Shown here in pieces: positions 1-64,000 of a stretch of 64,000 nt of DNA; position 1 is the stretch's first letter, and every line of letters starts with the position of its first letter. The notes under the pieces were generated by a model, which had not been told where the DNA came from, did no database searches, and saw only the letters and a program-made list of their open reading frames with translations. Origin of the DNA: Antedon bifida (Eukaryota; Echinodermata; Crinoidea; Comatulida; Antedonidae); the NCBI GenBank assembly GCA_963402885.1, contig OY727099.1, positions 15,829,001 through 15,893,000 of the forward strand, in the 5' to 3' direction. A program made the position numbers and the translations under genes.

Positions 1-1663
1 CTTTAGAAAGGTCAAGGAATAAGCCGATTGTGTGATGATGTTCAGAGAGGGCAGAGTAGATTTTGTTAAAGATATCGAGAACGGCAAGATCAGTGGAGTA
101 GTTTGGTCATATTGGTTGTCTTGAAGAATATTGTGATAAGAAAAAATAGTTAAAAAGTCTATTATATATAAGAAGTTCAATTATTTTTGAAAAACACGAT
201 AGTAGAGAGATGGGACGATAGTTTGCAAAAGAGTGAGGGTTTCCTTTTTTATAAATTGGGATAATTTTAGAAGTTTTTAAGGCTGTAGGGAATTTTCCGG
301 TAGACAAGCAGAGATTGAAAATGTATGTTAACGGTTCCGAAATTAGAGGTGCAATGTCTTTAACTACTTTTGGAGAAATAGCGTCAAGGCCCGGACTTTT
401 ACCGTTTTTGAATTTTGAGGTTATGTCAATAATTTCTTTTTTAGAAGTAGGAGCGAAAAAAATAGAGTTTTTAATAGGGTCTTTTAGAAAATCAGAATGG
501 CTCCCGGAAGATGATTGAATGTTTGAGGCATACGTAGGACCTATTTCTGCAAAGTATCGGATAAAATTGGTAGCAATATCTACGGGGTCGGTGATGTTTG
601 AGTCATTGTTATTAAAGAAATTAGGTATATTTTTAGTTGTGTTTTTGCCAAGTGCGTTGTTGATTGTTTGCCACGTTTTTTTAATGATGTCTTTGTAGCT
701 GTTAAATTTGTTTGAGAAGTGTTGTTTACGTGGTATTTTTATAAGTTTGGTTAGTTTGTTTCTATAGTCTATGTACTTTGTTTTGTTCTTTGAGATTGGT
801 AATTTTAAATATTTTTTTTACAACTTGTTTCCAGTGTTTATGGATTTAATAATTCCTTTTGTTATCCATGGTTTTGCTATTTTTCGTTTGTTTATTTTAA
901 TCTTTTTTCTAGGTATGTTTTTGTTATATAAGATGGAAAATTTGTTACTAAATAAATTAAAAGACTCATTTGCTGAGTTATGCTGGTATATTTCATTCCA
1001 TTCAGTGGTCATTAGATCAATTCCTAGTGATGCAAATAATTTGTCATTTTTCTTGAGTAGAAGTTTTCTTTAGCATTGGTTGTGGGTTCGTTTGATGTGT
1101 TCAATAGAAGAAATACAGGAAAGTGATCAGTTATGTCGTTGAAAAGAACTCCTGGAGTGATGTTGTGTTTTATTACGTTAGTGAAAATGTTGTCGATGAG
1201 GGTGGATTATTTGGTCGTGATTCTTGTAGGTTTGTCAATAAGAGGATAGAGAGAGGCAGCGTACATTGTATTCAGAAAGTCATTGGTGGGTCCGTGGGTT
1301 GAAGAATTTAAAAGATCAAGATTAAAATCTCCACAAATGAACAAATGTTTCTCTTTAGACAAAGTATCAATTGAGGTAGATAGGTTGTTGTTGAATGTAT
1401 GAATTGAGCTGTTGGGCGATCTATAAACAAAGCAACTCTTCCGCCTTTCTTTCCTGTGCGGTCGTATTGTATATATCCTTGGATGTTAGTAAGTGGAGGA
1501 GGAGCATTGTTATTATTGAACCAGGTTTCACTGAGTCCTATTATTGAAAATCAATATTTTTGGTTAGGCTACGTGAATTCATGTGTATTATAATGAATTT
1601 GTTATCATTAGTAAATCTGGTATTAAATCTATCATTAAAGTAGTATTCACAGGTATCGTTGTT
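1..1663 (-). mobile_element. LINE A, ORF2 part (CR1/L2/Jockey-like non-LTR retrotransposon), runs off left edge
   Basis: Read on the minus strand, this stretch gives pieces of a LINE second ORF. From right to left there is an N-terminal leader, an endonuclease with GDFNLDLLNSSTHGPTNDF near 1290-1340, a linker with PWITKGIIKSI near 860-890, and the front of the reverse transcriptase with NYRPISLLSCFSKIIE near 175-225. The palm catalytic motif would lie beyond the window edge. The copy is degenerate: a segment is missing from the first half of the endonuclease (near 1555), and several stops and frame changes separate the domains. The same element continues at 10217 because LINE B was inserted here. 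The clade is inferred from motif style only (CR1/L2/Crack or Jockey group). Confidence 0.85.
1652..1663. repeat. 12-bp target-site duplication of LINE B, left copy
   Basis: GGTATCGTTGTT, identical to 10217-10228. It abuts the run of 15 T that is the poly(A) tail of LINE B read on the opposite strand. Confidence 0.9.
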
Positions 1664-2296
1664 TTTTTTTTTTTTTAAGATTTTAAAGCAAGTTTAATTT
1701 CAAATTTCACCATGTAGAGGTCTATTATTTTTTTTTTCTTTTATGTGGGATCATCCCACTTTTATTTCAAACAAACATCATATTAAAAAAAAACAGTAAT
1801 ATAATTATGTTTATGCAATTGATAATATTGATTGATATTTTTTATACATGTCATCATCAATGCATTTCATTTCTTTTATAATCATATATATAAATTATAC
1901 TTATATTCTTTTTAACAATTTTTATCTTTTTAATTCTTACTTTTGCTTGAAAATAAATACTACTTAAAATGCGTATTTATCTTTAATTAATTTGTATACA
2001 TGTTAACGTTAATGCATTTTCTTTCTTTTATAATCTTATATACCTAAAATTAACATATTTTTCTTAATTTTCAATTTTTTTGGGTGTTTCTTTCTTTGTT
2101 TACATTCATAATTTCTTTTTAAATTAGACATAGATAAACACATATAGGTCGATATACATATACGGATATATGTGTGTATATATATACAAATACATCATAC
2201 ATACAAACGTACCAAACACCTGAACACATATATATCTATACCATACATAAGCATACCAATCCAAGGTTTTATGAAGAAATAGGCTATACACAAATA

Positions 2297-5200
2297 TCAT
2301 CGAACAAAAATGTCAGGTAATCTTTTATTGAAGATTCTATTAATTATTTCGATTGGATATTTGCGTATTCTTAGTTCAAAGTATACAATCTGAGAGATAT
2401 CGTTATTATTACCATATACAAATTTAGAGATACATAATTTAGTAATATTTATAATATTATTAATAGTTTTCATATGAACTTTATTCAGACATTCAAAACC
2501 AAAAATTACGTGAAAGTTTGAGATCGTAATGTCTATCTGCAGGTATGAACGGATGATTAGATCGATTTTTTTCCATATTGGAAATACCCGTTTGCAGAAG
2601 TAAAACATGTGGTTAATATCACTGATTTTGTTGCAGCTATTACACATTTTGCTGTTTGATTTACCTATTTTAAACAGATAATTATTTGTTGGGTATACGT
2701 TGTGTAATATTTTCCATGACAGTACATTTAACTGAGCTTCATTGGAAGATTCTGTTATTCGTTGCCATATTTTTTCCCAATTAAAATTATAATTATCAAA
2801 CGTCCGTTCCCAATAATTTTGACATTTTGGTAATGAATACATTTTTGAAAGAATATGTTCTCTAACAATTTTTGGAGTACATTTGTCAATACAGACATTA
2901 TTAAAAAGGATTACAGGATCAAATAGTTTGTCCCAAGATAAGGCGTTTTTCCAGTCAGCTGGGATACAACTATGAATTGAAAAAAGTGTAATCAATGTTT
3001 TCGGGTGGTTGATTTTTTCTAACATTTGTTTTGAGGAAATTAAGGTATCATCAACGTTGTAAATGTCCCGAAGCGTTAAGATTCCGGCTTTGATAAATTC
3101 ATGATCGTAAAGCGTTTTGCCGTAGTGTGTTATATTAGCATTATTCCATATAATTTCATTTATTGGCTCTATGACGTTGTGGTTAATATAATAATTATTG
3201 TGTTTGAACCAGTCAACGATCAGTCGTGAGTAAAAAGCTGGAAGATAATTGATTATTTTTATACACTCTTTGTTCATTTGTTTTATTGAGCATTTGCATT
3301 TAAAAATATTTAAACCTAGGCCTGTTTTATCTAGGAAGTATAGGGCAAAATTTTTCCACATTGATTGTTTGTTGTCGGCTAATTTCTTAATCCATGATAG
3401 GGTAATAGATGTTAAAAAGGAGGGAAGGTGAAATATGTTCAGTCCGCCACGGTTAAAAGTTGACGTAATTACTCCTCTTTTAACACATTCGGCTCTATTC
3501 CATATGAAGTTAAAAAATGTTGTGTTTAATTGTTTTACGATTTCGTTCGGTATAATAACTGTAGAAGCAAGGTATGTTAATTTTGAAGCCAATAACGTTT
3601 TTACTATAATATTCCTGCCAATCATCGATAGGTGTCTACCTTTCCATGCTCTGATTGACTTTTCTATATGTTGCATTTTATTTTCCCAGTTTATTTTGAT
3701 TTTTTCGATAGGAACGTTCGGGTTGAATACTAGTCCTAAAATTGTAATATAATTATCAGGGTGTAATTTCCATTTTATTCGTTCTGTTTCTTCAGAGCAG
3801 AACGCAAGTGAGCCTATCCAAAGAGCGTCGCTTTTTTGGGCATTGATTTTTAGTCCTGAAATGCAAGCAAAACTGTCAAGGATATCAAGCGCATGGTCAA
3901 GTGATTGAATAGAGTCGATAAATATTGTTGTATCATCAGCAAATGATGATATTTTTACTTCGTTTTTATTACACACATTTATCGGAAGCTTGATTCCGGT
4001 AATGTCATTGGATTGTCTAATCTTACATGCGAGGGGTTCAATTGCTAGTACAAAAAGGAATGCTGAAATAGGGCACCCTTGGCGTACTCCTCGTTGTACT
4101 TCAAAAAATTCCGATAGATGTCCATTATTTATAATACAATTACCACAGTTTTTTAATATCGCTGAACACCATTTGATAAAGGATTCTCCAAAGTTGAATT
4201 TGGGAAGTAAATCAATAAGATAATCTTTTTCAATCGAGTCAAATACTTTTTTAAAGTCAACACATAGCATTATTCCGGGAAGCTTATTCGTTTGCGTGTA
4301 TCTCAATATATCTTCAATTAGCCTTAAATTGTTATGAATGGTTCTACCCTTAACAAATCCGTTTTGATCATTGTTTATCAAAGAAGGGAGAACCGATTTA
4401 AGTCTAGCTGCTAAACATTTGGTAATTAGCTTGTAATCGACGTTAAGGAGACTTATGGGGCGCCAGTTGTCAAGGCTATATCGGGGTAACCCCTTGCCTT
4501 TATGTATAAGTGTTATAACTCCTCTGTTTTGAAAGGTTGTTAGTTCTCCGCGGTTGTATGAATCGTTAAAAGCTTTTATGACTAAATTTCCAATTATTGG
4601 CCAGAATTTTTTGTAGAACTCGGGCGAAAGTCCATCGTATCCAGGGCTTTTATTGTTTTGTAGTGTTTTCAAAATGTCTTGGCATTCAATGTTTGTAATT
4701 GGGCCTTCGCATGCTAGTTTTTGGACTTCAGTTAATGTTGGTAAGGTTACGTTTTTAAGGAATGATGTTGGGTCTTTAGTTTTTTCCGATTTATAAATGT
4801 TTGAAAAGTATTCTACTTGTGCTTTTAGGATTTCAAATTTTGCTAGGATATCATTATTATCTTTGTCTCGTAAGCATGTAATATTTTTTCTTGAACCGTT
4901 AGTTTTCTGTAAATTGAGGAAGAATTTAGAGGATTTTCACCTTTTTCAATCCATTGTATACGTGATCTGATTTGGATACCTCGTACATAGTTCTCGAAAG
5001 TCGTCTCATATTGGAGTTTTAACCTGTTATATTTAAGTTTGAACACATTACTTTCTGGATTTTTTAATAAATTGTTTTGAGCTTTTTGTAACTTTTTCTC
5101 TAACTTATTTAATTTAGATTTGTCTGATTTTTTGTGTAATTGTGAGTACGTAATACTAAATGTCCGGATTTTGTTTTTGCATACAGCCCAAAATTCGGCA

Positions 5201-5352
5201 TCTGTAAGTTGATTCTGGTAGGTTTCTATACAATTATCAATTAATTCGCTAATTCCAATGCAGAATTTATCGTCATTAAGTAGCTCGTTATTAATTTTCC
5301 AGTAACCTTTTCCGCGATTTTCATCTTCAAATTGTAGAGTTAAGTGTACTGC
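2297..5352 (-). pseudogene. LINE B ORF2, linker, reverse transcriptase and C-terminal finger
   Basis: After the post-endonuclease linker the reverse transcriptase shows NNKSPGYDGLSPEFYKKFW, NWRPISLLNVDYKLITKC, GIMLCVDFKKVFDSIEKDYL, QGCPISAFLFVLAIEPLA and FADDTTIF, where ADD holds two of the catalytic aspartates. The C-terminal zinc-binding segment CNSCNKISDINHMFYFC lies near 2590-2650. From about 4670 to the stop the frame is open for 791 codons. One frame change lies in the linker near 4925. Together with the piece at 8440-9120 this is the complete ORF2 of LINE B, split by LINE C. Confidence 0.9.
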
Positions 5353-5501
5353 CATATGGCTTTTGGAAATCTTTAAGAGGTGGTAAACACGATAAAAACA
5401 AAGTAATAGGTTGTATCAAGGTACCAGGTACCAATAATACTGTTTCGGATAAAAAGTTAATAAGCCAAACAATCAAACAATACTGGGAAACCCTAGGTAA
5501 A

Positions 5502-7640
5502 ATGGATCAGGATATGTGTGATTACAATTTTTTTAGAACCAAGAAGTCGGTTGAACAAATTAGAATCAATTATGAAAATGATGACATATCCATAGGCAAT
5601 AGAGAAAATTACTTATATGACATAGAAATTAATTATGAGATTGTTGCCGAATCTATTTCACTTGCAAAAAATAATAAAGCTCCAGGACCCGACTACATTA
5701 CCAATGAACTAATAAAAAACGGGGGAGACGTACTAAACAACTCATTGCTAAAACTATTTAAGAGAATAATTATACTTGAAAAAATACCATCTGAATGGAA
5801 CACTAGCATTATATGTCCAATTTTTAAAAAAGGAGATCGTAAAGACCTAAACAATTATAGAGGAATCTCTCTAAACTCATGCGTTTCAAAGGTCTTTAAT
5901 AGAATAGTGGCAAAAAATATATCCCACTATCTTGAAAACAACGATGTACTTTCGGAGGTCCAGGGAGGTTTTAGATCAGGACACAGATGTGAAGACCATA
6001 TATTCACTCTAAAAAGTGTTGTCGCATGTCGTCGAAAAGAGGGAAAGACAACACATTTAGCCTTCCTGGACTTCCGAAAGGCGTTTGATACCGTGTGGAT
6101 AGATGGCCTATTAACAGCAGCCTGGACTTCAGGCATTAGAGGCCGCGTCTGGAAAATTATTGATGCACTTTACACAAATGTACGAGGTCATGTAAAGTTT
6201 GGGGATATATGTACAGATTATTTTAATATCGAACAAGGTGTAAAGCAAGGGTGTGTACTCTCACCTGTACTTTTTTGCATTTTTATACACGAGTTTACAA
6301 AACTTCTGAAATCCCATAATATTGGAGTACGAATTAATGATATCTGGCTAGGAGGAATTTTTTGGGCTGATGATGTTGTTCTTATTGCAGACAATGAACA
6401 TGAAATGAAAAAAATGTTGGATATTGCAACCCAATTTGCCAAAGTTTGGAAACTAAAATTCAATTATGAAAAATCAAACATTATGATAATCGGCAAGCGA
6501 ACTGATAAAAATAAGATATGGAAGTTAGGAGATTATGGCATTTCAGAAGTCGATACTTATAAGTATTTAGGTGTTTTTATATCACGTAATCTAAATGATC
6601 ATGTTCATTTTGAAAATTTAATTAAAAAGGGAAATCGCCTAATTGCTTATATCAAGTCAATTATTGACAATTGTAATAACTTCAACCGCATATACTATGG
6701 TGATATTTTATGGAAGGTAATCGCTTTACCGTCAATTAATTATGCTTGCTCAACGTGGTGTGGTAGTTATTCTGACGTTGATAAACTTGAAAAATTGCAG
6801 CTTCAAATGGCACGGTGTATTTTAAAAGCACCACGTAATACACCACGGACAGCGTTGTACGGCGAACTTGGCTGGTCGCCTATTTCTGTTATACAGGATA
6901 ATTATAGGATAAATTTTTTCAATCGTATTTTATTGATGGATCACAATCGATGGCCAAAACTATTACTTACTTCTTTGCTTGACTTAAACTGTAATTTTAA
7001 TCTATTAAGTTATAAGATTGTAAATCACTTAGAAAACCTATTTACTAAAGGTAATGCAAATGATATATTTGAATATATTCGTAAAAACAAAGAAATTGTT
7101 AATTCACATTGGGTGTGCCCTCTTAAACAATCTCTCTTTGATTTATCAATTACTAATTGGAGCCAAGAGTTAAATACAAAATCATCACTCAACGAATACA
7201 AATCTTTAAAAAAAAACCCTTGTCTTGAAACTTACCTTCTGGACAAAACAGATTTTGAAGGGGTAAGCATCAAATTTAAGCTGCGCACAAATACTCTGCC
7301 ATTAGAAGGTAGAAAATGCAATTGGCTACCTGAAAGTGATGGTTTATGTAGTCTATGCAATATGAAACGTATAGAAAACGTAACACACTTCCTATTTGAA
7401 TGTCCTGCTTACGACGACATTAGAAAAGAAGAAACCATGAGTTTAAAACTACAATTGCAATCTTCTAACCTTAATCATATTTGGCACTTATTCATAAATT
7501 CTAATACTGATGTTAAAATACACCTAACACTTGGAAGTGACTATCATGTGTTCAGTAAAGAAACCCATCTAATACTTGATAAATTTTGCAAAATATATGC
7601 CAAAAGAGCATGGAAAAAGCGCTCCGCAATTATCAATTAA
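5502..7640 (+). CDS. LINE C reverse transcriptase (partial ORF2, open frame)
   Basis: The frame encodes 712 residues from the first ATG and stays open upstream to about 5358. Reverse transcriptase blocks: NKAPGPDYITNELIKNGG, LNNYRGISLNSCVSKVFNRI, THLAFLDFRKAFDTVWIDGL (first catalytic Asp), QGCVLSPVLFCIFI and IFWADDVVLIA (Asp pair), then DTYKYLGVF. A C-terminal finger CSLCNMKRIENVTHFLFEC follows. The palm motif reads W-A-D-D where most LINEs have F/Y-A-D-D. The endonuclease is absent because of 5' truncation, so this copy could not move by itself, although the RT reading frame is uninterrupted. I could not assign the clade with confidence. Confidence 0.85.
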   Translation: MDQDMCDYNFFRTKKSVEQIRINYENDDISIGNRENYLYDIEINYEIVAESISLAKNNKAPGPDYITNELIKNGGDVLNNSLLKLFKRIIILEKIPSEWNTSIICPIFKKGDRKDLNNYRGISLNSCVSKVFNRIVAKNISHYLENNDVLSEVQGGFRSGHRCEDHIFTLKSVVACRRKEGKTTHLAFLDFRKAFDTVWIDGLLTAAWTSGIRGRVWKIIDALYTNVRGHVKFGDICTDYFNIEQGVKQGCVLSPVLFCIFIHEFTKLLKSHNIGVRINDIWLGGIFWADDVVLIADNEHEMKKMLDIATQFAKVWKLKFNYEKSNIMIIGKRTDKNKIWKLGDYGISEVDTYKYLGVFISRNLNDHVHFENLIKKGNRLIAYIKSIIDNCNNFNRIYYGDILWKVIALPSINYACSTWCGSYSDVDKLEKLQLQMARCILKAPRNTPRTALYGELGWSPISVIQDNYRINFFNRILLMDHNRWPKLLLTSLLDLNCNFNLLSYKIVNHLENLFTKGNANDIFEYIRKNKEIVNSHWVCPLKQSLFDLSITNWSQELNTKSSLNEYKSLKKNPCLETYLLDKTDFEGVSIKFKLRTNTLPLEGRKCNWLPESDGLCSLCNMKRIENVTHFLFECPAYDDIRKEETMSLKLQLQSSNLNHIWHLFINSNTDVKIHLTLGSDYHVFSKETHLILDKFCKIYAKRAWKKRSAIIN

Positions 7641-8340
7641 TAGATCTAGAGATTGTATCCGATTTCCGTTCTGTATTGCAGAGTAAGACTTGCATAGTGT
7701 AAATTTCTGTTGTTGTTGTTTTTTGTTTTTTTTTACTGTATCAGTTGATTTTAAAATGCCTTGTCATTCATTTATTTCTTATGTTTAACTTTATAATGTA
7801 ATTTGTTAATTTTGTTAATTTTGCAAATGTAATTTCTGTTCATTTTAGGCCTTTTATTTATATCTGTATTTTGTATCATCATTGTAAACAACACTTAACT
7901 GCTGCATGGAGACTTTAAATTTATATTTACAAAACTTTAAAAACACAATTAAATCAGGAGGTAAAATGGTTAATAAAACACTAAAAATAAGATTAAATAT
8001 TAAAATTAGGAAAATCGAAATAATAATAAAAATAATACCACTTTAACTAAATAACAAATAAAGATCATAACTCATAACATAATTAAATGATATACAGTAT
8101 TAACAAGAACATAAATAATTAAATAATAATAAACAATATAATATTTAAATTAAATGACATTTTTAATAATAAAATTAACATATTAATAACATTGATAATA
8201 ATACTAATAATAAATAATAACACTCCATCAAAGTTAAGTATTGTACTTTTTGCTCTTTAGTTTCTTTTTATACAATTCGTTTCCTTTCATTTAAATGTTT
8301 TTTCTTTTATTTTCTCTTTATACTTTTATTTAGCCTCCTG
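7641..8340 (+). other. LINE C 3' UTR, AT-rich
   Basis: No coding potential is visible. A long section (about 7930-8225) is almost pure A/T, built of AATAATAA-like words with few G or C. It probably belongs to the LINE C 3' UTR because the recognisable 3' end lies beyond it. Confidence 0.6.
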
Positions 8341-8439
8341 GCTAACTTAATGTATGTAATGTATGTAAGAACGCACCATCCAGAAGAACGTGTGCCGCCG
8401 ATTTAAAGGCGTATGTTCAATAAAGTTATTATTATGGTC

Positions 8440-9120
8440 GGATTTGGGGGCGGTTACAATTTTAATTGACTTAACCAATGTATCCATATCTGACGATAAA
8501 AACCAGTAATCAAGAGTACAATATATTAAAGGGTTGTTTTGTTTCCATGTGAATCTTTTTTCACTTGCATGTTTGGCTCTCCATATATCAGAGAGGTCGA
8601 ACATTTCTAGTAACGACTTTAAAGTGTTTACACTCGTAGGTTGGGTGTTGTTTCCACCAATTTTGTCAAGGGAGTTATTAAGCACAGTGTTCATATCACC
8701 ACCTAACAGAATTTTACCATTGGTAGAGTATTTTAAAATTATATCCGCTAAGTTTTCAAAGAATTTGTTTCGTTCAGTGTTATTGTTAGGAGCGTAAACG
8801 TTCCATAAGTAATACGTTAATTTATTTATAATTATGCTAACGCCTACAATTCTACCTACATTATCTTCATAAATTAGTTTATGCTTGAGCTCTGATAACC
8901 GGTTTTTAATGCCTATTATAACCCCACAACTATGATTAGTCCCGTATGACCCATAGAACGTTCCCTCCCATTCTTTTCCCCATGCTTTCGTATCAGTTTT
9001 ACTACAGTATGATTCTTGGATAAATATAATGTCGCTGTTCCTATTGTTTAGCCATGTAAAAATACATTTGCGTTTTTTGTTACGGATTCCTCTAACATTT
9101 AAGGTAGTGAAAGAGATCAT
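8440..9120 (-). pseudogene. LINE B ORF2, AP endonuclease domain (5' half, cut by LINE C)
   Basis: It opens with MISFTTLNVRGIRN, the usual first residues of an L1/Tx1 ORF2. The endonuclease landmarks follow in order: IIFIQESYCS (metal-binding Glu), YYLWNVYAPN, LLGGDMNTVL (catalytic Asp/Asn) and APKSDHN (catalytic Asp-His). The family enzyme nicks target DNA to prime reverse transcription. Reading is in frame up to the SDHN motif, where LINE C interrupts it. The rest of the protein resumes at 5352 with AVHLTLQFEDENRGKGYW, exactly what follows SDHN in intact Tx1-like proteins. Confidence 0.88.
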
Positions 9121-9174
9121 TTGATTATTATTGATTTAGTAGAGATTAGTTATTAGTGGTTTTGTTACAGCTTC

Positions 9175-10216
9175 TCACTTTTTTTTATTTCGAAGTCCTC
9201 TTCGGCTGGTATGTTCAGAAGTCTGTTTTTGCTGTTTTCTGTCTTTGCAGATTTCAATATGGGGTGTTGTTTCTATTTGGTCGGTATCACTGTGAACAGA
9301 TTCATCACTTTCTGTGAAGTCGTGTTGGTCAGAATCTGGTGTATTGTCATATGTTCTGCTATGCGATGGTTTTGGTTTTGGTTTTATCCCTTTTGCTCCT
9401 GGTTGCTTTGAGTTTTCGTGGGAAAACATACCGGGGATTGTTTTTTTTTGTGTGGTAGATGTTTGTGTCTTTTTCGGACACATGCTGGTATGTGATGTGT
9501 CTACATTGTGTTCGGGAGACATAGCATTGTCTGGGCAATCACGTTTGATATGGCCATACTGGTTGCAGTTAAAACATCGTGGACCTTTGTCTTTATTTGG
9601 GCATTCAGTCTTTAGATGATCCTTGTCTCCACAGATGAAGCATTTGGATCTAGGTTTCATAACACAATCTTCAATCAGATGATCGGTTTGTTTACAATAC
9701 CTACAAAAGGTCTCTGGTTGTCCTTGATAAAACAGTTTAATTTCAATTTCGATTAGTTCTGCAGGTCGAAACGGGTTAGCAATATCTATAGCAGAATATC
9801 TAGGTTTGTGATCATTAATTTTAGAGACAAAACAGAATCTGTGACCCGTGTGCAGGTGTTCAAAGCCTGGACTAGTGTTTCTAGCTCTATGCCGGAAAAT
9901 GTTGCTTTCTAAGGACGCAAAGGAATTTACCCAGCTGGCTATGTCCTCATCTTGTACATTCTGTGGTATTCCGTGTATGCTTAAGCGGATATTTTCGTTT
10001 TTGTTGTTCTTTTTAGATCACAAAAATCTGAAATCTTGTAGTTCTTACCTTCCAATACAGCACTGTCGGATGCTAGTACGAATCCTTTTCCTTGGATGGT
10101 AGCCATGTTAATAATCCAGTAAGGATTTGGTCTAGCGTTGAGGTATTGTACTCCGAGAATATCTTTAGCCTTTAGCTTAGCTGTAGCTCCATTGTTCTTG
10201 TTCACCGAAGTTAAAA
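9175..10216 (-). pseudogene. LINE B ORF1, zinc-knuckle RNA-binding protein
   Basis: The N-terminal block (NARPNPYWIINMATIQGKGF) is followed by a region reading IRLSIHGIPQNVQDEDIASW, then three CCHC zinc knuckles in a row: CRYCKQTDHLIEDC, CFICGDKDHLKTEC and CFNCNQYGHIKRDC. The tail is acidic, Ser/Thr-rich and Lys-rich and ends at a stop at 9175. This is the standard plan of Tx1-clade ORF1, a nucleic-acid-binding partner of the ORF2 enzyme. A single frame change near 10015 separates the first 65 codons from the rest. There is no ATG at the far 5' end, in keeping with slight 5' truncation. ORF2 follows about 55 bp downstream. Confidence 0.8.
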
Positions 10217-10228
10217 GGTATCGTTGTT
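10217..10228. repeat. 12-bp target-site duplication of LINE B, right copy
   Basis: GGTATCGTTGTT, identical to 1652-1663. It fixes the 5' end of LINE B at 10216 and the target inside LINE A ORF2. Confidence 0.9.
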
Positions 10229-10639
10229 GACTAAATAGTCATTATAATCGTCAGTGTAGTTAAGTTTGAATGGGTTAATATTTAGGTGTTTTAATTTTGA
10301 GAAATTAATTAATTGATCGTGATTAAGTTGGCTTATTTCATGTTGGAAAAGCATTTATAACAGTAGTAGGGGTTGTAAGGACTAGAAGATAAACAGTTAG
10401 TGTGAGCAGTGTTGTGACAAAAAAAATACACTTATTACAGTACATAACATAGATAAAAAAAGAAACAAATTGATTGGTTACAAAAAAAATAAGAAAAAAG
10501 GACGATTATTAATTACAAGTGTAAATAATAATACGTTGACATTAATTTCTCGTGATTTGCATTTATAAATTGATAGATAATGGCGTAACAATTTTTTTAA
10601 AGATGATTAATTATGTTCATCACAATAAATTTTAAAAAG

Positions 10640-11428
10640 GAATGACGTTATAGCCACATAATCCGTTTTTGCGTTAGGTTTTCAGTTATTGTGTATGGAG
10701 ATTGTTTTAATAGTTTCTTATTTCGAAACACGTCCGCACGAATAGAGTATGCTTTAAACTTCATTATGATTGGACGAGGTTTGGATTTGATCTTGTCATG
10801 AAGTAGCTTTTTCCTACCGAACACGATCAAAGTCCGTTATTTCCACGTTTTTGGTGATACGAGATGTTATGATGTCTGATGCAGATGCATCTGTGTTTTC
10901 GTTTGTAGATTCTGGAACCCCGTGTAATATTAGGCAGTTCCGTCTGCTATATTGTTCTAAGTCATCTAACTTTTCATTTATTGTGTTTATATCTTGCTTC
11001 AGTTTTGTGTTAGTCTCTTTAAGTTAATAAATCTCGCCCTCTACAAGTTGGTTGTCATGGGTAACGTAAACATTTTGACTTACCCGCTCTATTATGGTTT
11101 CACAATATCGATTTTATGATCGTTTCATTTTCACATATCGATTTAACAATACTGTTGAGCAGGACCGGCGATGACAAGATATGTTGACTTATACTTTCTG
11201 CAACTATGTTTACAAGTTCTTTGTCATCGGATAGAAGGTGTTGTGTATCCCTAAGTACCGCCGTATCATATCCGAAAGTTGGCCTGGACCCAAGTCATCG
11301 GGCTGCGGTATGCTGGGTGGGTCTAACTCACCTTCGTTGTTGATGTTAGTGACAGGCTTAGTAGAATCACTTGTTTTTGTAGATCCACGTTTTGATTTAT
11401 TTGCCGACGATCTGGTAGTAGTAGACAT
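10640..11428 (-). pseudogene. LINE A ORF1 (coiled-coil/RRM-type RNA-binding protein), broken
   Basis: The minus-strand reading starts at an ATG (11428-11426) with a Ser/Thr/Lys-rich head. After a frame change it gives a helical stretch, then LEQYSRRNCLILHGVPE near 10935-10985, which is the hallmark start of the L1-type ORF1 RRM. The C-terminal domain follows, with PRPIIMKF and ITENLTQKR at 10660-10790. This order (coiled coil, RRM, CTD) is that of L1-like ORF1 proteins, which bind LINE RNA as trimers. At least two frame changes break it, one near 11215 and one near 10830. It is not expected to be functional. Confidence 0.72.
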
Positions 11429-11495
11429 CGTGTTGTCTTGGACGATTAATTGTTTATTTTTTTTGCCAGTGGTTAAGCTGATTATATGCAAATAT

Positions 11496-12750
11496 TGAGT
11501 TTATTCAGCGAACCTTTTATGCACGTCAGCTCATTGTCGTGCCCAGCAGCACCAATACTACGTAATATTTAAGATTTATATACAGTGCAATGTTGTAATA
11601 CAAAATGTAGGTATGCCTATATGTCCTTTGAGATTGTGTTTGATAGGCCTAAAGTGCACTTTTTTCATAATGAACATAAAAATAATGTTTATACCATAGA
11701 CCAATCGGCTTTCTATGAAATTTATTCAAGTTATATGTAGACCAGCAAATCGTAAAATCAACAACAAAAAATTCTTTAAAATCAACGCAATTCGTAAAAT
11801 ATTAGTTTTGTACGAAATATGCTTTAAATGTGTACAGCTACAAATCGTATAAATCAAACCAAAAAAAAATAAATGCAATTCGTAAAATTATTTTTTAAAG
11901 AAATATGCTTGTTTTTGGGGTGGTATTTTTTCAAAACGTTGTTTTAATTACGATTTGTGGCTGTTTTATGTTGCGTTTCATAGGCCCTGTGCGTAACAAT
12001 AGCTCAAATCGTAAATCACTAGGCCCGGTACTAAAAATCAATATGAAACAGTAAATCAATGGAAATTAAAATCTCAATAACCAGGGCAAAACAGAACACG
12101 TGGGAAAAGTTGCGACTGAAAAGACTAAATATATACAATTAAGTTTCCTCAGACATATTAGAATATCATGGCGTTTAAACAAATTAAATGATGAAACAAA
12201 ATTAGTAAAAATATTCTCAATGTTTATGGTTTTAATTAGACGAAATAGATACCTTTTTTTGTAGTTTAACAAATGGTTAATAATTGTACATTCTAATTGT
12301 ACTCGTGACATTCATTAGTTTTTTTACATGCAGTAGACTATATATTCAGGTATATTTATTCATAAAAAAAGAAATCAATAATACAACGGCAACCAAAAGG
12401 CTGAAAAGTAGTATTTTACAATATTTGATAAAAGAATATATACATACAGTATGTATAAATAGTAAAACTAGTTTAAAAAAAAATTAACACATTAAAATGT
12501 GTCCACCGGTAAGTTAAATAGTACCAGCCTATTCAATATTCATTGAAACATCATCAATAATGAGTCGGACTTAGAAAGGGACTGGTGAAGATCTAAATCT
12601 CTCTGTACGACCAAGCGGGATTTCAAGTCGATGCTTACACGCAGACCTCAGGGTTCTGCTAATGTCACAAACGGGGTGAAGAATGCTTCTAAATGTATCA
12701 GACTTTATTAATCCTTTACCAAATTTCAGTAAGAGTTGGACTCTTCTGTT
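11496..12750. other. No gene seen
   Basis: AT-rich DNA without a supportable ORF. The phrase GCAATTCGTAAAAT recurs near 11787 and 11875 inside a loosely repetitive patch (11740-12060). It may include remnants of the LINE A 5' UTR, but I cannot show this. Confidence 0.5.
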
Positions 12751-12752
12751 AG

Positions 12753-13955
12753 CTAATAATAATAATGATAATAATGCACTGCTCTCACAGCATTTATTTG
12801 GTCCAATAAAACATATCGGAAATTCGTTTTTTGTACACTATTTAAAGAACGAATAAATGTAAAAGAACATTATACACACTATACAAAATTACACATAAAC
12901 GTTATACACAATAAATTACTTAAACGGAATCAAATTATCTAGTAACGGTGTTGTTGAAAACTGTAATTGACTTGATAAATAATTTGGAATAACGGGTTAC
13001 TCGCAAACAGTGGGAGTGAAGTCGGATTAATGATGGTAGAAAATTATATTCTTTATAGAGCGGATGAGAAGGTTGTGATAGGATACGGCGCTTTACCATA
13101 GAGATCACAGTTTTTTCATAGGTAGATGTCATATTATCTATGGTCATTGCAGTAATCATACACGCCCTTCTGTTTATTTTATTTAATAATGCATAGTCTT
13201 TTTGACTTAAACAGTTAAACCAGATTGTAAAACAGAATGAAATAACACTAGAAATCAAAGAATTATAGTAAAGTTTAAGAATTGTGTTGTCAATATTAAA
13301 TTTTCTTAGTTGAGGCATCATATAAAGTCTGAGTGTATTTTGATTCCATTTTAAATATTGAATTTCAGACACAATCCTAATGTTATCGTTTCCAATTTTC
13401 AGATTTTCATTCAATTTATTTTTCCGGAAGTAAATTATCATTTTGCATGTCTTTTTGGTATTTAATTTTAAATAATTATCATTACACCAGACAGTAAACC
13501 TTGACACCTCATTATAATATTCATTTATAGAGTAAGGCTTCCTTTCCATGGTTAGACCCACAAGAGCAGTGTCGTCGGCATACTTGACTGCCATTCAGGA
13601 CAGAGGGCAGCAATCATTGGAGTAGAGGATGTACAGCAGGGGGATAAGACACATCCTTGTGGGGAACCGGTATTATTGTAGAGTATATTAGAGGTGTGTT
13701 TGTTTACTTTGACTTGTTGGGTCCTATTGTGGAGAAAGTTTCTAACCCACATTATCAATGATGGATTAATGTTGAGTTTCAGGAGCTTGGTTAAAAGAAC
13801 ATGACATTGGATTGTATTACAGGCCGAGGAAGAGTCAATAAATAAAAGTCTTGAATAAGTACCTTTTAGATCTATATGTTTATGTATGAAATGTAGGAGT
13901 GTTGCTGTAGCATCCTCTACACCACGATGCGCTCTGTATGCGAACTGCATTGTAG
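12753..13955 (-). mobile_element. L2-like LINE remnant, RT palm to C-terminus
   Basis: The minus strand gives MQFAYRAHRGVEDATATLLHF, LLFIDSSSACNTIQCHVLL, NTGSPQGCVLSP, then in another frame VKYADDTALVGL and NDNYLKLNTKKTCKMIIYFRK, ending in SQPSHPLYKEYNFLPSLIRL. This run matches the L2/Rex1-type group in order and wording. The 3' end is an ATT-rich tail at 12753-12775, as expected for that group. It lacks the endonuclease and the front of the RT, and there is a frame change near 13600 between the SPQG and ADD motifs, so it is a fossil fragment. Confidence 0.85.
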
Positions 13956-15070
13956 GCTAGGCAATCTATCATTTTGAGTGAAACAAATTGCAAACAGAGA
14001 TTTTTCTTTTTTAAATGGTCATATATGATGAGGAGATCAAAATTTGAGCATTACACCTCTGTCACTCATCCTGATGATATGCAAATTAGCTTAAATATGC
14101 AAATTAGCTTAAATATGCAAATTAGGGTGAAATTACAGGGTTACCATATCTCAAAAACTACTAGTCCGAGAGAATTTATTTTTTCACTGATTTATTCAAA
14201 ATGTATATATTTATTTTCTCTAATGAAACATTTTACGAAAAATACTAGTGTTAAAGATCAGTTTTGAAGATTTTTGCCATTTCTTCACGCTCTTTGTGGA
14301 TGTGATACCACCTCTCGTCTATACAGCATCGGGAAAGGGAAAGTTTTAAAGAAAAAAGAGTTACCATCACCATCGCGTCCGTCGGCAAACAAAGGTGCCG
14401 GGGAAAAAAGTTAGGCAAATAAGAATAAACTATTATTCTGACAATAATTGAACTGTAAACATAATTCTTTTGAGTGTTTGTTTTTTTACATATCATATCA
14501 TTCCCTTCAGATCAACTATTTTTTATTTTCATTACATCTAACCAAACACGTAAAAAATGTGATTAAAATATCTTATCATCTAGCACGAACGGCCGTACAC
14601 GCTAGATTGTTTACTCAAAAGTCTTTGAACGGTCCGGTGACCTTACCCTATTCAACCTTGTTTTTGCAGTTGAGCCTCTCATGACCTGGGGTTTGTATGT
14701 CTTCCTACGCTAAGATTATAATAGTTCCACATGCCATGTGCTTTTTTCTCTGAGATATATTTATTATAAGTGCCAAAAACCCGGTTTTTTCTCGATATGA
14801 GGCCTTTATTATTCAAATTTTTTAATTTTTGGAATTGGAAGCTGAGCTTTCTCGTGATTGGCATTGCTCACGGTTGAATGATTTTGGATTCTGGCTGATT
14901 TGATTGGTGGATGCGAATCACCCGCAGCGGAATTTTTTCTCTCGCGCGTGTACCATGAAGTCGATCATTATCGTCTCTCTGATCGTTACTACACAAAGTT
15001 AGAGCAATGAATTTGTCCGAATTCCGTTAAGTAAACAACTTTATATATTTTATAAGCATTTAATAACATG
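13956..15070. other. Non-genic stretch with dispersed-repeat fragments
   Basis: No supportable gene. It holds a triple ATGCAAAT array (listed separately). Near 14866-14945 lies a segment that shares CTCACGGTTGAA and GATTTTGGATTCT with 52591-52620, so both belong to one dispersed repeat family. Confidence 0.5.
14079..14122 (+). repeat. Three 18-bp repeats, each with an octamer ATGCAAAT
   Basis: ATGCAAAT starts at 14079, 14097 and 14115, exactly 18 bp apart, in units of roughly AAATATGCAAATTAGCTT. ATGCAAAT is the classical POU/Oct binding octamer. Another ATGCAAATTAG occurs near 16305. Function is not shown. Confidence 0.7.
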
Positions 15071-15073
15071 TTT

Positions 15074-15367
15074 TATTGATATTTCCAATGGTGATATATA
15101 CAATAAATTACTAAAAAACGTAATTATATATTATTTTAACCAAAAATGGCGTAGTTAATAGAATTGTCGACTAAGGCCGCAAATTGTTTTACTTCTTTCG
15201 TGGCTAAAAACGATCATTTTCGGCGATGTTTTAGACACTATATTTCGAAAACTACAAGTCAGATTTTCGTAATTCTTTTTTTATTGTAATATTAATACAA
15301 CATACTAACAGATAATATTTATTTGGTTTTAATTTTGCATCGTTATCCCATATAAGACAATATGACT
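15074..15367 (+). repeat. 294-bp direct repeat, copy 1
   Basis: Nearly identical to 15609-15903 with only a few substitutions and one 1-bp indel visible by eye. No ORF. Copy 1 lies outside the TIR element that contains copy 2. Confidence 0.9.
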
Positions 15368-15608
15368 ATGCAATCCTAGAACATATATTGACCAGGTGTA
15401 TGTACAGGTAATGACACTAAAGCTTGGTTCCCACTAGCGACGCAACGTAACGCAACCTACCCAACGTAAGAAAATGCCCTTCTAATAATTGTGTTTGACC
15501 CCGCCTGCGTGAAATCAAACATGCTATGTTTGCAGCACTGTTGCGTCGTCGGTTCCCACTTGTGATTACGCAATACAGCACTTTGCGTCGATACGTTGTT
15601 GATATTAT

Positions 15609-15903
15609 TATTGATATTTCCAATGGTGATATATAAAATAAATTACTAAAAAACGTAATTATATATTATTTTAACCAAAAATGGCGTAGTTAATAGAATT
15701 GTCGACTAAGACCGCAAATTGTTTTACTTCTTTCGTGGCTAAAAACGATCATTTTCGGCGATGTTTTAGACCCTATATTTCGAAAACTACAAGTCAGATT
15801 TTTGTAATTCTTTTTTTATTGTAATATTAATACAACATACTAACAGATAATATTTAATTTGGTTTTAATTTTGCATCGTTATCCCATATAAGACAATATG
15901 ACT
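15609..15903 (+). repeat. 294-bp direct repeat, copy 2
   Basis: Second copy of 15074-15367, offset 535-536 bp. It lies inside the small TIR element at 15420-16022. Confidence 0.9.
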
Positions 15904-15965
15904 TATTGACTTTTTGTATTGTAACATTGTTATGTAATCATGTATTGTATGTTGATTTTGACCGA

Positions 15966-15992
15966 ATAAATGAATGAATGAATGAATGAATG
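15966..15992 (+). repeat. (TGAA)n microsatellite with AATAAA, LINE-type 3' tail
   Basis: GAATAAATGAATGAATGAAT-type run. The preceding 60 bp, rich in TTGTATTGTAA, resembles the 3' end of CR1-like LINEs, so this may be a LINE tail captured inside the MITE. Confidence 0.6.
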
Positions 15993-16022
15993 TTGTGATG
16001 CGTTCTAGTGGGAACCACGCTT

Positions 16023-16540
16023 AATTTTGTCGGCAAATTGGCAATTACTGTCATTTTTATATTGGTATTTAATACATTCTTATACTAAATATTCGATGGT
16101 TTTATTATCTAATAGATAATTAGGGTTTTTTATAAGGTATAATGAAATGACCTTTGACCCATCAAATGGTAATCAAATGTGCTATTCCGAATGTTTAGGG
16201 TCATGTTTATATTTGTGTTTAATACATTCTTATATAAAATACTTGATGGTTTACGAGATAATTAGGGTCAAAAGTTTCAAATCGCAGCCATTTTTAATTT
16301 ATGCAAATTAGGTAATTAATAATGGGCAGATCAGGGTAGATTTTGGATATGATAATATTTACATATAGTTGCGTATGTTTCAGCAAAAAAAAAAAACTGT
16401 TGCAATTTGTTTGACTCAACGCCTATTTTTCATCTATTTCCACTCATCTACTGTATAACACCGTAACCAAAAAACAGCAAAAACTTCAACCACAATCGCT
16501 GATTTAGACTACAATAAGAGCAACAACAGTGTACATGTGT
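16023..16540. other. Diverged direct repeats, no gene
   Basis: Two related blocks, about 16047-16135 and 16197-16275, share TTTAATACATTCTTATA and GATAATTAGGGT. No ORF is supportable. The ATGCAAATTAG phrase near 16305 recalls the array at 14079. Confidence 0.5.
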
Positions 16541-16544
16541 CGCC

Positions 16545-16765
16545 AATCAGGACAGCGCTACCATAGAGATGGAAGGTCTGACAATATAATATAAGAGCAG
16601 ACTCGTAGGATACATAGTTCATGGCATAAATGATTCGTAGAGCTCCTTTTTGAACTCTTTCTATTTACTTAGTTTGGTCTTTCGTAATTGAACGGTGCCA
16701 CACAGGGCATGCATGTTCAACTAAAGGACGTATGAAGGGGCCTTGGTTTTCTTAAGTATAATCAA
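16545..16765 (-). mobile_element. Short LINE fragment (RT C-terminal side)
   Basis: Minus-strand translation gives RPLVEHACPVWHRS followed by IERVQKGALRIIYAMNYVSYESAL. This is the conserved stretch after the thumb of CR1/L2/Jockey-type ORF2 proteins (consensus like LEYACPVWH...QIERVQKRALRII). The piece has an internal stop and no flanking domains, so it is an old fragment. Confidence 0.6.
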
Positions 16766-16799
16766 AGTGTACAAACGTCAACATGCTTTAGCAACGATA

Positions 16800-17200
16800 T
16801 AATGAATATGCATTATGCAAGGCGACATCAAACAGTTTGATGTGATTTACACATTTAAGATCATAACCATGAATCTAATCGCTAATACAAAAATATACAT
16901 TTTTAGATATTAACTGCCAATTTTACATATTTGTGATAAAAATACCATTTTAAACTGTAAAATAAATGAAATTAAAAAATAAATTTCATTAATTAATACT
17001 GTAAAATACGTGTTATTAATAAGCTACAATGTCAAATTTAATCAATATTTATGTTTTTTTTCCAGAAACAAATTATTGAAATATTATCAAAACTATCCTT
17101 TGTGAAAACACAACAACGCATCCGGTTGTTTACATGAACTGTCTATTCGGCATTTTTTTTACTAAATAGATTTCATAAAACGAACAATTAACTAGATTTG
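16800..17200. other. No gene seen
   Basis: AT-rich spacer. I see no ORF, repeat or RNA gene that can be supported. Confidence 0.5.
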
Positions 17201-17605
17201 AACTCGTCACTATAGACGAGTTAGGTTATCCGCCGCGCAAACACCACATGCCTCTCATACTTAGAATATTGCGCACAGAAGAACGATTATGCCATTGGTG
17301 ACCTGAAGAAAATAAAATCTTAGTGTGCCCTCTATTTTGTGTCTTATACACTATACTATACATACTACATACAGTGCAGAATAGGTGGAAATGACGGAAC
17401 CCGCCTTTTATTCCAAATTTTAACATGATGACGTCATCATAATAGAGAGTTTACGAAACACGACGGAGAGGGACGACGACGGATTACCAGTGCGCGCTGA
17501 TGCGTGAAATGCTGGTTGTCGTCCACTTTAAAAAGTTCGATTACGATACGCGATTCGCGACGACGTCGCGTCACGATAGTTTTGATATGATATAAATAAA
17601 CAGCC

Positions 17606-18235
17606 ATGGCTTCCGTACAAGATGCATTAAATATCGCACTTTACGATGATATAATTGACCCCGAGGAGTATTTACTTTTGTATGATTTTAATAAAAGCAA
17701 TAATATAAATGTACAGTACAAAGAATTTACAATAATCGTACAATGACGACGAATGCAACGCGTTTTTCAGGTAAGTCACCACCAACCAATCATAGGGCCT
17801 AAGTAAGAATCTAGTAAAGCCTATATTTTATGAATTGAAAGCAAATAGCTGATAGTAGGTCTAAATTCAATTGAATTTACATCAATAGGTTCATTACTAA
17901 TAAAAGTAGTGTAATTTGATAATTAAAAACATTTAAAATTAAATTAATTATTTATTTGTAGGCCTAGGCCAGAAAGTAGGCATTTATTATTTATACTAGC
18001 GAACTAGACTTAACCTTGTCTAGGCCTAGAGATAAATTAGTGTCTGAATTAATGTTACCAAGTTGATTGTTGGTCATACTATTGTTGATATTTTATTCAC
18101 TAACACATACATATTTATATAATAGCCTAGGCCTTTCCTTAATATCAAGTTAGTCACAGCTTTAATTTTTATTTAAAGATTTCAAAAAGAAGATATCTAC
18201 AGACTGCAGAGAGCTCTACGGATAGCGGATGAAAT
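17606..18235 (+). pseudogene. Harbinger transposase, exons 1-2 (5' part)
   Basis: An ATG in good context (CCATGG) follows a TATAAATA-like box at about 17590. Exon 1 (17606-17770) reads MASVQDALNIALYDD...PEEYLLLYDFNKS, and after a frame change near 17738 YNDDECNAFF. The donor is GTAAGT at 17771. Exon 2 opens at 18179 after an AG and reads RFQKEDIYRLQRALRIADEIRC, the conserved helical block upstream of the DDE domain in this HARBI1-like family. Reading then hits the inserted element at 18242. The rest of the protein is at 20636-21450. Confidence 0.75.
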
Positions 18236-18964
18236 TAGATGTAGCCAGGGGGGGTTTTTATGGTTCGGGCGAACCCCCCCTTTACAGCGAACCCCTATTA
18301 ACCGACTGCGAACCCCCATCCTCGACATGCCCAATACCTCACCCTCATCTCCGGAAATCCTCCAAATACGTGCCCCACACAGTACAAAAAGTTGTTCGTA
18401 AATTGAAAAATTCGTAAACTCGTTCGGAATAACTCATACAGTACCTTCTTCCCTGTATGAGCGTACTTCGAGGGATACGTGTCTGTAAATTTCTAAGAGT
18501 TGCAAATGAATTGCCGATTTTAACCTGAAAAATAAATGTTTGGTCCCTGCATGTAACATGATATTGATGCATCTCACAGCGAGCTGGGGCACGAACGATT
18601 CGTACAAAGGACACCGCCAGACAACTGCGTATACCAATTGTTTAGATCATCACTGGCAGTCAGGCAGCATGCATAAAGTATATAGCCTTCCAACATACAT
18701 CAGTATTTATGTGTGGCTATGAAGTATAATGTATCATAGAGGATTATAGTGAATATTAATATTTTACACTATAATATCTATGGTATTGTAACGAAAATCC
18801 GTTCTCGGGTTCGTTCCCTTTTGGGGGGAGGGGTCTGCGGTACCACGGTACACTCGAATGAAACAAACAAATCAATTACAATTTTTGGAGTGACCTCCTT
18901 TATTCTTCTTTGATTCCAAATTATTGGTAACAACCGATTATAATAATTAATTAGATTAGTTCTG

Positions 18965-19540
18965 CTATTACGCCGGACTTGAAACAACAGCGTAACCACC
19001 AGTAATGACGTAACCTCCAATAGTAGCGTAACCACCAACCACGGTGTAACCTCCAACAGCAACGTAACCACCAACAATGGCGTAACCTCCAACCAGCAAC
19101 GTAACCACCAACAATGGTGTAACCTCCACAGCAACGTAACCACCAACAATGGTGTAACCTCCACAGCACGTAACCACCAACAATGGCGTAACCTCCACAG
19201 CACGTAATCACCAACAAGGGTGTAACCTCCACAGCAACGTAACCACCAACAATGGTGTAACCTCCACAGCAACGTAACCACCAACAATGGTGTAACCTCC
19301 ACAGCAACGTAACCTTCAACAATGGTGTAACCTTCAACAGCAACGTACACCAACGTACACCAACACAATGGTGTAACCTCCAACAGCACGTAACCACCAA
19401 CAATGGTGTAACCTCCAACAGCAACGTACACCAACACAATGGTGTAACCTCCAACAGCAATGTAACCACCAACAATGGCGTAACCTCCAACAGCAATGTA
19501 ACCACCAACAATGGTGCAACCACGTACCGGCTAACAGGGT
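18965..19540. repeat. Minisatellite, unit about 35 bp
   Basis: Roughly sixteen copies of a unit like GTAACCACCAACAATGGTG + TAACCTCCACAGCAAC, with small length variants, decaying toward 19760. Because 35 is not a multiple of three, long open frames rich in VEVTPLLVVTLL appear in all three minus frames. They are by-products, not genes. Confidence 0.9.
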
Positions 19541-19759
19541 AACCACCAGTAGTCTTAACCACTGGCTAAAAGGTGTACCCACCAGCAAAGCAGTATCACA
19601 ACCACAGGGTGTACCACGGGCTAACTGTATCTCAAACAGTAAAACAACCAGTAGGTGCAACCTCCGGCGCAGCTATCTCAAATAGTGATACAACCAGTAC
19701 AGTAGGCGCAACCTCCGGCTCACTATGTCTCCAACAGCAGCACAAACGGTAGGCTGTAC

Positions 19760-20440
19760 CCTCCGGCTAACTTACCTGCTGTGTCTTAACTCTCCTTTTA
19801 TTATTCAGCTCTAATTTTCTCTTTCTTTTCTCTAATCTTCTCTACACTTTGTTTTCCAATTTCTCTAATGTCCCTACTTATTTAACACGTCTTCTCCCTG
19901 CTTCTCCGCTTTTCCAGCTCCAATCTCTCCCTCCTTTTTAACGCAGCTCGAGGTAACCCTCCATTGCCTTCCTTCTCCAATCCCTCTCTGCCCTTTTTCT
20001 CACGTCCGTTCTCTGCTTCTCCTCCTGCCTACTCTGCCTCCATCTGCTGCCCTCTATCTTTTTCTTCTACCCCAAAATCATTACAGTATCATGTACTGTA
20101 GTTCACATTATAGCATCCGATTATTTTTTTCTAGACCACCAGCCGATACGTACTCAAATGTATCAATATCACCTATTTACATTGGCATATTTAATTTCCT
20201 CAACAAATTGCTGTAAATAAATATTATAGATAGAGCTATAATAAGAATTGCATTTGCCTTCACCCAGTGTGCTTTTTTCGGGGCTTCTCCTAGACGTACG
20301 TTCGCATTGAACTTATTGAACAAAACAAAATACCTAGTAAATGATAAAACAATCGGCGGTTCCGCACAGAGACGCGCATCTAACATATGGAAACAAATGT
20401 TATCGTCCTTTAAATAGTCCACGAGTCCAAATACGATAGT
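19760..20440. other. CT-rich and AT-rich filler of the inserted element
   Basis: 19780-20070 is a pyrimidine-rich tract (CTTCTCC, CTCTCC words). The rest has no feature I can support. Confidence 0.4.
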
Positions 20441-20635
20441 TTTGCACATTGGTAGCATGCTGCATGAGAGTGTCTTTTCCGGCCATCTAGGGGTGTCATT
20501 TAACAAAATTTGCTTCGTCTCAGGCCCCACCCCCAACAAAATTCGCTTCGCCTCATGCCCCACCCCGGGGGAGTGGAGTGGACCCAAATACTTAGTGTCC
20601 GAACCCCCCCTTGACAAATCCTGGCTACGGCCCTG

Positions 20636-21450
20636 TAAATGGACTTAAAATTACTGGCATTGAAACATTGTGCATTTTGCTTAAGAGACTTGCATATCCA
20701 TGCAGGTACATTGATATGGTGCCAATGTTTGCCAGGCCCATCCCCCAACTGTGCATGATAACCAATATGGCTCTGAATGACATATACAACAGATTTGAGC
20801 ATCTCTTTAGCAATTGCTTTGATCAGCCTTGGCTATCTCCAGGCAATATGGAACGTTTTGCTGCTGCAATACACAGTTCCGGTGCTGCACTTGACAATTG
20901 TTGGGGTTTCTTCGATGGGACAGTGCGTCCGATTTGCAGGCCTGGAGAAAATCAAAGAATAGTTTATAATGGTCATAAGCCTGTTCACTCATTAAAATTT
21001 CAATCAGTCGTCACGCCAAATGGACTTATAGCAAATCTGTTTGGACCCATCGAAGGATGTCGTCATGATGCCTTCATGTTGAGGGAATCAAACCTACTAC
21101 ACAAGTTAGAACGCAATGCTGTATGTCCCCTTTGTATCTATGGAGACCCTGCATACCCTCTTCGTGTTCATTTACAGGCTCCTTTTAAAGGAAACTTAAC
21201 ACAGGCTCAAGTTGACTACAACAGATCTATGAGCCAGGTTAGAGTATCTGTTGAATGGCTGTTTAGAGACATTGTAGAAAACTGGAAATTTGTAGACTTT
21301 AAGAAAACACAAAAAATAGGCCTGAGTGCAATTGGGAAAATCTATGTAGTTTGTTGTCTGTTGACAAATGCCCACACTTGTCTTTATGGAAATATTACGT
21401 CAAGAAGCTTTCAACTCGATCCGCCTGCCCTTGAGGAATATTTTCGATAA
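20636..21450 (+). pseudogene. Harbinger transposase, DDE_Tnp_4 catalytic part
   Basis: The open frame begins at the edge of the inserted element and reads VNGLKITGIETLCILLKRLA, AALDNCWGFFDGTVRPICRP (first Asp, codon at 20914), IVYNGHKPVHSLKFQSVV, CIYGDPAYPLRVHLQAPF (second Asp, 21144) and QVRVSVEWLFRDIVENWKF (Glu, 21253). It ends at a stop at 21448-21450. These are the DDE residues of PIF/Harbinger nucleases, which cut DNA with the help of the Myb-like partner encoded nearby on the other strand. The catalytic domain itself is unbroken, but the gene is split from its 5' exons by a 2.4-kb insertion. Confidence 0.87.
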
Positions 21451-21459
21451 GTTACACAA

Positions 21460-21970
21460 GCAATACAAGTTTCAATAAAACAAAAATGATTTTAAAACGT
21501 TTAAATATTATTAATTTTAATACAGTAATCCATTAAGATTACTCAGTAAGTTTTGTATACCGTATAATATTGTTCAATTTAAAAGTTGTTATTGCATTTT
21601 TCATATTTACTAATTACTTATTTATACACTTTTATTTACAATGTGTATTACAGTATATGCAATTTGTTGAAAAATATATTGAAAAATAAATTATATTGAA
21701 GTTAAGTATAGCAAAATTTCATGCTGTAACAATAAAAAAAATGCATTTATAGTACTGTAAATTAACTCAACTGTTTAAATTTTATATTGCACATTAATGT
21801 TTACTACAGAAAACTTTAAAAGTTATTGATATTGCACAATTATAATTACTTTATATATACACTTTTATTATTAAACTTCATGACCTATGAGGGTCTGATA
21901 TAGAAAAGGCTAATTAATTTATTGAGTCGTGAGAAATATCACAAGACCATACTTCATGGTCTTTGGATGT
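21460..21970. other. 3' flank of transposase, no gene
   Basis: AT-rich. A possible polyadenylation signal, CAATAAAAC, lies about 20 bp after the transposase stop (near 21473). Nothing else can be supported. Confidence 0.4.
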
Positions 21971-21994
21971 AATTTAAATAAAAATATTACTAAG

Positions 21995-22330
21995 CACTAA
22001 ATGTACAAAGTGGTCTCCAGAAAAGGATGACCAGCTAGTGAAGGAGATGATTATACTGGATCGTTTCCAGTAGAGAGAAAGAACACAGCAACGTGGAAAA
22101 GTATGGAAAGACATTGCAAACAATAATTCACCATCTTTTGACATCAACAAATGTGAGGGATGGGTGGAATATATTAAAGGAAAAGTTGAGGGCAAAATTC
22201 AATAATGAGATAAAGGGGTCTGGTCCACCAGCATCAGAAACAACCATAGAAGATTTGCTAAGTTAATATAAGATGGATGGAGCACAAGCTGCAGGTAAAG
22301 AGGTTCATTTCAGACTAAATCATTGTAAAA
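21995..22330 (+). pseudogene. Broken inverted copy of the Myb/SANT exon
   Basis: On the plus strand this matches the intact minus-strand exon: KWSPEKDDQLVKEMI, then RERTQQRGKVWKDIANNNSPSFDIN. It has a stop after the first block, frame changes, internal deletions, and ends with the same QTKS segment. The two copies are head-to-head, about 560 bp apart, and could form a long hairpin in RNA. Confidence 0.8.
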
Positions 22331-22363
22331 ACTGACAGAAAAACAGGCTTAAGAGGTAGAGCA

Positions 22364-23305
22364 TTACTTTTTTTCAATTATACGGAGCATGAGCTCCATT
22401 TGTTTATTCATTTGAACGTTTTGATTTTGTATCTGTTGACGAGTTAATTCCATTTGTTGTTTCATCATCAACAACATACTTGATTGCGTCTCTTCAGCTT
22501 TTTTCTTAGCAGCAGCATCACTCTCCATTTTCACTTTTAAAAATTCCATTGTACTACTTGCTCTGCTTTTTTTTACCTCTCTGTTAATATATAAAAATAA
22601 AAATATATGACTAAATAATAATATTGTGCAATTCTTTTTCATGTACAATAAACTATGACTGCTCAGATTGGTATACTTATTTTTGGGAAAAAATAGACAA
22701 CATGATATCATTTACACTATATAGACAGATAGAAATAGTTTTGTCTACGTACTGCTTACCATACATATTGCAGTATGAGATCAAGTTTTAATTACATCAT
22801 CTCTGTCTACATTTTTGTCTTTGTATTGCTTTACTTTTAGTAAAAACATGTCAAAAATGGAATAAATATGTCATCAAGATCAATTTACCTTGATTTAGTC
22901 TGAAATTTCTCTAATGAGCGCTTCCTAACCTCTTCACCTGCAGCTCGTGCTGCGGCTGCATCACCACTCTCTGATCTTATATTTAATGCATCTTTCTCCT
23001 GACTTAGCAAATCTTCTACAGCAGCTTCTGTTTCTGATAATGCTGGTGGAGCGATACCAGACCCTCTTATCTCATTATTCAATTTTGCCTTCAACTTGTC
23101 CTTTAATAGATTCCATCTATCCCTAACATTTCTTCCATCTAAGTTGAAGTCGAAAGATGGTGAAAGATTGCCTGCAATGTCTTTCCATACTTTTCCGCGT
23201 TGCTGCGTTCTTTCTCTGTACTGGAAAGGATCCAGCGTAATCATTTCCTTCACTAGCTGGTCATCCTTTTCTGGAGACCACTTCTTAGTTGGAGATATTT
23301 TTTTG
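22364..23305 (-). CDS. Harbinger Myb/SANT-like DNA-binding protein (two 3' exons seen)
   Basis: The exon at 23305-22889 reads KKISPTKKWSPEKDDQLVKE, then FQYRERTQQRGKVWKDIAGN, FNLDGRNVRDRWNLLKDKLK and a tail with LLSQEKDALNIRSES. This is a trihelix/Myb-SANT fold with its three spaced Trp/aromatic positions. The donor AAG|GTAAAT joins in phase to the exon at 22580-22364 (acceptor TTAACAG), which reads REVKKSRASSTMEFLKVKME and a Gln/Met-rich coiled coil ending in LMLRIIEKK and a stop. In PIF/Harbinger elements this protein takes the transposase to the ends. The first exon must lie upstream, perhaps near 23940-24000, but no clear ATG could be chosen. Confidence 0.8.
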
Positions 23306-23394
23306 CTAAAATAGGATAAAAAATGTATGTAAAATATCAATCAATAACACTACAGATTAAAAGTATTTTGTCATTGATGTTGTTATAGCTCAGT

Positions 23395-23810
23395 ATTATT
23401 ATAGGCCTAGGCTAGGCCTCAAACCAAGTCTAGGCCTAGGTATAACCAATGTAGACAGGACTGGATGAAAAATGACTGGTATGACCTACCGTAGCTACTA
23501 TTATTAGTACTAGCCTAGGCCTACTACTCTAGGCCAGAGGGCATTGCCTGGCCTACTACTACTACTATCTACCTAGCTAGGCCTACTAGGCTAGGCCTAA
23601 TAATTAAGAAAGTTAGTAGGCCCTAGGCTACCTACCTAGCTAGGCCTAGTTAGTGACTTAGTATAAGCCTATGTAGGACTAGGCATAGAACAGGCCGTAG
23701 TTTAGTTAGGCCTATAAGTAGCCTAGGCCTAGATAGATAGCTACTAGCCTAGGTGCGCCTACGGCCTAGGCCTAGGTAGACCTATTCTAGCCTACTTTTA
23801 CTATTAGGCA
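23395..23810. repeat. TAGGCCTA-rich simple-sequence cloud
   Basis: Dense palindromic GGCCTAGGCC, TAGGCCTA and CTACTACTA words with no fixed period. The same word cloud recurs near 17950-18140, 27780-28500, 42120-42160 and 62400-63060. Confidence 0.7.
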
Positions 23811-24380
23811 GCAGAGGGAACTTTATTTTAAGTGATAATTTTATCTATTATTAAATCAGGTCATAAATTAAAAATCGATGCAAACATTATTTAGGATTCC
23901 ATTATTTAATTGATAATCATTTTAAATATAAACATAACCAAATATACATACTTAGGGCAGCTAATTGAGAAGTCATTGTTTGTGTTTTTTATTCGTACAC
24001 TGTGAACAGCAAAACAGCAATTTTGCTGTTGTCTTCGACCAGACGACAACTGGTGAATTACTGACGCAGGCGCAGTGTCGTCGGTGGGCACTGTCAATCA
24101 CTCGTTGTCTGAGCTCCCGTCGTGTTTCGTAAACTCTCTAATGAAATTCGTAGATAGCAATTTTGGAAGGGAATTATCTGAGCAACATGTCAACATATTA
24201 ACGTTGAAGAAATTTGGATACGTAGAATATGCACGCTCTTTTAAAAAATGTCATGAACTATGACGCAAAATCTGAAAATACGACTTTTATAATTCAACTG
24301 GCCATATGATGACGTCACAACATCCGATGCGCAAAATGTGTACATGAATTTGTATCTACAATTCAAATGCTTTCAGAAAA

Positions 24381-25053
24381 CAGGCCCGTATGCAGCATTT
24401 ATAATGGGGGGGTGCGGGCGAAGCGAGCATCAATGGCTGGGGGCCAGGGGGCCGAAGGCCCCGGCAAAATTTGCGCTATTTGACGTTCTAAAGACTGATT
24501 TAAGACTCTTTGTTGTGGCTTGGGCTAGTTGAACGATGGACACCAGAACTTAACGCTTTCATGATGTTTAAAGGCCAACTTAGACAGCGTCGATTTTCCA
24601 GCAGCTTTCCGCTTTCTAGCTTCCTGCTTCCTTCCCATGTTTAGGCGCCGTATTCGATAGTGTCTGTATATACCGCCGGTTGTCTGTATTTCCAGCAAAT
24701 TACCGCCGGTTGTCTGTATTTCCAGCATGCAAAAACACTTTACCGCGTACCGCGTACATGAAGCGCTAAGCTATTGCTTGTCGTCACATGATCGACTGCG
24801 CATGTTTCACATCGAGTTTGTAGTCAGTTCAGATTCCGTAATTTAATTACCGGTATTTTTTCATTTTATATTAACATATTTTTGTTTGTATACCATTGAT
24901 AATGTAAATTTTGTATATATATAATGATTGTCTTTAGTTAAACAAGACAAGAAAAAATACCAACCGAGGAAATAGTGGACCTTTTGGGACTTGGGGGGGG
25001 GGTGCGTCTGCACCCAACGCACCCCCCCCCCCCCCCCCCTGGATACGGGCCTG
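24381..25053. mobile_element. Non-autonomous TIR element with G/C-run ends
   Basis: The left end CAGGCCCGTATGCAG and right end TGGATACGGGCCTG are inverted repeats. GAAAA occurs directly outside on both sides (24376-24380, 25054-25058), a possible 5-bp duplication. Just inside the ends are runs of G (left, 24406) and C (right, 25022-25039). No transposase is present. A 30-bp unit starting TACCGCCGGTTGTCTG is repeated in tandem at 24666-24726. Confidence 0.7.
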
Positions 25054-26034
25054 GAAAATGATTAAATCATGAGTATCACTTTTTTTTCTGAGGAGCTATA
25101 ACATATTAAAAGTTACTGTAATGATGAAAATGAGTGACCCAAGCGTTTCACGCTTTTGATCATGATGACGTCATTAACATCGTGCGAAAGAAAATTGATT
25201 GACCTAGACAATATCAAAATATGGGGCAAAATGGAATACGGATAAAAAGTGGAGATGCGGTCTAATCTCCGGTCTATTAAATGTGATGAGCTATGACGAA
25301 AGAGACAAAAATCCTATATTTTATATTCGAGTGGCCAAACGATGACGTCACAATGTCCGGTTAGCCATATTGATGCATGATCCGATATCTACAACTCATC
25401 TACTTCCAGAATATGTAACAACAATAAACTTCAAAAACTAAAAAAGTCATGATTTTGACGAATTTTTGAACTTTTCAACAAAAACGGTCGCGAATTGTCC
25501 AATTCGAATTAATTGCTCGTATGACGTGATTTTAAATCGAAGTTGTTTAAAAGTTGGTAAAATTACTATAAAAGGCTGGAAAAACAATTCAGGCGAAAAT
25601 AGATGTTTTAGTGCTACGTGCGCACCGTGCGCGTACAAATTTGCGCTCGCGTTGACATTTTTTACATGCCTAAAATTACATGAAACGCGTAGAAAGTTGA
25701 TTAGATATTTCGCATTTTAAACTTTCTGTGAACCATTTCATTTTTTTCCACAGAAAGTTAGCGCATGATATCAATTATACTTCTGCTAAATTTCAATTTA
25801 AATTGTTATATGGTTTTCGATCTATGTTAAATATGCGAAATTCATAAAATCGCGCATAACTTACGCTGCTCTAAAGTCATATAACGAAGTTTCCTGGACA
25901 TCTACAGCTACAGGTCAATCTTATAACAAAGGTATACAATCTTATGTTGGCCAGAATTAGAGATACGCTGCGAACAAAATTCGTGGAAAGAAAGAAGAAT
26001 TAAGAAACAAAAAAAGAATGTGACAATAACAAGG

Positions 26035-26059
26035 GGTTATCCGCCAAGTGCGGATAACC
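26035..26059. repeat. Terminal hairpin GGTTATCCGC / GCGGATAACC
   Basis: Ten paired bases around a 5-base loop CAAGT. The same 10-mer occurs at 17224. Subterminal hairpins mark Helitron 3' ends, but the CTRR that should follow is absent. Confidence 0.75.
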
Positions 26060-26545
26060 AAATATCCAAATAGCATTTAATAACATTTTTATCATGAAAA
26101 CCCTACCGGTGGTCCATGCTTAGGTTAATCTGACCATCACACAAAGTTATATACATCCCGACGTATGTGGCGCCTTACCGCATGGAAAACACTTTACTAC
26201 TGTTGCAGGAAAAACCGCGGATTATTCATTCTTAGATTGTAGTAGATTGTTTTATGTTGGTGGTTTCTAGGTCAGACAGGTATACAGCTACAGTGCTCCA
26301 ACTAGTATTATACAACTGTAATGTATTTAACAAGAAATATTTCTTACAAAATCTTTTTGACGTAACAGTTTTAATTGTTCTTTCTTCAGAAATAATGATT
26401 TATTATATCAATTATTTTTGTTTAAAAATCAGTAGTAAACATTTTGTGTAAATATAGTCTGGCGTACGTACTGTACAAAACAAATATATAGGCCTACTCA
26501 TAAACTAAACTACCGTATATGTACATATTCCAGGGTAGAACCATT
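26060..26545. other. No gene seen
   Basis: Mixed-composition spacer without supportable ORF or repeat. Confidence 0.4.
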
Positions 26546-26760
26546 ACTCCCTGGTGAACGATTTTTTCGTACACAAGTTGGGGACCCCTCATGAAACGTC
26601 ATAAAATAAACATGAATAATTCATCAGTTAAATTTGTTGTTCCGTGTGCACCCAAGAGTATAGCAACACGTGTGTGTGGATTGTCGAAATAATCCTAAAA
26701 AAGGGGTCGTGATTCTTTTTTGGTCAGCCTGTGGTCCGAGGGCGCTAGACAGGGCCAGCC

Positions 26761-27584
26761 CAGAGCCATATATATAAAGAGTTACGACATTGGATTATAG
26801 TCACGTGATATACAGATCAATTTGTGTCAAACTTGTCTCCGTTAATGCATTTAAAGTATAGGAGCAAGAAAATACTTTAAACTTTTTCTTATATTTAAAA
26901 AAATGTAATTGCACATTTTACGGTGAAATATCGATGTGCACAGCGTACACAGAAGTACTTGCGGCAAAGAATATTGCGCGCGCGTGCGCTAGTACATTAT
27001 AAAGTTCGATTGATTGATTTTTGAACGAAACATCCCATAACTACGTCCTATTAATAACAATTATGTAATATTTTCAATTCATAATGCATGCTTTGATGAC
27101 TAAATAAAATAATAAAGTGTCGTGGATATATGTGTTAATATATTGAATAGGGTATGAACAATATTAAAATAATAAAGGCAAATTATTACAAATGAAATGA
27201 TGAACGAGTCTCTGAAAGTTAAGTTTGTGTCAAAAACACACAGAGAGCCATATACTGTATAAAAAGAGGGGTGAATTTGTGTGTTTTTTGTATTGGTTCA
27301 TGCTTTGATGTATCCTGACTTGCATGTAGGCCCTAGCATTTATTCTTTTGTTATTATAGACACAATATATATTTGTTACGAAATTAATACCATTAATAAA
27401 ATTAATTACTAAAATAAAAACGGAATATAAGCGTTATTTCATAGACAAAAAAATCTAAAAATAATGCATGAACTATAGGAAAACTCTATACAAAAGAGAC
27501 GCGCGCGCCCTAAGCGTGCGAATTCTTTGACACAAAAATGGCTTCTAATTTTCAATGTCGTAACTCTTTATATATATGGCTCTG
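26761..27584 (+). mobile_element. hAT-like MITE, copy 1
   Basis: The ends are CAGAGCCATATATATAAAGA and its inverse; the TIR extends 32 bp to TTACGACATTG. It is 824 bp without coding capacity. The whole element is the near-identical reverse complement of 29311-30126. A target duplication is not visible for this copy; its flanks are repeats of a GGCCAGCCTGTGGTCC-type sequence. Confidence 0.85.
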
Positions 27585-28267
27585 ACACACAGCCAGTCTG
27601 TGATTCTTTTTTTGGCCAGCCTGTGGTCCGAGGGCGCTAGACATATCGGCCAGCCTGTGGTCCCGAGGGCGCTAGACATAACTTTTCCATGCTTTTCTAA
27701 AGTGAGCCCTCTACAGCTGTTTTCACATAACTTTATTTAGCGGGAAAATTAAAAGCAGTCAAGATCGATCTAACAGGTAGGCCTCGCCCTCCTATATCCA
27801 AATAATTATAAATATAAAACTAACAACTTTACTAGGCCTAGGTATTCATAATTATAATGCCTACTTAATAAGAAGGCCTGCCCTTTAATAGGGCTAGCCT
27901 AGTTAAATATTAGTTTAATTTCGTTAGGCCAGCAAGAGTGAGAGGAGGACAGACTCCTCCTCCTACAGTACAGGCTACAGGCCTACGCTAGTAGGCTAGT
28001 ACTAGGCTAGGCCTACTAGGTAGGTAGGCTACTGCATGCTCACAGTGACAGGGTGCCAACACTCTATCTAGCTTTACTGTTTAGGCCAAACCACCGCCTC
28101 CCGTTCCCATATTGTACTACCTATTACTAGAGCTGACTAGCTAGCCGTCCTAGCTAGGCCTAGCCCTAGTAGGATTAGAAGTTCTACTAGCCTGGGCCTA
28201 ACTAATAATGGGCCTAGGCCTAGCCTAGGTCTAATTAATAATAGACTTACTAGGCCTAGTTACTAGC

Positions 28268-28268
<1 letters not shown>

Positions 28269-28306
<38 letters not shown>

Positions 28307-28309
28307 GGC

Positions 28310-28383
<74 letters not shown>
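28269..28383 (+). repeat. (CTA)n microsatellite
   Basis: About 38 trinucleotides, interrupted once by TAGGCC. Confidence 0.95.
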
Positions 28384-28384
<1 letters not shown>

Positions 28385-28567
28385 GGATTACTAGTTATTA
28401 TAATAATTAGGCCTAGTAGAGTAGGGTAGTACTAGGTAGCTCCGCTAGCCTTATATGTATATATACTACTATAGTATGTATTAGGCCTATATACCAAAAC
28501 TACTATAAACATCATTTATAGTAGGCCTTGATTTGAGTCCCATCATGTTGCGCCAATCAAGCAAACT

Positions 28568-28855
28568 ACCTTTGATTGTTCATTCTTCTAGAGTGAAAGC
28601 TTAAAGCTTACGTAGAGCATTGTATGTCAATTCAACGTTTATTACAATGGTGTGCATATATTCTCAATAATTGTTTTACCTTTGATTGTTCATTCTTCTA
28701 GAGTGAAGGCTTACGTAGAGTATTGTATGTCAATTCAACGTTTATTACAATGGTGTGCATATATTCTCAATAATTGTTTTACCTTTGATTGTTCATTCTT
28801 CTAGAGTGAAAGCTTACGTAGAGCATTGTATGTCAATTCAACGTTAATATTAATG
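28568..28855 (+). repeat. Tandem repeat, unit 103-109 bp, about 2.7 copies
   Basis: Each unit begins ACCTTTGATTGTTCATTC and carries TTCAACGTTTATTACAATGG. Copy 1 is longer by an extra AAGCTT-containing hexamer-like insertion. Confidence 0.9.
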
Positions 28856-29310
28856 GATTGACCATACCAATGTTGAGCTTAAACTACAAAAAAAGTTAAA
28901 TAAAGTTTAAAATGAATTAATAAATTGTGTTTGTGTTCTTGGCTGCTTTACCATTATAATACCATGTTAGATTTAATTCAAAATAATTGATTTTGTTTAT
29001 ATGTGTTGTTAAACTACACACTGGCTGCTTACAATCTCTAAACTAATAACCAAAGATGACGATTCAAATATTGAATTTTTAATGATAATTAATATACAAA
29101 AAAACAAAATGTCAATGAAAATAAACTGAAATAATAAATGTTAAGAGGATATATTCATGATTTTAGATTGCTGGTTCTTAACCGAGTCGATTTTAATAGA
29201 ACATTAAATCATTCTTATAGACCTATAAAAGCTATTAATTAATTATGATTGAAAAACTGTGGTAATAAACAATAATAATAATATATTATTTAAATGGCTC
29301 TAGTAATAAA

Positions 29311-30126
29311 CAGAGCCATATATATAAAGAGTTACGACATTGAAAATTAGAAGCCATTTTTGTGTCAAAGAATTCGCACGCTGAGGGCGCGCGCGTCTCT
29401 TTTGTATAGCGTTTTCCTATAGTTCATGCATTATTTTTAGATTTTTTTGTCTATGAAATAACGCTTATATTCCGTTTTTATTTTAGTAATTAATTTTATT
29501 AATGGTATTAATTTGGTAACATATATATATTGTGTCTATAATAACAAAAGAATAAATGCTAGGGCCTACATGCAAGTCAGGATACATCAAAGCATGAACC
29601 AATACAAAAAACACACAAATTCACCCCTCTTTTTATACAGTATATGGCTCTCTGTGTGTTTTTGACACAAACTTTCAGAGACTCGTTCATCATTTCATTT
29701 GTAATAATTTGCCTTTATTATTTTAATATTGTTCATACCCTATTCAAATATTAACAAATATATCCACGACACTTTATTATTTTATTTAGTCATCAAAGCA
29801 TGCATTATGAATTGAAAATATTACATAATTGTTATTAATAGGACGTAGTTATGGGATGTTTCGTTCCAAAATCAATCAATCGAACTTTATCATGTACTAG
29901 CGCACGCGCGCGCAATATTCTTTGCCGCAAGTACTTCTGTACGCTGTGCACATCGATATTTCACCGTAAAATGTGCAATTACATTTTTTTAAATATAAGA
30001 AAAAGTTTAAAGTATTTTCTTGCTCCTATACTTTACATGCATTAACGGAGACAAGTTTGACACAAATTGATCTGCATATCACGTGACTATAATCCAATGT
30101 CGTAACTCTTTATATATATGGCTCTG
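29311..30126 (-). mobile_element. hAT-like MITE, copy 2, inverted
   Basis: Same 32-bp TIRs as copy 1, opposite orientation, 816 bp. It is flanked by a perfect 8-bp duplication GTAATAAA (29303-29310 and 30127-30134). Eight-bp duplications and CAGAG-type ends point to the hAT superfamily. The duplication is uneroded, so this is a young insertion. Confidence 0.9.
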
Positions 30127-30788
30127 GTAATAAACGTTGGGTAGCGCCCTCTATAGTTTTGGAGAAAAACATTTACTGTACCTGCTCGCGCGTCAATATT
30201 ATGGCTCTGGCTGACCGAAATGTCTAGCGCCCTCGGGACCACAGGCTGGCCAAAAAAGAACCACAGACTGGCCGTGTGTTTGACGACCCCTGCTCAAATA
30301 ATCAGCCTTTTTAGTTTATGGTGTTGTTTAATAGAATTTATTACTAAAGAATTACGTGTTAAAATTATAGTTTCTATTAATACTATTAGGCCAAATTATT
30401 AGTCTCTAAAGCCCATGTCTATTCTTCTAGTTAGTACAGTGTGGGTGCGTGTGACGTGTGTGTGTGTTAGGTATGAAACAGTCCGAGTAAGTCAGCAAAA
30501 TTAAAAAATTACATTACGCAAAAATACAGTATGTACATTTTTTATTCTAATATACATGCTTATGTAAAGTTTCCTTTGAGTACATACATACTTATTTATC
30601 AATGTACTTAATAGAATAGAATTTAAAAATTAATATTACACAAATGATATACATTCTTTATTCTCGTGGGTCTAATCTTTCCATCTCATGTGTTCATATA
30701 GTATGCGCAAAAGATGTGTAACAGCAACCGTTCTTCTTTTGAACGAACAGGCAGAATATAGAGAGCTAGAGCTAGCTAATAATAATAG
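30127..30788. other. Inverted counterpart of the 26.5-26.8 kb flank; no gene
   Basis: 30205-30300 is the reverse complement of parts of 26690-26760 and 27585-27680 (GGCCAGCCTGTGGTCC and GGGGTCGT words). 30600-30720 is the reverse complement of 51213-51292. No coding potential. Confidence 0.6.
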
Positions 30789-30794
30789 TCATGC
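30789..30794. repeat. 6-bp target-site duplication, left
   Basis: TCATGC, identical to 44128-44133. Confidence 0.85.
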
Positions 30795-31765
30795 TATGGA
30801 AAGCCAAACCCGCCAAAAATACATAATACATACCATCCACCAATAATTAATTCGTACAAAATTCAAACCATCCAATATTATCTCATGCAGTTCAATGAAA
30901 ACTTAAACCATTCACCTAGTATCTACACCATCCAATATAATGTGTGACCATCTATCACTAGCCCAAACGACAATACGCCGAACAAACTACCCATAACACA
31001 AACCATCTAAAGAATGTTGAGCCCAGGCAGCAATAATTGAATTAATCTAACGTTAATACAAGTATATATTAGTCAACTCATTTATCAACATTTCATGTAG
31101 TTCATGAACATTTCAAACAAAGCATCTTAATTATAGTTCATCGAATTCTAATTCTAATACATTGCCTGTTTTATACACCGTTCGTCTGTTCAACAGTTGA
31201 AACAACTGTTTTGCACACGATACGCCCGTTCGTGAGTTCAAACCATGATATTTGAAGCATCGACTTTCCAAACAGCGATTTTTCGCACCGAACGTATTTT
31301 CTTGAGTTAAAGTGGTTGCATTTCAATCACTTACTTTTGATTGGCCAGTATTACACACCGTTCGCTTGTTCGTGATTTCAAACCATGATATTTGAAGCAT
31401 CGACTTTCCAAACGGCGATTTTTCGCACCGAACGTATTTTCTTGAGTTAAAGTGGTTGCATTTCAATCACCTACTTTCGATTGGCCAGTATTACACACCG
31501 TTCGCTTGTTCGTGATTTAATGTGATAACATTTCATTCGACAACTTTTCAAACGTTAGCTTTTGGCTCCGCTTACGTATATATCAGTTGATATACTATTT
31601 TTTAATTTTCATACTTTCCATACATCAGTTTTGTACATCATTCGCATTTACGCATGTAAAGTGTATTTATTCCACTCGACAAGTTTTAAAACGGTAGTTT
31701 TTGTTTTATTGTTTAATTGTAACTGTTGGCGCCGATTTTATATTGGGGTGGGGGGGGGGGGGGAG
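30795..31765 (+). repeat. Left terminal inverted repeat of the 13.3-kb element
   Basis: Pairs with 43000-44127. It begins TATGGAAAGCC and ends beyond a G-run (31746-31764). It contains two tandem subterminal units of about 140 bp (31232-31370 and 31371-31510), each with CCATGATATTTGAAGCATCG and a TTCGCACCGAACGTATT word. Confidence 0.92.
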
Positions 31766-32014
31766 GTGTTCGGTACTGAATGTGAACAGTACACATTTTT
31801 AAATATGGTACCTCTACATGTCCGGAAATTACACTCTCTCAAAAAAGGTTTTTTTTTCCGTAGTGTGTAATATTAAATCAACCACAACCACAACCGTAAG
31901 ATGAGAACATTTTAGGAACAATGGACATGTTATGCCCTGAAATTGTACTCATTAAAAATATTCCAGCTAGAATAAAATGTATAGTCCCCTCTCATATTCC
32001 CAAAAGTCTTTAAC
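31766..32014. promoter_or_regulatory. Upstream region of the integrase gene
   Basis: About 250 bp between the TIR and the integrase ATG. The promoter must be here or in the TIR. I see no clear TATA box; ATAAAATG-like words are common in this AT-rich DNA. Confidence 0.35.
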
Positions 32015-34820
32015 ATGGCGTATGTTCCTATTGCTATTGCTTTGCAAGAAATCTGTCAAACACTTGAACAGTATGTGAATGGTAACATTGATAGAAATCT
32101 ATTAATGCCACTCCCAATGCGACTGGAGGTTATTATCGAAACGATAATCGGGCATGAAAATATCCGGTTAGAGGTAATCGATAATCTTGTAGCGAGTAAA
32201 AGAGCGATAGAAGAAGTCATTGGCCCAGGCCAGGTAGGAGACGAACATCCCACTACGAACTCTGCCATGATTCACACTGGCAGACCAGGACGGGCAAGAT
32301 TTGTGATCGGGCGTAGTCAGCTGCAGTTCTTTGTGGGTGCGTATTATTTTTAGGCCTCCTAGGTTTTGGGCCTAGGCCTATGTATCATTATCTACTTTAA
32401 TTATTTCTTGTCTTTGGTAAAGTGGCTACCATCGAAGTAAGTAATTCATTCATTAAATTAAATTCGTGTTACGGAAGCCATCTTCTTCTTGAAGAGAGTG
32501 GCAAACAGTCGTAACCAGCCGAGCCTTAAAAACAATTATTTTTTGTTTTTTACGCTCGGCTGATCATGGTTGTTTATCATCTTTGTAAGATAGTAGCACG
32601 AACATAGTGTGTTTAATACAAATTTAAAGTAGGCCTAACGACCTTTACTTTTATGTGAAACAAATTTTGTAATTTAAATATTAATATATTGCATGACAAA
32701 AGGTAGGTAGGTTGCATGATAGGTAGGCCTACTGTATTATTTTTTTAAAAATTATTATGAGGCTCTTGCAATAATAAGCATGTAGAGTCTTTTTTCTCTC
32801 GAAAATATTACCTTACAGTACAGTACTTTGAATTATTTCTTAGAATTTTCTAGCCAATATATTATCCAATTCCCATATAACAATTTAGTATTAATAATGA
32901 ACAAAATTTGGTGTTTTTGTAAACCTAATATTTTACTTTCCGTTCAGTCTTCTCTCCATAGTCAGTTATTTTCATTTACTTCGTAGACAACAACTTTACT
33001 GTTCAGGACATGAGTAAAATGTTTTCTGTAAGTAAAAGAACGATAGAAAGGAGGCTACAAGAATACAACATGACAACAAGAAACTACACAGATATTTCTT
33101 CCGAGTTTCTAGACGCGCGTATTGGCATGATAACCATGAATTTTCCAAGATCAGGTAGGTATTGAAAATATACAGAATGGCTTGTTTTGTTACGCGACGG
33201 ACTTTAGAATAGAAGAAGTACTCCTTCGACATGATAAGCATACAAAATAAGGATTATTTTTTGAAAGGTTGGGTTAGATACGATGATCGCATCATTTATT
33301 GATGGGATGGGATTCTTTCTAAATGATAGAGAGTAGTACCACTGTTTGTAGCGGTAGCTATTTGCATAGTTTGCTTATTTGTTTTTCTTTATTCATCATT
33401 TCATCTTAACACTAGGACTTAAGTCAATTGAGGCTCATTTGATGAAAGACGGCATACGAGTACGAAGAGAAGCATTGCGAGATTCTGTCAAAAGGGTTGA
33501 TCCCGTTGGGCGTCATTTGCGGTCTCTGCGTTGCATACGCAGACGAGTTTATTCAGTGCCATCTCCGTTGGCTCTGTGGCACATAGACGGGAATCATAAA
33601 CTAATAAAGTAGGTCTACACGTTTATGATATGTTATGATCAAAACAGATTCGTAGGCAACCCGACGCAGATATGAAAAATGATAATGTAAATGTAAGAAA
33701 TTTACATTTTATGATACAATAACATAAAAGTATTTTCAGTTTCCTTTATAATTGTCGTATGTTTGATTCTACAGATGGAGGTGTGTGATTCATGGAGGTA
33801 TTGATGGTTATAGTAGAGCGATAGTGTACCTAAAACTCAGTACAAATAACAGGGCATGCACGGTTCTAACTTGTTTCCAGGAAGCTGTCAGAAAATGGGG
33901 ATTGCCGTCGAGGGTGAGAGCGGACAAGGGGATCGAAAATGTTGATGTGGCTCGCTTAATGTTGAACCACCCTTCTAGAGGACCAGGCAGAGGTAGTTTT
34001 ATTACTGGAAAAAGTGTTCATAACAGCAGGATTGAAAGATTGTGGAGAGATGTATTTGAGGCTGTTATATGTTCCTGGCGCACATTCTTTAGCAGTTTGG
34101 AAACCATGGGTTGTTTGGACCCAGATAACGAGGCGCATATTTTTATTTTACATTTCATTTATGTACCCATTATTAATAGTATGTTGATGGATTTCCAACT
34201 GATGTGGAACAACCACAAACTGCGGACCGAGCACAACAAAACCCCAAATCAATTGTTCATAATGGGTATACAAAATATTGCATCCGATGCAAGCATCATA
34301 GCGTCTGAGTACTTTGAAGCCATACCAGAGGTAACGTGGAGTTGTATAAATTAAAGTAATAAATAAAACCTTCATTTTATACGGTATTCTTGGATTTAGA
34401 ATGTAAGGCGAACGGATGTTCGTATAATTTGTTTGTCGTAACAACTACGTTATTATAAACCTGTAACAAAAACTATTTTAAAAATAGTCTCCCCGACACA
34501 CACATTATACGTGAGAAACTACTTGTATAGTTAGCTGTTACCGTACACATTTTAATTTTACCGTGTCTTGTGTGATCTACCTAATCTTCTTTCATTATTT
34601 TGGCTTATTGTAGGAAAGTGTTCAGCAGTATGGTATAGATCCAAACTCACCCCTTCCAGAAGAAAATGATGGTATAGTTGTCCCTGACACTGCCTGTCCA
34701 ATGAATGATGAACAACTCTCTTTATTTAAGGATGAAATAGACAATGCGCTAAATAATGCAGTTGATATTTGGGATGCAACTCCTTATTTACGAGGCTTAG
34801 ATATTGTTTCTGAATTTTGA
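32015..34820 (+). CDS. IS3-like / rve DDE integrase (transposase), 5 exons, 481 aa
   Basis: Exons 32015-32336, 32987-33154, 33416-33608, 33775-34330 and 34614-34820 all have GT-AG borders and join in phase to a stop at 34818. Residues 1-107 are a helical head. Residues 108-164 contain a helix-turn-helix-like block ([20 protein letters not shown]). The catalytic core has [11 protein letters not shown] (D221), [26 protein letters not shown] (D278) and [14 protein letters not shown] (E315); the D278-E315 gap of 36 residues is near the integrase D(35)E spacing. The tail is acidic and ends [10 protein letters not shown]. The family joins element ends to target DNA in the nucleus. No stop or frame break is seen. 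The same protein type is scattered through fish and invertebrate genomes as unnamed integrase-core proteins. Confidence 0.9.
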
Positions 34821-35621
34821 TGAGTAATAATGACTATTGTGAATGTTTAAAATAGAAAATTATCATAATGCATATATTAATAATTTGGTTGGCATTTACA
34901 CTTTAGTATTGGAAATCAGGCTGTGTGAATATCGATTGTTTTGAAAAACAACTTATTCTCAAATGAATGTTAATGTTTTTATTAGTTAATTATATAGGCC
35001 TAAAAATAGCTGTGTAGATTGGGGATAGAGAGAGAGAGCATGTTGCACAATTTTACTGATTGGTGTATTTAATGACTGCCTTAATTGTTAATTAACAACA
35101 AGTTTCTTTAATTGTTAAAGAAAAACGTTTATTGCCATTAAATTGAAAAGGTTATTATATGTCCTAAAATCAATACCGTAGTCAACATATGATTTGCTTT
35201 AACATTTTTTCTACTGATGTGTAAACTAAATATGTTTGTTGAAAATAATGTTGTACTTAATGTTTCAAGAACTGCCGACACTAAAATGTTTAGAATCAAA
35301 TATTATATTTCATTTATTTAGATCTACCCTGTACAGGGGGTTTAAGAACTGGTATGCCTAATGTTTAAAACGGAAATAATATGAAAACGTATTAGCTCAT
35401 AACAACCCTTTCAACCATCGCTCATCTTCTTCTGTCATATATCTTTCCGTTATGTAAATACAAATTACCACCACTCTTTCTCAACGGTCACCTCCTCTAT
35501 CCACTCTCCATGTCCTAAATTGAAGCATTATGGATTTTGCTCTGTGATTGAACCAACCCATATCTACAGTAGAAAACTTTATTTAAAGTATGTCACTTGC
35601 TTTGTTCTGACCCACTTAGGT
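34821..35621. terminator. Intergenic region between the convergent genes
   Basis: About 800 bp separates the two stop codons. Poly(A) signals are ambiguous in this AT-rich DNA. A (GA)n-like patch lies near 35027-35038. Otherwise nothing is supported. Confidence 0.4.
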
Positions 35622-38600
35622 CTACACATTACCAAAAAACTGTTGAGAAAATGCCAAATCATACATATTGAACAGTGTGTCTTTTGGCGGCAGACTGCAT
35701 GTTAAACCTGGCCGTGGAAGTTGCATACTGTTAATACACGTGTTGGCAGACGGGAGAAAAGAACCTGCTGTTTCTGTAAATACTATTTGTGGATGGAGAA
35801 CAAAACCCAACACTGGTTCTTCATCCGTTCCGGTCACAAACTGCAACAGATGACCAAGCGTCAGGTGACCTCTTCTACCACCTATGAAAAAGAGAGGTAA
35901 AAGTCAAAACAAATCAAGTCATAACAAAACCCTTTTAGCCATCGCATCAGTAAGTGACTTGGCTTAAATGCTTTGAATAGTTTTAACACTGCATGTTCTG
36001 ATATGAATTAAAAGTAATGAGGTTTAAGAAAATTTGAAAAATGTCGGAGTAAAGCGAATTTATTTTGGTATGTTACGGTTATTGCTCTTTTTTGCCATTT
36101 TAGACACTGTTATTATATGGTTTGCGACGGCAACAACAAATACTTCACTTGTATAGCGGACACATCCACTACAAGTGTGCTCAATGCAATATTCCTTTAT
36201 TGTTTGTTTATTGTTTTCCACACATAATAAACTTAAAGTTAAATTGTACTAAACGAAAAGTGACTTCAGAAATACACATAAATAAATAAGGGTAAGTGTG
36301 TGGAAGCCAAAATAAGCTTGAGAACTTTAGGGCATGGCCACCGGTTAAAATAAGGGTTTAAACAAATAATGGATTGCATTATGCTACAGTAGGGCAGAAA
36401 AAGGAAAATATACGAACAGACAGTCTGTGTTTTTCTATAACTTATAACTTACTAGCAACCTCTCTGACGCAGTCCAGAAATCGGGCATATACAGAACTTT
36501 CAAATATCTTAGTGTTTGAGCCATCGCTGCCTTTAAAAGATGGCTTCAACAATTCTTTCATCTTTTTTACAGATAATAGTGCTGCAGGGCTGGGTCGAAA
36601 AAGATGAACAAATGTTGGTATGTGACAACAAAGCTATAGAAAATAATTAGATAAAATGGTAGACAAGTGAATTGAATTTACAATTTTCAGTTGATCATTG
36701 AACGCATTACATTATTGTTTCGAGCAGAGATGAAGCATTATAGTGATTGGATCTGACGTATGCATATCATTGTGTTTTAGTTACTTATTTAAAGATATGG
36801 ATCAGAAGCTTAAACTGGCAGTAACTGGTTTTGCGCTCTGTATATGTATATTGTAGCAGTACTGTACGACATACCTGATATATCCCCAACTTTGCGAGTC
36901 CCTTTCTTAAATTGGTTATGCACTCAGAAGGAGCACTGCTGTTGACGAGTTCGTCGATAAGGTCACTGTGCATGAATTGTGGCAATTTGCCATTCTGGAC
37001 AATACTCATAGCTGTTAAAAGATAACCATTTTTAAATACATTAAATCATTATAACAGTACCGTACTAGTAAAAAGAAACAAAATAAAACATACGGTATAA
37101 GGCTATTAGGAACCAATTTGGTGAAAACAATTGTTGCATTTACACGTCACACGTCAAGGAACCTCAAATAGCACCGTGAATCGCGTGATTTTATTGTAAG
37201 TAGACATTGAAAACCTACCCATTATTATGCCGATGTAGTAATATTCCTCGGGAACGTGTTCTTTCATACCGTTATCAAAATAACCATCTTTTATTGCTCT
37301 TAAAGCCAACACAAAAAATTCTTTCCTCGGGCCGCCATAATCGGCTGCTCTCTGTGTGTAAGATATGAAATTACTGTATAGCAACACGGTTAACATCTCA
37401 TTTTAACTAAAATGCTTTGAATATATTCGATTAGTTTTTACAAATTCAATTGTTTTTTTTTATTATCATTGTATTTCAAAAGGTTGATTTTATTTATTAC
37501 AATAAAAATTTATTTAATATACCTCATCATAGAATTGCACTTCCAGTGTTTTGCGGTAGTCGGCCATATCCCTAATTTCCGAAAAAGCAGTTGCAAGCAC
37601 ATCTTCTCTATTAATCATAATAAAATTTGTTTCCCCTTCGATTACCTCTGCTTCATCTTCTATCTCTAGTGGTCTTCCTGAAACAATAGCTTTTTGGTAA
37701 TAACGTAGCACTTCTACAGGATTCCCATTAATGTTGTGGGTATTGCAGTAATTCACGGTATCTTTGACAATTGTTTCAATAGTAGTAAGAGCAGGTTCTC
37801 GTTCGTTACGTTCTGGTTCGTTAACAAACTAAAAATAACAATTATTTTTGTAAATGATGATACTCATCAAAACCGAAAGCTATAGTACATACTCTTGCAA
37901 TAATACATAACTTCTATTATAACATAGCTAGGTAGCTTATCTTTTTCACTGAAATCGCACTATGTTTAGTTTTTTAGTTCTAAAAGTTGTTTATATAATT
38001 ATATTTAAATAATGAACTAGGAACTAGCTTCACAGACATTGAATGAGTAGTGCCTACGTACAATGTTTTCAACAATTTCTAAGTCTAAGTTCTGTTCTGT
38101 TCTGTTCTGTTCTAAGTTATCGGAGGCCGGTATTGGTTCGGTGGCCGGTATTGGTTCGGTGGCCGGTAGTCCCGGTTCCAGGTCACTGTCTGATGAACTT
38201 GAATCTTCGTTCTGGGGTTCAATAAGAGAAGATAATGTACAGTAATATTGCGTGGTCGAGTGAAAAAAAAGTTGTTAGCCTAAATTATGATAGAAATATT
38301 CAAATTAAGCATTTTGTTATGTTAAAAATGTATTATACAAATCAAATAAAAAAAGGAGAATATTGATAATATCTGAAAACCGGTAATTACCGGCAAGTCC
38401 GTATCGGGAAAATTGATTTTCAATTCTCGTTTCTGAAAACTGAAACTGATTACCAATACTACTTTCTTCTCTTTCACAGGTAATTACCATGCAATATTTG
38501 ATGTGCACTTTCATGTTCTTCATGGAAATGTCGGCCCTACAATTTAAACATTTTTCTCGGGCTTCCACTAATGGTATTTCTGCCTCCGGTATATCCCGCT

Positions 38601-40125
38601 GCAATGGGCGAATGTATAATTTTCCAGAACCAAATGTTCTAAGGTCTTGAACTTTACATGGCCCGTAATGGACAACAATCAGTTTTTTGCGATCACCTTC
38701 CTTTGCCATTGTTATCTCAAACCCTCCGCAATTTGCAAGCAACGGAAATGTTCTACAAAAACAAATTAAAAATAAATATGTAGAATTTTGTTCTCATTTG
38801 CAAAATGTCATAAGCATCATCATCATAGTTGATTATTTTCTCTTTAACAAACAGTATTTTGGCAAAATCACCACAGAAAACATTTCGATGTGAAAACATT
38901 AGAAAAATTATCTTACTTAAATACCAGGTTGCAAAAATCGTCTTGATTGCCTTCCGCTGGAAACACAATTTTCTTCTCGCCATAGCCGTTATCTTTCAGT
39001 TTTCGACGTTGGGCTACAGTAGGAACAGTTTCCATTTTGTGTTCCATGAGGCATACTAAAAATCTTCAATGTCAATGTTCTTCCTAACAAAGGATAAAAC
39101 ATCTTATAAAAACCATCTTTTATTAATATTAATAATCATTTCGGTCAATTAAGAAGATAAGACCTCCTTGTATTATTATTAGGCATGTTTTTGATTATTT
39201 TTGGTTAAATAGCAAATTTTGTTACATGGGCTAATTGTTGGAGGTTATCAAATATACAGATATGTTAGGAATTACATAACATCGTTATTCTTTTTATTAT
39301 ATGTTTAATAAAACTGTTAACATTTCAACTTTATATAAAAAATATACACCAATAAACCTGATTGGCAGTATTATCCGAACTCAACTATAACATGACGTAA
39401 TAACTGTACCGACCTAAATACATTACACACGACAGCTTCTAAACTCTCATTGTGAAAATACAATTAAAATTGATGCGATAAAACAATTACCATCGTACCT
39501 TTTCCAGATGCTTTACTACTGGTACTGTTGTTGCTATGACCCCTGTTATATGGGGTTTGTCTCTGAAATAATATTATATGTACACAGTGATAAAAACTCG
39601 TTCAAAATGTTAATTTTACTTGTAATACAAAAAATATATGATGTTTTACTGAACGGCCAGGTAAGTCTCCAACAAAATTAATAAAAATGTGATGGACAAC
39701 ATGTTAAAATGTGGCACCATTGTATTGAAAATTATTTAAACTGGATTGGTACAGGCTTGGAGCCACTTAATAAGCTATCTATCGGTACAATAGTAAACGA
39801 TTCGGGTGCCAAGAAGAAGGGGGTTTAGTAACATGATGCAACTTACATAATTTCGATTGAACAGTCGTCTGTGTTCACTCGCAATACTTTGGTCTATGCT
39901 AGGCGTACTGCTGGTGCTAGCACTGGAACTCAACGTAGATCTACTACTACTTCTGCTACTACTAGGCCTACTAGTACTAGCAGCATGACTAGTGGTTGTA
40001 GTAGTGCTACTAGTAGTACTAAGCTCACTACTACTATTGGAAATGGTAGCAGGCGAAGGAGTGTTTGTGATAGAATTTGCTAACCACTGCAGCACCTGCA
40101 AAACACTACGTAAATCATCTGACAT
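35622..40125 (-). CDS. HECT-type E3 ubiquitin ligase, transposon-borne, 10 exons, 637 aa
   Basis: Exons on minus: 40125-39847, 39562-39499, 39055-38917, 38752-38488, 38211-38062, 37828-37523, 37351-37219, 37011-36875, 36633-36453, 35881-35622. All borders are GT-AG and the 1914 coding bases keep frame. Layout: Ser/Thr-rich head (1-93), AQRRKLKDNGYGEKK near 130 bases into exon 3, a CCHC-like finger (C136, C139, H151, C155), an acidic PATEPIPATEPIPAS linker, then the HECT domain from INREDVLATAFSEI through LEVQFYDERAADYGGPRKEFF and FMHSDLIDEL to the C-lobe LLQFVTGTDEEPVLGF with catalytic Cys600 in PSANTCINSMQLP. It would pass ubiquitin from an E2 to a substrate. Similar G2E3-like orphan HECT genes are numerous in fish and corals. 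The exon 4/5 donor choice (38488) is set by phase; an alternative donor lies near 38397. Confidence 0.88.
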
Positions 40126-40394
40126 ACTGGATGATACCTGAAACGAATGAGTCCATACAACTTGTATTTACACTTTTTCACAATTTCACGTTAATTTATC
40201 ACATTTTAAGTTTATATACTAGAAAATCAATATTATTCCTAGAGCCTAGGCCTATATGGTTTAGAGCTATTTGGCAAAATAAAAAATAATTGTTCAGTGG
40301 TAGGCTTCTGTACTATTTATTATTAATAAATACAACCATTGATTAAAATATCGGTCTACGCACAATCGGAGGTTTATATATAATTTAATATAAG
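40126..40394. promoter_or_regulatory. Upstream region of the HECT gene
   Basis: Short AT-rich stretch 5' of the HECT ATG (40125-40123), ending at the candidate LTR. No core promoter motif is convincing. Confidence 0.3.
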
Positions 40395-41950
40395 TGTAAC
40401 CCTATGATTTTTATGAATATATTTTACCATTTATATCTTTCTGTTTGATTTTATTCATTTGAATGTATCTGTTTTTACAATGTATATAAATATAGTTTAT
40501 AGGTCAGTAGAAAAGAATGCAGCTTAATTGCAACAAAGGTTACCCCAAGTGGGTCAAAGTGACCACTGTTTGGGAAGTAAGGAATGTGTTTTGCCAAGTT
40601 GCTAGGCAACTAAGGTGATTATACCTCATTTCTGATGAGTATACATCACTTCCACTTGTGCCTGCTCACAAGAAACATCTATACATTTTTAACAACTTTA
40701 AAGGAAGTCACTTTTTCATATTTTGGCTCTTTTCTTAGGTAAGAACTATCAATTATATTATTTTATGTTTAACAAATGTGTTAATATAACTTAATTTGAG
40801 ATTTAAGCTTATGAAGATTAGGTTTATGCATTATGTTTGCATTGGCTCAATGCTTTAGATTAGTTATGTGATACTTAACTTTGATTATATTTTATAACTT
40901 TTGTGATACCATTTGCAATTGCGCTTGGTAATTTATGTTACTGTAAAGTAAGGTTCTGCAATCACACATTGTTCTCTCCCGTTTTAAGTTAAAGGGTCTT
41001 GAAGTGATTAACTTGCTTTTGCTAATACTTTTAATTTTATGAGTGTATCAGGACGATTCTGGTAAATGTGGGTCATTTACTAGATGGCAGTACACTCTTG
41101 GTATTGATTGACCTAGAGACAATTGGAGTGTGATTGTAGAATTGATACTATTGTATTATACACTTATTTTTTGATTTCCGCTTTATATGCGACATTTATT
41201 TTTATACATTTAATTACCTTTTAGTTTATAATTTAGTTTATTGAATGGATGCATTAACCATCCTGAGTTTATAATAGTCAGGTTAATATGTTGATAGACA
41301 CACGTTTGAATAGCTATTGCTATTATCCATTGCGTTGCAATGTAGTTATATTGGTATCAAGTATTAGCATACTTACCAAACGAAGTACCTCTAACTATAT
41401 AATGTAACTATTGTTTTAATGAGTAGTGTGAATAATCATATACCAATCAGTGTTAATCGAACCTGATGGTATTGACGGATTATATTTTATTTTGTTTAAT
41501 TGTCTATCATAGCCTAGGTTATTTTGCAAACATTGTGGTATTGTAATTATGTACCAAATGATATTTGATTTAAATTGTTTTATAGTTATATAGTATATGT
41601 ATATATTTTCTCTTTTCTTAGATGAGAAAACACTACTTTTGAAATTTACGAATCATTATTGCAATTATTACACCATTGGTCGGAACATTTCGTTGATAAC
41701 ATTTACTCTACTGTGGAACCTTTCAAGTCGGAATTGTTTCAACTGAAGACTCAATTTTAATATAAACTTTTAGTTTTGTGGACACTTTAATGTTTTATCT
41801 TGAGAACAAATAATATTGGTTTTATGTAAATTCCGACAAGTTGATGTCAAAGGAATAAATCTACATTTTTAATTTATAAGGCGTTTTCCTTGATTTGATT
41901 ATTTAATACTTCTTGGAAATTTTAGTTTCTTGCTAGAAACTCGGGTTACA
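40395..41950 (+). mobile_element. Candidate solo LTR (fossil), about 1.56 kb
   Basis: It begins TGTAACCC and ends GGGTTACA, a TG...CA pair with an 8-bp terminal inverted repeat as in LTRs. A TATAAATA word lies about 90 bp in, and an AATAAA signal about 95 bp before the end. No internal coding region and no second LTR adjoin it, and no clear target duplication is visible. If the call is right it inserted into the 13.3-kb element after that element existed, so it is younger. Family cannot be named. Confidence 0.35.
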
Positions 41951-42999
41951 AATGTAGGCCTAGGCTAGGCCTATGTGTAATAATATTATATTATAGCTGG
42001 ATAATTCCTATAATTAGTAATTTCAGCTACAAAATCCAGGTTCCAATCCTGGTCACCACTCATGGCACTAATTGTAGCTTTTTATAAAATAATGATAATA
42101 ATTCCAATATTAATAATTATTAGGGCCTAGGCCTAGCCTAGCCTAGGCCTAGCCTAGGGCTAGGCCTATACTATACAGAAAAGTATAACAATAACTTAAA
42201 CCATCATCAATTTCACCTACAAAATCGATAAAACACAGAATTTAAAATAATAATAATAATAATAAAACAGGAAAACACTATTAAACATTATTATATTTAT
42301 TTATCTACCTATCATCAGTATACGTACGGTACGTACCTTTTTTGGTCTTCCTGAGCTGAATCAATTCAATCAGCATCAATGTGTGAAAAATGACGAACTA
42401 CGCAGTTGAATAGCCCCCATAACAGCGTTGGGTTATTTAATGCATGATGAATAACAAAATAATTATGATTTAATAACAATACACATGTTTTTATTTAATC
42501 CATGATAAATATTCGTAAAATATGTTTATTCGGATATTTATTAATTACGTCTCCACTAAAGTCTATAAAACATAATGAATGTCATTATTTCAAATAAATA
42601 GGCCTACCCCGTAAACAAATGGAAGCGTCTCAACAACAGTTAATTTATGCATCATAGAGAACACAGAGCAGAAATGGCTCTAGGCCGGCCTCATCTAGCA
42701 GCCGCCGCACAGGAGGAGAGAGAAGCACGATACCAGCTCTCCCCCCCCCCCCACCCCTGTCTCTCCCCCACAGGCGGGTGAGGTGGGTGTTACCCCGGGC
42801 CTAGTTGTGGGGCGTAAAATTGTAACAGGCCCACAAGCTAAATTATATTATTTCATTCTGTTTTTTTTTTCATTATGTAAGTTTGTGATAATGTGTGTAA
42901 CCAGGGAGATGTAAAATAAATTTATAAATTAGTTTACATCTCCCTGTGTGTGTAACGTAGGCCTAGGCCTAAGTAAGTGTCATACAGTCGTAAAGTTGA
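41951..42999. other. Simple-sequence and spacer DNA inside the 13.3-kb element
   Basis: Contains a TAGGCCTA cloud (42120-42160), a short (AAT)n run near 42247-42263, a C-run (42740-42752) and a short inverted repeat around ACCAGGGAGATGTAAA (42900-42946, AGTTTACATCTCCCTG). No gene. Confidence 0.5.
42005..42062 (+). ncRNA. tRNA-like fragment (possible SINE or tRNA relic)
   Basis: CCAGG TTCCAAT CCTGG (42037-42053) would make a perfect 5-bp T-arm with a 7-base loop, matching a Pol III B box with one mismatch. The upstream half does not fold convincingly, so a functional tRNA is unlikely. Confidence 0.3.
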
Positions 43000-44127
43000 C
43001 ATTCACCCCCCGCCCCTCAATATTAAATCGGCGCCAACAGTTACAATTTAACAATAAAACAATAAATGTGCGAACAACTACCGTTTAAAACTTGTCGAGT
43101 GGAATATCTACACTTTACATGCGTAAATGCGAATGATGTACAAAACTGACTAGGATGGAAAGTATGAAAATTAAAAAATAGTATATCAACTGACATATAG
43201 GCCTACGTAAGCAGAGTCAAAAACTAACGTTTGAAAAGTTGTCGAATGAAATGTTATCACATGAAATCACGAACAAGCGAACGGTGTGTAATACTGGCCA
43301 ATCGAAAGTAGGTGATTGAAATGCAACCACTTTAACTCAAGTAAATACGTTCGGTGCGAAAAATCGCCATTTGGAAAGTCGATGCTTCAAATATCATGGT
43401 TTGAAATCACGAACAAGCGAACGGTGTGTAATACTGGCCAATCAAAAGTAAGTGATTGAAATGCAACCACTTTAACTCAAGAAAATACGTTCGGTGCGAA
43501 AAATCGCTGTTTGGAAAGTCGATGCTTCAAATATCATGGTTTGAAATCACGAACAAGCGAACGGTGTGTAATACTGGCCAATCAAAAGTAAGTGATTGAA
43601 ATGCAACCACTTTAACTCAAGAAAATACGTTCGGTGCGAAAAATCGCTGTTTGGAAAGTCGATGCTTCAAATATCATGGTTTGAACTCACGAACGGGCGT
43701 ATCGTGTGCAAAACAGTTGTTTCAACTGTTGAACAGACGAACGGTGTATAAAACAGGCAATGAATTAGAATTATAATTCGATGAACTAAAATTAAGATGC
43801 TTTGTTTGAAATGTTCATGAACTACATGATATGTTGATAAATGAGTTGGCTAATATATACTTGTATTAACGTTAGATTAATTCAATTATTGCTGCCTGGG
43901 CTCAACATTCTTTAGATGGTTTGTGTTATGGGTAGTTTGTTCGGCGTATTGTCGTTTGGGCTAGTGGTAGATGGTCACACATTGTATTGGATGGTGTAGA
44001 TACAAGGTGAATGGTTTAAGTTTTCATTGAACTGCATGAGATAATATTGGATGGTTTGAATTTTGTACGAATTAATTATTGGTGGATGGTATGTATTATG
44101 TATTTTTGGCGGGTTTGGCTTTCCATA
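43000..44127 (-). repeat. Right terminal inverted repeat of the 13.3-kb element
   Basis: Reverse complement of the left arm, longer because it has three rather than two of the 140-bp subterminal units (about 43262-43400, 43401-43546, 43547-43690). Otherwise the arms differ by scattered substitutions only. Confidence 0.92.
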
Positions 44128-44133
44128 TCATGC
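44128..44133. repeat. 6-bp target-site duplication, right
   Basis: TCATGC, the first bases of a minisatellite unit that continues to the right. Confidence 0.85.
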
Positions 44134-44735
44134 AGTACACACCAATCGTCATGCAGTACACACCAATCGTCATGCAGTCAAATATTGCGTAATTTATACC
44201 GCCACCTATCGACAAAATCAAATATCACGTGACTTTTATTAGACGGCTGTAAAACTAATGCCATCGACTCTAAGATTTCCTTTATGCTTGACATACTGTA
44301 CTTATTTTAACCGCTGCACATAAGCTCTGTTTTTTTATATATACAATAATTTATTAATGCGAGACACAGGCGCGGCTAGGAGGCCATTGTAATTATTGAA
44401 TTCCATAATAAGAAGTATAAATAGTCTTAGTTTTACAGCCGTCTAATAAACGTCACGTGATATTTGATTTTGTCGATAGGTGGCGGTATAAATTACGCAA
44501 TATTTGACTGCATGACGATTGGTGTGTACTGCATGACGATTGGTGTGTACTGCATGACCATTGGTGTGTACTGCATGACGATTGGTGTGTACCGCATGAC
44601 GATTGGTGTGTACTGCATGATGTTTGGTGTGTACTGCATGACGATTGGTGTGTACTGCATGATGTTTGGTGTGCACTGCATGACGATTGGTGTGTACTGC
44701 ATGATGTTTGGTGTGTACTGCATGATGAATGTGAA
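44134..44735. mobile_element. Palindromic element with minisatellite arms
   Basis: A segment of about 85 bp beginning CAGTCAAATATTGCGTAATT (44166) recurs inverted and ends at 44509, around a loop of about 170 bp. Outside each arm are copies of a 21-bp unit CATGACGATTGGTGTGTACTG, two on the left (inverted) and about eleven on the right (44507-44732). No coding capacity is supported. Confidence 0.75.
44507..44732 (+). repeat. 21-bp minisatellite, about 11 copies
   Basis: Unit TGCATGACGATTGGTGTGTAC; the later copies alternate with a variant bearing ATGTTTGG in place of ACGATTGG. As 21 is a multiple of three, a spurious frame encodes a heptapeptide repeat (MTIGVYC). Confidence 0.95.
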
Positions 44736-44889
44736 CTGAAGGCAGAGGAGGCGTTCCATAGGGATCAACCCTGGCAAAGCATGGTCAAACTTTAAATCAC
44801 TAATGTAACTAAACTAAATAATTATTCATGTTAAGATTCATATACGATGATTCCTAAATGGTTACTAAACAAAACAATTGAAAACTAGA

Positions 44890-47800
44890 AAGCCACTCCC
44901 CTAGCAAACACATAACGTTCAGCTAACGTTATATTTTGGTTAGCTTTTGGTTAGGTTTACTACGAACGTTCGTATAACATTCAAATAACGTTCATTCACA
45001 GAATATTTTTTTCATAACATCGTTTAAACGTTATAGGCCTAAGAACGTTCAGAATAACATTCAAAATATGTTATTTACATAACATTCATCATTAAAACAT
45101 ATCATTAATGATAACATTTTTCTAACGTTAGAAGAACGTTCAAAATAACGTTAAAAAATAATATTTACATAACGTTATTGGTAATATCTACCTAACGTTA
45201 TAAGAACGTTCAGAATAACATTCAAAATATGTTATTTACATAACATTAATGATAACATTTTTCTAACGTTAGAAGAACGTTCAAAATGACGTTAAAAAAT
45301 AATATTTACATAACGTTATTGGTAACATCTACCTAACGTTATAAGAACGTTCAGAATAACATTCAAAATATGTTATTTACATAACATTAATGATAACATT
45401 TTCCTAACATTAGAAGAACGTTCAAAATAACGTTAAAAATGATATTTACATAACTTTATAGGTAACATCTACCTAACGTTACAAGAACGTTCAGAATAAC
45501 ATTCAAAATATGTTATTTACATATCATTACTGATAACATTTTCCTAACGTTAGAAGAACGTTCAAAATAACGTTAACAAATGATATTTACATAACTTTAT
45601 AGGTAACATCTACCTAACGTTACAAGAGCGTTCAGAATAACATTCAAAATATGTTATTTCCATATCATTAATGATAACATTTTTCTAACGTTAGAAGAAA
45701 GTTCAAAATAACGTTATAACAAATGATATTTACATAACTTTATAGGTAACATATACCTAACGTTACAAGAGCGTTCAGTATAACATTCAAAATATGTTAT
45801 TTGCATAGCATTAATGATAACATTTTCCTAACGTTAGAAGAACGTTCAAAATAACGTTAAAAAATGATATTTACATAACTTTATAGGTAACATCTACCTA
45901 ACGTTACAAGAGCGTTCAGAATAACATTCAAAATATGTTATTTACATAACATTAATGATAACATTTTCCTAACGTTAGAAGAACGTTCAAAATAACGTTA
46001 AAAAATGATATTTACATAACTTTATAGGTAACATCTACCTAACGTTACAAGAGCGTTCAGAATAACATTCAAAATATGTTATTTACATAACATTAATGAT
46101 AACATTTTCCTAACGTTAGTAGAACGTTCAAAATAACGTTAACAAAACTTTATAGGTAACATCTACCTAACGTTATAAGAACGTTCAGAATAACATTCAA
46201 AATATGTTATTTACATAACATTAATGATAACATTTTCCTAACGTTAGAAGAACGTTAAAAATAACGTTAAAATTATAATTACATAATGCTATTAATAACA
46301 TCTACCTAATGTTATAAGAACGTTCGGAATAACATTCAAAATATGTTATTTACATAACATTATTAATAACATTTTCCTAACGTTATAAGAACGTTCAAAA
46401 TAATGTTAACAAATGATATTTACATAACTTTATAGGTAACATCTACCTAACGTTACAAGAGCGTTCAGAATAACATTCAAAATATGTTATTTCCATATCA
46501 TTAATGATAACATTTTTCTAACGTTAGAAGAAAGTTCAAAATAACGTTATAACAAATGATATTTACATAACTTTATAGGTAACATATACCTAACGTTACA
46601 AGAGCGTTCAGTATAACATTCAAAATATGTTATTTGCATAGCATTAATGATAACATTTTCCTAACGTTAGAAGAACGTTCAAAATAACGTTAAAAAATGA
46701 TATTTACATAACTTTATAGGTAACATCTACCTAACGTTACAAGAGCGTTCAGAATAACATTCAAAATATGTTATTTACATAACATTAATGATAACATTTT
46801 CCTAACGTTAGAAGAACGTTCAAAATAACGTTAAAAAATGATATTTACATAACTTTATAGGTAACATCTACCTAACGTTACAAGAGCGTTCAGAATAACA
46901 TTCAAAATATGTTATTTACATAACATTAATGATAACATTTTCCTAACGTTAGTAGAACGTTCAAAATAACGTTAACAAAACTTTATAGGTAACATCTACC
47001 TAACGTTATAAGAACGTTCAGAATAACATTCAAAATATGTTATTTACATAACATTAATGATAACATTTTCCTAACGTTAGAAGAACGTTAAAAATAACGT
47101 TAAAATTATAATTACATAATGCTATTAATAACATCTACCTAATGTTATAAGAACGTTCGGAATAACATTCAAAATATGTTATTTACATAACATTATTAAT
47201 AACATTTTCCTAACGTTATAAGAACGTTCAAAATAATGTTAAAAATTATACTTTCCATAAAGGTATTGATAACATATACTTAACTTTATAAGAACGTTCT
47301 GAAAAACATTCAAAATATGTTATTTACCTAACCTTATTAATAACATTTTCCTATCGTTATAAGAACGTTCAAAATAATGTTTAAAATGATATTTACATAA
47401 CTTTATTGATAACATCTACCTAACGTAATAAGAACGTTCGGAAAAACATTAAAATAGGTTATTTACATAACATTTCATTGATAACATTTTCGTAACGTAA
47501 TAAGAACATTCACAATAACGTAAAAATTATATTTACATAACGTTATTGATAACATTTACCTAACGTTATAAAAACGTTCAAAATAAGGTTAAAATGTTAT
47601 TTACATAACATTATTGATAACATCAACCTAATGTTATAAGAACGTTCGGAATAACATTCACAAAATATTATTTACATAACATTATTGAGAACATTTTCCT
47701 AACGTTATAAGAATGTTCAAAATAACGTTAAAATTATAATTACATAATGCTATTAATAACATCTACCTAATGTTATAAGAACGTTCGGAATAACATTCAA

Positions 47801-48560
47801 AATATGTTATTTACATAACATTATTAATAACATTTTCCTAACGTTATAAGAACGTTCAAAATAATGTTAAAAATCATACTTTCCATAAAGTTGTTGATAA
47901 CATATACTTAACTTTATAAGAACGTTCTGAAAAACATTCAAAAATGTTATTTTACATAACATTTTTGATAACGTTTTCCTAAGAACATTCAAAATACGTT
48001 ATCAATAACATCTACCTAACGTCAAAAGAACGTTCGGAAAAACATTCAAAATAGTTTATTAACATAACATTATTGATAACATTTTCCTAACGTTATAAAA
48101 ATAAGGTTCAAAATAACGTTAAAAAATGATATTTACATAACGTTATTGATAACATCTACCTAACGTTATAAGAACGTTCGGAATAACATTCAAAATATGT
48201 TATTTACATAACATTATTGATAACATTTTTCTAACGTTATAAGGACGTTCAAAATAACGTTAAAAATGATATTTACATAACGTTATTGATAACATCTAGT
48301 ACCTAACTCTATAATAACGTTCGGAAAAATTAATAACATTTTCCTAACGTTATTAGAATGTTCAGAATAACGATCAAAAATGATATTTACATAACATTTT
48401 GCTAGTGTTAGAAGAACCTTCAATTTCTGAAATTTACATAATATTTCTTGAAAACGTTTTAACGTGGATAGAATGTTCAAAATTATACATTCCAATACAA
48501 TATTTACACAGTTTACTATGGTTTTCTAACGTTTTACAAACGTTCACGATAACGTTCAAT
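44890..48560. repeat. AACGTT-rich satellite array, unit about 140 bp
   Basis: About 25 diverged copies. Each unit has two halves: one with ACGTTCAAAATAACGTT and a second with GTTCAGAATAACATTCAAAA, spaced by AT-rich TTTACATAAC words. Decay is strongest at both ends (44900-45100 and 48300-48560). A block of about 830 bp is duplicated inside the array (from about 45601 and again from 46434). Confidence 0.95.
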
Positions 48561-49440
48561 GCATGATTTTACAAAACATTTTGTTGAACATTTCTTAGAA
48601 AGCGTTACACGTTAATAATTAATATTTTACCAACTAAATTTTATTTAAACTTAACAAAATATTTTTCTTACGTTCGAGGAAAGTTAAGGTTCGAATATGA
48701 CATAACAGAAGAACATTTGCAATAAATTCAAAGACATTTTTCAAAATCATTTTGTAAACGTTTTACTAAAGTTAAATCAAACTTTGCAATCACGTAGCAT
48801 GTCTTTATACACATATGTTAAGATCATTAACAGTATTGTTAAAATATACCATTAAAACATGCATGGTTAACATTAGCAGATCGTGCGCATATTTCTATAA
48901 GTAAAGTGAGAGTAATTGGTAATTCAGTGTATTTTTTAAACAACAGTTTTTTATGTAATATAAACCGTTATTTTTTAAGATTCAAATTGGTAAGTCAAAA
49001 CTTGAGATTGTGTTTTTTTTTAGAGCAGTTATCTGGTAAACTGGTAACCAGGAATTTGATGACTCAATACAAATGCCATCATTTACAGTTGTGGTTTTAA
49101 GTTTTGGAGGGAAGTTGTCGACAATTTTATTCTCTAACACAGCCAAAGAAAAAGGATTCTACGGTATTTCTGTTATCAGTCAAATTGCTTACACAAACAC
49201 GTTTCATACGTTTCACGTAAAGATAGGTTATTTTATATCTATGAATACGTCATTAATTGTTTAATAGTAAATTAAAGACGTAAATGACGACGGTATATAT
49301 ACTAGACCACACATTATGTTAGTATGTACAGGGTTGTTATACAAAAACGTATTATGATGAGCATATGTTTTTGTGGGTTAGGAAATCCTTCTTTTTTTAA
49401 ATCTTCAAAAAGAGTTCACAATTGTCTAGACATAATATTA
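48561..49440. other. No gene seen
   Basis: AT-rich DNA carrying the decaying edge of the satellite; no supportable ORF. Confidence 0.5.
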
Positions 49441-49445
49441 TAATG

Positions 49446-49527
<82 letters not shown>
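49446..49527 (+). repeat. (ACT)n microsatellite
   Basis: About 27 perfect trinucleotides. Confidence 0.97.
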
Positions 49528-49528
<1 letters not shown>

Positions 49529-50430
49529 GGTACTATATATATATTATATTTTATTTTTAGTATTAGCTGCAAAATTAAAAACTGCGGTTTTGTGTACAGT
49601 ATGCCTATAGGATATCTGTGGTTCAATAAGTAACAGATTAGACCCCGGAGATTGACTAAGCCTTTGCTGCTTAATTTATCTGTATTTATTTTTCTGATGT
49701 ATAGGCATAAGAAAGTAAAATGTATTCTAAAATTTTTTATTTGTTAATATAAAAATTAAACATGTCATTCATCTATGTTTCAGGGTGTGTTTATATTTTT
49801 AGGATGCATGGATTCATTTTTCTATTCCTGGGGAATGAATTAAAATAGCCTACATAAAAACATCTGTCAGAATAATGAATCATTTGAGTTTATTACAGCA
49901 CTTTTGAATTGGTGCATTCTCTAGCATTAATGTGTCATCTACTTTTTTACATGCACCGTGGCTTCGGATGCACCAAACATCAAACAATTAAAGAAACAAG
50001 TGGATCAAAATGGAAGGTACGTTTACTAGGATGTGCATCTCGATACAAACAAATAAATTAGGATGGAATATAACTGAGCTGTTGGTGCAATATATTGAAT
50101 CCAATAGATATTCAAAATTATATCTCCACAGAATTCAGTCTCTATGATTCGACCACGCAAGAGGGTAGACAGAAGACGGATGGATCATTCAGAAATTGAT
50201 TTTTTATTAATCATTTAAGCCTATATTTTAATTGTTTTTGTATGATATATTCAATTAATACTTTATAAATAAATAATTTCCTTTAATTAATACAGGTTGA
50301 CTATTTTTTGTATTCTTATTGTTTAATGATTTTGTTGTGGTGACCTGTGAGATGCGAGATTGGTTCAGAAATTAGTATATCGAAACTATATACTAAGAAA
50401 TAAACTTGAACAGACTATACGGATAATAAA
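49528..50430. other. No gene seen
   Basis: AT-rich spacer without recognisable coding or repeat structure. Confidence 0.45.
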
Positions 50431-50454
50431 AAAAAATTTTCTTCGTTTCGTTTC

Positions 50455-50530
50455 CCAAGATGAGACTCGATCTCGGTAACTTGAATACTGTACACACCAG
50501 CACAGACCACCGAGCCATACACAACTGACT
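50455..50530 (-). ncRNA. tRNA-like SINE head
   Basis: Minus strand: TGGCTCGGTGGTC resembles a Pol III A box and GATCGAGTC matches the B-box core GWTCRANNC, about 35 bp apart. The anticodon arm is not convincing, so a SINE head or tRNA relic is more likely than a working tRNA. Confidence 0.45.
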
Positions 50531-50534
50531 AACA

Positions 50535-51110
50535 TTATTGTATCTATATATAAATTATGGTTAATTCTGACATAGGCGAGCATAATGGAAAAACTTCGGT
50601 ACAAATCTCTGCCTTGGATACCTACCTGATCTATCAGATTTACCGTGAAATGTAAATTTGATAACATTAGTTTTCACTATTACGATATTGTTCGATATTT
50701 CTATCTTAGGAAGATATTATAAAGAGTTTTTTAACAAAATTTATGATTTCAACGGTAGATTTTCAACTCAATTTCAACTCTACGCGGTCGAAGTAATTTC
50801 CGGGTTCACGATGAGTTCACCTTGCAACAACCTGGTTTCAACTAAGTTGGCCGTTATTGGCTATAGCCATTTTAGTTTTTTGTTTATTTTAGGAACGGAC
50901 CACGCGTTTGAAGTTACAGTAGTTAAAAAATAAAGATTATACTGCAAATTAATAAAGATCAAATTAAATATACGCCATAAAGCATCGGAATATATTGTGG
51001 GGAATAGTATTATACAATTACATAGGGAGATCTGATGATAAGACATTTTGTTTAAAATCGAGTGAAATCCCGATACCGAGTTTTATTGAGTAAGCTGGCA
51101 GGAATAACTG
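50535..51110. other. No gene seen
   Basis: Short open frames exist but lack any recognisable domain or splice context. Confidence 0.4.
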
Positions 51111-51129
51111 TTGGCTATATATGTGTCCT

Positions 51130-51400
51130 GTTAGCGATTTTTTTTTTCGTACATAAGTTGGGTACCCCTTTTGAAACGTCACAAAATAAACATGAATAAT
51201 TCATTGCGCATACTATATGAACACATGAGATGGAAAGATTAGACCCACGAGAATAAAGAATGTATATCATTTGTGTAATGTTAATTTTTTGGCAGTAATT
51301 TAGAGTTATTGGAATCAAAATTGTGAGCGCTATGACAAACAAACAAACAGACAAACAAACAAGCCATCGCGCATAGCGCGATACTTGGCCAAATCAAAAT
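51130..51400. repeat. Dispersed repeat shared with 26.6 and 30.6 kb
   Basis: 51155-51212 matches 26572-26628 (AAACGTCACAAAATAAACAT-like); 51213-51292 is the reverse complement of 30620-30710 (GAGATGGAAAGATTAGACCC). It ends in an ATTGTGAGCGCTATGACAAA segment found again at 51910. Confidence 0.7.
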
Positions 51401-51759
51401 TGGCCTCCATACCTTGACCCGATTTTCACCCGGAAGTTTGTGTCTTAATGCTGTGTGATTTAGGCTAATTTCACTACAATCATGTGTATACGAGTTTGGT
51501 GTAAAGGTTATGTAACCAGCCTTTTAACTAACAATAGCTTCAGTCGACTAACAATAGAACAGCAACGCGAAAAACACACGTGTGAAATTGAAAAGAAATA
51601 GGTTTTTAAAGCCTATTCCCATAACAAAACCTGTACATTAAATCTAATTATGTTTCAAAATTACAAATCACAAATTATAACTCTTGCCTCTTGTACAAAA
51701 ATGAATTTTGGACAAGTAGTTCTCGAGAAAATACAATTTTAGTTTACTTGCTACTTTAA

Positions 51760-52110
51760 GACTGCTCACCGGCTTTTTGAAAATTCTGTCCTATCTTTTA
51801 ACACTAGCAGGTCTGAAAATAATTCTAAAAAGTCCGAATTTTCACCAAAATTTGGCAGTGTCTTCCTTGCAGAAGGGGACATGTATGGTAGTAATTTGGA
51901 GTCATTCGAATAAAAATTGTGAGCGCTAGAGTGATGACAAACAAACAAACACACTAACCGAACAGATCAACATACTTTTTGTTCATAAACTTATAATAGG
52001 TCCATGGTATGTTGATCTGTTCAAACCGAACAGATCAAAGTGGCCAAGTAACAAACAGACAGACAAACACACGCGATCGAGTACATATACCTCCTTGGCG
52101 GAGGTAAATA
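51760..52110. repeat. Dispersed repeat with GGAGGT hairpin end
   Basis: 51895-51950 repeats the ATTGTGAGCGCT...GACAAACAAACAAAC segment of 51318-51350. A 60-bp inverted-repeat insert (CCGAACAGATCAACATAC...inverse, 51958-52020) is flanked by CCGAACAGATCA repeats. The right end is the hairpin ACCTCC-TTGGC-GGAGGT (52090-52106), a common end in marine invertebrate repeats. Confidence 0.6.
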
Positions 52111-52119
52111 AACATACGT

Positions 52120-53140
52120 CTATCTGCAACTATGCCCTTTTGGACAAATTAACTCTTTACATTGTAAGTTAACTGACTGATTATTTCGATGCAAACAACA
52201 CAGTAATCTCGTAATTTGAGGAGCAAGAAGATATTCTTATATAGTTATGAAAGGCCATTAGTGTCATAGTATGAAACGCTATTTTTATATACTCAAGCTG
52301 TAATATTCATTTCATCTTCAACGGCTTAATACAATTATTGAATGCTTCTGTGATAATAATAATAATAGGCCTAATAATAACTATTTCATTATTCTCACTT
52401 TTTTTTCTCCTTTTTTTTCACGATGCTGCTCTAGCCCGCTACGTCATAAGAGATAAATCATTCAGATATAAAGCAAGCAGCAGTTATAGTATCTAAGGCC
52501 GACAGTTTTGCTAATTTGTAAACTCGACTATAACTTATAGATCCCAGCTGCTGGACCCAAAAACGTCTGGGAAAAGAAAGTCTATGAGGGCTCACGGTTG
52601 AACGATTTTGGATTCTCGCCCTTTGATTGGTTGACACGAATCAATAGACTGGAAAATATTTTCTCACTTGAAGCAAAGAATATATATCACTCTAATCTTT
52701 GCTTGAAGTCACGTCTCTAGAGGGTATTCAGTTGCATGCCTTGAGGTCACACACACAGCACATTAAAGTTCAAAATTGACCATTTTTAAATGTGCATGTG
52801 ATTCATAATTAAAGAACTATCTTTGATTTGTATGTATTTTTGGGATTAAAGGACATCTTTTTAATAATTAATCATAAATATATCTGAAGAAAGAACAATG
52901 ATTAATTTTAAAATGTCGAGCAGCGTTTTTTGTAAGAAATATTTCTTGTTTATATATATTTATATTTTCTGTTATATTCATCTTTTTTCATAATTTTCTA
53001 ATATTTTTTTCTAAAATTGTAAACTTCAGAAGATACATTTACTAATTAATAATTATTTTCAGTAAGTATTTTTTAGATATCATTTTTTACCCTATACACA
53101 GACTACACTATTTTTTGGTGATACATAAACAAAACTCATC
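52120..53140. other. Spacer with a dispersed-repeat copy
   Basis: 52495-52690 contains GGCCGACAGTTTTG, ACGTCTGGGAAAAGAAAGTC and CTCACGGTTGAACG. Parts recur at 63845-63925 and 14866-14900. No gene. Confidence 0.5.
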
Positions 53141-53147
53141 TACTGGG

Positions 53148-53235
53148 ACTTGAACTCGCGATGATTTGTCACACCATTACAAGACAACGTTTCATTCGTT
53201 GCGCTACACAACTTGCTTGCGCCCTCATTTGTTAT
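53148..53235 (-). ncRNA. tRNA-like SINE head
   Basis: Minus strand: TGTAGCGCAACGAATG (A-box-like) and GAGTTCAAGTCCC (B box, matches GWTCRANNC), about 45 bp apart. The spacing is a little long, as in SINE heads with small insertions. Confidence 0.5.
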
Positions 53236-53470
53236 TAGTCCTCCCTAGATGTGATGAAAAACCGTTTGTGATTGGTTAATACTCACGGTAGTAACCTGTT
53301 ACGCGCGACGCAGTGAACATCCGGTGATTCGGCTCCTCGAAGAAGACGAATTATTCGGCCTACCTGATAATAATATTATTATTGTTAATGTAGGCTTATT
53401 AATGGAAATTCTTCTGTTAATTTAAACGACCTAGGCCTAAGTGAATATTTTATTGCCAAGGAATCATTAA

Positions 53471-53537
53471 CCCCTTGGGAATGATATATTGTTCGAGGGA
53501 ATATATTTCCCTCGAACAAAATATCATTCCCTCGGGG
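53471..53537. repeat. 31-bp inverted repeat (hairpin)
   Basis: Arms of 31 bp around a 5-base TATAT loop; CGAGGGAA and GGGAATGATAT words pair with about 28 of 31 matches. Flanking sequence shows no element. Confidence 0.9.
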
Positions 53538-53700
53538 GTGTCAAATCTTATGATATTTAACCTCTAAGAAGTCAATATCTGTATAATATAAGTTTTTTTA
53601 ATTATTTTATATAAAATAAAATGTAACTGCCTATGGGTATTAAACAACAATATTATGTAACAAATGTGTATATTTATACCTGTAGTACATAACTATTCTC

Positions 53701-53743
53701 ATACATACATACATACATACATACATACATACATACATACATA
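53701..53743 (+). repeat. (CATA)n microsatellite
   Basis: About ten perfect tetranucleotides. Confidence 0.97.
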
Positions 53744-54029
53744 CTTTAAATCAATTTGCATTGCATTTTTTTTCATTTCATCCATCTCAAACTGAAAAAT
53801 TTAGGGCGTTACGGAAGTTTCTATTTTTAGGTACTATATCTCTATATTTTCTGTATTTGTATCATTTTGAGAGCAGAGGACTCGTTCATATGCTGAGGTA
53901 AACTATAGACATTTGTTCTAAAGATCTTTAGTTTACATGGTCTCTGTATTCTGTATACAGAATATGTCATCTTTCATTACTGCACCCACCTTGGTTAGTA
54001 CAACTCAACATTAACCAATGTTAGGATCG

Positions 54030-54404
54030 TGTTTTTGTTATTCTTTATTTGGTCCATTATATAAAAACATACATCAGAAATTCCTCTTATATACACTGCA
54101 GAGATAGTAACAAATATACATACAAAATACAAATCAATATAAAATCACATATAAAATATCAAAAAGTCTACGATCCAGGTATTCTCTCCATGAGTTTGCG
54201 TTGGACAAATTTGTTATAGGTGACAATAGATTGTGGGACAAATGATTTATTGCAGCGTTTAGTATGGCTTCGAGGCAGACGGATACGAATATTAGATGGA
54301 AGTAAAGTGTATTCCTTATGGAGGGGGTGGTCTGTTTGGGAGAGTATACGTTTTACCAAGGAAAGAACACCAGCGTCATAGTTGAAATTAAGTATGGATA
54401 CATC
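54030..54404 (-). mobile_element. L2-like LINE 3' end
   Basis: Minus strand: NYDAGVLSLVKRILSQTDHPLH, KEYTLLPSNIRIRLPRS, CNKSFVPQSIVTYNKF, then a stop and a short UTR with GACCAAATAAAG. The wording parallels the C-terminus of the L2-like remnant at 12.9 kb (RRILSQPSHPLYKEYNFLPS), so both are the same group. The CACTA-like element begins immediately beyond its right edge. Confidence 0.8.
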
Positions 54405-54705
54405 AACTCTCTCTTAATGTAAAAGAGTGAGAAACCACTCAAACTAGAGTGAACTTCCACTCTTTCAAAGAGTTAACTGAGGGACAACTCGTTTTGGAGT
54501 GAAAAAAAGAGTGGTCACCAAATCACTCTAAAATGAGTGAAACCAACGCTAAAAAGAGTGAACATTTTCATCACTCTTTTAACAAGAGTGGAAATAATCC
54601 ACTCATAAAAGAGTGAAAGTGACCCACTCTTTCAAAAAGAGTGAAAATAATCAACTTATAAAAGAGTGAAAGGAAACCACTCTTTTAGGAGTGGTATTTT
54701 TAGCT
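54405..54705. promoter_or_regulatory. Left subterminal repeat zone (GAGTG/CACTC cluster)
   Basis: About 20 GAGTG or CACTC pentamers, many as AAAGAGTGAAA or CCACTCTTT, in 300 bp. In CACTA elements such clusters bind the TnpA-type protein. Binding here is inference. Confidence 0.7.
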
Positions 54706-54931
54706 TATTCTTTTTATACTTGTATCTTCTGTCTGCAAAAGGCTGCTCCTGTGATCCCAAACTTGGTAGAGTAGCCTTAAAAACATGCATTGCAAACACA
54801 ATTGTGCACAACCAAATAAATGAAAACGACATTGAGCTATATTAATTTGTTTATTTTGAAAAGCAAATCTCTTCTCTACATACTGTATAATTAAGAGGTA
54901 ATTTAAATTCATCAAAAACATTTCATTTTAG

Positions 54932-57900
54932 TTACTCCTCATCGCGAATAAGATGGGAATATAACCCCCTAACAGTTGGTTTGATGTTTGTTGTAATTTC
55001 GTACAAGAGACCTTCAAAGAAATTGAAAAAGGTCACAAGCGGACTGGCAAATTGGACATTAAATATATAGTGAATTTTAAAAAGTCGATCAATTGCCTGA
55101 ACAATTGTGTTACCACCAGGAATAGATGTTGCATCAACAATAATAAAAAACTCTGTAGGTTCTTTAACATCACCCAATGCAAGGATAAATGGCTGTGCAT
55201 ATATCTGGTCTTTTCCTGATGCAAAGCTGTCAACATCTGTCCCAGCCTGAAAAATATAAAAATACAGTATAAAAAGCTGAAAAATATGAATTTATCACAA
55301 ATCCTCCGATACTCAAAAGGTACTATAGTCTATTATTTATCACATAATAAACACCACCATTTTGTATCTTTAATCACCTTGTTAATATACAGATCAACAA
55401 TGCACGCTTGTTTTTGATCAGGTGGTTTAAATTTCAATTTGGTATACTGCACATTAGGCCTACAAGTTTACAAAATGTATGAGCTATAGGCATTTTCCAG
55501 TTGCCTTCCTTCTTTTCTTGTTTAACTTCTAATTATACCCATTTCCACATATGCAGAAAATAAATAATTTTTAACCAGGTTTGATCTCCAGATACAAAAT
55601 TATGCTGCTGTGAAAAGGGTATTTTATACACTACAGTGATCTTGTGAGAAGCAAAGGAAGAAGATGACATTGCATTTTATTGCTCATTTTAGTATAGTCA
55701 CATACTGTGTTTCAGTTTTGAGAATATTTTCATATGCTAAGAGTATTTTACAAAGAATGAAACACACATTTTGTATAGATCTATTGCAATTTAATGATGG
55801 AATTATAAAAACGTTTAACAAGTACTCACTGGCTTGTGTTGTACAATGTAATGAAAAGCATCGTAGACTTTGCTTTTCCCACCTCTTGATATTGATGGTA
55901 ATTTTTCTAACAGATATCTGAACACATCCAGATCATCTGCAAAAAGAGTAAATGCACTTAAAGTTACAGTAGTTGCTTATTTCTGTTTTTAGCATTTTGT
56001 AAACCATCTTTTGTATATAAAATGTACTAAGATTATTGTATATTTTTTTAATCAATGAATATACTTTACAATGTAATGTTTCATATCCATGTATAAACAG
56101 GGAAGAGTATATTCCCTGATGCAAAAACTTTGTTTTACATAATTAACAACAATTATCATCGTTGGTGCAGTTCCTGCTGCTTACTTGGGCTCGAATTCAA
56201 CCCTAGACATCAGCGCAAGCTCGGTGGTCTAGAGGCCTGATGATTTGGTGGCCGTGGGTTTCCATCCAAGAACTTGAATATTTTTTCGCAATTGTTTTAA
56301 AATGTATTGAGTATTCGGTACACATTAAGTCAGAGTTGGGCAAAACATCTTCCTATTAGTGTAAATAAGTTATTAAATAAAACAGGTAAGAATTAACACT
56401 CTTTATAAACTTACTGAGTTTTGATTTATGCATCTGCACAAACTTGGGATGGTAATATGGCTTCCATTTGATTAACATTTTGGATCCACATCCTGGATAC
56501 ATCAGTTCAAATTCCAAGTTAATCTGAAACATTGAAATTATTACTAATCAACCTAAAATTTTCTGAAATTTTGTTTGTTAAATATTTATTTTATAATTTA
56601 TATCCTCAGAATGAGAAATGATTCTCAAAGTAAACTTGAATGTGTAAATTTTACTCTTAAAATAAACATTCAGAAACATGACATAAATTTTCTCAGAACA
56701 TAATTTGGAAGATTTGTACAAACATTAGAATGGATTCTATTAATGAGAGTTTTTTTTTCTATTATATTTATAAACAATGACTTACCAGCTCATACATATC
56801 ACGGAACCTTGGCACCATTTCAAGAATGCCAGTGATTGAAGGACAATTCATTTTCATCTGGTTTTTTCTGTAGGTGAAGGTATTCCTTAGACAATTTTTT
56901 ATTTGAGTAGTATTTTCTCTTGTAGGGGGCAAATACTTGAGCCACTCCATCTGCAATACAACAATTTCAAATTTCAACTTTCATGAAAACAATTTCTTTA
57001 TAAATATCTAATTTTGAAAATTATCAAACTATTAAATTAACCAATCAATAACAAAAATTCACATGGTAGTCTGGGAGCAAGTTGTCAACTAATCTGAGTT
57101 TGTTTTGTCATGGTTTGTTTCATCAACTATTAACGGATATGAACAAGTACTACATTGAGGGAAATCACTGGTTCAATTTATTATACCTCCTCAAAATTTG
57201 CTTAATAAAGATTTTACTGACGACTTACCTGTTCTAGTACTTCTGGTGTGACCTCCTCTACTTTATTTATTTTTGCTTTTTTGGCAACAGGTTTTTTAGC
57301 TGTGTTCAAGGGAGAAGTTGGACCCATTCGCTTAGCAGTAGCACGTACAGTTTTGAGCCTATATTCAATAAATCCATTGCCGTTACTGTAATATAATTCC
57401 TTAAGAAAATTAAAAAAAAGAAGTCAATTTAAATATAATTGTGATGCGCACTGGTTTACAAACTATAACAACACATACTGTAGGTGTTCTGAAATGATGC
57501 CAAGAAGACATAACACATTACAGTAAAATTACATTAATAATTTAATAATATGTCCAGACATACAACATCATCAATAGAACCATGCAATTGACAAGGCCAA
57601 ATTCAATTTCATTCTCGAGATTTTTATAAGAATACAGTAGTATTTCCATGATACTTACATGGCCTTGGCATCCAGGCGTTCGGTCCTTTAGATGTGGAAA
57701 CTCTGCCACAAGTGCTTTTGCCAGGCTTTCCTTCTCTTTACTTCGGGGATACCTATATAAAAAACAGGGGAATAATTTATTCAAGCTTAACAAAGACCTT
57801 GCCAACAATTTAAGTTTCAATCTTTTTTGCTGAGTGGTCTAAAAAGTAGTAAAATATCAGTATGTTTCACCTATAACAATGGGAGTAAATTACTGTCCTG

Positions 57901-60900
57901 CAGGTTTTATTTTTAACTTAGCCTATGTTAATTAGTGGTTTGATAATTTTTAACAGATCCATATGCAGATACTGGGACTTTTCCAAGTGGATACGTATCT
58001 AGTTTTTTCATTCTGTTCAGATTTTTTCTACTCCCGTTATTATAAATTGTTTTGCATCATTGGCTGTTTTTATGGGGTCTCTCTATGCCTATTAAATTTA
58101 TAATAAAACAAAAAATACATTAGATGTGGCATACTTACAGATGTCCAACCTTGTCTGTCATATGGCTTGTTACTAATTGAACTAGTATCCTTCTTGCAGA
58201 TATGTCAAGTTCTCCCTTTTCTAATTGTTTCAAGACCTTTTCCCCCTTTGCGGTTTGCCTTAAAATATCAGCAATTGTTGAGTTCTGAAATTAGTTATTT
58301 GGAAATAATGTTTTTTTAAACAATCATTTGCAATCTGAACAGTTGAAAAAGAGTGGTGTCCAAATTGAAAATCCATCACCAAACAAACTGAAACATTAAC
58401 ACGTTTAACCACCTGTGGTAATTAAGGTGATTGCGACTGAAATTATTATTATCATGTTCCATTGTACATACCTCATAATTAATGGGCACATTCTTGTGGG
58501 CAGGAGCTGCAATCACTTGTCTCTCGGGTGGTGCAGGTACCAACATTTCAGTCTCAAAATTGTCATGACTAGACTTTTCTTTTCTATGTTTTAGGGCGAG
58601 GGTTATTTTTCTTTGATCACCAAAGTTAAGGCCAAATTCTTTTAGGTCTTCTTCTGTAATCGATTCCAATACTTCATTATTATCTACACCATTTTCTAAA
58701 AAATATATATATATATATAAAAATGAGTTATATCACATTGTAATAATAAGAAAGAATATAACTACAGTATTCTAGTGAAAATACACAGAGAGGAAAAAAA
58801 TGTACTGTATACATAAATTAGATACTTGTATGATAGTAATTAGAAATGAATATAGACAAAATTTATTAAAACAAATTAATTACCATATTCAAGCTTTTAA
58901 GGATTCTCAAAAAACATTGCTCTCTAGTATGAAATTATGTACTGTACTAGTACGTACTCACAATTCAGAATAATTAGTATACAGTATATCTTAATGAGAT
59001 ATAGCTTCTCCTATCCTGCTCATTAAGGGTTTGTAAAGAAGAGTATGGGAGATGATCACGAAGGTCACTGGTTCTTACTATGGTGTACTCAGGAGGATCG
59101 TCAATAGTAATTGTGTACGCATGATAGTGTGGAACGAAGTCTCCAGTAGTACATGTTTTTGTCAAAAAGTTAGCTTCTTGTTCGCCATGAAGTCCAACTA
59201 TTAAAATGTACATAATATATCCAAAGATAGGTATATGTTCATCATTGTCTGATACACCAACTATAACAAACAAGTTAGGACGATAAACTGTTCCAAATCT
59301 AACAATTTTATGAGCCACAAATACTTCTGCTGTATTTGGTTGTAGTTCCTGTATTACATGACCACCTTCTATGCTTTCTATTTCCATAATATCCCCACTT
59401 GAACATTCAAATCTAGTTTCCATTCCCCTTTGCCATGTTGCACAGTGTTGTATTTGGAATTTTGATGCAACTGACTTGGCAATGTTTTTAAAATTTTGAT
59501 TAACATGACCAATTCTTTTGATGTAACCATTTTTTGCTTCAAATTTAAAGCAAGATGCATTTGCCAATGGCCCTGCTTTTAGGAAACATGTCGTATAGTG
59601 AACCATGTGATGGTGTTAATAAAGTTGGTATCTGGGAATATCTCTTTGAAGTGTGCATGGTGTTCATAGATTAAGTGCTTTAGATAAAACACATGTGATT
59701 TATGAACAGGTACTGCTAAAATTATATCAAGACATCTTAGCAATAGTAGTATAAGTTCGTAATATACATTTCCCACCGGTACCTTGTCACCAATAAGAAA
59801 TGGTGTCATCCTAAGAAGACATGCCATCTGTGCTGCTTTTTGACCAAGTTTATGGTCACTTTCATTTTGTAACCCTGCTCTGGATAAATTAGCAGTTGGC
59901 TTGTTCTTCCTTTCAATAAATGGATAAGCAAAGCTTTTTATTCTTTCATTTACTTCAGTAACAGTAAGAAATCGATCAAATAATATTAGCTGCCGCAATA
60001 CAAGCTTTAGCTCAAACGCACCAACCCCTTCAAAAATATCATGCATCACATCAAAGTTATAATTTGTCACATTATGAAAGTAACGGAGTTCATTTAAGCA
60101 ACAGTGCCCTTTAACACCAGTCTCTGAGTTTCCACGGGGCATTCCGGCAGCATCTTCTGAATGTTCATCATGTGTTTCTATGTTGCGCATCTCAAAATCA
60201 TGCTCATAAAAGTGCATTTGCAAAGTTTCTCTATCACACAAACATAGTCTACAGAAATGATTTGCAGATGGGCTTAAAAGGTTGAACATACAGTGCATAG
60301 CAAGGGTATCTCCAACAACACATGTGAGTGCAGCACAGACACAAATAAATCCATAACCTTTAATGTCAAGCCTAACCCCTTCATCCGATTCCAATTTTTC
60401 CATTTCTTTTTTAAATGGTCTAAGTACCGACTCAAACCCATGCTTGGCTAGAACCAGACTGTGACAGACAGCGAGCAAATGGATAGATTTCATATCCCTA
60501 TTATACACCTTCGGAAGGTTATCAATGCTGAAATAAAATATTCCTAATTTATGGATGACTCTCTTAGAACCAATGGGGTTGGCTACTTCTACATCATCAT
60601 AATATAATATGATCCTTATGGTATCTGGTTGACCATTGAACATGCCATGTTCTATAAATTGCTGGCCGTCCTTGTAACCAGTCAAGTAACCATTTAGGCC
60701 TACAGATCTTTGTTCACTTTTTATGGTAGTACGAAGTGTTGGTGAAGACAAAATAGCTTGCAAAGTTTTCGTAATTGGCACATACTGATATGTTTCTGTA
60801 ACAAGGATTTGCTTTAATGTGCCAGTACTCTTGTCTAGATATTGATCATATCTGTTTCCTGGTAGTGTCATTGTTTCTGAACCAACTAACTGACAATGCT

Positions 60901-63315
60901 CACGAAAGTACTTATTCTGCTGGTCAACTGTTTCTAATCCTTGAAATGGACTAGATATATCTGAACATCATCTGAATCTGTGTTAACATTGTTTCTTTGA
61001 AGCAGGTCAATAACTTGCAGTTTCAGAGTGCCTACATTATCAGAAAACAATGCATTTGTAGCTCCTATGTAATTATTAACTGATGTCAATGTGGTGGTCG
61101 CTGTACCCCTCATGTGCAGTATGAAAGATCCAGCAACATTCTTGGTATATTCTCGGTTTAGTTCTACATGATCTTCCTGTATGTTGGCTATATCCTCTCT
61201 CTGAACATACTCTGCATCGTTATCAACATTATCATCATTTGCATTATTATCTGGACCTATATTGTCATACATCATCAAAAACATGTTTGTGGCAACGATT
61301 GATGTGCTTCAAAAATGAATTCATTAACGTGAATGATTGACGGCACCCATCCTGATAGCAAATTAAATTTTCAATGCCTGTTAATAAATGGAAACACCTA
61401 AGATGCAATGCTAACTTCCTTGTGGTTGGAAATGGCCTCTCACATTTAAAGCATATTGCTGGCATTTTGTAACCATAACCATAGAAAAATGTCTAGGATA
61501 TGTACAACTTAATCTGTTTTATCAGGTCTATGTCATCTGCTTGATTCTTCAAAACTGTCAGATAAAACAACAAAACAATTTAAAATAGCAAATTTAACAT
61601 CCCACATCAAATTTCTATCCATTTTAATAAAACAATTGTTTTTGTCCTAAACTATCAAATTCTTTAGCTTGGAAATCAAAAGGTCTGGACTACTGAACTG
61701 GAGATATTGAAACCGATTAGACTAGAGTATAGTTTACAAACATTCTAACATTATATTCCTCATTTGTGTTTAAGAAAACAACGTTCTGAAAATAATACAG
61801 TCCATTTCCAGGTGTCCACTAATTTGTTACAATGTTAAACATGTGTACCAATCAGGACAGTTTTTAACAGAGAGCTTTTGAATAAAGTTTTTGTTATCAT
61901 GTTCGCTTTTTTATTTATAGATTCCCAAAAATTTTGATTGAAAATTGATTTTATTTTTTATTTTTATTATTATTTAATAAGGTTTATAACTAGGGGCCTA
62001 TAGTCTGTTCCAGATTTACGGAAAAAATCTCAGCCATTTTAAAAACTAACCATGTACAGTTACAAGTATATCGCCAAGCCTACAGTAGGCGAGTACTAAC
62101 CTATTGTAATTTACAGACCTCTGAAACTGTATACGATTAATCATTTTTTATTATTTAATAAGGTTTATTATTAGGGGCCTATAGTCTGTTCCAGATTTAC
62201 GGAAAAAATCTCAGCCATTTAAAAAACTAACCATGTACAGTTACAAGTATATCGCCAAGCCTACAGTAGGCGAGTACTAACCTATTGTAATTTACAGATC
62301 TCTGAAACTGTATACGATTAATCATTTTTTATTATTTAATAAGGTCAATAAAAATAGGAAGGATATCATGAAAAATCATTATATGAAATGCAAAAAATAG
62401 CCTAGCAGGCCTACTACTAGGAGGCCTAGTCTACAGGAATACCCAGCTTACAGTATAGTTAGTACTAGCTAAATAGAGCATGAAGACTGATATATTAGGC
62501 CTAGGCCTATAGATGATAAAAAATCAGCACCAACAAATCTCCCCTTTTCAAATTTTGTTGGGGTAATATAAGTAGGCCTCCGATTCGAGTCCTAGGCCTA
62601 AGTAAGTTGGGAGGCCTGGCTGGCTGTGCTCGGTCCTGTGAGTATGAATGGCAGCAATATTATATTATTATTTAATATTAGGCCTAATTATCATTATTAT
62701 TTAATTATTAATATTATATTATTAGGGGAAATCTAGGCCTAGACTAGCTAGGCCTAATTATAATGTCTCACCTACCTATAATAGGCCTAGCTAGGCTAGT
62801 AGTAGTAGGCCTAGCCAGCCTAGGCCTAGCCTTAACTAGCTAGGCCTCTCTCTAGGGCCTGGCCCTAGACTAGGCTATAGCCTAGCCTTATTTATACTTG
62901 TAGTAGGCCTAGTAGGCCTCTGTCTAGGCTACTATTTATAATAGTAGGCTAGAGGCATAATAGCGGGGCCGGTAGAATAGCTAGGCCTAGACCTAGGCTA
63001 GTATCCTAGCTAGGTATAGGCCTAGATTAGGCCTAGTAAATAATAAAGGCCGCAGTAGAGGGCCCTCCGGCCCATGCGTATGTTCGTTAATACGCCACAA
63101 AAAAAAAATATTTTATTTTATTTAAGTGAAATTTGTAAATATCATGTGGGTAGCCTAGCCGGGTCTATAATTAATACAACACATTACAAAACAATCATAA
63201 TCATTTCTACAATACACGGTGACAAAAACTACATTTTAAATGTAAATTTACCATTAAATATCCTGATTAAATGTTGATCTTGTTCACCAAATATCTGGTG
63301 TAAAAATTCCTCCAT
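54932..63315 (-). CDS. SAM-like protein, TnpA-analogue candidate, 9 exons, 464 aa
   Basis: Exons on minus: 63315-63252, 58695-58472, 58284-58139, 57752-57659, 57399-57229, 56950-56786, 56523-56415, 55936-55830, 55246-54932. All junctions are GT-AG and the 1395 coding bases keep frame to a stop. Residues 1-60 resemble a SAM domain, split by intron 1 (MEEFLHQIFGEQDQHLIRIF, then VLESITEEDLKEFGLNFGDQ). Further blocks: ADILRQTAKGEKVLKQLEKG, KALVAEFPHLKDRTPGCQGH, GFIEYRLKTVRATAKRMGP, EWLKYLPPTRENTTQIKNCL and a C-terminal domain GTDVDSFASGKDQIYAQPFI. The family is widespread in fish and invertebrate transposons; its activity is not known to me. The 4.6-kb intron 1 contains the transposase on the same strand. 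Confidence 0.85.
56205..56275 (+). ncRNA. tRNA-like SINE head within an intron
   Basis: TGGTCTAGAGG is an exact A-box consensus match and GTGGGTTTCCATCC is a B box with one mismatch, about 30 bp apart. It lies in intron 7 of the SAM-like gene and has CTCGGTGGTC in common with 50455-50530, so the two may be one SINE family. Confidence 0.45.
58974..61465 (-). pseudogene. C2H2 zinc-finger, Tnp2-like transposase, three frame breaks
   Basis: Starts at an ATG (61465) with MPAICFKCERPFPTTRKLAL and a second Cys/His unit CYQDGCRQSFTL...HINRCH. An Asp/Asn-rich linker, then the transposase body: NKYFREHCQLVGSETMTLPG, IGSKRVIHKLGIFYFSIDNLP, GDTLAMHCMFNLLSPSANHF, CRLCLCDRETLQMH, YNFDVMHDIFEGVGAFELKL, and after a last frame change SCFKFEAKNGYIKRIGHVNQ. 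It ends near 58974. The central 430-codon frame (60871-59579) is open; single-base-type frame changes lie near 61270, 60955 and 59610. It resembles the Tnp2-like proteins of animal CACTA-like elements. It lies inside intron 1 of the SAM-like gene, same strand. Confidence 0.8.
61466..63251. other. Intron DNA of the SAM-like gene with a 180-bp duplication and TAGGCCTA cloud
   Basis: No gene. 61971-62149 and 62150-62330 are near-identical tandem units of 180 bp (both contain GGGGCCTATAGTCTGTTCC), and a third begins at 62331. 62400-63060 is a dense GGCCTAGGCC cloud. Confidence 0.7.
61971..62330 (+). repeat. 180-bp tandem duplication
   Basis: Two units differing by a handful of bases, each starting ATTATTTAATAAGGTTTAT. 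Confidence 0.92.
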
Positions 63316-63454
63316 CTCGTTGGAATGCGGCGGCGGGAGAAAGAGAGAGAGAAACAGTCAATCGGCCGGCCCGGGCGCGCGCGAAGACGATGAAAAGTTA
63401 TGAAATGCTTGCATTTGATTGGCTGCCTCGATCAAAAGTTTTCACTCCCGGAGT

Positions 63455-63641
63455 CGAGTGGTGGGTGTTTACAGTTCGAGCGGGAATACATGCACACTCG
63501 TTGAAGGAGTGGTACGTTTTATGCTTAATAATTATGGCAGTCGCTCAAATTGGAGTGGATTACCGCTCATTCAAGAGTGAACATCAGTTCACTCTAAATT
63601 TGGAGTGGAAATATCACTCGTTTACATTAAGAGAATGAGTG
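63455..63641. promoter_or_regulatory. Right subterminal repeat zone and probable promoter side
   Basis: At least nine GAGTG/CACTC pentamers between 63450 and 63641. This is the 5' side of both genes, so the promoter should lie here or in the GC-rich stretch 63320-63380 (GGCCGGCCCGGGCGCGCGCG). Confidence 0.6.
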
Positions 63642-64000
63642 GTCGGTTACTGTTTGAAACATATGACCTCCATTTTCACAGTTACAAATTAGTTTTGAAG
63701 AAGAGGGTAAAGATATTTCTACACTTTTCCCTAATTTCAGTTTAAACACTTCGCACAACCAGCCAGGATTGACAGTTTTCACACCGCAGCTTTAGTCAGC
63801 TATATTCCCATAGGACTACTTTCATTCAGAAGCAATAATTCTAGAGGCTGACAGTTTTTGGAATTTTTAAAACTAGGTCATATTACAAACCCCAAAGCAC
63901 GTCTGGGAGAAGAGAGTCTATGACAATTTGTTGATAATACAGTATTATTCTATTAAAATACGTGTTTGGCAGACTTTTCCACTTTGAATCCTCATTGTTA
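63642..64000. other. Flank of the CACTA-like element, no gene
   Basis: 63845-63925 is a copy of the dispersed repeat at 52495-52590 (GCTGACAGTTTTTGG and ACGTCTGGGAGAAGAGAGTC). No coding potential. Confidence 0.5.

What the first reader, a model, noticed from the sequence alone, without database searches (positions are those of the whole stretch)
30795..44127. Whole-looking 13.3-kb transposon pairing an IS3-like integrase with a HECT ubiquitin ligase
Seen directly: identical inverted ends, about 1-kb inverted arms, a perfect 6-bp duplication, and two convergent genes whose 5 and 10 exons splice in phase without a stop. Known: IS3EU is, as I recall, a little-studied eukaryotic superfamily with an IS3-like DDE protein and a 6-bp duplication. 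Inference: this is an intact, recently active member, and the ligase is real cargo rather than a captured bystander, since it lies well inside the TIRs.
Basis: partly seen in the sequence, partly recalled or inferred. Interest (0 to 1): 0.92.

Follow-up and report, generated by a model that had tools for sequence, protein, structure and literature searches.

The report
Crinoid transposon carrying a ubiquitin ligase
This is a real, recently mobile DNA transposon, probably of a feather star, that carries besides its transposase a gene for a ubiquitin-tagging enzyme; distantly related transposons in the same genome carry the same pair, so the enzyme looks like a long-standing partner and not an accidental passenger.

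Summary
Confirmed. Window 30795-44127 is a 13,333-bp element with TATGGAAAGCC...GGCTTTCCATA ends, a perfect 6-bp duplication, 1-kb inverted arms, and convergent genes for an integrase-type transposase (5 exons, 481 aa) and a HECT ligase (10 exons, 637 aa). Host: probably the crinoid Antedon mediterranea. I found eight near-identical copies at seven sites, all seven with perfect 6-bp duplications. It fits published IS3EU hallmarks. 'Intact' is doubtful for this copy's ligase: alone among five copies it has a 4-bp insertion at exon 3; six other copies have ligase deletions or a frameshift. It looks like an ancient second gene; its substrate is unknown and I favour a trans-acting helper. No open-licence paper found links IS3EU with ubiquitin; Repbase could not be checked.

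The parts
30789..30794 (.). left target-site duplication TCATGC
44128..44133 (.). right target-site duplication TCATGC (also the first bases of a 21-bp tandem array 44128-44178)
30795..44127 (.). whole element, 13,333 bp, TATGGAAAGCC...GGCTTTCCATA
30795..31757 (.). left inverted arm (transposase side)
43006..44127 (.). right inverted arm (HECT side)
31228..31518 (.). 140-bp tandem units in the left arm, about 2.1 copies
43262..43694 (.). 140-bp tandem units in the right arm, about 3.1 copies
32015..32336 (+). transposase exon 1
32987..33154 (+). transposase exon 2
33416..33608 (+). transposase exon 3, contains catalytic D221
33775..34330 (+). transposase exon 4, catalytic D278 and E315 (36 residues between)
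34614..34820 (+). transposase exon 5 with stop
42337..42376 (-). possible upstream HECT exon (MLIELIQLRKTKK of P0001); its join was not resolved
39847..40125 (-). HECT exon 1 as modelled
39499..39562 (-). HECT exon 2
38917..39055 (-). HECT exon 3 as modelled; a private 4-bp insertion lies just upstream, inside the exon part implied by P0001
38488..38752 (-). HECT exon 4, C-x2-C-x11-H-x3-C finger
38062..38211 (-). HECT exon 5
37523..37828 (-). HECT exon 6
37219..37351 (-). HECT exon 7, GGPRKEFF of the N-lobe
36875..37011 (-). HECT exon 8
36453..36633 (-). HECT exon 9
35622..35881 (-). HECT exon 10 with stop, catalytic Cys in SANTCINSMQLP

Best explanation
It is an IS3EU-type cut-and-paste DNA transposon, probably of a crinoid. 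SHOWN: the DDE transposase gene, the long inverted arms and the 6-bp duplications form one repeated unit with distinct flanks at seven sites; a HECT E3 ligase gene lies convergent to the transposase in the window copy, in two other full-length copies and in diverged families. INFERRED: the transposase excises the element and joins it across a 6-bp stagger; the HECT protein is made from the element's own promoter and works in trans as an E3 ligase that helps the element persist or move. I think its most likely target is a host chromatin or silencing protein at the element (my weights, given a role in the element's favour: host repressor about 0.45, transpososome removal after joining about 0.3, other about 0.25). 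The ligase was inherited with the transposase over long divergence and was not recently captured; single copies can lose it and may be served by others.
For: Family F1: eight near-identical copies at seven insertion sites; 7 of 7 sites have perfect 6-bp duplications: TCATGC, GAGTTC, GTAGGT, ACCGTT, GAAGCC, CGCGCG, AATTAC. Transposase: Pfam rva_4 4.6e-80; D, D, E invariant in 16 of 16 aligned; Foldseek matches of a crinoid relative's model include IstA, retroviral integrases and TnsB. HECT: Pfam 4.1e-9, catalytic Cys and GGPRKEFF invariant in 16 of 16; the 50 Foldseek rows listed (of 291) for the P0001 model are HECT-family ligases, some recognised as such from my own knowledge. Co-inheritance: F3 (transposase 45.3%, HECT 33.0% identical to F1 over 298 and 224 aligned residues) has TATGGAACGCC ends, perfect 6-bp duplications at 5 of 5 end pairs read, and both genes convergent in the two gene-bearing ones; F2 and F4 have the convergent pair. 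12 of 17 HECT loci outside F1 lie within 20 kb of a transposase, 10 of the 12 convergent; 20,000 random placements gave mean 0.05, maximum 2. Transposase and HECT identity fall together over five pairs (Spearman 0.82; the ten comparisons share members).
Against: Within F1 the HECT gene has a deletion or frameshift in six of eight copies (for C7:24.13, C8 and both C10 copies; for the two copies at C7:36.2) and the 4-bp insertion in the window copy; the transposase is broken in one of the six copies read base by base and is matched over all five exons in the other two. So there is no sign that each copy needs its ligase. HECT changes against the window copy are 6:1, 2:0, 4:2 and 4:1 nonsynonymous to synonymous, with a site ratio of 3.6 (gaps left out): too few to show selection, and not in its favour. 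10 of 22 transposase loci outside F1 have no HECT within 20 kb; seven of these match over 120 residues or fewer, but C1:6828995 (270), C15:8089146 (162) and C1:15313184 (156) are longer. 5 of 17 HECT loci have no transposase within 20 kb. An old F1 copy on C1, left out of those counts, shows no HECT in the 8.1 kb read. No expression, ligase or transposition activity was tested.
Confidence: 0.82

Rival explanations
1. The HECT gene is a host gene caught once by one transposon family (bystander or recent passenger).
For: The HECT gene is deleted or frameshifted in six of eight F1 copies while the transposase mostly survives; no purifying selection is visible within F1.
Against: The same convergent pair recurs in F2, F3 and F4 with aligned HECT identity to F1 of 42, 33 and 26%, the catalytic Cys motif kept and the N-lobe motif in variant forms; 12 of 17 other HECT loci lie beside a transposase; the octocoral Dendronephthya has members of both families on contigs of the same length, 379,350 bp, with locus numbers 114538407 and 114538414.
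Confidence: 0.06
2. The ligase limits the element: it marks its own transposase for destruction and so keeps copy number low (autoregulation).
For: Its loss in many copies while the transposase stays intact is what escape from self-limitation could look like; convergent genes could also interfere by antisense (inference).
Against: Long-term retention in diverged families is less easily explained by a costly brake; no interaction data exist. Deletions could equally come from interrupted gap repair, as breakpoints differ between sites.
Confidence: 0.2
3. The HECT genes are ordinary host genes into or beside which transposons inserted, or a product of mis-joined assembly.
For: Some HECT loci stand alone: 5 of 17 outside F1 have no transposase within 20 kb.
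Against: In F1 the HECT sequence lies inside TIRs with different 6-bp duplications outside, and likewise in F3; two further full-length copies on C7 match the window copy at about 98.5-99%.
Confidence: 0.03

Closest known systems
IS3EU superfamily (Repbase; described in PMC10045372, passages read)
   Same: TA..TA termini, usually 6-bp duplications, IS3/IS481-like DDE transposase, no HHCC domain upstream.
   Different: The paper mentions no ligase: 'HECT' and 'ubiquitin' occur 0 times in it. Repbase entries themselves could not be compared.
Fungal TET+ IS3EU transposons (PMC12730594, passages read)
   Same: TAYGG..CCRTA ends, TIRs over 30 bp, 6-bp duplications, and a protein-modifying enzyme gene in the opposite orientation to the transposase.
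   Different: There the opposite gene is an alpha-kinase, with a TET/JBP gene between the two; here it is a HECT ligase. I modelled two genes and did not search the element for a TET-like one.
Styx of Zymoseptoria (PMC10853768, passages read)
   Same: Modelled by its authors as derived from an IS3EU element that encodes two proteins, one a DDE transposase.
   Different: The passages do not name the second protein; 'HECT' and 'ubiquitin' occur 0 times in the text.
HECT E3 ligases such as AREL1 and E6AP
   Same: HECT fold, conserved N-lobe motif and catalytic Cys.
   Different: Different N-terminal part: a conserved unnamed domain and a C2HC finger, with a SAM domain in a number of relatives; 11-17% identity in the listed structure matches.
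GingerRoot (as described in PMC10045372 passages; its own paper is not held)
   Same: 6-bp duplications, mostly TA..TA ends; not separated from IS3EU in that paper's tree.
   Different: Not compared here at sequence level.

Membership tests
IS3EU | TA..TA termini (TAYGG..CCRTA in the fungal members) | tested here: met
   TATGG..CCATA in F1 and F3; definitions
IS3EU | 6-bp target-site duplication | tested here: met
   7 of 7 F1 gene-bearing sites and 5 of 5 F3 end pairs read. F1-like pairs of ends without genes: one perfect, one 5 of 6, one on C13, 11.5 kb apart, 4 of 6
IS3EU | IS3/IS481-like DDE integrase core, no HHCC domain | tested here: met
   rva_4 4.6e-80 and weak rve; no integrase zinc-binding family among the Pfam hits; DD(36)E
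IS3EU | groups with Repbase IS3EU transposases in a tree | not testable with these tools
   Repbase is not held
HECT E3 ubiquitin ligase | HECT N- and C-lobe with catalytic Cys | tested here: met
   Pfam above cut-off for the window protein; Cys invariant 16 of 16; Foldseek. The F4 protein is below the Pfam cut-off, 18.4 against 23.9 bits
HECT E3 ubiquitin ligase | ubiquitin transfer activity | not testable with these tools
   bench assay needed
HECT E3 ubiquitin ligase | reading frame complete in the window copy | tested here: inconclusive
   open only with the downstream exon-3 acceptor; the 4-bp insertion is absent in 4 of 4 other copies that hold this exon
Rad18-type (UBZ4) ubiquitin-binding finger | C-x2-C-x11-H-x3-C spacing (signature recalled) | tested here: inconclusive
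   spacing present in 48 of 103 homologs found, 34 of the 54 that have 575 or more residues; no Pfam hit

The most novel reading that the evidence does not exclude
A dedicated HECT ubiquitin ligase is an ancestral second gene of animal IS3EU transposons, playing the part that an alpha-kinase plays in the fungal ones: a transposon-encoded protein-modifying enzyme that disarms host control or clears the transposition complex. Many unnamed 'HECT-type' genes in animal genomes would then be transposon genes.
Probability: 0.5. Interest if true: 0.85.

Novelty: new variant of a known kind. Interest (0 to 1): 0.7.

Why it matters
Eukaryotic DNA transposons are usually thought to need little beyond a transposase (general knowledge). 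A ubiquitin ligase kept beside the transposase over such divergence suggests that these elements act on the host's protein-turnover system, and it makes that testable: the near-identical copies with and without a complete ligase gene are a natural comparison. It also bears on annotation: relatives are listed as 'uncharacterized protein' or 'HECT-type E3 ubiquitin transferase' in molluscs, hemichordates and cnidarians, so HECT gene expansions there may be transposon expansions. The fungal alpha-kinase parallel suggests a general design: transposase plus an opposite-strand protein-modifying enzyme.

Tried and rejected
Bystander reading: tested by looking for the pair in diverged families, and rejected. 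I picked the 31%-identity transposase family (C16 and three more places) as a likely case without HECT, since the window's HECT query had not found one there; it turned out to hold a 632-aa HECT-like reading frame, convergent.

F4 as independent transposition events: not accepted. The four places are identical also for 150 bp outside the 27-bp inverted repeat on both sides, and the first 400 bp of the C16 stretch match in full only at C16, so the unit ends lie farther out than the repeat and were not found. F4 may not be IS3EU.

Relatives on IMG/VR contigs: none for transposase or HECT. Sequence profile of the transposase against solved structures: no match at 0.01; the fold comparison did give integrases. 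Homologs of the F4 ligase: 8 proteins, none with a named species.

Selection within F1: too few differences to tell. Literature: no paper holds both 'HECT domain' and 'IS3EU'; two hold 'IS3EU' and 'ubiquitin', and in the passages the two words are unrelated; none holds 'HECT domain', 'integrase core domain' and 'transposable element'. Broader searches, seen only as listings of 20 of 27, 4 of 4, 15 of 41 and 3 of 5,949 papers, gave nothing on point. The library holds only open-licence papers, and Repbase Reports were not seen.
Full report
What is there. The window holds a complete 13,333-bp element, 30795-44127, flanked by TCATGC on both sides. Its arms are inverted repeats of about 1 kb, 96% alike over 781 nt, with 140-bp tandem units, one more in the right arm. 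On the plus strand five exons (32015-34820) give a 481-residue protein; on the minus strand ten exons (40125-35622) give a 637-residue protein; the internal junctions are GT-AG, in phase, with one terminal stop each. The two genes converge.

The genome. The closest annotated protein, P0001 (98% identical over 99% of the searched part), is from Antedon mediterranea, a crinoid; that the window comes from this species is inference. No contig whose length I saw has P0001's contig length, so P0001 may come from another assembly. The assembly held here has 315.6 Mb in 27 contigs and the window lies on C12.

The transposase. Pfam rva_4 scores 4.6e-80 and rve is weak. The catalytic residues are D221, D278 and E315, with 36 residues between the last two, invariant in 16 of 16 aligned sequences. 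A model of the crinoid relative P0106 (mean pLDDT 77) matches IstA of IS21, retroviral integrases and TnsB. The protein search gave 1926 relatives at E <= 0.001, of which 120 were listed.

The ligase. Pfam HECT is above its cut-off. The catalytic Cys and GGPRKEFF are invariant in 16 aligned relatives, as are the first three metal ligands of a C2HC finger. The model of P0001 (mean pLDDT 72) matches HECT-family ligases in the 50 rows listed. The search listed 103 relatives, in molluscs, hemichordates, cnidarians, Antedon and unnamed sources; at least the last three rows look like general HERC-type ligases. 74 of the 103 hold both HECT motifs by my patterns. Several relatives carry a SAM domain; in the Antedon protein none was found.

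Copies. Pairing of end sites and the arm search gave eight near-identical copies at seven sites: the window; C7:10876698-10890623; C7:24130368-24143701; C8:27786761-27796149; C10:21570792-21580651; C10:7390097-7407603; and C7:36215070-36244725, which holds two inverted copies. All seven sites have perfect 6-bp duplications. The pattern list shows only the first 100 of 181 end sites, and one search scored 40 of 50 candidates, so the count is a lower bound.

Gene states. In C7:10.88 both frames are complete; its transposase has D320Y at an invariant position of the alignment. In C7:24.13 the transposase has a 16-bp deletion and the ligase a 5-bp insertion. In C8 and both C10 copies the transposase is complete and 5' ligase exons are deleted, each with its own breakpoints. 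The two copies at C7:36.2 share the same two internal deletions in the ligase; their transposase is matched over all five exons by protein search, and I did not read it base by base. So damage falls mainly on the ligase. An older copy on C1:20.93 has a decayed transposase, an inserted reading frame of LINE type (my reading) and no ligase in the 8.1 kb read.

The window's ligase frame. P0001 reads GRTLTRFLVCL where the window model starts exon 3 at VCL. In the four other copies that hold this exon the stretch upstream is 4 bp shorter and agrees with P0001's reading; the window copy alone has the extra 4 bp. The window frame is kept only by the acceptor 28 nt farther on, at the cost of eight residues of a conserved strand. 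Whether this copy makes a working ligase is therefore open.

Is the ligase a partner? Searching the genome with both proteins shows the same pair elsewhere. F2, C8:15.83 Mb: transposase (+) 15829229-15831579 against HECT (-) 15837664-15832938, 53.4% and 42.1% identical to F1; no inverted ends seen in the 12 kb read. F3: C13:19691628-19702668 (11,041 bp, AATTAG on both sides) and C8:21146524-21167514 (20,991 bp, GAAATC on both sides) have TATGGAACGCC ends with transposase and HECT matches inside, convergent; three shorter elements with F3 ends have CCCCTC, GATCCT and GAAAAC duplications. Of the 17 F3 end sites, ten form these five pairs; the other seven were not read as pairs. A further copy at C8:19.27 is 97% alike over most of its length but lacks a proper second end. 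F4: four places with a 410-aa transposase frame and a 100%-identical 632-aa HECT-like frame, convergent; unit ends unknown, HECT below the Pfam cut-off.

A count of nearness. I clustered by hand 22 transposase loci and 17 HECT loci outside F1 (the old C1:20.93 copy counts as F1 and is left out). 12 of 17 HECT loci have a transposase within 20 kb, and 12 of 22 transposase loci have a HECT; 10 of the 12 pairs are convergent, two are on the same strand. Random placement of the HECT loci gave a mean of 0.05 and a maximum of 2 in 20,000 trials. The four F4 places are not independent; leaving out the six F4-like HECT loci, 7 of 11 remain. One search scored 69 of 100 candidates, so HECT loci may be missing. 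Over five pairs (F1-F4 and Dendronephthya) transposase and HECT identity fall together, Spearman 0.82; the ten comparisons share members, and three rest on fewer than 100 aligned HECT residues.

Mechanism. Shown: a repeated unit with ends, duplications and a DDE transposase. Inferred: cut and paste with a 6-bp stagger; internal deletions with differing breakpoints are what interrupted gap repair after excision would leave. The ligase's role is inference. Because copies with a broken ligase share near-identical transposases and have their own duplications, the ligase is either not needed in cis or was lost after insertion; the data do not separate these. I favour a trans-acting helper, with autoregulation as the main rival.

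Known and new. IS3EU is an established superfamily with TA..TA ends and usually 6-bp duplications; 45 families were in Repbase in May 2022, 17 of them autonomous (PMC10045372, passages). Fungal TET-bearing members carry an alpha-kinase gene opposite the transposase (PMC12730594, passages). I found no paper joining IS3EU with HECT or ubiquitin, within an open-licence library. Hence 'new variant of a known kind'.

Noticed in passing
G000:C7:36215070-36244725 (L041, L047, L069-L071): A 29.7-kb composite: two inverted F1 copies with the same two deletions, about 10 kb of other DNA between them, and one perfect 6-bp duplication (AATTAC) at the outer ends only. It may have moved as one unit. The outer tip of the second copy matches the right arm better, its inner part the left arm, as if arms exchange sequence.
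   Followed up: partly
G000:C8:7098384-7098526 and C8:7599880-7600047; F3 ends: C8:26979665-26980496, C16:9890702-9891532, C13:7927930-7929960: Small, probably non-autonomous elements with the F1 or F3 ends and 6-bp duplications; one F1-type has ACAGGC against ACAGGT.
   Followed up: partly
L072-L073, G000:C13:18457410-18468886: Two F1-like 250-290-bp ends 11.5 kb apart, flanked by GGTAGC and CCTAGC (4 of 6 alike), with no match to the element's genes between them.
   Followed up: partly
window 44128-44178 and 44507-44725: 21-bp tandem arrays; the right-hand duplication TCATGC is also the start of a repeat unit, so this one duplication alone would be weaker evidence than those of the other copies.
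   Followed up: partly
window 2300-4936 (-), 5295-7637 (+), 8350-9135 (-): Long reading frames that look like reverse-transcriptase and endonuclease parts of LINE-type elements (by eye).
   Followed up: no
window 20596-21447 (+): 284-residue frame that looks like a Harbinger/PIF-type DDE transposase (by eye), with a Myb-like frame near 22888-23340 (-).
   Followed up: no
P0078 and P0131 (Dendronephthya gigantea): A HECT relative and a transposase relative on contigs of the same length, 379,350 bp, with locus numbers seven apart: probably another linked pair; the scaffold could not be read.
   Followed up: partly
G000:C8:23582357-23584234: A 94-99% identical F4 HECT copy with no transposase found within 20 kb and an F3-type end at C8:23580177 nearby.
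   Followed up: no
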